From the IMG/VR virus record IMGVR_UViG_3300029319_000149, positions 1 through 39,170 of that record: 39,170 bases of DNA; one strand, 5' to 3'. Source of the DNA: a virus. The position numbers were made by a program, and so were the translations under genes. Position 1 is the stretch's first letter. Each line of letters starts with the position of its first letter. Below the pieces are notes generated by a model. The model was not told the origin of the DNA and did not search any database. It saw only the letters and a program-made list of their open reading frames with translations. This document shows positions 1 through 39,170 of this stretch, piece after piece.

Positions 1-246
1 TATCAATCAGTTGTTTTTGGGATGGGATTCTGGATAGACAACCAAGGTTTATTCATGTCCGCACCAAGTTATGCAACAGGAGGAGGGTGTGATATGGACA
101 ATGCAATTCCCGTGTATGATTGGGAAAACTGGGGAGAACTTACAGAGCATCATCACTCACACCTCGCACACATCGTACAAATGTGTACATTAAAAAGAGA
201 TTCACAACAACTTGACCACTACGCAGAGGTATTTTCAAATGTCTAG
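1..246 (+). CDS. 3' part of a small phage protein (5' end outside window)
   Basis: Frame 1 is open from the first base of the window to a TAG at 244-246, so the gene probably begins upstream. The visible 81 residues include a Gly-rich stretch (ATGGGCDMDN) and an aromatic/acidic stretch (YDWENWGELTEHHH). There are in-frame ATGs at 22, 58 and 94. The one at 94 follows a GGAGGAGGG tract and could start a 50-residue protein, so the true start cannot be decided. The next gene overlaps its stop codon (ATGTCTAG), which supports translation of both frames. I do not recognise a family and infer no function. Confidence 0.5.
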   Translation, partial: YQSVVFGMGFWIDNQGLFMSAPSYATGGGCDMDNAIPVYDWENWGELTEHHHSHLAHIVQMCTLKRDSQQLDHYAEVFSNV

Positions 247-433
247 ACCAAACGGAATTAACATCGAACTCACACCCACACAATTTGATTATCTTTATGA
301 AGTCATTATGTTTGCTTATGAGATGGAGGTGCCAGAGCAAAAGGGATGGGATGTCCAGACCTACGATAATATGGTTGACAACGTTACTAATGGCAAGTCT
401 ACCATATTAAGCAACGATGTGAGAGGAATATAG
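239..433 (+). CDS. small hypothetical phage protein (64 aa)
   Basis: The start at 239 overlaps the stop of the preceding frame and has AGAGG about 10 bases upstream, so it is preferred to an earlier in-frame ATG at 212. The product begins MSRPNGINIELTPTQFDYLY. It is acidic, has no signal peptide or membrane segment, and looks like a small cytoplasmic protein. The TAG stop at 431-433 runs directly into a GGACAGTTTAATTAGTGTCA dyad and then a strong hairpin with a T tract, so this gene ends a transcription unit. No family was recognised. Confidence 0.6.
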   Translation: MSRPNGINIELTPTQFDYLYEVIMFAYEMEVPEQKGWDVQTYDNMVDNVTNGKSTILSNDVRGI

Positions 434-452
434 GACAGTTTAATTAGTGTCA
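433..452. repeat. GACA..TGTC dyad repeat, copy 1
   Basis: GGACAGTTTAATTAGTGTCA begins on the last base of a TAG stop. The same word recurs at 965-985 and, with small changes, at 1514-1534. The outer GACA/TGTC arms are inverted around an AT-rich centre. Confidence 0.7.
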
Positions 453-453
453 T

Positions 454-482
454 AAGGGAACTTCAATAGTTCCCTTTTTTTG
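454..482 (+). terminator. intrinsic terminator
   Basis: A perfect 9-bp stem (AAGGGAACT at 454-462 with AGTTCCCTT at 468-476) with a 5-nt loop is followed by a run of T. It closes the gene ending at 433 and sits directly before the promoter-like element at 483. Confidence 0.85.
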
Positions 483-500
483 TTTATAATAAGTACATAC
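483..500 (+). promoter_or_regulatory. repeated TTTATAATAAGTACATAC promoter element, copy 1
   Basis: TATAAT lies at 485-490, 34 nt before the ATG at 519. The downstream AAGTACATAC is conserved in most other copies (1565, 2984, 3616 and others). No convincing -35 hexamer was seen. Confidence 0.7.
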
Positions 501-518
501 CACAAACAAGGAGCAAAC

Positions 519-965
519 ATGCCTAATTGGTGTCATAACAGAGTTACCGCATATGGTGACGAGGACAAGATTAAAGAGATTGAAAAGATATTTGAAAGCA
601 AAACACCATTCAACGACATTTTCCCACAACCAGATTGGAATAACACACCAAACGAAAACGGAGAGTTGCCAAAGTTAGAGCAACACAAAGGGAAAGATGG
701 GCAGATTATTTTTGAAACCTATAATTTCCCAGATGGTAAAAATGATGATAGGTGGTACAGTTGGAGACTTGACAACTGGGACACCAAGTGGGAAGCATCA
801 GAAGTTGAAATTGATTATGAAGACTCGGAGATTCTCAGAGTTACGTTTGATACCGCATGGAGTCCACCCGAAGGAGTCATGACAAAGTTACGTGAAAAGT
901 TCCCAGATGTTTCTTTTCAATGTTTCTATGATGAACCAGGATGCGAGAGTGCGGGATACTATTAG
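519..965 (+). CDS. Api92-like ferredoxin-fold protein
   Basis: This 148-residue protein opens MPNWCHNRVTAYGD, the hallmark start of the phage Api92-like / DUF1281 family (a ferredoxin-like domain at the C-terminus), which is common in phages and plasmids and has no proven biochemical role. The C-terminal half (FDTAWSPPEGVMTKL, then FQCFYDEPGC) also fits the family, in which an aromatic-rich sheet follows 'W.PP'. The start at 519 is chosen because AAGGAG precedes it at a good distance and the family N-terminus begins there; an upstream in-frame TTG at 480 would lie inside the terminator and promoter. It is a single-gene unit, with a promoter element in front and a dyad fused to its stop codon behind. 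Confidence 0.85.
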   Translation: MPNWCHNRVTAYGDEDKIKEIEKIFESKTPFNDIFPQPDWNNTPNENGELPKLEQHKGKDGQIIFETYNFPDGKNDDRWYSWRLDNWDTKWEASEVEIDYEDSEILRVTFDTAWSPPEGVMTKLREKFPDVSFQCFYDEPGCESAGYY

Positions 966-985
966 GACAGTTTAATTAGTGTCAC
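965..985. repeat. GACA..TGTC dyad repeat, copy 2
   Basis: This copy is identical over 20 bases to the one at 433, and again its first base is the last base of a TAG stop. A weak hairpin follows (ACAGT 986-990 / ACTGT 999-1003, or CCCAC 994-998 / GTGGG 1010-1014). Confidence 0.7.
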
Positions 986-1014
986 ACAGTTTGCCCACAC
1001 TGTTCAAAAGTGGG

Positions 1015-1028
1015 TTATATTAAAAGAG
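1015..1028 (+). promoter_or_regulatory. diverged copy of the TATAAT promoter element
   Basis: TATATT at 1016-1021 lies 30 nt before the ATG at 1046, the same geometry as the other copies, but AAGTACATAC is replaced by AAAAGAG. It is weaker than its relatives. Confidence 0.45.
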
Positions 1029-1045
1029 TAAACAAAGGAGCATTA

Positions 1046-1267
1046 ATGCAACTAACACCAATCGCATCAAACATGACAGAGGTAGAAACCTCTGAAGCAA
1101 GGATTTTATTTTCTTACCGCACACCAGTTGCCGCTTACGTATTCGGGGAAGGATTCGTAAGGACAGAAAAATTCTGGTCAGTTACTACATCACGACACAT
1201 CAACAAGTGGTTAGATGGTGGGACAGCAAAAGAAGTGTCCCAAACCTACCTAGACAACTTGGTCTAG
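1046..1267 (+). CDS. conserved small phage protein with FSYxTPVA / SVTTSRHINKWL
   Basis: The 73-residue product has two blocks I associate with a widespread small phage protein family (possibly DUF8033): a 'LFSYRTPVAAYV' strand pair and 'KFWSVTTSRHINKWLDG' with a conserved helix. No enzymatic motif is visible and no function is known. The start at 1046 has AAAGGAG eight bases upstream; an earlier in-frame ATG at 1010 would lie in the hairpin and promoter. The next promoter element starts right after its TAG at 1265-1267. Confidence 0.75.
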   Translation: MQLTPIASNMTEVETSEARILFSYRTPVAAYVFGEGFVRTEKFWSVTTSRHINKWLDGGTAKEVSQTYLDNLV

Positions 1268-1270
1268 GGG

Positions 1271-1286
1271 GTTATAATGAGTATAT
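1271..1286 (+). promoter_or_regulatory. TATAATGAGTATAT promoter element
   Basis: TATAAT at 1273-1278 is followed by GAGTATATC and closely matches the copy at 3616 (TATAATGAGTACAT). It lies 54 nt before the likely start at 1327, the longest leader of the set. No terminator separates it from the gene upstream. Confidence 0.55.
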
Positions 1287-1326
1287 CAAACGCAATTTTC
1301 CTTTACATTCTTATCATCATTTTATT

Positions 1327-1512
1327 ATGAATCCACAAGCACACAGAAGCACAGAAGAGTTAAAGACAATCGTTAAAGCACTCTCAAAACTAAGATTTCT
1401 AAACACACCAGAGGAAGACCAAAGACTTTTCGAGTGTGAAGAGGAACTCAGAAAAAGAAAAAGAGAAGATGACTTTATTAATGCACACTTTCAAGTAATT
1501 ACTTACAGTTAG
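1327..1512 (+). CDS. small helical phage protein (61 aa)
   Basis: The product begins MNPQAHRSTEELKTIVKAL and is predicted to be mostly helical and highly charged (KLRFLNTPEEDQRLFECEEELRKRKRED). It resembles small 'RSTEELxTIVKAL' proteins that I recall from marine T4-like phages; their function is unknown. The start at 1327 is chosen over one at 1207 because the longer frame would overlap the preceding gene and its own promoter. No good ribosome binding site is visible, so the start is only moderately certain. The stop is followed after one base by dyad copy 3. Confidence 0.65.
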   Translation: MNPQAHRSTEELKTIVKALSKLRFLNTPEEDQRLFECEEELRKRKREDDFINAHFQVITYS

Positions 1513-1513
1513 T

Positions 1514-1534
1514 GGACAGTTAATTAAGTGTCAC
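1514..1534. repeat. GACA..TGTC dyad repeat, copy 3
   Basis: GGACAGTTAATTAAGTGTCA is followed by C. The core TTAATTAA is a perfect palindrome and the outer GACA/TGTC arms are inverted. It sits directly after the stop codon, as in copies 1 and 2. Confidence 0.7.
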
Positions 1535-1536
1535 AT

Positions 1537-1555
1537 GGGGACTACCACAGTCCCC
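1537..1555 (+). terminator. hairpin, probable terminator without a strong T tract
   Basis: A perfect 7-bp stem (GGGGACT 1537-1543 / AGTCCCC 1549-1555) with loop ACCAC lies between the stop codon and the next TATAAT element. There is no T run, so it may act as a weak terminator or an mRNA end stabiliser. Confidence 0.6.
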
Positions 1556-1562
1556 AATAACC

Positions 1563-1580
1563 ATTATAATAAGTACATAA
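1563..1580 (+). promoter_or_regulatory. ATTATAATAAGTACATAA promoter element
   Basis: TATAAT at 1565-1570 is followed by AAGTACATAA and lies 29 nt before the ATG at 1594. It would drive the four-gene micro-operon 1594-2134. Confidence 0.7.
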
Positions 1581-1593
1581 CAAACAAAACACT

Positions 1594-1722
1594 ATGTCAA
1601 CACTACACCACGAAGACATGTTACTTCAAATCTTTGACGAAGTACAGGAAGCATTCCCATACCTTGACGAAGAGAAGCAAATTGAAATCGCAAATAATCG
1701 TTTTCAGGACTTATGCCAGTGA
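1594..1722 (+). CDS. 42-residue conserved phage micro-protein
   Basis: The product starts MSTLHHEDMLLQIFDEVQEA and ends NNRFQDLCQ. It is acidic and should form one or two amphipathic helices. I recall close relatives in marine T4-like phages but no function. It is the first gene of a tightly overlapped group: its TGA shares bases with the next ATG (TGATG). It has a promoter element of its own and no strong Shine-Dalgarno. The ATG at 1594 is the first after the promoter. Confidence 0.65.
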   Translation: MSTLHHEDMLLQIFDEVQEAFPYLDEEKQIEIANNRFQDLCQ

Positions 1723-1856
1723 TGTATGAGTTCGATGGATACGACGAAATCCTAAAATGTTACGAAGGAGTAACCGACCAACACGCAAGCACATCGTTTG
1801 AAGTTGGTCTTATGAATGATCTTTATTATCAACTTTTTTATAACTATGACAATTAA
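1722..1856 (+). CDS. 44-residue micro-protein
   Basis: Translation gives MYEFDGYDEILKCYEGVTDQ and ends YYQLFYNYDN. It is acidic and Tyr-rich. The ATG overlaps the preceding stop codon by one base, which implies coupled translation. The last 11 bases overlap the next gene in another frame. No family was recognised. Confidence rests on the overlap arrangement and on its position in a run of densely packed genes. Confidence 0.55.
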   Translation: MYEFDGYDEILKCYEGVTDQHASTSFEVGLMNDLYYQLFYNYDN

Positions 1857-2004
1857 AAATCTTAAGAACTTTGCTTCTATGGATCAATCATTTAAAGAGT
1901 GGTTGACGACTTGCCCGAAGGAATACATTTGGCAAATAGACGAAGTAACAAAAGATCATCAGGGAACATTTACTTTTAGGAGACTTTTAAATGACAGGAA
2001 TTGA
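1846..2004 (+). CDS. 52-residue hypothetical protein
   Basis: The product starts MTIKNLKNFASMDQSFKEWL and contains TCPKEYIWQIDEV and a basic C-terminus (FRRLLNDRN). The start at 1846 is preferred over one at 1816, which would overlap the preceding gene by 41 bases. It overlaps the next gene by 14 bases, and that gene's ribosome binding site (AGGAG) lies inside this one. No family was recognised. Confidence 0.5.
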   Translation: MTIKNLKNFASMDQSFKEWLTTCPKEYIWQIDEVTKDHQGTFTFRRLLNDRN

Positions 2005-2134
2005 ACTCTTTATACTGATTGGCGGCTGCTATGCACTTTATACAGTGGGGATGGCAATCGCCACGACGATTGACTATTATAGCACAGAAAAGGAAGCAAA
2101 ACTTGTAAAACTGGGAAAGCATAGACAGTTTTAA
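1991..2134 (+). CDS. 47-residue single-pass membrane micro-protein
   Basis: Translation gives MTGIELFILIGGCYALYTVG, then MAIATTIDYYSTEKEAKLVK. Residues 4-27 form one hydrophobic segment, followed by a charged, basic tail, so a small inner-membrane protein with a cytoplasmic C-terminus is likely. AGGAG precedes the ATG at nine bases. It is the last member of the micro-operon begun at 1594. The function is unknown; small membrane proteins in such phage regions can be host-takeover factors, but nothing here proves that. Confidence 0.6.
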   Translation: MTGIELFILIGGCYALYTVGMAIATTIDYYSTEKEAKLVKLGKHRQF

Positions 2135-2143
2135 AAGTGGCAC
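2124..2143. repeat. diverged GACAGTT..AGTGgCAC repeat
   Basis: GACAGTTTTAAAAGTGGCAC overlaps the end of the gene that stops at 2134. It keeps the GACAGTT and AGTG ends of the dyad seen at 433, 965 and 1514, with TTTTAAAA as its centre. Confidence 0.45.
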
Positions 2144-2171
2144 ACACTGACTACACACTAACCAATTATCC

Positions 2172-2190
2172 TTTATAATAAAGGTATACA
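2172..2190 (+). promoter_or_regulatory. TTTATAATAAAGGTATAC promoter element
   Basis: TATAAT at 2174-2179 lies 34 nt before the ATG at 2208. The downstream AAAGGTATACA is a variant of AAGTACATACA. Confidence 0.65.
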
Positions 2191-2207
2191 AACAAAGTTT
2201 CAAAACT

Positions 2208-2447
2208 ATGTACACTTCAAAAAGAGTAATCAGACCAAACGACGAAGTAGTAAGATATTACTGCGACAACGGATATGGTCTATCGGTTGCCTGTCATGAA
2301 CATTCTTACGGTGGGAAAGACGGACTTTATGAGATCGCACTTTTAAAGGGAGACAAACTACACTACGACGACGAGTGGACAGACGTTAGGGGATATTTGA
2401 CAAAGGGAGAAGTTTGGGCATGGTTGAAAATTGTTTCAGAATATTAA
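2208..2447 (+). CDS. small conserved phage protein (79 aa)
   Basis: The product has a central 'YGLSVACHEHSYGGKDGLYEIALL' block followed by 'GYLTKGEVWAWLK'. I recognise this pattern (G-S-V-x-x-H-x-x-S-Y-G-G-x-x-G-L-x-E-x-A) as typical of a small phage protein family of unknown function. It appears to be a beta-sheet followed by a helix and has no membrane segment. The start at 2208 lacks a Shine-Dalgarno; the leader is A-rich (CAAACAAAGTTTCAAAACT), like those at 3362 and 3655. It is a single-gene unit. Confidence 0.7.
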   Translation: MYTSKRVIRPNDEVVRYYCDNGYGLSVACHEHSYGGKDGLYEIALLKGDKLHYDDEWTDVRGYLTKGEVWAWLKIVSEY

Positions 2448-2457
2448 GTTAATGTTA

Positions 2458-2479
2458 CAGGGACTTTAATTAGTTCCTG
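2458..2479 (+). terminator. hairpin after the gene ending at 2447
   Basis: CAGGGAC (2458-2464) pairs with GTTCCTG (2473-2479), seven pairs with one G-T wobble. The loop TTTAATTA echoes the centre of the dyad repeats. It lies directly before the next TATAAT element. Confidence 0.55.
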
Positions 2480-2485
2480 CATCCC

Positions 2486-2504
2486 TTATAATAAACGTAT
2501 ACAC
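2486..2504 (+). promoter_or_regulatory. TTATAATAAACGTATACACC promoter element
   Basis: TATAAT at 2487-2492 lies 35 nt before the ATG at 2522. The trailing GTATACACCACC matches the family. Confidence 0.65.
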
Positions 2505-2521
2505 CACCAAAGGAGTTCTTT

Positions 2522-2653
2522 ATGTACACCACAAAACAATTTGATAAGGATGTTGAGGAGTTGAGAAGATTAATCAAAATGTGTGATGAATTGATAGAAA
2601 GGCAGGATAGACACACTGATACATTAATTCAACAATTCAATGGAGGCAAGTAA
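2522..2653 (+). CDS. 43-residue coiled-coil micro-protein
   Basis: Translation begins MYTTKQFDKDVEELRRLIKM and continues as one charged helix (DELIERQDRHTDTLIQQF) that should form a short coiled coil. AAAGGAG precedes the start at eight bases. The 3' end carries GGAGG, the ribosome binding site for the next gene, whose ATG begins one base after this stop, so the two are probably co-translated. No family was recognised. Confidence 0.6.
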   Translation: MYTTKQFDKDVEELRRLIKMCDELIERQDRHTDTLIQQFNGGK

Positions 2654-2654
2654 G

Positions 2655-2894
2655 ATGAATAAATTTTATATCGTTGAAGGCATTGAATTTGATTCAAAAT
2701 TCAAAAATGAAGAAGAGATCAAAGATCTCAAATGGAAGCAGGAAAATGGGTTAGGAGTTTGGAGTGCCGAAGGCAAAACCGAGGATGAGAGAATTTCAAA
2801 ACTCTTTGATAAGGTGCAGGATTATATGGGAGTTTATCTTACATCTCTTTCATACTGTAACAACCGACCCCACCCGTTGACAGCGTTCAAATAG
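2655..2894 (+). CDS. small hypothetical phage protein (79 aa)
   Basis: The product opens MNKFYIVEGIEFDSKFKNEE and continues with an acidic helix and a C-terminal TAFK. The start at 2655 is preferred to 2640 because GGAGG lies 11 bases upstream and the preceding frame ends one base before. It probably shares the promoter at 2486. A perfect hairpin begins 19 bases after its TAG. No function or family was recognised. Confidence 0.6.
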   Translation: MNKFYIVEGIEFDSKFKNEEEIKDLKWKQENGLGVWSAEGKTEDERISKLFDKVQDYMGVYLTSLSYCNNRPHPLTAFK

Positions 2895-2912
2895 GAATCG
2901 CAGCGGCCGAGT

Positions 2913-2939
2913 GGACAGTTAAAAAACTGTCCATTTTGC
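2913..2939 (+). terminator. perfect 8-bp hairpin, probable terminator
   Basis: GGACAGTT (2913-2920) and AACTGTCC (2925-2932) pair perfectly around an AAAA loop and are followed by ATTTT. The left arm is the same word as the start of the dyad repeats at 433, 965 and 1514, so this may be the same element with a full stem. Confidence 0.7.
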
Positions 2940-2981
2940 CTTAATATTAGTTGTAACAATCCACGATTACAATTAATATCC

Positions 2982-3003
2982 TTTATAATAAGTACATACA
3001 CCA
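2982..3003 (+). promoter_or_regulatory. TTTATAATAAGTACATACACC promoter element
   Basis: TATAAT at 2984-2989 lies 35 nt before the ATG at 3019. It is the best match to the family consensus, with an AAAAGGAG ribosome binding site 11 bases before the start. Confidence 0.7.
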
Positions 3004-3018
3004 AAAGGAGTTACATCA

Positions 3019-3282
3019 ATGTTTCAAACAAAACTAAACCTCACAGACTTACCAAAGAGAGAGTATAACGGGTGGACAGATTGGACAACTTGGAATTGTG
3101 CTCTATGGATTAACAATGAGCAGGGTTTATATGAGTGTGCAAAAGAGTGCAGAGATTACCCAGAATTTCTCCAGTACATTCACGGAGTTTTTAATAATGA
3201 TGCAACACCTGATGGAGCAGACTGGGGGGAGGCAGATTTAACAGAAATGAATGAGATGATTCAAGAGATTTCTGGATTGTAA
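3019..3282 (+). CDS. conserved phage protein, NGWTDWTTWNCALWI family
   Basis: This 87-residue protein carries 'YNGWTDWTTWNCALWINNEQGLYE', the signature of a small protein family found in many phages (N-G-W-T-x-x-x-T-W-x-x-x-L-W-I; likely DUF7249). An acidic helical tail follows. The biochemical role is unknown. It is a single-gene unit with its own promoter element and a hairpin after the stop. The start is well supported by AAAAGGAG. Confidence 0.75.
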   Translation: MFQTKLNLTDLPKREYNGWTDWTTWNCALWINNEQGLYECAKECRDYPEFLQYIHGVFNNDATPDGADWGEADLTEMNEMIQEISGL

Positions 3283-3291
3283 ACAATTGTT

Positions 3292-3317
3292 TCAGGTGCT
3301 CGCACTTGGGCACCTGA
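3292..3317 (+). terminator. hairpin after the gene ending at 3282
   Basis: TCAGGTGC (3292-3299) pairs perfectly with GCACCTGA (3310-3317) around a 10-nt loop. It ends three bases before the next TTTATAAT. There is no T tract. Confidence 0.6.
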
Positions 3318-3320
3318 CCC

Positions 3321-3340
3321 TTTATAATAGTATTATACAC
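3321..3340 (+). promoter_or_regulatory. TTTATAATAGTATTATACACC promoter element
   Basis: TATAAT at 3323-3328 lies 39 nt before the ATG at 3362. The following A-rich leader (ACAAAACAAATTTAAAAATT) has no Shine-Dalgarno and is nearly identical to the one at 3655. Confidence 0.65.
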
Positions 3341-3361
3341 CACAAAACAAATTTAAAAATT

Positions 3362-3568
3362 ATGTTTGATTACAAAATCGTTGCTTATAACAAACTTGGT
3401 AAAATCCAAGAAACAGAAAACCTTTTCTGTGCACCTGATGAAATTGATGACGTTATGTACACAATGTCTGAGCAGTATGGATATGCAGAGGCATTAGACA
3501 CAATGGATACTCATATGGGTGAGTATGGTCAAAGACCTCTTTCACTTGGAGAAAGAAGATATTTCTAA
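3362..3568 (+). CDS. small hypothetical phage protein (68 aa)
   Basis: The product begins MFDYKIVAYNKLGKIQETEN, apparently a beta hairpin, followed by an acidic segment and 'MGEYGQRPLSLGERRYF'. The start at 3362 is chosen because the frame upstream (from 3287) runs through the hairpin and promoter. It has no Shine-Dalgarno but sits at the standard distance from TATAAT. No family was recognised. Confidence 0.65.
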   Translation: MFDYKIVAYNKLGKIQETENLFCAPDEIDDVMYTMSEQYGYAEALDTMDTHMGEYGQRPLSLGERRYF

Positions 3569-3577
3569 TTGTTTCAA

Positions 3578-3610
3578 TGTCCTGACTTTTACTCACGGTC
3601 AGGACAAAAA
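3578..3610 (+). terminator. 9-bp hairpin, probable terminator
   Basis: TGTCCTGAC (3578-3586) pairs with GTCAGGACA (3598-3606) around an 11-nt loop. It is followed by AAAA rather than T, immediately before the next promoter element. Confidence 0.6.
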
Positions 3611-3613
3611 TCC

Positions 3614-3634
3614 TTTATAATGAGTACATACACC
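3614..3634 (+). promoter_or_regulatory. TTTATAATGAGTACATACACC promoter element
   Basis: TATAAT at 3616-3621 lies 39 nt before the ATG at 3655. It is the last copy of the family in the window and would serve the genes at 3655 and 3914. Confidence 0.7.
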
Positions 3635-3654
3635 ACAAAACAAATTTCAAAATT

Positions 3655-3912
3655 ATGTTAGAAACCACCAAAAGAATTTCAGAAAGAATCCTCAAAGTAG
3701 ACAACTTTGAAAACGTTGCTCATGTATGTTGCGACTGGGAGGAGTTCGTTTTCGAGGTCGCAGAGTGGGGAGTAGATCATATTTGCGGAGTTGACTTTGA
3801 TGATCTAACTGATGAAGCAATCAAAGAGTTAGATGAGTTTATTGCGTCATTCGGTTGTTCACCAACTGATCCGCACCCTTGCTCAAAGTACGCAAACCCT
3901 ATCTTTGCGTAA
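3655..3912 (+). CDS. small acidic Cys-containing phage protein (85 aa)
   Basis: The product begins MLETTKRISERILKVDNFEN. It has a Cys-Cys pair (HVCCDWEEFVFEV), a further Cys in 'HICGVDFDDLTDEAIKELDEF', and a Cys/Pro-rich tail (GCSPTDPHPCSKY). The spacing does not match a zinc finger I know. The SD-less A-rich leader is shared with the gene at 3362. The next gene starts one base after this stop, so the pair likely forms an operon. Confidence 0.6.
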   Translation: MLETTKRISERILKVDNFENVAHVCCDWEEFVFEVAEWGVDHICGVDFDDLTDEAIKELDEFIASFGCSPTDPHPCSKYANPIFA

Positions 3913-3913
3913 T

Positions 3914-4783
3914 ATGAAGAACAAACACATTGAACACCCAGAGGACACAATTCTTACGGGAGACCTATCCGTATTAGATGCGTTCTCATCAAACAATCAT
4001 TACTCAGTTAAGATTGACGGATCACCTGCAATCGTATGGGGAACTAATCCAGAGAATGGAAAGTTTTTTGTTGGCACGAAGTCCGTATTTAATAAGAGAA
4101 CCCCAAAGATCAATTATACCGCAGAGGACATATGCAACAACCACCCAGACTTTGAATTGCAATCAATCTTAATTCGTTGTCTGAATTGCCTACCACAGAC
4201 AGACAGAATTTTTCAAGGGGACTTCATCGGGTTCGGAGGTTATAGGGATTACAAACCGAATGCAATCTCATATACATTTGCCGAAGTTCAGAACACTGGG
4301 GTTGTCGTTGCACCACACACAGAGTATAAGGGAACAACACTTAAGGACATGAACGCAGAACCATTAACAGAAAAGTTGGGGGAGGGATTCGTTCAACCTA
4401 ATGCGTGGTTGTCTGATTTAGGATCAGACATAGACATTGACCTTGCGATTGCGTTTGCCCGTCAGATTGCAACAATGGTAGACTTTGTAACACCCACCGA
4501 AGCAAAGCAGTTGAAACAGGATTTAAACGCATACATTCGTGATGGTGATGAAGTGGTTGCGGAGGAGTTCGCAAACTATTCACTTGTAAGGTTGTGGTTG
4601 TTGGTTAAGAGGATTAAAACAAACTTCCTACAGAGAATGAGAGATGATTTTGATGCGGAGTGTTTCTTAGGTAATCAGTACATCTCAGGGGAAGGGTATG
4701 TCATGGCAGGGGAGCATGGCACATATAAGTTAGTTGACAGAGAAACATTTTCATATTATAATTTCAATATCATTCGTTCGTGA
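3914..4783 (+). CDS. ligase-like nucleotidyltransferase (KIDG motif; DUF6267-like)
   Basis: This 289-residue protein shows the motifs of the covalent nucleotidyltransferase superfamily (DNA/RNA ligases and capping enzymes) in the right order. These are K33-I-D-G as the candidate adenylation lysine (motif I), FQGDFIGF at 100-107 (motif III-like), EGYVM at 260-264 (motif IV) and YKLVDR at 271-276 (motif V). The region around KIDGSPAIVWG and 'FFVGTKSVFNK' also recalls DUF6267 phage proteins. An ATP-dependent polynucleotide ligase or related enzyme acting on nucleic-acid nicks or ends is the inferred role. The start at 3914 follows the preceding stop by one base; the longer frame from 3833 would overlap that gene. 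A G6/C6 hairpin begins 13 bases after the stop. Confidence 0.65.
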   Translation: MKNKHIEHPEDTILTGDLSVLDAFSSNNHYSVKIDGSPAIVWGTNPENGKFFVGTKSVFNKRTPKINYTAEDICNNHPDFELQSILIRCLNCLPQTDRIFQGDFIGFGGYRDYKPNAISYTFAEVQNTGVVVAPHTEYKGTTLKDMNAEPLTEKLGEGFVQPNAWLSDLGSDIDIDLAIAFARQIATMVDFVTPTEAKQLKQDLNAYIRDGDEVVAEEFANYSLVRLWLLVKRIKTNFLQRMRDDFDAECFLGNQYISGEGYVMAGEHGTYKLVDRETFSYYNFNIIRS

Positions 4784-4795
4784 TACAGCAGTTAT

Positions 4796-4831
4796 GGGGG
4801 GTTGATCCCCCCGTATATAAAAACGGGTGGG
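4796..4831 (+). terminator. GC-rich hairpin(s), probable terminator
   Basis: Six G (4796-4801) pair with six C (4807-4812). The C run can instead pair downstream (CCCGT 4810-4814 with ACGGG 4823-4827), so two exclusive hairpins are possible. It ends the ligase-like gene and the small-gene region. There is no clear T tract. Confidence 0.5.
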
Positions 4832-4878
4832 GAACCTAACCTACAAAGTGTTACGGAAGCGAGATAAATGTGCCATTT

Positions 4879-4906
4879 TTGATACAAAAATTTTCCCAGG
4901 TATAGA
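4879..4906 (+). promoter_or_regulatory. possible sigma70-type promoter
   Basis: TTGATA (4879-4884), a 16-base spacer and TATAGA (4901-4906). The ATG at 4918 would give an almost leaderless mRNA, while the in-frame ATG at 4939 would have a 25-nt leader. The site is weak and undecided. Confidence 0.35.
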
Positions 4907-4917
4907 TACAATCAGAA

Positions 4918-5112
4918 ATGAAAACTGAAATCCACTACATGAAAAAAAATCCCGCAGAAATTTTTACCACCATAGAGACCGATCCGAACACTGGGGAATA
5001 CTACACCATCATACCCGAATGGATAATGAACGACATGAACTGGTATGAGGGAACTGAACTTCGATTTAATATTGATACAGAAGAAGTAATCGTCACAGAA
5101 AAAGATGACTAA
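4918..5112 (+). CDS. small AbrB/MazE-like phage protein (64 aa)
   Basis: The C-terminal half (IIPEWIMNDMNWYEGTELRF, then an acidic hairpin ending VTEKDD) follows the layout 'P.e.....w..Gd.l.f....' of swapped-hairpin AbrB/MazE-type domains, which often occur as lone small proteins in phages. DNA binding is possible, but the domain lacks obvious basic residues and is strongly acidic. The start may be at 4918 or at the internal ATG 4939. The next gene overlaps its last 8 bases, so the two are co-translated. The resemblance is weak and based on pattern only. Confidence 0.5.
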   Translation: MKTEIHYMKKNPAEIFTTIETDPNTGEYYTIIPEWIMNDMNWYEGTELRFNIDTEEVIVTEKDD

Positions 5113-5290
5113 AGAACCACTCTATCACATCTACCTAGAAGACAAATGTTTATTCAAAAACCTTAATCAAAAGGAGTTTGAACTGATTTGGGATAAAATA
5201 TATCGTTCATATTTTAAAGAAGACCTCACATACGTTGAATGTATAGATGATGCTTGCATACAAGGTAAAGTAGAAGAACATTCCTATTAG
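5105..5290 (+). CDS. small phage protein, paralogue of the one at 6326 (61 aa)
   Basis: The product begins MTKEPLYHIYLEDKCLFKNL, then NQKEFELIWDKIYRSYF and an acidic tail. The start of the protein at 6326 (PELYSISYKGKVLHENLSRD) aligns with it: P-x-L-Y-x-I-x-x-x-x-K-x-L-x-x-N-L, followed by an E-F/Y-F/E helix. This defines a small beta-strand plus helix family with two copies about 1.2 kb apart. The start overlaps the preceding stop by 8 bases. The function is unknown. Confidence 0.6.
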   Translation: MTKEPLYHIYLEDKCLFKNLNQKEFELIWDKIYRSYFKEDLTYVECIDDACIQGKVEEHSY

Positions 5291-5384
5291 TAAATATAAA
5301 GCAATCATTAAACTTGTAAATACTTAGGTTATATGATAAACTGAAAGATAGAGATTAATATAAAAGTAATTTACAGGAGGATTT

Positions 5385-5525
5385 ATGAGTGGCGACATTG
5401 GCATTCACGAAGAAACAGTTGTCTTTTATGATAAGACAATGACAGAAACTAAGATGGTGTTGTTAAATATGAAAGGCATCAAACTTAACTATAAAGAAGG
5501 TAAACCGAACAAGTCAAAAAAATAA
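5385..5525 (+). CDS. 46-residue hypothetical protein
   Basis: Translation gives MSGDIGIHEETVVFYDKTMT, then KMVLLNMKGIKLNYKEG and a Lys-rich end. A perfect AGGAGG lies seven bases before the ATG, the strongest ribosome binding site in the region. It stands alone between 94 bases of upstream spacer (AT-rich, with a TATGAT at 5332-5337 but no convincing -35) and the promoter of the next gene. No family was recognised. Confidence 0.6.
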   Translation: MSGDIGIHEETVVFYDKTMTETKMVLLNMKGIKLNYKEGKPNKSKK

Positions 5526-5532
5526 CTTCTTA

Positions 5533-5561
5533 TTGACAACATATAGATAATAGTGTATTAT
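5533..5561 (+). promoter_or_regulatory. strong sigma70-type promoter
   Basis: TTGACA (5533-5538), a 17-base spacer and TATTAT (5556-5561); an overlapping TATAAT at 5561-5566 is also possible. The gene at 5584 starts 22 bases after the -10. It would be read by unmodified host polymerase, unlike the NATAAATA sites of the virion module. Confidence 0.65.
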
Positions 5562-5583
5562 ATAATTATAATTGAACATTAGT

Positions 5584-6348
5584 ATGGCGAAAGGATTTAC
5601 TGTTAAATCAGCAGCTGCAAAAGCAAAAAAAGAAGCAGAGACACCAGAATGGGATTACGATAAAGCAAAAAGAATGATTGCAGGTAAGACAATTGTATTT
5701 TGTCTACCAGGTCGAGGAGTATCATATACATTTCTAAAGAACTTTGTCACTCTATGCTTTGACTTAGTTCAAAACAAAGCAAGTATACAAATATCACAAG
5801 ATTATTCATCAATGGTAAATTTTGCCCGATGTAAGTGTCTTGGTGCAAACGTTCTTCGAGGTCCTGATCAATTACCTTGGGATGGTAAGTTAAAGTATGA
5901 TTATCAGCTATGGATTGACTCAGATATTGTTTTTAATGTTGAGAAGTTTTATCAACTTGTTTTAATGGATGAAAAGATTGCATCAGGTTGGTATTGTACA
6001 GAAGACGGAAGAACAACTTCAGTCGCTCACTGGTTAGATGAAGATGACTTCAAAGGTAATGGTGGAGTGATGAATCATGAGACTTTAGATTCAATCGCAA
6101 AGAGAAAGAAACCATTCACAGTAGACTATGCAGGTTTCGGATGGTTACTTATTAAGCATGGAGTGTTTGAAGATAAGGAAATGCCATATCCTTGGTTCGC
6201 TCCGAAGATGCAAGTATTTGAATCTGGAGCAGTTCAAGACATGTGTGGAGAGGATGTCTCATTCTGTCTTGATGCAAAAGCAGCAGGTTTCCGTATTATG
6301 TGCGACCCACGTATCAGAGTAGGACATGAAAAAACCAGAGTTATATAG
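5584..6348 (+). CDS. GT-A-type glycosyltransferase-like protein
   Basis: This 254-residue protein has the elements of a metal-dependent GT-A fold: an N-terminal Rossmann-like strand (KTIVFCLPGRGVSYTF, 35-50), a DxD motif within 'LWIDSDIVF' (D112-S-D114), an acidic pair E223-D224 in 'GEDVSFCLDAKAAGF', and a late histidine (H248, 'VGHEK') suited to metal binding. It would transfer a sugar from a nucleotide sugar; the acceptor (phage DNA, virion or host surface) cannot be told. Closely similar proteins are familiar from T4-like marine phages. The first ~30 residues are a basic, Ala/Lys-rich extension. The start at 5584 (MAKGF) is preferred to TTG 5572, though neither has a Shine-Dalgarno. The next gene starts inside its 3' end. 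Confidence 0.7.
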   Translation: MAKGFTVKSAAAKAKKEAETPEWDYDKAKRMIAGKTIVFCLPGRGVSYTFLKNFVTLCFDLVQNKASIQISQDYSSMVNFARCKCLGANVLRGPDQLPWDGKLKYDYQLWIDSDIVFNVEKFYQLVLMDEKIASGWYCTEDGRTTSVAHWLDEDDFKGNGGVMNHETLDSIAKRKKPFTVDYAGFGWLLIKHGVFEDKEMPYPWFAPKMQVFESGAVQDMCGEDVSFCLDAKAAGFRIMCDPRIRVGHEKTRVI

Positions 6349-6520
6349 TATCTCTTATAAAGGTAAGGTTCTTCATGAGAATCTTTCCAGAGATGAATAT
6401 TTTGAGAAGATGCAGGACTTAGCAGATGAGTTCTTTGAGAATGGTACACCGCATCCGCTCGAACTTGACACAGACGTAAAGAATGTACCAGAAGATTTTA
6501 GACTTGAGGACAATCAGTAA
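6326..6520 (+). CDS. small phage protein, paralogue of the one at 5105 (64 aa)
   Basis: The product begins MKKPELYSISYKGKVLHENL and continues with a helix (SRDEYFEKMQDLADEFFE) and an acidic tail. It shares its N-terminal pattern with the 61-residue protein at 5105. Its first 23 bases overlap the glycosyltransferase in another frame, and its stop codon shares a base with the next ATG (TAATG), so it is translationally coupled on both sides. The function is unknown. Membership of the 5584-7341 operon suggests expression with the glycosyltransferase. Confidence 0.65.
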   Translation: MKKPELYSISYKGKVLHENLSRDEYFEKMQDLADEFFENGTPHPLELDTDVKNVPEDFRLEDNQ

Positions 6521-6657
6521 TGGCAAAAACATTTAGTATGGGCAACACAATCGAAAGTCGTCCGAAAAAAACTCGTCAAGGAAAGGGAAAACACTCGAAA
6601 TACTCGGCAACATCCCGTAACTCGGCTCGTAAAAGATACAAAGGTCAAGGAAAATAA
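6520..6657 (+). CDS. 45-residue very basic conserved phage protein
   Basis: Translation starts MAKTFSMGNTIESRPKKTRQ and continues GKGKHSKYSATSRNSARKRY to a KGQGK end. About a third of the residues are Lys or Arg, with Ser and Gly filling the rest, so it is probably disordered and binds nucleic acid or an acidic partner. I recall short 'MAKTF.MGNT.ESRP.KTRQGKG' proteins in the same place, before the 226-residue gene, in T4-like marine phages. Start and stop are fixed by TAATG coupling upstream and by the next ATG three bases after the stop. The function is unknown. Confidence 0.75.
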   Translation: MAKTFSMGNTIESRPKKTRQGKGKHSKYSATSRNSARKRYKGQGK

Positions 6658-6660
6658 AGA

Positions 6661-7341
6661 ATGTCTACTTTGATTGCAAATCTACCTTCCTATGAAGTAT
6701 GGGTAAGAAAAGAGTATTTGACCGATCATAAGAGTGGTCATGGTGAATTTGTGAAAGGAGTTTGGGTGTCTGCGAAAAGTATACCTGGTCGTGCATTTTA
6801 TTTTGAGACTTATTTACCAGAATACGCTGCAATGTTTGATAAATTGCCGATTTCTGCGTTTACAAGTGACCCTGAGACCCCAAAACCCGATATGACGTTG
6901 CATAATTTACAGTTTTGGAACTGTATGGACTATGGAGTTGTCGCAGTTCAAAAACAATTTATCGGTTCAATGCATTATGAAGTCATGACAAGGGATTATG
7001 GCAACCAAACTGGCACATATATTTGTACTTTAGACAACTATCACTCTGATGTAGACGCAATTGACTACTCAACAAGTGAACAACCTGCCGAACATAAGTC
7101 TCATAACCTCTTAGAATTGGATAATGGGCAGTTTTGTCTCTATCCAAACAATAGAATGCGTATCTACGACAACAGTATTACACCAGAAGTGCCTAAAACA
7201 CCTGATTTTAAGGTTTCAACTGTATATTATCAGGTTGAAAACGGACATGATCGTGATGGATTAGGTTCAGAAGAGAATTATTTCTGGAAAACAGCAAAAG
7301 AAAGAAGCAAAAAAGACGAAATAGAACCAAATTTAGGATAA
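6661..7341 (+). CDS. conserved T4-like marine phage protein of unknown function (226 aa)
   Basis: The product has recognisable conserved blocks: 'YEVWVRKEYLTDHKSGHGEFVKG', 'SIPGRAFYFETYLPEYAAMFDKLP', 'AEHKSHNLLELDNGQFCLYPNNRMR' and 'KTPDFKVSTVYYQVE'. I recall the same blocks in a protein that precedes gp25 in many T4-like cyanophages. It looks like a soluble alpha/beta protein without catalytic motifs I can name. It is the last gene before the late module; its stop codon lies within a GATAAATA late-promoter-like word (7337-7344). Its role is unproven, but the fixed position next to baseplate genes hints at a part in virion assembly. Confidence 0.75.
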   Translation: MSTLIANLPSYEVWVRKEYLTDHKSGHGEFVKGVWVSAKSIPGRAFYFETYLPEYAAMFDKLPISAFTSDPETPKPDMTLHNLQFWNCMDYGVVAVQKQFIGSMHYEVMTRDYGNQTGTYICTLDNYHSDVDAIDYSTSEQPAEHKSHNLLELDNGQFCLYPNNRMRIYDNSITPEVPKTPDFKVSTVYYQVENGHDRDGLGSEENYFWKTAKERSKKDEIEPNLG

Positions 7342-7344
7342 ATA
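7337..7344 (+). promoter_or_regulatory. late-promoter-like GATAAATA
   Basis: GATAAATA overlaps the stop codon of the preceding gene, 52 bases before gp25. It is a secondary candidate next to the better placed CATAAATA at 7366. Confidence 0.35.
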
Positions 7345-7365
7345 ATAACATTCTGTAAAAAGTGT

Positions 7366-7373
7366 CATAAATA
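7366..7373 (+). promoter_or_regulatory. T4-type late promoter CATAAATA
   Basis: CATAAATA lies 22 bases before the gp25 start. In T4-like phages NATAAATA is the -10 site read by the gp55 sigma factor. It opens the virion module. Confidence 0.65.
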
Positions 7374-7395
7374 AAACAGGAAAACTCTTGTTTAA

Positions 7396-7797
7396 ATGGC
7401 AATAAAAAGGATTTCAAGGGCATTTAAGGACATAAGCTTGTCTTTTACCCCTCATCCAGTCACAAAAGACCTTACTATTCTCAAAAATGAGAATGCAATT
7501 AAGAAGTCTGTAAGAAATTTAGTGCAAACTATCCCTACGGAGAGGTTTTTTAACTCTGCGATAGGATCTGAAGTGCGTGATAGTCTATTTGACTTTGTAG
7601 ATTTTGGTACTGCGTCTGTAATTCAGAACCAAATACAAATTACACTTGAAAATTTTGAACCTAGAATAGAAAATCCGACTGTTGAAGTAAATCCAAAACC
7701 AGATACTAACGAATTTGAGGTTACTGTGTTCTTTACTATTGTTGGACAGGAAGTTCCTATACAAGAATTCACATTCATGCTCGAAGCAACAAGATAA
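7396..7797 (+). CDS. 25: baseplate wedge subunit gp25
   Basis: This 133-residue protein matches the length and layout of T4 gp25 (132 residues), the conserved wedge protein that meets the first sheath ring and gp6 in the contractile tail baseplate. The diagnostic EPR motif is present in 'LENFEPRIE' (E88-P-R90). The N-terminal part (FKDISLSFTPHPVTKDLTIL) and 'IPTERFFNSAIGSEVRDSLF' are also typical of the GPW_gp25 family. It follows a late promoter and abuts gp6, whose ATG begins on the next base after its stop, so the two are translated together. Confidence 0.93.
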   Translation: MAIKRISRAFKDISLSFTPHPVTKDLTILKNENAIKKSVRNLVQTIPTERFFNSAIGSEVRDSLFDFVDFGTASVIQNQIQITLENFEPRIENPTVEVNPKPDTNEFEVTVFFTIVGQEVPIQEFTFMLEATR

Positions 7798-9735
7798 ATG
7801 CCTTTTACTAAGTTTACAAACCTCGATTTCGATCAAATTAAGACCTCTATCAAGGATTATCTCCGTGCAAACTCTGATTTTACGGATTTTGACTTTGAGG
7901 GGTCTAATTTTTCGGTTTTAATTGATACTTTAGCATATAATACTTACATTACAGCATTTAATTCAAATATGGTTGTAAATGAGTCCTTCCTAGACTCTGC
8001 AACAGTACGTGAAAACGTGGTTTCACTTGCAAGAAACATTGGATATGTGCCAAGATCAAGATCCGCTGCACAAGCAGTAGTATCTTTTGACGTTACAACC
8101 TCTAGTAATACCCCAACTCTTACTCTTCGTGCAGGTTTAGTATGTGTTGGGTCACAAAATGACACTTCATTCGTATTTTCTATACCAGAATCGATTACAA
8201 CAACTACAAATCAAAATGTTGATGCAAATGGCAACATAATTAGTAGCACTGCATCATTTAGTAACATCTCTGTATATCAAGGGACATATCTATCTAAGAC
8301 TTTTACTGTAGATGGGTCACTTGATCAAAGATTTTTGTTAGAAAATTCATTTATCGATACATCAACTATTAAAGTTTATGTAAAGGGTGCCTCTGATCCT
8401 GGTATTGGCAGAGAGTATCGTAAAGTAGACAATATATTAAACATCAACAATACCTCAGAAACTTATTTAATACAAGAAATAACTGATGAAAGATATGAGT
8501 TATTGTTTGGTGATGGTATCTTCGGTAAAAAGTTGGAAAACGAAGCAATAATTACTGTTTCTTACATTACCACAGATGGAAAAGATGGAAATGGACCTTC
8601 TGTTTTTACATACGCAGGAAGCACTGTTTCATCTTCAAATCAAGTTTCTTTACCAACAGTAACACCATCAATTACCACTGTCACAGCGGCATCTAATGGG
8701 GGTAATATTGAGTCAATTGACTCTATTAAGTACTTTGCACCTAGACTGTATTCATCACAGTACAGAGCAGTTACAGCTAGGGATTACGAGTCTGTAATAC
8801 AGCAAATATATCCAAATACAGAGTCAGTATCAGTGGTTGGTGGTGAAGATTTAGATCCTCCAGAATTTGGAACTGTTTTTATAACAATAAAACCAAAAAA
8901 TGGTGAATTTGTATCTGACTTTGATAAACAATCAATACTATCAAATTTAAAAGGGTATACTCTTGCAGGTATTAATCAAAAAATACTTGATCTTAAAATA
9001 CTTTATGTTGAATTAGACTCATTTGTATACTATGACCAATCAAAGGTTACGACTGTATCAGATTTAAAAACTAGCATTACAAATGGACTTCTAACTTATG
9101 CTTCATCTACTGATCTTAACAAATTTGGTGGAAGATTTAAGTATAGTAAGATGTTAAATGTTATTGACAATATTGATGATGCGATTACATCAAACATAAC
9201 AAGAGTTAGAATTCGTAGAAATCTTAAATCATTAGTAAATCAGTTTGCTCAGTATGAATTGTGTTATGGAAATAGATTTCATATTAATCCAGAAGGTAAA
9301 AACATAAAAAGTACTGGATTTACCATTCAAGGACAAGTTGACACTTTATATTTTACAGATATACCAAATAAAAATGCTGATGGTACTTTAGACGGAAGTG
9401 GTAGAGGTGTTTTGGCAATTGTAAAAGGAGATACTGAATTATCAAGAGGTCAGTTAGTTGTCGCTTCTGCTGGTATAGTAGATTATGAGCATGGAGAGGT
9501 CATTATATCAACAGTAAATATCACTTCAACTCAAAAAGATAATAATATTATTGAAATACAAGCATTCCCTGAGTCAAATGATGTAATTGGATTGAAGGAT
9601 TTATACCTCAGTTTTGCTGTTGGAGATAGTGCCATAAATATGGTTAAAGACACAATTACTTCTGGTGAACAGATTTCAGGTGTCGGATATAAGGTTACAT
9701 CAAGTTATGCAAATGGAGCACTGGTAAGAGGATAA
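7798..9735 (+). CDS. 6: baseplate wedge subunit gp6 (baseplate J-like)
   Basis: This 645-residue protein is close to T4 gp6 (660 residues), which dimerises to form the inner baseplate ring. The N-terminus (MPFTKFTNLDFDQIKTSIKD, then 'FEGSNFSVLIDTLAYNTY' and 'ESFLDSATVRENVVSLARNIGY') is the characteristic start of the gp6/baseplate J family. A central domain contains 'ITDERYELLFGDGIFGKKL', and 'FAPRLYSSQYRAVTARDYESVI' begins the ring-forming part. The start is fixed by abutment to gp25. The next gene begins one base after its stop. Confidence 0.93.
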   Translation: MPFTKFTNLDFDQIKTSIKDYLRANSDFTDFDFEGSNFSVLIDTLAYNTYITAFNSNMVVNESFLDSATVRENVVSLARNIGYVPRSRSAAQAVVSFDVTTSSNTPTLTLRAGLVCVGSQNDTSFVFSIPESITTTTNQNVDANGNIISSTASFSNISVYQGTYLSKTFTVDGSLDQRFLLENSFIDTSTIKVYVKGASDPGIGREYRKVDNILNINNTSETYLIQEITDERYELLFGDGIFGKKLENEAIITVSYITTDGKDGNGPSVFTYAGSTVSSSNQVSLPTVTPSITTVTAASNGGNIESIDSIKYFAPRLYSSQYRAVTARDYESVIQQIYPNTESVSVVGGEDLDPPEFGTVFITIKPKNGEFVSDFDKQSILSNLKGYTLAGINQKILDLKILYVELDSFVYYDQSKVTTVSDLKTSITNGLLTYASSTDLNKFGGRFKYSKMLNVIDNIDDAITSNITRVRIRRNLKSLVNQFAQYELCYGNRFHINPEGKNIKSTGFTIQGQVDTLYFTDIPNKNADGTLDGSGRGVLAIVKGDTELSRGQLVVASAGIVDYEHGEVIISTVNITSTQKDNNIIEIQAFPESNDVIGLKDLYLSFAVGDSAINMVKDTITSGEQISGVGYKVTSSYANGALVRG

Positions 9736-9736
9736 T

Positions 9737-12700
9737 ATGATAACCACTGGAATTGATAAAAGAGTCAAAGTCCAACAGATAATTGAAAACCAAATACCTG
9801 AGTTTTTAATATCTGAGAGTCCAAAGGCAGTAGATTTTTTAAAACAATACTACATATCCCAAGAGTATCAGGGAGGTCCGATTGACCTAACTGATAATTT
9901 AGATCAGTACATAAAATTAGATAATTTAACACCTGAAGTAGTAGTAGGAGAAACAAAATTAATTAATGGTATAACAACAACTTCTACAACTATAGAAGTC
10001 AGTAGTACAAAAGGTTTTCCTAAAGAATACGGACTTTTTAAGATTGAAGATGAAGTTATTACATACACTGGTATTACTACAAATTCATTTACTGGTTGTG
10101 TTCGTGGTTTTAGTGGTATTACAACCTATCATCAAGAAAATAATCCAACAGAATTGTTATTTTCAGATACATTAGCAACTAATCACGATGATGATGCAAC
10201 TGTTATTAATTTAAGTGCATTATTTCTTAAAGAATTTTATAAAAAGACAAAAAAAGCACTTACACCTGGATTAGAAAATGTTAATTTTGTTGATAATCTA
10301 GATGTAAGTAATTTTATTAAAAATTCAAAGTCATTATATCAGTCAAAAGGTACAGAAGAGTCATTTAGGATATTATTTAATGTTTTATATGGTGAAACAC
10401 CTAAAATTTTAGATTTAGAGCAATATTTAATAAAACCATCAACAGCAGAGTTTATAAGAAGAGAAATAGTTCTTGCTGAAGCACTTTCTGGAAATCCAAT
10501 AAATTTAGTTGGTCAAACAATCATTAAATCAACTGATAGCGAAACAAGAGCATCAATATCGGAAGTTGAACCTTTAACTAGAAAAGGAAAAGTATATTAT
10601 AAGATTGGTTTATTTGTTGGATTTAACGATGTTGATTTAATTGAAGGTACATTCAATGTTAGTCCTAAAACAAAAGTAATCGGTAATGTTTCTGCAGGTT
10701 CATCTGTAATTACAGTGGATTCAACTGTAGGATTTGGTGCGACTGGCACTTTAGTATCTGGAATTAGCACAAATATTTACTATAGTGATAAATCAGTTAA
10801 TCAATTTTTTGGATGTCAAAATATTGTAGGAGTTATAACCTCTACAGATGATGTTAGATCAAAAGAATTTTATTATGGATATGAAAATGGTGATTTAACA
10901 AAAGAAGTTAAACTTAGATTAACTGGTGTATTATCTAAGTTTGTCTCAACATCAGATATTCGTTTATTAACACAAGGTGAAAACATAACAGTTAGAAATG
11001 TTGGTGAAAAGATACTTAACCCATCAGAGGATAGAACTAAAAAACAAATTTTTGCAAATTCATGGATTTATAATACATCATCAAGATTTTTAGTAAAAAA
11101 TATATCTGGTGCCAACATTATTTTACTTACTAGTGATATTGATAAATCAAGTTTAAAAGTTGGAGATAATATTGAGGTATTATTTAGAAATGAGGAAGAA
11201 GTTGTTGCCACTGGTATAGTAGGAAATATTGATAAGGATACATCAACTATTTCAATAAACAATTTAACACTTTTATCAAATATTACAGTTTTACCAGATC
11301 CAAACCGTGAATATGACTTAAGAAGAATAATTAATCGTGTTTCAAGCACAAAAACTGATGTTGATTTTGGTCAAAATATCCTTACATCAGATGTAACTAA
11401 TGTCTATAATGATATTCCACCTTCAAGTGAATTTTATGTTGCATCTAACTCATTACCATCGTATCAAATAACAACAGAATTACCAAAATCCATTATACCA
11501 GAAGCTGTTGCTGGAAATGAATTACCAAATTCAGGTTATAATCCTAATACTTTAAAATATAGTATTATATCTTTCCCAAACCCAGTGCCATTCATAACTG
11601 GTGATGAAGTTTTTTACACAGCACAGGGCACTGTTATACCAGACTTACCAGAAGGTTCATATTTTGTTGAAGTTTTAACAAATGGAAATCAGATAAGATT
11701 ATATAAATCTAGATCATTCATTCCAATATCTGATTTTGTAGAATTTCAATCATTACAACCAGGAACAGGAACACATACATTTTCATTAGTTGGAATATTA
11801 GATCAGAAGATTGCATCACAAAAACTACTTAAAAAATTTCCTCTCTATCCAAATCTAAAAAATTCATCATCTGTTAAAACAACACCTGGATCTACAGGAA
11901 TGTTAGTAAACGGTGTTGAAATAACAAATTATAAATCAGAGGATACAATCTTCTTTGGTCCTTTAAATAGAGTTACATTATTGAATAATGGTAAAAACTA
12001 TGATGCGATAAATCCACCAGAAATAACTCTATCAAATCCAGGAGTTGGAAATACTACTGCTTTAATTAGACCAGTGATTACTGGTAGTGTAAAAGATATT
12101 CAAATTGATCCTCAAGATTTTGGTATTAAAAGAATAATAACTGCAACAATTGAAGGGGGAAATGGTGACGGTGCTGTAATTGAACCATTTTTAGTAGATA
12201 GAAAAAGAGAAATAAGTTTTGATGCTAGATTGTTGTCACAATCTGGAGGTGTTGATAATGTAGATGAAACTATAACTTTTCAAACCAGTCACAACATAGC
12301 AAGTGGTCAACCATTAATTTATGATAGAAATAATAATCCTCCTTTAGGTGTAGGTCCATTTTTTGGTTCAGATTTAGGATCAGTAGCGATCGGTGCTGCA
12401 ACAACAGTTGGTATTGGTACTACCACTCTTATAAATGCTGCAACATACTATCCAGAAGTTGTTAATACAAAAACAATCAAATTGTATCAAACTTTAGGAG
12501 ATTATAATGCAGGTATAAACACTGTTGGATTTACCACAACTAATAAAATTGGTATTCATAAATTTAAATTATATTATGATGAAAAAACTTTAAAAGATAT
12601 AAGAGTGATAGATGGTGGAAGTGGATATGAAAATAGACAAGTATTTGTAAAACCGACGGGAATTAACACAGTAACTAATACTATTCATTTTGAAAATCAT

Positions 12701-15700
12701 GGATTTAGTCATGGTGATAATATTGTTTACACAACTGCAGTTGGTATAGGATCAACATTACCAACCACTATCTCTGGTTTATCTACATCAACTGGCATTA
12801 CAACCACTACTAATTTCTACAAAGTATTAAAGTTAAATGAAGATTCTTTTAGAATTGTAAGTGCTGGTCTTGGTGGAACTGTAACATCAGAATTTGAGAG
12901 AGGAGATTACATCAAGTTTTCAAATAAAGGCACAGGATTTCAAGTTTTCAAATATCCAGATATAAAAATAAATTTAAAATATGAACTTCAAAATACAGGT
13001 GTTGGTATAATCACTGCAACTCCTGTTGTCAGAGGACCTATTACTGATATGTTGCTATATGATCAAGGTTCTGGTTATGGCTCAGATATACTAAATCTAG
13101 AGAAATCAGTTTCAGTGTCAATTAAAACAGGTAAAGATGCAGAATTAAAACCAATTGTAACAGATGGTAAAATTACTTACGTTGAAATACAAACAAAGGG
13201 TAGAGAATACTCCTCTGCACCCGATTTAGAGGTAGTAGGAATAGGAACTGGTTTAGGTGCAAAACTAAGAGCTGTTGTACAGGATGGTAAAATTGAACAG
13301 GTGATTATCTTAGAGGGTGGTTTGCAATATCAGCAAGATAAAACAGAAATTAAAGTTATTCCACCAGGCACTGGTTGTAAAATTGATGTAGGTATTAGGG
13401 GATTAACTGTAAATAGATTTGCAAGATATGGTAATGAAGCATTACTTGAGACCAATAATAAACTTCAATATTCAATAGTTGGTTATTCAACACAAATCGG
13501 AAAAGATACTTTTGGTGATACTGGCACTGGACACTCACCAATAATTGGTTGGGCATATGATGGAAATCCAATATATGGACCTTATGGATACAGCGATTCA
13601 ACAGATGACAATTCAGATATAAAAGTATTAACTTCAGGATATGTTTTAGATCCAAGTAATGTTGTAAACAGACCAAATTTCAGTAATGGTTTTTTTGTTG
13701 AAGACTATAGATTTACTAATGCAGGAGATTTAGATCAACATAATGGTAGATATGGAAGAACACCAGAATATCCTGAAGGAACCTATGCATATTTTGTAGG
13801 TATTAATTCTAATACACAATTACCAGTTTTTCCATATTTTATTGGTGATTCATATAGAACAAATCCAACAACTGAAAACTTTAACATAAATCAAACAACG
13901 TTTGACTTTGATTCTTCTAATTTAATACGTAACACTTATCCATATAAAGTTTCTGATCCATTTGCAGATAATGATTTTATTATTGAGTCAAATGAAATAA
14001 CCCAACAAACATCAATTGTTGAATCAACAACATCTGGTTCAGTGGATTCTATTCAAATTGTCAACTCTGGAGATAATTATGAGGTTGGAGATTCTACAAT
14101 ATTTGATAATACAGGTACAGGTGGTGGAGGTTTAAGTGTATCAGTAAGAAGTGTATCTGGTAAAGAAATTAAATCAATTAATACAACTGTTGATACTTAT
14201 AATGCAACTTTTATTTGGAGAGATCCATCTCATGTGGCAGCTTATATTTCTACTGCACCCAGTTTAAATGAAAACGATAATGTTGTAATTTCTGGTTTAA
14301 GCACAACAGAAGTAAAAGGACTCGCAGGATCTCATAAAATTGGTATAATTACAGCTCAAACTGTTTTATATCAAGAAGTTCCAAGTTCATCAACAACTGG
14401 CATCGTAACTGACATATATGTTGGAACTGTACCTGAAAATATTTCTGTGGGAAGTAGTATTGGTATTGGCACAGAAAAATTACTTGTTTTAAATGCATTC
14501 ACTGACAAAAATGTTATAAGAGTTCAAAGAGGTTTATCAAGTGGAATACACTCTGTATCTACACCAGTTTCTCTCATACCCAATTTCTTTGAAATTCCAC
14601 TTCAAACAAAAGTATTTGATTCAAAGATAAACGACAAAATATATTTTAATCCACATGAATCTATTGGTGTAGGTACAGCTGTTGGTTTAGGATCAACTGC
14701 AACTTCAACATTAGGTGATTTAATAAGTGTTGTTTCAACTCCAACTCACAGTATAAGATTACCAAATCACCCCTTTAAAACAAATCAAAAAGTAACTTTA
14801 ACAAAACCAGGTAAATTTAAAGGTCAAGTGGGATATGCACTAACAGTTTCTAAAGATGATGGAGTCACAACATTTAGCATACCAGAAAGTGGAAATAGTC
14901 AAGATGTATTTGTTATTAGAAAATCGAGAGATTATATAGGTATTGTAACTGAAGTTGGATTAACAACAACTTCTAATGGACTAGCATTTGTTGGTGATAC
15001 AACTGTTGGAAATGGTAGTTTTGAATATTTCTTTGAAAGTAATTTTGACCAAGTAACTGGAACTTTACAAAGAATTGATGCGGTTGTTTCTGTATCAACT
15101 GCACATGGACTACGTGATACAGATATTGTAAATTTATCTGTTAATCCAAATCAATCTGTAGGAATAGGAACATCAACTTTCATAAATCTTAAATTTAATG
15201 AAGATACACATAATTTATTAATCAATCCATTCACTGTTGCTTCTAGTGGAGTTACAACTGCAACTAATAATTTTAATTTTACTGCTCACAATTTAAATAC
15301 AGGTGATAAGGTTCAATATATTTCAACATCAGTAACAGAAGGTTTAGTAAATGAGGAGTCTTACTATGTCTTTAAAGTTGATGATAATAATTTTAAACTA
15401 GGGGAGACATATGTTGATGTTATAAGTAATCCAGCTAATATTATAGAATTAAGTTCGACTGGTGGTTCTACAGGAAGTAAACATGATTTTTCTTTGATTA
15501 ATCCTCCAATATCTGTTTTAAGAGATAATAATTTAGTGTTCGGTGTCAACGATTCATCATTATTTGGATATGAACTTAATTTTTATCATGATAGAGATTA
15601 TAAAAATGAATTTGTATCAGTTGGAAATACAACTAATTTACAAGTTTCTGGTGTAGGAACTGTCGGTGTTGGTACAACATCAACAGTAACTTTAAGTTAT

Positions 15701-18700
15701 AATCAAGATAATCCTTCATCTCTCTATTATAATATTAGAAAATCAGGATTCATAAGCACATCTGATACTGATGTTATTAATCATAATAAAATTCATTATA
15801 TAAACAGTGATTACGATGGTGAATATTCAATATTTAATGTTCCACCTGTTGTAGGTGCATCATATACAAGTTTTAGTATATCATTACCTAAAGTACCAGA
15901 AAAATTATCATACACATCGGAAGAAACTAGTGTATTAAAATATTCTACAAAATCTCCAAGAGCAAAAGGACCAATTGATAAAATAAGTGTTGATTTTGGT
16001 GGAGTTGGTTATGATAGTTTACCATCTTTTGTAAGTGTTGCATCTACACAAGGTACGAATGCTACTTTACTACCAGACTCAACAAATATAAACAGAGTAG
16101 ATGATATTAGAATATTAAATCCAGGTTTTGAATATTCATCAGATCCAACACTCAAACCAGAGGCATTTATTTCTCCTGTAATTTCTATAATAGATGCCGA
16201 TACAATATCAAAAGTTGAAGTTATTGAAGGTGGTAGAAATTATACATCAAATCCTAATTTAATTATTATAAATCCAGATACAAGAGAAGAGATTACTAAT
16301 GGTAATTTGGAATCTACAATATTAAGTAATTCTTTACACAAAGTAGATATTGTAATTCCACCAAAGGGTCTACAATCAATAACACATGAAGTATTTGCAG
16401 TAAATAATGATAATGGATCTACAGTAAGTAATTTACAATATGATTCAGTTACAGGCATAGTTACTTGTACTTTAGTAACTCCTGTGTTAGGTTTTACTAC
16501 TCCACCATTTTCAGTTAATGAAGAGATTTTCGTAGAAGGTCTTGAAAAACATGGAGATACTGGAACAGGATTTAACTCTGTTGATTATGGATATAGATTC
16601 TTTAAAATAACATCAGTAAATAATTTAAATCCTACCAAAATATCTTTTGACTTATCTTCATTTACTACAAATGCTGGTATTGCAAAAACCATCCAAAATT
16701 CTTATGGAACTATCATCAGTAAAGATGATTATCCACAATTCAAAGTTACTCAAACAAATTCTAAATTTAGTGTTGGTGAAAAATTATTAGCTTTCGTAGG
16801 AACTTCATATATTCCAGTAGATTTGAAAGTTTCTGTATCTACTAATGAGTTTATAAAAATTGAAGAAATCGTGCCTGGTGCGTTTAATTTAGTTGGAGGT
16901 CAACTTATAAAAGGATTTGTATCTGGCACCATAGCAAAAATTAATAATATATCAAAGAATTCTGGAAGATTTGATATAAGTTATTCTTTGAGACAAGATC
17001 AAGGTTGGAATGATGATATTGGAAAATTAAGTAAAGATTATCAAAGAACACCAGATAATGATTACTATCAAAATTTATCCTATAGTGTAAAAAGTTCAAT
17101 AACCTATGACACTTTAGTTAGTTCTGTAGATAGATTACTTCATACTAGTGGACTTAAGAATTTTGCAGACGTAGGGATCACTACTATTACTAACGCAGGT
17201 ATTGTGACTTCAAGTTTTGCAGATATTCTTGCACTAGATTTTATTGATCAAAAAAGAGTAGATACAATTAATAATTTTGACTTTGCTTTAGATATTGATA
17301 CTGTCAATGGTAAATCAAAGTTTCTTAAATTAAAAAACACAAAACTATCTCCTTATATTGAATGTAAAACAAATCGTGTCCTTGAAATTGATGATATTAG
17401 TAAATTATTTAAGAGCACTGCTACATCTTTAACTCAATTCTTAGAGTTGTCAATAAATGCAAGATATGTCACATTTTTAGTTCAGGTTAGAGATCCAAAT
17501 ACAGGAAATACTCAAATATCTGATTTAATTTTATTCAAAGATAGTTTGAATATGTACACTGCTGAAAGAGCAAAAGTTCACACAACTTCAGCAGAATTGG
17601 GAACATTGATTGGACAAATGGATACGTCTAAAAATGTTACTCTGAAATTTACCCCAGATGATCCAGAAAATAATGATTACGATCTTAAATTACTTCAGAC
17701 TTCATTTAATACAAATTTAACAGGGATTGGAACCCAATCAATAGGTTTTATAAACCTATCGGGTATAAACACCACAGTATCAACAGCAACTACTTCTACA
17801 ATAATATCAACTAATATTGATAATACAGATGCATTCTTTGCCACAATAGAAGTAAATGATCTTAACACTGATGAAACTAATTTTGTTGATTTGTACTTAA
17901 CACATGATGGATCATCTTCATACGTAGCGGAATTTTTCTCAGATACTGAGAATGGTCCTGTATCTAATTTTATTGGAACGTTCACATCAGAAATTGATTC
18001 AAATATTTTATCTTTAAAATTTGAGAATGATCAACCAAATGAAGTTCTAGTTAGATCAAGGGTGATTGGTATAGGTACAACAACATCTGGTATTGGAACA
18101 TATAGATTTAAAAACTCAGGTCAATTAGATGATACAGAAAAAACCGCTAGATTTGAATCAAATTTCTCTAATGTATCAACAGCATCTACAATCGCAACAT
18201 TTTTAGCAAATCAAGTATCTTCTTTAAAAGGATTTGTAAGAGTATCAAGTGGTTCAACCAGTGCTCTACATCAAGTTTTAGTTGCACATGATTCTACAGA
18301 TGCCCACTCTGTACAATATCCTTTCTTATCAATAGGAAGCACATCAGGAATAGGAACATTTTCTTCAACATTAGTTGGTAATGATTTATGTCTTAACTTC
18401 CATCCAGATCCTCTTTACACTGGTGGCACGAATAATGTTCAAGTACAAGTATTAACAGAAGCACTTTATACTGATATTGATTTATTAAATACACCATTAA
18501 ATTTACAATATGGAACAGTTTCGGAATCTATCTCAGTAGGTCAATACGATGCATTAAATGGTTTAAGATCAAATAAAACAAGTTTTGTTCTTCAAAATGA
18601 TTCAATACCAATATTTCAAAAACAATTTAACCCATCAAGCACTTCAAATTTAAATCCAACTACAGGTGTATTTACAATAGAAGATCATTTCTTTGAGACT

Positions 18701-21700
18701 GGGGAAAGATTAATATACACACCAAATTCAACATTTGAGGGTGTGGCATTAACTGGAATTTCAACTGCAGGTGGTGTTTTAGGTTCTGAAGTATATGCTA
18801 TTAGACTAACAAAAGATACATTTAAAATATCAAAGTCTCGTCCTGATGCGATGGCTGATGTCTCACTTACATTTACTGGTACAGGATCTGGAAACGCTCA
18901 TGAATTTGAGATGTTTAAGAAGAATGAAAAGGCATTAATATCAATCGATGGTGTAATACAGTCACCCATAGCATTTACACCAATAACTACGGATCTTGAA
19001 TATAATATTACAGATTCACAAACAACATTCAGTGTTACAGGAATTTCATCAATACAATCAAATGATATTATCAAAATAAATGATGAATTTATGAAGATCA
19101 CCAACGTTGGTTTAGGAACCACATCAGTTGGTCCAATAACTGAAACAGGATCTGTAAATATTTTAGTTGTAGAAAGAGGTGCGATAGGATCTGCATCAAC
19201 AAATCATAGTTCAGGGGATACAACCAGATTATTCTCTGGTGGTTATAACATTGTCGATAGTACACTTCATCTCACAGATCCACCTACGGGAGATGCAAAT
19301 GCCACACAAAAAAATCAATCGAATTTAGATCCTGTTAGATCAACATTTAATGGAAGAGTATTTCTAAGAAAAGATTACAGTGCAAATAAGGTATTTGATG
19401 ATATTTCTAGTGGATTTACAGGTATAGGTGCAACACATTTATTAAAAGTAGGTGGTGGAACAACAGCAGGTATTACAACAGGAAGTAGTATATTACTTTT
19501 AAATGGAATATATCAAACACCAAGTACATTTAATAATTTAGGAAATAATTATGAGTTTGCAGAGTCAGGTGGAGCAAGTAGTGTTATATTTACTGGAATA
19601 ACATCATCAAATGGTCAGAAAATTATTAGTGATGTGGATGTAAATCAAAATCAACTTCCAAGAGGTGGTGTAATTGTATCACTTGGGTCAACTGGCGGAT
19701 TGGGAGTTGCAAACTTAGCACCAGCAAAAGTTAAAGCAACAACAAATGGAAGTGGATCAATTGTAGGGATTGTTGGTATTGCAACCACTGGTGGTGCATT
19801 TGGAATAAGCACAGCAAAATATAATCATTTAACAGGTCAACTTCAAGTTACAACTTCAAGCAATCATGGATTTAGAAATATCAATGAGTTTGTAAGATTA
19901 GATGGCATGGTATTTAATCCATCATTAACCATACCAAATGATAGAGATTTTAGTATAACTGGAATATTATCAGCCACTACATTTACAACTGACATTGGTG
20001 TAGATTCACAAGCACGTACATATGTTGGATCAGGAACTGCATTTGAGTATTTGGCAGATTTAACATTTGGATCTGGATATCGTAACCCTGTTTCTGTTGC
20101 TGTTACAGATTTATCTGGAAATGGAGCAAGTGCAGACATTACAGCAGAAGTTGTATCTAACACACATATATTTGTAAGTGCATCTACCAACGCTGTCACA
20201 GTTACTGGTGGATCTCCTCTTACACCTACAGGTGCTACATACGATCCAGCAACAGGTAATTTAGTAATTACAAAAGCATCTCATGGTTTAAGCACTAGTG
20301 ATACGGTTGGTCTTGCTACAAATTCATTCGTATTCAGATGTGCACAAGATAATTTCTCAACTGATCATGCATATCCTCGTTCAGGACCTACTCCAAGTTC
20401 ATCAGGTGGAGATCCAGCTCATAATGCAACATTGGCAATAACTGCTACAACAACAAATACATTTACAGTAAATGTTGGAATAACAAATACTGGAACTGGT
20501 GGTGCACTTAAATTTAATATTAATAATGCAGGAACTGGTTATACACAACCACAAATACAGATTTCTTCACCATCTTATGAGAATTTACCAATAGTTGGAG
20601 TTTCAAGAAGAGGTATAGGTTCAACAACCGATACAGGAACAGGTGTAACAATTGATATTGAAGTGGGAGCTGCTAATACCTCAGTGGGTATAGGATCTAC
20701 ATCATATGAAGTTACTAACTTTAAATTAAATAATAATGGATATAACTTTAAATTAGGTGATGTATTTAAACCAGTTGGATTAGTTACTGATAGATTCCTA
20801 AACACCTCATCACTAATAAGTGATTTTGAATTAACAGTCACTGAAGTATTCAAAGATCAATATTCATCTTGGAACTTTGGGCAGTTTGATTTTATTGATT
20901 CTGTAAAAGATCTACAAAATGGAGTAAGAAAGAGATTCCCAATATTTTATAATGGAAGTTTATTGAGTTTTGAAATAGATCCTGATAATCCAGATTCATC
21001 ACTTATAGATCTTGATGCTTTATTGCTTATATTCATAAACGGAGTTGTTCAAATACCTGATGTATCATATAAATTCGATGGTGGTTCATCATTAGAATTT
21101 GTACAAGCACCAGATCCAAATGATGTTGTTGACATTTATTTCTACAAAGGAACAAATGGTGTTGACTCTGTTCAAGTTTCTGCAGGAGCATCAATATCAC
21201 CCACTATAAAAACTGGTGACGTTCTTCAATTAAATAAAATTGGCATATCAACAGGACAAGATCCAAGAACAGTATTTTCAATATTAGGATCTGATGAAGT
21301 TGAAACTAACGTGTATACTGGATTGGGTGTTAATGAATCTGTTTTCAAACCATTCAATTGGACTAAACAAAAAGCAGATAAGAAGATAAGTGGTGAAGTT
21401 GTTTCTAAAATCAGAGACTCAATTGAATCTCAGGTATATCCAACTGCAAAAATTATTAATGATTTAACAACAACTGACAACGAACTATTTGTTGATAATG
21501 CCAGATTCTTTAATTATGAGGAAGATTTCTCAAGCATAGTGATTCCTAATGTTGGGGGTCTAATTGTCGATTCTACAAATCCAGTAGCTGCAGCATTTAC
21601 AGCTACAGTTTCTGTTGGTGGAACCATTCAGGCATTGACTATAACAAATAGTGGTAGTGGTTATGTTGGTTCAACTACATCTATTTCAATATCCTCACCA

Positions 21701-22384
21701 CATGCCATAGGTGCTGGTATAGGTGGCACAGCTACTGCTACAGCAACAATCTCAAATGGTAAAATAACAGGTACAACCATAACTAATCCTGGTTTCGGAT
21801 ATACAACCACTGCCATACCTCAAGTATTAATATCACTTCCTAACGCAATTAAAGAAAAAATTGTAACAATTCCAACTGTTCAGGGATTTGATGGTTCAAT
21901 AACTGCGATAGGTGTTACTGGTGGTGTAAATCATGATACTGCTATTTTCTTTAAAATAAATGCAGATTTGACAAATAACCCCAATTCAGTATTAACCGAT
22001 TTAAAAGTTGGATATCCAGTATACATATCTGGAACACAAGTTGGACACGGTGTTACATCAGTTGTAAGTGATGATTCCACAGTTGTTGGAATTGGAACTA
22101 CATGTGTTGATAATATCTACTTTATAAATCAATATAATGAGGGTGTAGGTATTATTACTTGTAATATAATGACAGGAGTTAATACTGCTGGTATAGATAC
22201 TTCTGGTAGAGATATGGGTATTTTCTCTTGGGGAAGATTTTCTGGATTCTCAAGAGATAATAATGCTATATCAATAGGTGTTACTGGATTAACAGTAGAC
22301 TCTGGATTAACCACTTACCCATCTATCCAGAGAAGAGATTTTGGTCTTAGGGACAATGGTTCATTAAGAAAGGATCTTGGGTAG
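9737..22384 (+). CDS. giant baseplate/tail structural protein in the gp7 position (4215 aa, YHYH domain)
   Basis: An uninterrupted 4215-codon frame lies between gp6 and gp8, where T4 has gp7 (1032 residues, wedge scaffold). The N-terminal ~240 residues (a helical region with 'LYQSKGTEESFRILFNVLYGE' near 212-232) could be the part that joins the wedge. The rest is beta-rich and repetitive, with many 'GxGY..xP' repeats (near residues 753, 961, 1111, 2089, 3446, 3599, 3973 and 4019), 'GIGTTT'-like linkers and at least three 'IxxE...RG..' modules (about 79-133, 1555-1612, 3086-3163). A YHYH-type motif 'GWAYDGNPIYGPYGY' begins at G1271. The last ~60 residues ('GIFSWGRFSGFSRD' to 'RRDFGLRDNGSLRKDLG') look conserved in marine T4-like phages. 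GAGG precedes the ATG. A gp7 assignment rests on synteny only; it may also supply peripheral fibres. Confidence 0.75.
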   Translation: MITTGIDKRVKVQQIIENQIPEFLISESPKAVDFLKQYYISQEYQGGPIDLTDNLDQYIKLDNLTPEVVVGETKLINGITTTSTTIEVSSTKGFPKEYGLFKIEDEVITYTGITTNSFTGCVRGFSGITTYHQENNPTELLFSDTLATNHDDDATVINLSALFLKEFYKKTKKALTPGLENVNFVDNLDVSNFIKNSKSLYQSKGTEESFRILFNVLYGETPKILDLEQYLIKPSTAEFIRREIVLAEALSGNPINLVGQTIIKSTDSETRASISEVEPLTRKGKVYYKIGLFVGFNDVDLIEGTFNVSPKTKVIGNVSAGSSVITVDSTVGFGATGTLVSGISTNIYYSDKSVNQFFGCQNIVGVITSTDDVRSKEFYYGYENGDLTKEVKLRLTGVLSKFVSTSDIRLLTQGENITVRNVGEKILNPSEDRTKKQIFANSWIYNTSSRFLVKNISGANIILLTSDIDKSSLKVGDNIEVLFRNEEEVVATGIVGNIDKDTSTISINNLTLLSNITVLPDPNREYDLRRIINRVSSTKTDVDFGQNILTSDVTNVYNDIPPSSEFYVASNSLPSYQITTELPKSIIPEAVAGNELPNSGYNPNTLKYSIISFPNPVPFITGDEVFYTAQGTVIPDLPEGSYFVEVLTNGNQIRLYKSRSFIPISDFVEFQSLQPGTGTHTFSLVGILDQKIASQKLLKKFPLYPNLKNSSSVKTTPGSTGMLVNGVEITNYKSEDTIFFGPLNRVTLLNNGKNYDAINPPEITLSNPGVGNTTALIRPVITGSVKDIQIDPQDFGIKRIITATIEGGNGDGAVIEPFLVDRKREISFDARLLSQSGGVDNVDETITFQTSHNIASGQPLIYDRNNNPPLGVGPFFGSDLGSVAIGAATTVGIGTTTLINAATYYPEVVNTKTIKLYQTLGDYNAGINTVGFTTTNKIGIHKFKLYYDEKTLKDIRVIDGGSGYENRQVFVKPTGINTVTNTIHFENHGFSHGDNIVYTTAVGIGSTLPTTISGLSTSTGITTTTNFYKVLKLNEDSFRIVSAGLGGTVTSEFERGDYIKFSNKGTGFQVFKYPDIKINLKYELQNTGVGIITATPVVRGPITDMLLYDQGSGYGSDILNLEKSVSVSIKTGKDAELKPIVTDGKITYVEIQTKGREYSSAPDLEVVGIGTGLGAKLRAVVQDGKIEQVIILEGGLQYQQDKTEIKVIPPGTGCKIDVGIRGLTVNRFARYGNEALLETNNKLQYSIVGYSTQIGKDTFGDTGTGHSPIIGWAYDGNPIYGPYGYSDSTDDNSDIKVLTSGYVLDPSNVVNRPNFSNGFFVEDYRFTNAGDLDQHNGRYGRTPEYPEGTYAYFVGINSNTQLPVFPYFIGDSYRTNPTTENFNINQTTFDFDSSNLIRNTYPYKVSDPFADNDFIIESNEITQQTSIVESTTSGSVDSIQIVNSGDNYEVGDSTIFDNTGTGGGGLSVSVRSVSGKEIKSINTTVDTYNATFIWRDPSHVAAYISTAPSLNENDNVVISGLSTTEVKGLAGSHKIGIITAQTVLYQEVPSSSTTGIVTDIYVGTVPENISVGSSIGIGTEKLLVLNAFTDKNVIRVQRGLSSGIHSVSTPVSLIPNFFEIPLQTKVFDSKINDKIYFNPHESIGVGTAVGLGSTATSTLGDLISVVSTPTHSIRLPNHPFKTNQKVTLTKPGKFKGQVGYALTVSKDDGVTTFSIPESGNSQDVFVIRKSRDYIGIVTEVGLTTTSNGLAFVGDTTVGNGSFEYFFESNFDQVTGTLQRIDAVVSVSTAHGLRDTDIVNLSVNPNQSVGIGTSTFINLKFNEDTHNLLINPFTVASSGVTTATNNFNFTAHNLNTGDKVQYISTSVTEGLVNEESYYVFKVDDNNFKLGETYVDVISNPANIIELSSTGGSTGSKHDFSLINPPISVLRDNNLVFGVNDSSLFGYELNFYHDRDYKNEFVSVGNTTNLQVSGVGTVGVGTTSTVTLSYNQDNPSSLYYNIRKSGFISTSDTDVINHNKIHYINSDYDGEYSIFNVPPVVGASYTSFSISLPKVPEKLSYTSEETSVLKYSTKSPRAKGPIDKISVDFGGVGYDSLPSFVSVASTQGTNATLLPDSTNINRVDDIRILNPGFEYSSDPTLKPEAFISPVISIIDADTISKVEVIEGGRNYTSNPNLIIINPDTREEITNGNLESTILSNSLHKVDIVIPPKGLQSITHEVFAVNNDNGSTVSNLQYDSVTGIVTCTLVTPVLGFTTPPFSVNEEIFVEGLEKHGDTGTGFNSVDYGYRFFKITSVNNLNPTKISFDLSSFTTNAGIAKTIQNSYGTIISKDDYPQFKVTQTNSKFSVGEKLLAFVGTSYIPVDLKVSVSTNEFIKIEEIVPGAFNLVGGQLIKGFVSGTIAKINNISKNSGRFDISYSLRQDQGWNDDIGKLSKDYQRTPDNDYYQNLSYSVKSSITYDTLVSSVDRLLHTSGLKNFADVGITTITNAGIVTSSFADILALDFIDQKRVDTINNFDFALDIDTVNGKSKFLKLKNTKLSPYIECKTNRVLEIDDISKLFKSTATSLTQFLELSINARYVTFLVQVRDPNTGNTQISDLILFKDSLNMYTAERAKVHTTSAELGTLIGQMDTSKNVTLKFTPDDPENNDYDLKLLQTSFNTNLTGIGTQSIGFINLSGINTTVSTATTSTIISTNIDNTDAFFATIEVNDLNTDETNFVDLYLTHDGSSSYVAEFFSDTENGPVSNFIGTFTSEIDSNILSLKFENDQPNEVLVRSRVIGIGTTTSGIGTYRFKNSGQLDDTEKTARFESNFSNVSTASTIATFLANQVSSLKGFVRVSSGSTSALHQVLVAHDSTDAHSVQYPFLSIGSTSGIGTFSSTLVGNDLCLNFHPDPLYTGGTNNVQVQVLTEALYTDIDLLNTPLNLQYGTVSESISVGQYDALNGLRSNKTSFVLQNDSIPIFQKQFNPSSTSNLNPTTGVFTIEDHFFETGERLIYTPNSTFEGVALTGISTAGGVLGSEVYAIRLTKDTFKISKSRPDAMADVSLTFTGTGSGNAHEFEMFKKNEKALISIDGVIQSPIAFTPITTDLEYNITDSQTTFSVTGISSIQSNDIIKINDEFMKITNVGLGTTSVGPITETGSVNILVVERGAIGSASTNHSSGDTTRLFSGGYNIVDSTLHLTDPPTGDANATQKNQSNLDPVRSTFNGRVFLRKDYSANKVFDDISSGFTGIGATHLLKVGGGTTAGITTGSSILLLNGIYQTPSTFNNLGNNYEFAESGGASSVIFTGITSSNGQKIISDVDVNQNQLPRGGVIVSLGSTGGLGVANLAPAKVKATTNGSGSIVGIVGIATTGGAFGISTAKYNHLTGQLQVTTSSNHGFRNINEFVRLDGMVFNPSLTIPNDRDFSITGILSATTFTTDIGVDSQARTYVGSGTAFEYLADLTFGSGYRNPVSVAVTDLSGNGASADITAEVVSNTHIFVSASTNAVTVTGGSPLTPTGATYDPATGNLVITKASHGLSTSDTVGLATNSFVFRCAQDNFSTDHAYPRSGPTPSSSGGDPAHNATLAITATTTNTFTVNVGITNTGTGGALKFNINNAGTGYTQPQIQISSPSYENLPIVGVSRRGIGSTTDTGTGVTIDIEVGAANTSVGIGSTSYEVTNFKLNNNGYNFKLGDVFKPVGLVTDRFLNTSSLISDFELTVTEVFKDQYSSWNFGQFDFIDSVKDLQNGVRKRFPIFYNGSLLSFEIDPDNPDSSLIDLDALLLIFINGVVQIPDVSYKFDGGSSLEFVQAPDPNDVVDIYFYKGTNGVDSVQVSAGASISPTIKTGDVLQLNKIGISTGQDPRTVFSILGSDEVETNVYTGLGVNESVFKPFNWTKQKADKKISGEVVSKIRDSIESQVYPTAKIINDLTTTDNELFVDNARFFNYEEDFSSIVIPNVGGLIVDSTNPVAAAFTATVSVGGTIQALTITNSGSGYVGSTTSISISSPHAIGAGIGGTATATATISNGKITGTTITNPGFGYTTTAIPQVLISLPNAIKEKIVTIPTVQGFDGSITAIGVTGGVNHDTAIFFKINADLTNNPNSVLTDLKVGYPVYISGTQVGHGVTSVVSDDSTVVGIGTTCVDNIYFINQYNEGVGIITCNIMTGVNTAGIDTSGRDMGIFSWGRFSGFSRDNNAISIGVTGLTVDSGLTTYPSIQRRDFGLRDNGSLRKDLG

Positions 22385-22392
22385 TATAAATA
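22385..22392 (+). promoter_or_regulatory. T4-type late promoter TATAAATA
   Basis: A perfect TATAAATA begins on the base after the giant gene's stop codon and 26 bases before the gp8 start. It gives gp8 and the DUF4815 gene a promoter independent of the 12.6-kb gene upstream. Confidence 0.8.
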
Positions 22393-22410
22393 TAGAAAAA
22401 AGCTAATGAT

Positions 22411-23976
22411 ATGGCTGCAATTGTAACAGATCAATTTAGAATTCTAAATGCAAACAACTTTGTAGAGACAGTGGATGACTCTGCAAATTCATATTATATT
22501 ACATTAGGTCTTGCTAATCCAACTCTTGCGGTTGGTTTTGGTAGAACAACAGATTGGAATACAAATACTCCAAGTCCTGTTGATAATTTTAATTATGTGG
22601 ATCACACTGGAGATACTCAAATATTCGGTAAAAAGGTTACTAGTGCGAATGTAAGAAGGTTAATAACAAGAAGAGACTGGACACAAGGAACAAGATATGA
22701 AATGTATAGACACGACTACAGTGTCACTAATCCATCACCAGTAACAAACTCTACTAGATTATACGCAGCAAATTATTATGTAATCAATAAGAATTTTGAT
22801 GTATATGTTTGTATTGAAAACGGTTCATCTGGTATTAGTTCAACAGGAAATGCATCACAAGACGAACCTTTATTCACTGACTTAGAACCATCAAGAGCAG
22901 GTGAAAGTGGTGATGGATATATTTGGAAGTATCTATTTACCGTTCCTCCTAGTGATATTATAAAATTTGATTCAACAGAATATATTTCTGTTCCTAGTAA
23001 TTGGCCGACTTCATCTGAAACTCAAATACAATCAGTAAGAGAGAATGGTGACTCAACTATAAATAACAATCAAATCAAAACAGTTTATATTGATAAACAA
23101 GGTTTTGGTTATTCTCAAAATATTGTGGGTAGAGAAGTTGATATTGTTGGAGATGGAACAGGTGCAAAAGTTGTTATTGACACCGATAGTAATGGTAAGA
23201 TAATAAAAACAGTTGTCTCTTCAGGTGGTCAAGGTTATAGTTATGGGATGGTTGATTTAGGTCCAATTGGTAATTCTGGAGTATCTGTTGGTAATTTTGC
23301 AAAACTAATCCCAATTATCCCACCTTCAAGAGGTCATGGATATGATTTATACAAAGAATTAGGGACTGACAAAATTTTAGTTTATGCAAGATTTGATGAT
23401 TCGACTAAAGATTTCCCAACAGATACTAAATTTTCACAAATTAGTATCATAAAAAATCCAACTTCAATAGGATCAACATCAGTATACACTGCAAATGATT
23501 TCTCATCAGTTAATGCTATTAAAGTTGTTTCACCAACTGGAACTCCAGTTATTGGAGAAAAAATTAGACAAACAGTTACTGGTGGAACAGCAGAGGGATA
23601 TATTGTATCTTATGATACAGACACTAACGTAATTAAATTTTATCAAGATAGATCATTATTTTTTAATCAAACTAGTGCTGATCAAACTGATTATGTTGGA
23701 ATTACAACTGGGTCTAAAGTTTTACAATTTGAATCCTCAGCTGAAAGTATAATTTCTGCAAGTGGATTTTCTGCCACTGTAGATCAAAACTTTACTGGAA
23801 TAAGTACAAACCCATCTGGTAATAAGGTTATTTCATTAGGAGTAAACTTCACAAATGGTCTTGCATCTCCTGAGATAAATAAAAAGTCGGGTGAAATAAT
23901 TTACTTGGACAACCGACCACTAGTTACTAGAAACCCTAGACAAAAAGAAGACATTAAAATCATTTTGGAATTTTAA
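22411..23976 (+). CDS. 8: baseplate wedge subunit gp8
   Basis: The 521-residue product begins MAAIVTDQFRILNANNFVET and contains 'YYITLGLANP', 'DWNTNTPSPVDN', 'NVRRLITRRDW' and 'GDGYIWKYLFTVPPSDIIKF', the signature blocks of gp8-type wedge proteins in T4-like marine phages. T4 gp8 has 334 residues; the excess lies mainly in the C-terminal half, which carries two 'GxGY' repeats (GFGY near 231, GQGY near 273). Gp8 dimerises and links gp7 and gp10 in the T4 wedge. There is no strong Shine-Dalgarno; the start is the first ATG of the conserved N-terminus, 19 bases after the late promoter. Confidence 0.9.
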   Translation: MAAIVTDQFRILNANNFVETVDDSANSYYITLGLANPTLAVGFGRTTDWNTNTPSPVDNFNYVDHTGDTQIFGKKVTSANVRRLITRRDWTQGTRYEMYRHDYSVTNPSPVTNSTRLYAANYYVINKNFDVYVCIENGSSGISSTGNASQDEPLFTDLEPSRAGESGDGYIWKYLFTVPPSDIIKFDSTEYISVPSNWPTSSETQIQSVRENGDSTINNNQIKTVYIDKQGFGYSQNIVGREVDIVGDGTGAKVVIDTDSNGKIIKTVVSSGGQGYSYGMVDLGPIGNSGVSVGNFAKLIPIIPPSRGHGYDLYKELGTDKILVYARFDDSTKDFPTDTKFSQISIIKNPTSIGSTSVYTANDFSSVNAIKVVSPTGTPVIGEKIRQTVTGGTAEGYIVSYDTDTNVIKFYQDRSLFFNQTSADQTDYVGITTGSKVLQFESSAESIISASGFSATVDQNFTGISTNPSGNKVISLGVNFTNGLASPEINKKSGEIIYLDNRPLVTRNPRQKEDIKIILEF

Positions 23977-23979
23977 AAA

Positions 23980-26900
23980 ATGCCACAAAAAACGAATTTA
24001 AATATAAGTCCTTATTATGATGATTTTAATAAGGAAGATAAATTTTACAAAGTCCTATTTAAACCAGGATTTCCTGTTCAAGCGAGAGAATTAACAACTC
24101 TACAATCTTCTTTACAAAATCAAATTGAATCTTTTGGTAGTCACATCTTTAAAGATGGGTCTATGGTTATACCTGGCAATATTAATTTCGACTCACAATA
24201 TCATTCAGTAAGAATATTAGACACTCATTTAGGTATTCCAGTTACTTTGTACCTAGATCAGTTAATTGGTTTAAAATTAAAAGGAAGAACTTCTGGCATT
24301 ATTTTAACGATTGATAGTTATCAATTAGTGGGAACAAGTACAGAAATAGATGATTTAACGATATATGTTCAATATTTACAATCTGGAAGTGATAATCAAA
24401 TATCAAATTTAACTGATGGTGAGCAATTAATAGTTCAAGAATCTTTCATTTATGGTAATACAGCAGTAAATGAAGGTGAAACAGTCTTGACATTAGTTGA
24501 TAGTGGTGCCTCTGCCATAGGATCTGCTGTTGGTATTTCATCTGGAACGTATTTTATTAGGGGTTCTTTTGTAGATGTATCTACAGATAAAATAATTTTA
24601 GATCCATATTCAAATACACCATCATATAGAGTTGGTTTAAATATTGACGAACAAATAATAACTGCCAAGAATGATGATTCTCTCTATGATAATGCAAGAG
24701 GGTTTTCAAACTTTGCTGCACCTGGTGCAGATAGATTAAAAATAACTACAACTTTAGGAAAGAAAAGTTTAACAGACTTCAATGATACAAACTTTATTGA
24801 ACTTTTAAGGGTAGATGAGGGTGAAATCAAAAAAATTGTTAAAAAATCCGATTACTCTCTTATTAGAGATTATTTTGCCACAAGAACATATGATGAGTCA
24901 GGAAATTATTCAGTAGCACCATTTGATGTTCAAGTTTTTAACTCATTAAATAATGGTTTATCAAATGAGGGTATTTTTAGATCAAATGAAGTAACTGATC
25001 AACAAAATACACCATCTGATGATTTAATGTGTGTCAAAGTATCTGCAGGAAAAGCATATGTAAAAGGATACGATATTAGTCTCGATGGATCATCATTTAT
25101 AGATGTCCCTAAACCAAGAGATAAACAGACAGTAGATGCATCACTAGTTCCATATCAAATGGGAACTATTTTAAGAGTTAATAATGTTTACGGTGCTCCT
25201 AAATCAAATACTGACTATGATACATATTGTTTGGAATTATACAACCAAAGAACTGGTTCAAATACTTCTGGAACAGGAGAGTTGATAGGAAAAGCAAGAG
25301 TTTACTCTTTTGCAGTATCTGATGCAGCTTATAGTGGTGATACAACTGAATGGGATTTGCATTTATTTGATATGCAAACATTTACTCGTTTAGTGCTAAA
25401 CCAATCGGTAAGTAATACTGAATTACCAATAACCTCATATGTAAGGGGATTAAGTAGTGGAGCTACTGGATATGCAATAGCAGCTGGTGGAGCAAGCACA
25501 GTTGTTAAATTAACTCAAGTCACTGGTAAATTTGTACAGGGTGAACAAATAATTATTAATGAAGATTCAGAAATATCAAGATCTATTCAAACAGTAAGAA
25601 CTTTTGGTATACAAGATATTAAATCAGTATATCAAGATATGAGTAACGATGGTAATTATGATTCAGATTTTGTTGCTGATACAGTTTTACAAAGCAGAAT
25701 TCCAACTGGATTCAGTATTACAGATGTGTTAAATATTGGGACAACTGGTATTGCTACGTGTGCAGGTAGGAGTTTTACTGGTATTAAAACAGACACAATT
25801 ATTAGATATCAGTTGCCAGATGAAGCAGAAGAGAGATTTAACAGAGTTGTAAATGTTGCAACAGATGGATTATCTATAGAATTAGCTGCTGTTGACACAG
25901 TAACAGGTATATGTAATGGTGCATTACCAACCACATTAGCAACTGCAACATTCTCATTTGGTGTTCCTAATATTAATTTAAATGAAAACAAAGGACTATA
26001 TGCACAATTAGGAAATAGAAATGTATCTGATATTGATTTATCAAATTCTAATTTAGTTATTACTAAAAATATAACTGGTAGAACCACTGATGCAAATGGT
26101 GCTTTAACAGTTAATATTGGTAATGCTGGTATATCGAGTGCATTTTATGAAAATTTTGATGCTGAAAGATATTCAGTTCATTATGATACTGGTATTATTG
26201 AACCTTTAACACAAGATCAATTTGTTTTAGGTATAGATGGTCAATCAGTAACTATTAATGGATTAACTCCTAACCAATCGGATGTTGTTTTAATAGCTAC
26301 ACTTAAAAAACAAGCACTAAAAAGTAAAGTAAAAAATTATATAAGAAGTGAAAAATTAGAGGTTACTAAAACTGGAGTCGGAATTAATACATCACTTACA
26401 GGGATGGATAAAGCCACTGGTTATGGATTGAGGGTTGAAGATAGAGAAATATCGTTAAACATTCCCGATGTGGTAAAAATTATAGGTGTTTTTGAATCAA
26501 CTGATACAAATGTACCTACACTTGATAGATTAACTTTCCCTGATGGTTTAAATTTAAATACCACAGCTATATTGGGTGAAAAAATTATAGGTGATAGTAG
26601 TGATGCTATAGCACAAATTACAGGTTTAATATCTGCAACTGAGGTTGAAATTGCATATCTAACACCAACTAAATTTACAACAGGTGAGGTTTGTAATTTT
26701 GACGAATCAAATATTAGTACAATATTATCACTTATAACTCTTGGTAATAATTTAGATATAACTAACAGATTTCAACTTGATAAAGGGCAAAGAGAACAAT
26801 TCTATGATTATTCTAGATTGGTGAGAAGAGTTAATTTTCCACCTCCAACTAGAAAAGTTTTAATTGTATATGATACATATTCAGTCGCAAGTAATGATGA

Positions 26901-29900
26901 TGGTGATTTTTGCACTGTAGCATCATACGGTGAGGAAAGATTTTCTCAAGATATTCCATTACTAAAAGATGGATTAAGAGCAAGTGATACAATAGATTTT
27001 AGACCTAGAGTTGCAAAATACACGGGTGCAGAATCACCGTTTGCTTTTAAAAACAGAACTTTTGCAACTAGTGGAAATAATCCATCATTTGTAGTGACTC
27101 CAAATGAGAGTTCAATTATTTCATATAATTTTTACTTGCCTAGAAATGATAAAGTTGTTTTAGATACTTTAGGAAACATAGGAGTAATTCAAGGAACATC
27201 ATCAACTGATCCAGTGACTCCTGCAACTAATAGTGATGCGATGGAAGTTGCAACAATTGAGTTACCTGCCTATCTTTATAACCCTGATGATGCAATTATA
27301 AGAGTTGCTGATAATACCAGATATACCATGAGGGATATTGGTAGACTTGAGGATAGGATAGAAAATTTAGAGGAAGTTACTTCATTAAGTTTACTAGAAC
27401 TTGATACAAGAACTTTACAAGTTCAAGATGTAGATGGTTTATCAAGATTCAAAACTGGATTTTTTGTCGATGATTTTAAAAATACAGATCTTTTAGATAT
27501 TAATGATCCAGATTGCAAAGTATCGATTGATCCTGATAATCAAGAATTAATTGTTCCTATGGATTTCTGGTCTATGAAACCAGAAATAGCATTAGATTTA
27601 ACAACTAATGTTGATACAGCAGATTTTTCTCAAGATCTTGAATTATTAGATACGAATGTTCAAAAAACTGGTGATCTAATTACAGTAGCTTATGAAGAGG
27701 TTGACTGGATAGATCAACCACTAGCGTCCAGAGTGGAAAATGTAAACCCCTTCAACATGGTTGAATTTATTGGTACTATTGAATTAAAACCATTTTCTGA
27801 TACTTGGGTTAGAACTATAGAAGTTGATGGTGGTCTTGTAAGGGTTACTGGAGGAAGGAGAAGACGAATCAGTGCAGTAGGTGCTCTCGTTGGTGGTGTC
27901 ATTGCTAATTTTAATCCAATTGGTTTTATACTTGGTGGTATATTTGGTGGTTTATTTGGACGAAGAAGAAGAAGAGTTACAACAAGAACTGAAAGAGTGC
28001 TGACAAGTCGTGTTCCTGATCCTCATATCAGATCTAGAAACGTTGCTTTTTCTGCAAATGGATTAAGACCTGTTGCTAGATTCTATCCATTCTTTGACAG
28101 TGTTAGTGGAATCGATATTATTCCAAAACTTCTTGAAATATCTATGACAAATGGAATATTTTCAAAAGGTGAAACTGTAGAAGCTTATGATGAAAATGGT
28201 GAACAGGTTGCAATATTCAGAATAGCTCAACCTGATCATAAGTTAGGTGATATAAATTCACCCGATGAGACATTTAATGCAAACCCATATGATACAACTT
28301 TATCTTTAGGTTCTGTTTATTCAGCTGCGTCCACTGTATTAAATATTGATGTTTTATCATTATCAGATGAAGCACAAGGAAAATTCTTTGGATATATTCC
28401 AACTAGTAACGTAACTTTATTGGGTCAAAGTAGTGGTGCACAAGCAGAAGTTGTTGATGTAAGATTAGTTGCAGACACTTATGGAGATCTCTATGGTTCA
28501 TTCTTCTTTAGAAATCCATTAACAGATCCACCACCACCATTAAGATTTAGAACAGGAGTCAGTACATTCAAACTAACATCAAGTCCAGAGAATGCGGAAC
28601 CATTACCTGGTAGTCTGTTAATAAGTTCTGGTGAAACTACTTATGAAACAGAAGGTAGAATAGACACATTTACAACCACTATTGTACAAACCGTCAGAAG
28701 AAGACGTAGGTTTGATCCCCTTGCACAATCATTTACAACTGATGAAACTGGTGCATTTTTAACTGCTGTTGATTTATATTTTGGTAATAAAGATACTAGT
28801 CAAAAACTAACAGTTGAAGTAAGAACTATGGAGTTGGGTCTTCCAACTAATTCACTTGTTCGAGATTATGCTCGTGTTGTTCTTAATCCAAATGATATTA
28901 ATATTTCATCTAACGCTGAGTTGCCAACAAGAGTTAATTTCCCTTCCCCTGTATATCTTGAACCAGATACTGAATATTGTATAGTTCTCCTTGCACCTAC
29001 AACGAATCTTTATGAAGCATGGATCGCTCAAATGGGTGAAAGAACAGTAAATACACAAAGTTTACCTGATGCTGAGTCAGTTGTTGTAACTCGTCAATAC
29101 GTTGGTGGAAGTTTATTCAAATCACAAAATGGTACTATTTGGACACCAAGCCAATTTGAAGATCTTAAATTTACTTTGCGTAAAGCACAATTCTCAACCA
29201 CTCCTGGTACTGCGTTCTTCTATAATCCTAAGTTAGAAACAAACTCTGGTATTATTGAGAGATTAAGTCCCAATGCGATTAGAACATTACCAAGAAAATT
29301 AAAAGTTGGTATTCAGACAACAACTAATGCTGGTACAGTTGCTGCTATAAGTTTACCAGGCATCCAAGTAAGTGATGCAACAACAGGAGATCCGATTAAA
29401 GGATTTATTGAAAAAGTTGGAGGACCAGTAAGCACATTTAGTATAACAAATGCAGGAACAGGATATAAACCAAGTCTCTCTAGTGGCACTGCAGTTACAG
29501 GAGTTCCTTTATATGCAATTACTGGAAGGGGTACTGGTGCGACTGCAACAGTGGAAACTAATGCATCAGGACAAGTATCATCAATCGCATTAACAAGTAA
29601 CACAGCAGGTTCTGGATATGCTGTAGGGGATGTTTTAGGAATATCTACTGTTGGATTTGGAACTCATAAAAAAGGAACAGGTGCTGAAATTACAGTTAGT
29701 GCAATCAACGGAGTAAGCACTCTATATCTTAATAATGTACAAGGTGAAGAATTTACATCTGGTCAACCAATAGTTGTTTATGAAGGTGGAAATGCAACAT
29801 CATATGGTAGTACAGAAATTACATCATCCGCTGTTTATGATGACAAGTACAGAGGTAATATAGTAGAAGTTCAACACTATAATCATGGTATGCAAGCTGA

Positions 29901-31176
29901 TACTAACTTGGTTACTCTTGCAAATGTTGAACCAGATACTCCTCCTATTCTACTTACTGATTTCCTAGATGTTGATGATCAGGTAATATCAATAGCAAAT
30001 ACAGAGGCGTTTGCTACATTTAATGGAATATCTACTGCACAAGGATTTATCCAAATCAATAATGAAATTATTTTCTATAATAGTGTTCAACCAAACCAAT
30101 TAGGGATTGGAACAAGAGGTGTTGACAACACTATTATCAGAACACATGATGTAGGTACTGTTTCACGTAAATATGAATTAAATGGTTATGACTTGAGAAG
30201 AATCAACACAGATCATAATATGACCAATATATCTGCTTTAAGTAAAGAGAGAGGTATTGATTCTTACTATCTTGAAATTAATAGAGGTGGATTATCTGAT
30301 GGTGATAGTCAGGTTAGTTTTACAAAAGAGCAAAATGTAGGTGGAGAAAATATTTTCGCATCACAGAACTATCAATTCAATACAGTTATACCTCAGTTCA
30401 GTGCTTTGACACCAAGTGAAAGTACAACAGTTGATGCTCAAGTTAGAACCGTTTCAGGTACGAGTGCTGGTGGTGGAGAAATTCCATTTATTGATCAAGG
30501 TTACGAACCTGTGACTCTAAATCAACCAAATTCATTAAGCACACCAAGATTAGTTTGTTCAAGGATAAATGAAAATACAAGATTGACAGGATTACCATTA
30601 AATCGTTCATTTACATTAGGTGTTAGAATGGAAACTACTGATCCTAATTTATCTCCAGTATTAGATATTTCAAATGCTACAGTGGTTTATCAAAGATCAA
30701 GACTCAACAAACCAATTGATGATTATGCGAAGGATTCTAGATCTAATGTGACAACTGGTGATCCACATGCAGGTGTTTATATCAGTAATAGAGTTGATCT
30801 TAAGAATCCAGCAACATCACTCAAAGTATTAGTTGCTGCTTATCGTGACGAGTCTGCAGACTTCAGAGTCCTTTATCAATTGTTCAGAGAGGATGGAAGT
30901 GAAACAGAATTAGCGTATGAACTATTTCCTGGATATGATAATCTTAACGATACTGATGGTGATAATTTTGGTGATCAAGTAATTGATAATGCCAAAAATA
31001 GTGGTAGATCTGATGCTTTTGTTTCAGGAAGTAATCTTGATGAGTTTAGAGAGTATCAATTTAGTGTTGATGATTTAGATGAATTTACTGGATTTAGAAT
31101 TAAAATCGTATGTAGTGGAGCTAATGAGGCACGATCACCCAGATTTAAAGATTTTAGAGCACTAGCATTAGCATGA
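23980..31176 (+). CDS. large virion structural protein, DUF4815 family (2398 aa)
   Basis: The N-terminus (NISPYYDDFNKEDKFYKVLF, then 'PGFPVQARELTTLQSSLQNQIE' and 'GSMVIPGN') is the hallmark of DUF4815, a structural protein found near gp8 in marine T4-like phages and probably part of the baseplate periphery or fibre attachment. At 1297-1327 a Gly/Ile/Phe-rich hydrophobic stretch lies between RRRR (1293-1296) and RRRRR (1328-1332). A 'RRRRRFDPLAQSF' block near 1573 starts a beta-sandwich (FLTAVDLYFGNKD, EPDTEYCIVL) common to phage tail proteins. GxGY repeats occur near 1826 and 1876, and an 'INNE...RGV' module near 1990-2055. It begins three bases after gp8 and overlaps the next gene by four (ATGA). 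It may occupy the gp9/gp10 role, but no direct homology is visible. Confidence 0.82.
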   Translation: MPQKTNLNISPYYDDFNKEDKFYKVLFKPGFPVQARELTTLQSSLQNQIESFGSHIFKDGSMVIPGNINFDSQYHSVRILDTHLGIPVTLYLDQLIGLKLKGRTSGIILTIDSYQLVGTSTEIDDLTIYVQYLQSGSDNQISNLTDGEQLIVQESFIYGNTAVNEGETVLTLVDSGASAIGSAVGISSGTYFIRGSFVDVSTDKIILDPYSNTPSYRVGLNIDEQIITAKNDDSLYDNARGFSNFAAPGADRLKITTTLGKKSLTDFNDTNFIELLRVDEGEIKKIVKKSDYSLIRDYFATRTYDESGNYSVAPFDVQVFNSLNNGLSNEGIFRSNEVTDQQNTPSDDLMCVKVSAGKAYVKGYDISLDGSSFIDVPKPRDKQTVDASLVPYQMGTILRVNNVYGAPKSNTDYDTYCLELYNQRTGSNTSGTGELIGKARVYSFAVSDAAYSGDTTEWDLHLFDMQTFTRLVLNQSVSNTELPITSYVRGLSSGATGYAIAAGGASTVVKLTQVTGKFVQGEQIIINEDSEISRSIQTVRTFGIQDIKSVYQDMSNDGNYDSDFVADTVLQSRIPTGFSITDVLNIGTTGIATCAGRSFTGIKTDTIIRYQLPDEAEERFNRVVNVATDGLSIELAAVDTVTGICNGALPTTLATATFSFGVPNINLNENKGLYAQLGNRNVSDIDLSNSNLVITKNITGRTTDANGALTVNIGNAGISSAFYENFDAERYSVHYDTGIIEPLTQDQFVLGIDGQSVTINGLTPNQSDVVLIATLKKQALKSKVKNYIRSEKLEVTKTGVGINTSLTGMDKATGYGLRVEDREISLNIPDVVKIIGVFESTDTNVPTLDRLTFPDGLNLNTTAILGEKIIGDSSDAIAQITGLISATEVEIAYLTPTKFTTGEVCNFDESNISTILSLITLGNNLDITNRFQLDKGQREQFYDYSRLVRRVNFPPPTRKVLIVYDTYSVASNDDGDFCTVASYGEERFSQDIPLLKDGLRASDTIDFRPRVAKYTGAESPFAFKNRTFATSGNNPSFVVTPNESSIISYNFYLPRNDKVVLDTLGNIGVIQGTSSTDPVTPATNSDAMEVATIELPAYLYNPDDAIIRVADNTRYTMRDIGRLEDRIENLEEVTSLSLLELDTRTLQVQDVDGLSRFKTGFFVDDFKNTDLLDINDPDCKVSIDPDNQELIVPMDFWSMKPEIALDLTTNVDTADFSQDLELLDTNVQKTGDLITVAYEEVDWIDQPLASRVENVNPFNMVEFIGTIELKPFSDTWVRTIEVDGGLVRVTGGRRRRISAVGALVGGVIANFNPIGFILGGIFGGLFGRRRRRVTTRTERVLTSRVPDPHIRSRNVAFSANGLRPVARFYPFFDSVSGIDIIPKLLEISMTNGIFSKGETVEAYDENGEQVAIFRIAQPDHKLGDINSPDETFNANPYDTTLSLGSVYSAASTVLNIDVLSLSDEAQGKFFGYIPTSNVTLLGQSSGAQAEVVDVRLVADTYGDLYGSFFFRNPLTDPPPPLRFRTGVSTFKLTSSPENAEPLPGSLLISSGETTYETEGRIDTFTTTIVQTVRRRRRFDPLAQSFTTDETGAFLTAVDLYFGNKDTSQKLTVEVRTMELGLPTNSLVRDYARVVLNPNDINISSNAELPTRVNFPSPVYLEPDTEYCIVLLAPTTNLYEAWIAQMGERTVNTQSLPDAESVVVTRQYVGGSLFKSQNGTIWTPSQFEDLKFTLRKAQFSTTPGTAFFYNPKLETNSGIIERLSPNAIRTLPRKLKVGIQTTTNAGTVAAISLPGIQVSDATTGDPIKGFIEKVGGPVSTFSITNAGTGYKPSLSSGTAVTGVPLYAITGRGTGATATVETNASGQVSSIALTSNTAGSGYAVGDVLGISTVGFGTHKKGTGAEITVSAINGVSTLYLNNVQGEEFTSGQPIVVYEGGNATSYGSTEITSSAVYDDKYRGNIVEVQHYNHGMQADTNLVTLANVEPDTPPILLTDFLDVDDQVISIANTEAFATFNGISTAQGFIQINNEIIFYNSVQPNQLGIGTRGVDNTIIRTHDVGTVSRKYELNGYDLRRINTDHNMTNISALSKERGIDSYYLEINRGGLSDGDSQVSFTKEQNVGGENIFASQNYQFNTVIPQFSALTPSESTTVDAQVRTVSGTSAGGGEIPFIDQGYEPVTLNQPNSLSTPRLVCSRINENTRLTGLPLNRSFTLGVRMETTDPNLSPVLDISNATVVYQRSRLNKPIDDYAKDSRSNVTTGDPHAGVYISNRVDLKNPATSLKVLVAAYRDESADFRVLYQLFREDGSETELAYELFPGYDNLNDTDGDNFGDQVIDNAKNSGRSDAFVSGSNLDEFREYQFSVDDLDEFTGFRIKIVCSGANEARSPRFKDFRALALA

Positions 31177-31367
31177 TACCAGTAGAAGGTCACAAACACT
31201 TATACAGAGATGAAAAATCTGGTGCTATCATAAACACTGATAGTCACGGATTTTCTCAGTATAAAAAGTCAAAAAAATTAAAATTGACTCAAAAACAAGA
31301 GATAGATAGCATGAAAAAGGATATTGAAGAAATTAAAAATTTGCTCAGATTAATAGTAGAAAAATAG
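31173..31367 (+). CDS. small conserved phage protein with C-terminal coiled coil (64 aa)
   Basis: The product begins MIPVEGHKHLYRDEKSGAII, then 'NTDSHGFSQYKKSKK', followed by a charged helix (QEIDSMKKDIEEIKNLLRLI) with heptad spacing of Ile/Leu, so a short coiled coil is likely. The 'GH..LYRDE.SGAI.N.D..G..QY' start is one I recall after the DUF4815 gene in T4-like cyanophages. It overlaps the preceding stop by ATGA, indicating coupled translation. It could be a small virion or assembly component; its role is unknown. Confidence 0.75.
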   Translation: MIPVEGHKHLYRDEKSGAIINTDSHGFSQYKKSKKLKLTQKQEIDSMKKDIEEIKNLLRLIVEK

Positions 31368-31382
31368 ACGGGTTATATTAAA

Positions 31383-31390
31383 TATAAATA
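31383..31390 (+). promoter_or_regulatory. T4-type late promoter TATAAATA
   Basis: TATAAATA in the only sizeable gap of this part, 28 bases before the gene at 31418. It would drive the fibre cluster and probably the neck genes behind it. Confidence 0.75.
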
Positions 31391-31417
31391 TATCTTAGAT
31401 CCTGATATTGTTTTTAA

Positions 31418-31756
31418 ATGGCAGTTTACGTAAGTAATTTAACTGTTAATACTGGAACTACATTTTCTCAAGTTTTTACATTAGAAAGTGCAGCGACAAA
31501 TTCTGCTACAGATTTAACTGGTTTTACTGCAGCTGCACAGATGCGAAAGCATCCTGGTGCTAGTTCAGCAACTGATTTTAATACAACTATTATTAATGCA
31601 ACTAGTGGACAAATAAGAGTTGGTCTTACAACATCTCAAACTTCAGTGTTAAAACCAGGTAGATTTATGTATGATGTTCTTATAACAGACTCATCTGGTG
31701 AAGTGACAAGAGTTTTAGAGGGTGCTGTCCTAGTTAGAGAGGGAGTTACGAAATAA
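31418..31756 (+). CDS. small beta-rich virion protein, BppU-N-like (112 aa)
   Basis: The product begins MAVYVSNLTVNTGTTFSQVF and is all-beta by pattern: 'DLTGFTAAAQMRKH', 'IINATSGQIRVGLTTSQTSVLKPGRFMYDVLITDSSGEV' and 'VLEGAVLVREGVT'. This strand order (a 'GxTF' strand, a 'DLTG.t..aqmR' strand, 'G.y.yDv...' and 'r.l.G...v..gvT') resembles the N-terminal domain of lactococcal-type baseplate BppU and related marine phage proteins. It probably is a small fibre or connector subunit. Its stop shares one base with the next ATG. The similarity is by pattern only. Confidence 0.65.
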   Translation: MAVYVSNLTVNTGTTFSQVFTLESAATNSATDLTGFTAAAQMRKHPGASSATDFNTTIINATSGQIRVGLTTSQTSVLKPGRFMYDVLITDSSGEVTRVLEGAVLVREGVTK

Positions 31757-31983
31757 TGGCAGAAATCAAAGTTAGAGTTGGTCAAAAGAATGCTATTAAG
31801 GTTACATCTTCATTAGCGGGAAATGCAGCAGGAACTATTGGTGAACTAAGTGATGTGAACGCCAGTAACCCACAGAATGGAATGGTTTTAGTGTATAACA
31901 GTACTACTCAACAGTGGACTGGAACTTTGGAGTTGACTCCAGGTGCAACACAGAATTTGGACATAAACGGAGGTAGCTTCTAG
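31756..31983 (+). CDS. small fibre-associated protein ending in NGGSF (75 aa)
   Basis: The product carries 'GELSDVNASNPQNGMVLVYNSTTQQW', a segment common in phage tail fibres ('LsDV....p.nG.vLvyn..t..W'), and ends 'NLDINGGSF'. The 538-residue fibre that follows ends 'TTIDGGSF', so the two share a C-terminal tag. It overlaps the preceding gene by one base and lies two bases from the next. It is likely a virion component of the fibre complex, perhaps interchangeable with or binding to the same partner as the fibre's C-terminus. Confidence 0.65.
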   Translation: MAEIKVRVGQKNAIKVTSSLAGNAAGTIGELSDVNASNPQNGMVLVYNSTTQQWTGTLELTPGATQNLDINGGSF

Positions 31984-31985
31984 AA

Positions 31986-33602
31986 ATGGCTAGTTTTATA
32001 AGAATAAAAAGATCAACTGGTACGTCAGCACCATCGTCTTTACAATTTGGTGAACTTGGTGTAACCCTGAGTGGAGGTGGTACGCAAGGCAATAGTGGTG
32101 ACAGACTATTTGTTGGTGACAATGCAGGTAATCCACAGGTAATAGGTGGTAGATATTTTACAGATTTATTAACTAATACAGCAGGTTCGGTTGCAAGTGC
32201 AGCTAATGCATCAACTGCTGCAAATGGTTTTGTTGCTATTCTTGACCAGAATAGAAAAGTGGATCAATGGAATGTAGATAATTTAAGATTAGATGCAAAC
32301 GTACTTTCATCTACAAACACAGACGGAGATATTTTCTTTACACCTAATGGAAGTGGTGAAGTAGTAATTGGAGATGATATATTTTTAACCTTCGGTGATA
32401 GTAAAGATGCGAAGATAGAATATGATGAAAATGGAACTGATAGAGTACAAGTAACAGGTGCTGATTGGACATATGCCAACGGTGTGTCGATCCTAATGGC
32501 AGATGTTACTGATTCATCTACAAAGGATAATGGTGCCCTTGTAGTCGAAGGTGGTGTAGGAATAGAAAAGAGTGTTAATATAGGTGGTAATATTAATGTA
32601 ACAGGAGTATCAACATTTGTTGGTGTTGTTACAACCACTGGTGATTTATTTGTAGGTGGTGATCTTCATGTTAAAGACGATATATTCTTTGATGAAGCAA
32701 CCATGCGTAACCTTAGAGTTACTGGTATTTCAACCTTTGAAGGTGATATGCATCAAACAGGTGGAGTATTTCATGCGTTAGATGCAAGAATTGGTGGTGT
32801 TGGTATTTCATCAAATATTATTTCTACTAAACAAGGTCACGGAAATTTATTATATATTGACCCATTCCCAGACGGTTTAAGTAATGAAGGTACAGTTATT
32901 GTTAAAGGTGACTTACAAGTTGATGGTACAACTACAACAGTTGATTCATTTACAGTAAATCTTAATGATCCTATCATAAACTTGGGTGTTACAACCAGTA
33001 CAAGAACTGTTATGATGACAGCAAATGCTGGTGTCAGTACAATTAAAATTGATACTGCTGCAGGTATTAACACAGGAGATTCAGTTTCTGGAACTAACGT
33101 AGCATCAGGAACTACAATTACAACTTATGATTTAACAGAAAAACTAATCACAATTAGTAATGCTGTTCAGTCAGGTGGCATCGCTACTACAGGTCAACTC
33201 ACAGTTACAGCAAACGTTGACACAAACACTGATCGTGGTGTAGCATTTGGTTATAATACTAGTTCGGGTGCTGGAAATCAAAAACAAGGTTTCTTTGGAT
33301 ATCATGATCTTGGTGGTGATGCAAGTAATGCACCAGAAAGGTCTTTTACTTACATACCTGATGCAACAATCGTAAATAATCTGGTAAGTGGTACAAAAGG
33401 TTTCCTAGATATTAAAGGAATATATTTCCAAAATGGTGATTATGACACCACTGGAAACGGTATTGTTTACTTCGATTCAACAGGTAAGCAAGTTGGTGCT
33501 GCTGGTACAGCTGCTGGTATAACCACATCTAATTTTATATTAACTACTGATGTAAACAACATTCCTAAATGGACAACAACAATTGATGGAGGTTCCTTCT
33601 AA
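31986..33602 (+). CDS. tail fibre protein with Mtd-like N-terminus (538 aa)
   Basis: The N-terminal ~70 residues (FIRIKRSTGTSAPSSLQFGE, 'LGVTLSGGG', 'RLFVGDNAGNPQVIGGRYF') follow the 'RIKRgT...p..l..GELgv......rlfiGd' pattern of the Mtd N-terminal domain, which attaches receptor-binding proteins to the tail. The middle (about 190-330) is a beta-helix-like repeat ('GALVVEGGVGIEKSVNIGGNINVTG', 'GDLFVGGDLHVKDDI', 'RNLRVTGISTFEGD'). The C-terminus ends 'TTIDGGSF'. It is a candidate for host recognition. There is no C-type lectin variable region or reverse transcriptase nearby, so a diversity-generating retroelement is not indicated. Confidence 0.75.
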   Translation: MASFIRIKRSTGTSAPSSLQFGELGVTLSGGGTQGNSGDRLFVGDNAGNPQVIGGRYFTDLLTNTAGSVASAANASTAANGFVAILDQNRKVDQWNVDNLRLDANVLSSTNTDGDIFFTPNGSGEVVIGDDIFLTFGDSKDAKIEYDENGTDRVQVTGADWTYANGVSILMADVTDSSTKDNGALVVEGGVGIEKSVNIGGNINVTGVSTFVGVVTTTGDLFVGGDLHVKDDIFFDEATMRNLRVTGISTFEGDMHQTGGVFHALDARIGGVGISSNIISTKQGHGNLLYIDPFPDGLSNEGTVIVKGDLQVDGTTTTVDSFTVNLNDPIINLGVTTSTRTVMMTANAGVSTIKIDTAAGINTGDSVSGTNVASGTTITTYDLTEKLITISNAVQSGGIATTGQLTVTANVDTNTDRGVAFGYNTSSGAGNQKQGFFGYHDLGGDASNAPERSFTYIPDATIVNNLVSGTKGFLDIKGIYFQNGDYDTTGNGIVYFDSTGKQVGAAGTAAGITTSNFILTTDVNNIPKWTTTIDGGSF

Positions 33603-33605
33603 ACT

Positions 33606-33833
33606 ATGACAAATCCTAATGATGTTGATGTGAATGCTTTGATTAAAATTTACAACCAAAAAATTTCTACATTAACTAACCAAAATATTCTTCTTGAAGC
33701 AAAATTACAAACGATTGTACAAGATCATTTAGATGCTCAAAAAGAATTATTAGCAGAAAAACTTGAATTTCAAGAAAAATACGAAAATCTATTATCAGAG
33801 ATAGAAGAGGAAGATGGCCAAACCAGCAACTAG
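33606..33833 (+). CDS. small coiled-coil protein before gp13 (75 aa)
   Basis: The product begins MTNPNDVDVNALIKIYNQKI and is a continuous helix to the acidic end (NQNILLEAKLQTIVQDHLDA, then 'KEKLEFQEKYENLL'-like heptads of Leu/Ile). I recall 'DVDVNALI..Y..K' proteins at this spot in T4-like marine phages. Its last 20 bases overlap gp13 in another frame. A chaperone or small structural role in fibre or neck assembly is possible but unproven. Confidence 0.75.
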   Translation: MTNPNDVDVNALIKIYNQKISTLTNQNILLEAKLQTIVQDHLDAQKELLAEKLEFQEKYENLLSEIEEEDGQTSN

Positions 33834-34686
33834 ACAACAATTAATTGACTACTGTTTTAGGAAGTTGGGTGCTCCTGTATTGGAAATAAACGTAGATGAT
33901 GATCAAGTTGATGATTTAGTTGATGATGCAATACAACTTTTCAATGAGAGACATTTTGATGGTGTTGAAAGGATGTACCTTAAATATGAAATTACTCAGG
34001 GAGACATTGATAGAGGGATGGGAGTAGACATTCCTGGCGAAACTACTATTAATAGTAAAACAGGTGTAGGTATAGTAACTACTACAGCAACATCAACAAA
34101 TATACCTGGTTATGGAACAACAACGACAACATTTTACGAAAACTCAAATTTTTTACAAATACCTGAATCTGTTGTAGGAGTAAACAAAATATTTAAATTT
34201 GACACCAGTTCAATATCTGGTAGCATGTTTAGTATTAAGTATCAGTTATTTCTAAATGATTTGTATTATTTCAACTCTGTTGAACTTCTCCAATATAGTA
34301 TGACAAAAACTCGTCTTGAAGATATTGATTTCTTACTCACACCAGAGGCACAAGTTAGATTTAATAAGAGACAAGACAGATTATACTTAGATATTGATTG
34401 GGGAGCACAACTAGCGGGTAATTTCTTAATTTTAGATTGTCATAGAGCATTAGATCCTGATAATTTTACACAAGTTTATAACGATTACTTTGTTAAACTT
34501 TATCTAACTGCATTGATAAAAAGACAATGGGGCCAAAACCTTATCAAATTTAGAGGTGTTAAATTACCTGGTGGACTAGAATTGAATGGAAGAGAAATAT
34601 ATGATGACGCAGAAAGAGATTTAGAAAGAATTAAAGAAAAGATGATGCTTGAATATGAGTTGCCTCCTCTTGATTTTATAGGGTAA
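33814..34686 (+). CDS. 13: neck protein gp13
   Basis: The 290-residue protein compares with 309 residues for T4 gp13, which forms the neck ring that closes the filled head and receives the tail. The N-terminus 'LIDYCFRKLGAPVLEINVDDDQVDDLVDDAIQLFNERHFDGVER' and the C-terminal 'RALDPDNFTQVYNDYFVKLYLTALIKRQWGQNLIKF' followed by 'LPGGLELNGREIYDDA' are the conserved blocks. A Thr/Gly-rich insert ('GVGIVTTTATSTNIPGYGTTT') sits at about 87-107 and resembles the linkers of the giant protein. The start overlaps the coiled-coil gene. Gp14 follows six bases after the stop. Confidence 0.92.
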   Translation: MAKPATRQQLIDYCFRKLGAPVLEINVDDDQVDDLVDDAIQLFNERHFDGVERMYLKYEITQGDIDRGMGVDIPGETTINSKTGVGIVTTTATSTNIPGYGTTTTTFYENSNFLQIPESVVGVNKIFKFDTSSISGSMFSIKYQLFLNDLYYFNSVELLQYSMTKTRLEDIDFLLTPEAQVRFNKRQDRLYLDIDWGAQLAGNFLILDCHRALDPDNFTQVYNDYFVKLYLTALIKRQWGQNLIKFRGVKLPGGLELNGREIYDDAERDLERIKEKMMLEYELPPLDFIG

Positions 34687-34692
34687 TGATCA

Positions 34693-36333
34693 ATGGCATT
34701 AAATCCCTTTTTTCTACAAGGATCTCAGAGTGAGCAAAGACTTGTTCAAAATTTAATAAATGAACAACTTCAAATTTATGGTGTTGAAGTAACTTATATT
34801 CCAAGAAAATTTGTTAGAAAACAAACAATAATTAAAGAAGTTCAATCATCTGCTTTTGATGATAATTTTTTATTAGAAGCATATGTAAACACATATGAGG
34901 GTTATGGTGGTCAGGGAGACATCATGACAAAATTTGGTGTAAGTTTAAGGGATGAACTTATTCTTACCATATCAAAAGAAAGATTTGAAGATTTTATATC
35001 ACCATTTTTAAATTCTGATGATGATTACGAATTAGCAACAAGACCTCGTGAAGGTGATGTTATATTTTTTCCACTTGGATCAAGATTGTTTGAAGTAAAA
35101 TTTGTAGAACATGAAGAACCTTTCTATCAATTAGGAAAAAATTATGTATATCAACTTAAATGTGAACTCTTTGAATATGAGGATGAGGTATTTGATACTG
35201 ATATTGAAGAGATTGATTCACAACTTGAGGATCTAGGTTACATATCCACACTACAATTAATGGGAATTGGTGTAACTGCATCTGCGAACGCACAACTAAG
35301 TGTATCCAATAGAGGTTATATTCGTGAAATTGTTCTGAATGATGATGGTAGTGGTTACACAAGCACCCCAACTGTTGCAATATCAACTGCTCCAAATGCT
35401 GCAGGTAATGTAAATGCAACTGCTGTTGCAATCACTACAACAAGAGGTGGGGTATTCTCAATTGAAAGAATCCAATTAACACATGCAGGTATAGGTTACA
35501 CAGAAGCACCATTAGTATCCATAAGAGGTGGTGGAGGTGTAGGTGCGGCTGCAACTGCAGCAGTTGAATTAACAGACTTTGGTATTGTTGACTTTACTAT
35601 GTCAAATAATGGTGCTGGGTATGGTGCAAACCCAATAGTAACTATTACAGGAAATAATACTATTCCAGTTGTTGCAGATGCAATCGTTCTTGCAGATAAT
35701 ACAATATCAGACATCACACTTAGAAACGCAGGTGCTGGATATACAACACAACCAACAGTAACAATTTCAAATCCATCAGTAATAAATGGTGTTGGCAACT
35801 TCACAAGAGGTGAGATTGTTAAAGGATTAAGTTCTGGTGTAGAGGCAAGAGTCAAAGAATGGGATCTTGATACTAAAATACTCAAAATATCTAATGTTGG
35901 TATAGGAACAACAACCAAAGCATTTATTCCTGGTGAAATTATTCAAGCAACTGAATCATTATTCTTTAGTTCAGATTCAATAATATCAGGAACTATTGGT
36001 GTAACTACTACTTTAATTACAGGTATTAATACATCAAATATAAGTTTAAACCAAGAATTAGATCAAATTAAATTTGGGCAAACGATTGTTGTAGGTTCTG
36101 GAGCAACTGTTACAGGTATAGGTGTAAGTTCAATCACCATAAGTATAGTATCGTTAAATACTACTGGTGTTACAACTTCTATTTCCTTTGGATCTACAGT
36201 ATTTTCAAATTATGCTTTAGATTTCTTTGATGAAGATAATCAAGACACAACCTTTGAATCAAATGAAGTCATCGAATCTGAAGCAGATGATATACTTGAT
36301 TTTTCAGAAGGTAATCCATTCGGTACATTCTAA
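34693..36333 (+). CDS. 14: neck protein gp14 with repeat extension
   Basis: The first ~190 residues (NLINEQLQIYGVEVTYIPRK, 'AFDDNFLLEAYVNTYEGYGGQGDIMTKFGVSLRDEL', 'PREGDVIFFPLGSRLFEVKFVEHEEPFYQLGKNYVYQLKCELFEYEDE') are the gp14 core; T4 gp14 has 256 residues, this one 546. The extra part holds four 'G(S/I/A)GY..xP.V.I' repeats at about 219, 267, 307 and 347, then 'GIGTTT'-type linkers and an acidic tail ending 'DFSEGNPFGTF'. The repeats match those of the giant protein, DUF4815 protein and gp8. The core sits with gp13 at the head-tail junction; the extension may face outward. The gp15 ATG shares a base with its stop. Confidence 0.9.
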   Translation: MALNPFFLQGSQSEQRLVQNLINEQLQIYGVEVTYIPRKFVRKQTIIKEVQSSAFDDNFLLEAYVNTYEGYGGQGDIMTKFGVSLRDELILTISKERFEDFISPFLNSDDDYELATRPREGDVIFFPLGSRLFEVKFVEHEEPFYQLGKNYVYQLKCELFEYEDEVFDTDIEEIDSQLEDLGYISTLQLMGIGVTASANAQLSVSNRGYIREIVLNDDGSGYTSTPTVAISTAPNAAGNVNATAVAITTTRGGVFSIERIQLTHAGIGYTEAPLVSIRGGGGVGAAATAAVELTDFGIVDFTMSNNGAGYGANPIVTITGNNTIPVVADAIVLADNTISDITLRNAGAGYTTQPTVTISNPSVINGVGNFTRGEIVKGLSSGVEARVKEWDLDTKILKISNVGIGTTTKAFIPGEIIQATESLFFSSDSIISGTIGVTTTLITGINTSNISLNQELDQIKFGQTIVVGSGATVTGIGVSSITISIVSLNTTGVTTSISFGSTVFSNYALDFFDEDNQDTTFESNEVIESEADDILDFSEGNPFGTF

Positions 36334-37379
36334 TGTTAGGACAATACTATTATCACGAAATACTCAGAAAAACCATAATTTCTTTTGGTACAATTTTTAA
36401 TGACATTCATATCCGTCATCGAGATGGTGCAGGGAAGGAAACAAGTGATATGAGAGTTCCTCTTGCTTATGGTCCTATGCAAAAATTCCTAGCAAGATTA
36501 GAGCAACAACCAGATTTAAATCGTGCGGTTCAGATTACATTACCAAGAATGTCATTTGAAACAACAAATATTGCTTATGATGCAACGAGAAAGGGTGGAA
36601 TAACTCAAACATTTAAAGGAATGGATGGAGGCAATGTAAGAAAAGTATTCATGCCAGTTCCGTATAATCTTGGATTTGAATTAAACATTCTTGTTAAATT
36701 AAACGATGATGCATTACAGATAATCGAACAGATACTACCATATTTTCAACCATCATTTAATGTTACTATTGATTTGGTAAGTGTAATTGGAGAAAAGAGA
36801 GATGTTCCAATTGTATTAGATAATATTTCATTTCAAGATGATTATGAGGGAGATTTTGCAACAAGAAGAGCACTTATATACACTTTAAATTTCACTGCTA
36901 AAACTTATCTCTTCGGTCCTGTATCTGATTCTAGTGAGGGTCTTATCAAGAAAGTTCAAGTGGATTATCATGCATCTGTTGATACTGAGAATGCAAGAAG
37001 AGAGTTAAGATACACTGCAACTCCTCAAGCACTTAAAGATTACAATGATGACAATACAGCAGAATTAAAAACAGATTTGAGTAAAACTAAGACAAGATTT
37101 GATGTTAGTTCAACCACTGCTTTATCTTCTGGTATGAGAATTATTATAGATAAAGAAATCATGAAGATTAAGGAAATCGTTGATGCGAATACTATTACAG
37201 TATTCAGAGGATATCAAAGCACTGCTGCAACACACGTTGCACCAGCATCAATTGATGTATTAACAACAGCTGACGATTTACTTGTTGAACCTGATGATGA
37301 CTTTGGATTTAATGGAAACCTTGAAGTGTTCCAAGATTCTAGAACATTTAGTCCAACACAACAGAGAGACATTGGATGA
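36333..37379 (+). CDS. 15: tail completion / sheath stabiliser gp15
   Basis: The first ~245 residues (IISFGTIFNDIHIRHRDGAG, 'RVPLAYGPMQKFLARLEQQPDL', 'TLPRMSFETTNIAYDATRKG', 'PVPYNLGFELNILVKLNDDALQIIEQILPYFQPSFNVTI') are the conserved gp15 fold that caps the tail tube and last sheath ring and joins them to the neck. T4 gp15 has 272 residues, this one 348. The added C-terminal part (about 254-309) is an 'IIIDKEIMKIKEIVDANTITVFRG' module of the type found in the giant and DUF4815 proteins. It overlaps gp14 by one base and gp16 by four (ATGA). Confidence 0.92.
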   Translation: MLGQYYYHEILRKTIISFGTIFNDIHIRHRDGAGKETSDMRVPLAYGPMQKFLARLEQQPDLNRAVQITLPRMSFETTNIAYDATRKGGITQTFKGMDGGNVRKVFMPVPYNLGFELNILVKLNDDALQIIEQILPYFQPSFNVTIDLVSVIGEKRDVPIVLDNISFQDDYEGDFATRRALIYTLNFTAKTYLFGPVSDSSEGLIKKVQVDYHASVDTENARRELRYTATPQALKDYNDDNTAELKTDLSKTKTRFDVSSTTALSSGMRIIIDKEIMKIKEIVDANTITVFRGYQSTAATHVAPASIDVLTTADDLLVEPDDDFGFNGNLEVFQDSRTFSPTQQRDIG

Positions 37380-37816
37380 ATACCATGACTAACTATGACT
37401 CAATTGATAAAGCGTTAAACACAACTAGTGCTATTGATGTTACTCCCACAAGTAAACCACAAAAAGTGGAATCTACTAAGGATGATGTCAAGAAAGACTA
37501 TGATTACACTCGTGCAAATTTATATTCATTAGTTGAAAAAGGTCAAGAAGCACTTAATGGTATTTTAGAAGTTGCTGGTGAAGGTGGTAGTGCCAGAGCA
37601 TATGAAGTTGCAGGACAGATTATAAAATCAGTTGCAGATACTACTGATAAGTTGATGGACTTACAAAAGAAAGTTAAAGAGGTAGACGAAGATAAGAAAC
37701 AGACAACTAATAACGTAACTAACAACGCACTCTTTGTAGGTTCAACATCTGAACTTTCAAAGATGTTAAAGCAAGGAATACTAAATAATAAGGAGAATTC
37801 TAGTTCTGATGAGTAA
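37376..37816 (+). CDS. 16: terminase small subunit gp16
   Basis: The 146-residue protein compares with 164 residues for T4 gp16, which recognises concatemeric DNA and regulates the large terminase. The central helices 'YDYTRANLYSLVEKGQEALNGIL' and 'GGSARAYEVAGQIIKSVADTTDKLMDLQKK' with 'NNVTNNALFVGSTSEL' are the conserved blocks of the family. The start is taken at 37376 (ATGA overlap with gp15); an ATG at 37385 is a possible alternative. Its last 8 bases overlap the next frame, which is not an obvious gp17 start. Confidence 0.92.
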   Translation: MNTMTNYDSIDKALNTTSAIDVTPTSKPQKVESTKDDVKKDYDYTRANLYSLVEKGQEALNGILEVAGEGGSARAYEVAGQIIKSVADTTDKLMDLQKKVKEVDEDKKQTTNNVTNNALFVGSTSELSKMLKQGILNNKENSSSDE

Positions 37817-39170
37817 TTCTGTTACTATTGAAGATTCAAAAGGAGAAACCTTTGCGGAAGTAATTGATGTTATTGGAGTGTCTGAAGTAAAAAAAGCATT
37901 TCAACAATCAGTGAAAGAAGGTTCACTTCATAAGTGGTTCAAAGGTTCAAAGTCAAAAGATGGCAAACCTGGTTGGGTTAATGTCGTCACTGGAGGAACT
38001 TGTGCTAGTGACGAACCTGGTGAGGGTACACCTAAGTGCGTATCATCATCAAAGAGGGCAAGTATGACAAAAGCAGAAAGACTCTCTGCCTCAAGAAGAA
38101 AAAAGAAAGCAGATCCTGGTCAACAAGCAAAATCTGGTGCTGCAAAACCAACATACGTTTCAACTGATAAAAAGAAGAAAATGAATGAACAGATCAAAAG
38201 AGATGAGTATGGTGATCCAATAGGAGGACCAAAAATTTCTAAGAAACAACTTAAGAAAAATCTCACATCAAATACACCTGACGAGCAACATACTACTACA
38301 ACAAGTGAAGGATATATTGATCTACCATTAGAAGTTGAAATACCAAATACAGATGGTAAATTTAGACTTGGACTTATGTTCCGTGAGAGTTTAGATGTTG
38401 ATAAAGGAATGCTTTTCATATTTGAAGAAGTTGGTCAACATTCATTCCATATGAAGAACACTCGTATTCCACTTGATATTGCATTTGTAAAAGAAAACGG
38501 AATTATTGAAAGTATAAAAGAATTAACACCATATAGTAGTTTACCAGTATATTCAGATGGTGAAGTATTATTTGCAATCGAAGCAAATCGTGGTTGGTTT
38601 ACAGAAAATAATGTAGAGGTCGGAGATGAGATAGTTTTAGGAGAAGCAAAAGATAAGAAAGGTAAGGGTAGTGGATCAAAAGATGCTTGCTATCATAAAG
38701 TTAAGTCAAGATACTCTGTATGGCCAAGTGCATATGCATCAGGTGCATTAGTTAAATGTCGTAAAGTAGGTGCTGCAAACTGGGGTAATAAGTCAGAATC
38801 AGTTGAAATGGGTGAAGCAAAGATGGAAAAAGGTTACATTTCAAATGTTGGAAAAGCAGAAGTGAGAAACCAAAGAAGATTTGGTAAAAAAGGTAGTGCA
38901 ACACCACAAGGATACTTTGGTCAAAAACCATCAGAGAAAGCAGAACTTGCAGTAAAAAGAGGAGAGGAGCACAAAGCAAGAAGAGGTGTAAAGACCAAAG
39001 GTATGAGGGAAGAAGTTATGGATGAAGGTCAAAAGTGTTGGCCAGGTTATGAAAAGAAAGGCACTAAAAAAATGTTTGGTAAAACATATAATAATTGTGT
39101 GAAGAAAGAAGAGTTTTCAGATTGGAGAGATGAACTAGGTTATGAGGGTAAGGACGACTCAAAAAAGATT
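37809..39170 (+). CDS. multidomain protein: DUF5872-like, DUF192 and Cys/basic motifs (3' end outside window)
   Basis: The frame is open for 454 codons from ATG 37809 (8-base overlap with gp16) to the window end. Residues ~39-110 (LHKWFKGSKSKDGKPGWVNV, then 'GGTCASDEPGEGTPKCVSSSKR') are a Lys/Gly-rich DUF5872-like segment. Residues ~170-272 fit DUF192: 'FRLGLMFRESL', 'MLFIFEE', 'HSFHMKNTRIPLDIAFVKENGII' and 'VLFAIEANRGWF'. Residues ~291-328 (DACYHKVKSRYSVWPSAYAS, 'GALVKCRKVGAANWG') are a Cys-containing basic motif seen in other phage proteins. Residues ~407-447 contain 'KCWPGYEKKGTKKMFGKTYNNCVKK' and 'FSDWRDELGYEGK'. No terminase Walker A is seen in this part. It may be an extra gene before gp17, or the start of a longer fusion. 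No function is assigned. Confidence 0.7.
   Translation, partial: MSNSVTIEDSKGETFAEVIDVIGVSEVKKAFQQSVKEGSLHKWFKGSKSKDGKPGWVNVVTGGTCASDEPGEGTPKCVSSSKRASMTKAERLSASRRKKKADPGQQAKSGAAKPTYVSTDKKKKMNEQIKRDEYGDPIGGPKISKKQLKKNLTSNTPDEQHTTTTSEGYIDLPLEVEIPNTDGKFRLGLMFRESLDVDKGMLFIFEEVGQHSFHMKNTRIPLDIAFVKENGIIESIKELTPYSSLPVYSDGEVLFAIEANRGWFTENNVEVGDEIVLGEAKDKKGKGSGSKDACYHKVKSRYSVWPSAYASGALVKCRKVGAANWGNKSESVEMGEAKMEKGYISNVGKAEVRNQRRFGKKGSATPQGYFGQKPSEKAELAVKRGEEHKARRGVKTKGMREEVMDEGQKCWPGYEKKGTKKMFGKTYNNCVKKEEFSDWRDELGYEGKDDSKKI

Follow-up and report, generated by a model that had tools for sequence, protein, structure and literature searches.

Which gene follows gp16 in a T4-like phage, and what might its product do? 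In the T4 record, gp16 and gp17 lie side by side. The stretch of DNA analysed here (the window, a viral IMG/VR contig of 39,170 bases) carries T4-type gp13, gp14, gp15 and gp16 at its right end, followed by an ATG frame on the plus strand (37809-39170) that has at least 454 codons, overlaps the gp16 stop with its start and is still open at the contig end. The preceding gene (37376-37816) matches the terminase small subunit PHROG with an E-value of 2e-53, and both its identity as gp16 and the overlap described in the first-pass annotation were confirmed. Since relatives of the frame occur in 372 phage records and in at least 469 stretches of viral contigs, it is far from being a product of chance.

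It had been left to sequence beyond the window where the frame ends and whether a terminase follows, and the relatives provide an answer. The nearest complete ones (L021, L015, L024 and L033; 481-524 aa) run 27-70 codons past the end point of the window and finish with one more module, DUF6321 (M5), at the C-terminus. In all four of them, a separate gp17 of 548 aa starts 6 bases after the end of the frame, and both terminase domains (Terminase_6N/6C) were verified in the gp17 of L021. An N-terminal extension of gp17, also considered for this frame, is ruled out by this arrangement. Given the separate gp17 downstream in the relatives and the adjacency of gp16 and gp17 in T4, the frame is an extra gene and no part of gp17. 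Judged by its matches to PHROG 3477 (E 6e-76) and PHROG 727 (E 1.5e-69) and by tblastn of the window protein against S-SM2 and Bellamy (E about 1e-96), the gene is a member of the known cyanophage cluster T4-GC 119 (PHROG 3477/727), which is annotated in phages as hypothetical, structural or virion protein only.

Elsewhere in the window, gp14 (34693-36333) and gp15 (36333-37379) are extended at the C-terminus by sequence that matches tail-fibre or virion-structural PHROGs. Two giant upstream frames (9737-22384 and 23980-31176) encode 4215 and 2398 aa and are, judged by their position, probably baseplate or tail-fibre proteins.

The protein is a chain of small modules (Table 1). That several small basic modules are linked in one chain had already been noticed from the sequence, and this turned out to be the key to the gene. 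The proposed DUF192 domain was verified by a profile match of 98.7 bits (cut-off 27, E 5e-30) and by a sequence search in which this segment matched two solved DUF192-type structures. A DUF5872-like character had been assigned to the Lys/Gly-rich first segment (M1), where it did not hold: the Pfam search with M1 gave no match, DUF5872 included, and this assignment is ruled out. A weak likeness to DUF5872 (PF19197) exists in the second segment, M3 (DACYHKVKSRY..), with 15.2 bits and an E-value of 0.034, below the cut-off of 27.5; cousins of M3 in other viruses (L226/L232) exceed this cut-off. The basic segments with Cys were confirmed and are conserved among the relatives. The computed pI is 9.9 for M1, 4.4 for DUF192, 9.7 for M3, 10.1 for the cassette between the MGE and MDE sites and 8.9 for M4; for M5, computed from relatives, it is 11.5. 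DUF6321 (PF19846) reaches 41.5 bits in L021, which is 92% identical to the window protein over M0-M3, and is also present in other full-length relatives; the window frame stops before it. An AlphaFold model of full-length L021 with 34 sequences was unusable (pLDDT 41), which does not speak against one compact fold. M3 alone was predicted as a helical hairpin with a pLDDT of about 75 in the core and a pTM of 0.43. Our literature search found nothing on DUF6321, one giant-virus gene list only for DUF5872, and nothing relevant on DUF192 in connection with phages.

Table 1. Features of the frame behind gp16 (window coordinates; a slash marks a candidate cleavage position)
Feature	Position	Strand	Basis
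Ribosome-binding site AAGGAG, 13 bases 5' of ATG	37790..37795	+	sequence
Candidate polyprotein ORF (T4-GC 119 family), 454 codons, 3' end missing	37809..39170	+	ORF call and homologues
Acidic N-terminal segment M0, aa 1-37, pI 4.6; ends ..SVKE/GSLHKWF, possible cleavage site (V-x-E)	37809..37919	+	
Module M1, aa 38-127; basic, two Cys, without Pfam match	37920..38189	+	
Short segment KRDEYGDPIGGPKISKK..TTTTSE, aa 128-167	38190..38309	+	
DUF192 domain (PF02643)	38331..38633	+	profile match
Candidate prohead-protease site L-G-E/A, strict L-x-E, DUF192/M3 junction	38637..38645	+	
Module M3, aa 280-328, KDACYHKVKSRYSVWPSAYASGALVKCRKVGAANWG; distant DUF5872 relative; predicted helical hairpin	38646..38792	+	
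Candidate site M-G-E/A; L021 equivalent L-G-E/G	38808..38816	+	
70-aa cassette between MGE/ and MDE/; missing in 92%-identical L021	38817..39026	+	
Candidate site M-D-E/GQKCW	39018..39026	+	
Module M4, aa 407-435, GQKCWPGYEKKGTKKMFGKTYNNCVKK, two Cys	39027..39113	+	
Linker EEFSDWRDELGYEGKDDSKKI, truncated by contig end; relatives continue with IEE/ or LQE/, then M5 (DUF6321)	39114..39170	+	

Profiles built for M0, M1, DUF192, M3, M4 and M5 allowed us to map the chains of the relatives. Complete chains span about 370 to 1,140 residues; the order and set of the modules vary widely, and the linkers between them differ greatly in length and sequence. Each of about 360 cyanophage records contains M3 as a single copy, and with Roseobacter phages the total is 366. 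DUF192 is optional: it is found in the versions of S-SM2 and Bellamy and is missing from those of S-SM1, S-E7, S-T4 and S-CREM2. The chain of S-SRM01 (L004, 4662-6488) contains a DUF5661 domain and no DUF192, which suggests that alternative domains can occupy the predicted polyprotein. Other marine viruses encode M5 and M3-like proteins in small genes of their own, which start at the module borders (MPKDACY..), and an M3-like gene lies near 22 of the 80 M5 loci of these viruses. Cassettes are exchanged at the candidate cleavage sites: indels between relatives border on such a site on the right in 25 of 36 cases and on the left in 22 of 36, compared to 28% expected at random linker positions.

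The T4 prohead protease gp21 cleaves after L/I-x-E (PMC9026906). When the contexts of the modules were listed, the residues directly before a module were in most cases hydrophobic-any-Glu, whatever the linker. Examples are LNE/VKDKKGKGSG..KDACY and ITE/VKDRKGKGSG.. before M3, and LDE/KCW, IDE/KKAQKCW, ITE/AKKCW, LGE/DWQ and IEE/AKSPAWQ before M4 or M5. For statistics, the contexts were thinned to less than 40% identity and compared to 2000 shuffles of the linkers. At the M4 junction, [LIVMF]-x-E directly precedes the module in 34 of 39 contexts (shuffle mean 5.9, maximum 14) and the strict form [LI]-x-E in 22 of 39 (mean 2.4, maximum 8), and a hydrophobic P3 residue is commoner for Glu residues at this junction than for the other Glu residues of the linkers (p 6e-9). 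The motif also precedes M1 in 11 of 16 contexts, where 2.2 were expected. For M3 (10 of 13, 4.1 expected, shuffle maximum 9) and M5 (6 of 10, shuffle maximum 6), few independent contexts were available, the statistics are weaker and the P3 test is not significant. Fused or long M5 proteins carry the motif in 41 of 62 cases, standalone short M5 genes of other viruses only in 12 of 71 (p 5e-9), mostly due to the start MAE...

The N-terminal targeting peptides of these phages show the relaxed P3 set (F, L, I, M, V) as well, plus a few Q, and the maturation-type sites of gp23 read ILTE/T in S-SM1, LLTE/A in S-CREM2 and FLTE/A in T4. The window protein itself has one strict site (LGE/A) and M-x-E or V-x-E at the other junctions. 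By their motif, the module junctions resemble substrates of a gp21-type prohead protease encoded by the phage itself. The cluster T4-GC 119 was known before and uncharacterised; the gp21-type motif at its module junctions is new here.

It might be argued that the motifs are simply by-products of Glu-rich flexible linkers in an ordinary multi-domain virion protein of the neck, the tail or the head surface. The linkers are indeed rich in E and K, and several phages annotate the gene just as a structural or virion protein. However, shuffles of the very same linkers fail to reproduce the motif, and near-identical T4 targeting peptides (see below) coincide precisely with the starts of genes or the borders of modules, which makes this explanation improbable. 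A second alternative is a scaffold of the prohead core of the gp22/gp67/gp68 type, which would be required for assembly, cut by gp21 and largely expelled. Scaffold proteins, such as gp22 of S-SM1 and T4, possess numerous [LI]-x-E sites too. In the present family, however, the sites gather at the module borders instead of being spread throughout, the modules are conserved and retained through all shuffling, DUF192 and alternatives such as DUF5661 look like cargo, and module proteins have been found in virions of S-CREM2 (PMC10665884). We regard a scaffold as an unlikely candidate.

A second line of evidence comes from capsid-targeting peptides. IPII and IPIII of T4 start with MKTYQEFIAE/A (T4 record). 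Very similar starts are found in separate M4-M5 or M5 genes, namely MKTFQEFQAE/CWKTHKKV (L126), MKTYKEFKE/DWQKKSGK (L149) and MKTFNQFQAE/CWK, and in a further gene for these modules, MKTFSQYFGE (L143); some of the genes with a targeting peptide have Q at P3 (FQAE), outside any hydrophobic consensus. In fused chains, the peptides are internal, as in GLKTYQQFVDE/CWKTHKKV (L107), GLKTFSEFQAE/CWK (L130) and GLKTFKQFVE/GAAWTKK (L139), and S-H34 has GKTFQDFIEE/KDACYHKV ahead of M3. The internal matches within module proteins are all located 7-25 residues ahead of M4 or M5, and nearly all the remaining matches are at gene starts. By sequence, these two positions appear to reflect the fusion or fission of genes resembling those of internal proteins. 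The window protein has no N-terminal targeting sequence (its N-terminus is MSNSVTIEDSKGETFAEVID), and a scan of the window's genes for such N-terminal sequences found none. None of the papers searched links cyanophages to capsid-targeting sequences.

A further small module, SWSNKYKKSIDC, occurs in Bellamy as a gene of 51 aa with the N-terminal MKSFKQFQE (L003, 4429-4584), in S-SM2 as an internal copy behind RKTFEEFRE (L002, 3880-4308), and fused into the L036 polyprotein.

The position of the gene had led the first-pass annotation to propose a role at the packaging motor, with a chain of modules that bind DNA, portal or terminase. This idea draws on the place of the gene between gp16 and gp17 in many cyanophages and, with gp16 preceding it, in the window, as well as on the mostly basic character of the modules. 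We found no specific support for it. In P-TIM68, S-H34, S-CREM2 and L036/L045, the module set lies near cytidylyltransferase/nrdA, a long way from the terminase genes. This speaks against a role bound to the packaging locus. S-CREM2 even splits the set, with M5 at the terminase locus and M1, M4 and M3 at another place. Moreover, presence in virions and targeting peptides suit contents of the head better. A packaging accessory is therefore hardly to be expected here, although the basic pieces may bind the packaged DNA.

Virion data exist for S-CREM2, where gp160 and gp137 were detected by mass spectrometry (PMC10665884, Table 3). We identified gp160 as an M1-M4-M3 protein with the junctions NLEE/KKNCW and EISE/GKKDACY, and gp137, encoded between TerS and TerL, as an M5 protein (MNE/DWQ-M5); the S-CREM2 module proteins are without DUF192 and differ in arrangement from the window protein. 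The virion list also includes a SAM hydrolase, a kinase and the cytidylyltransferase gp154 (PMC10665884), whose N-termini are MKDFDSFLEE, VKRFDAFLTE and MKNFSSFLTE/A, respectively. The N-terminal pattern derived from T4 is present in 7 of the 217 S-CREM2 genes, and five of the seven are in the virion list. Once genes recognised as structural are set aside, 5 of 7 with the pattern are listed versus 23 of 180 without it (p 9e-4, in a test that was not fully blind, as the pattern was derived from T4 but applied after some of the S-CREM2 N-termini had been seen). In that study, peptide coverage is low, no search for new N-termini is apparent from the text, and its authors note that some detected proteins were perhaps not separated from the virions (PMC10665884).

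Other S-CREM2 proteins show similar features. Near the N-terminus of the virion-detected Cas9-like nuclease gp12 (L253, record 7704-10313), the stretch KKPLRFASFMAE/AAVD resembles a capsid-targeting sequence, and the nearby gp6, gp13, gp14 and gp15 start with capsid-targeting-like peptides, too. The N-terminus TGFTGAAAPEGPVAGYDPLMG of gp160 (aa 26-45, L252) and of its S-H34 homologue (L250) is closely similar to the N-arm DGFTGAAAPGGPNAGFDPVMI of the phage's own major capsid protein.

Taken together, the junction motifs, the capsid-targeting peptides and the virion mass spectrometry point to the head interior, from which we infer that the product of the gene in T4-like cyanophages is a modular polyprotein destined for the inside of the head, of the type of the T4 internal proteins and cut by gp21 in the prohead. 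We put the probability of this reading at roughly 70%. Targeting peptides would bring the pre-protein into the prohead core, where gp21 would cut the chain after [L/I/V/M/F]-x-E at the module junctions. One gene would thereby supply a series of cargo modules, every one of them preceded by a cleavage site of its own, and the predicted products M1, DUF192, M3, M4 and M5 (DUF6321) would have about 50-130 residues and would for the most part be strongly basic and contain two Cys. The released pieces would remain associated with the packaged DNA and may pass into the host along with it. The basic pieces might neutralise the packaged DNA, or they might, like T4 IPI, act in the host once they have been injected (PMC9026906, PMC3012670).

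Cyanophage virions contain many proteins without a known role. It is conceivable, with slightly less than even odds in our estimation, that the targeting and protease route is an open cargo system of swappable cassettes, each with its own peptide and cut site, which are chained or encoded as separate genes. If so, a single gene could stock the head with a set of distinct small proteins that accompany the DNA into the host, and elsewhere the same route would carry enzymes, for which the SAM hydrolase, the kinase and the nucleotidyltransferase of the virion are examples. The pattern of N-terminal or internal peptides would then predict head-bound proteins in highly abundant ocean viruses, and the occurrence of a highly conserved M3 inside a hypervariable protein would be accounted for. 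We know of no earlier polyprotein-style internal-head precursor in T4-like phages, and the present one, if confirmed, would be the first.

The closest known counterparts are the T4-GC 119 proteins of S-SM2 (SSM2_109), S-SM1 (SSM1_115), Bellamy (gp123) and Syn9 (gp114), which share a homologous chain of M1, M3, M4 and M5, are often encoded between gp16 and gp17 and, in S-SM2 and Bellamy, include DUF192; the window version differs from them by its own N-terminal segment and the 70-aa cassette. M3 and M5 have counterparts in the small DUF5872 and DUF6321 proteins that other marine viruses encode, often close together; these are single genes, and most of them have neither a targeting peptide nor a cleavage motif. 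Among the inner-body and ejection proteins of phiKZ and SPN3US, many sit inside the head and are cleaved after x-x-E by a protease akin to gp21 (PMC9026906); the phiKZ motif is S/A-x-E, unlike the one described here, and the comparison is one of reported features. The family resembles IPI, IPII, IPIII and Alt of T4 in its candidate gp21-type L/I-x-E sites and its small, mostly basic predicted products, and the targeting peptide MKT[YF]xxF..E of the T4 internal proteins also stands ahead of the same modules in relatives of the window protein. The T4 proteins carry one cargo per gene behind one N-terminal targeting sequence, whereas several modules are joined per chain here. Since the window copy is without an N-terminal targeting sequence and its sites are mostly non-strict, we describe it as probably working like the T4 internal proteins and do not file it as a member of that group.
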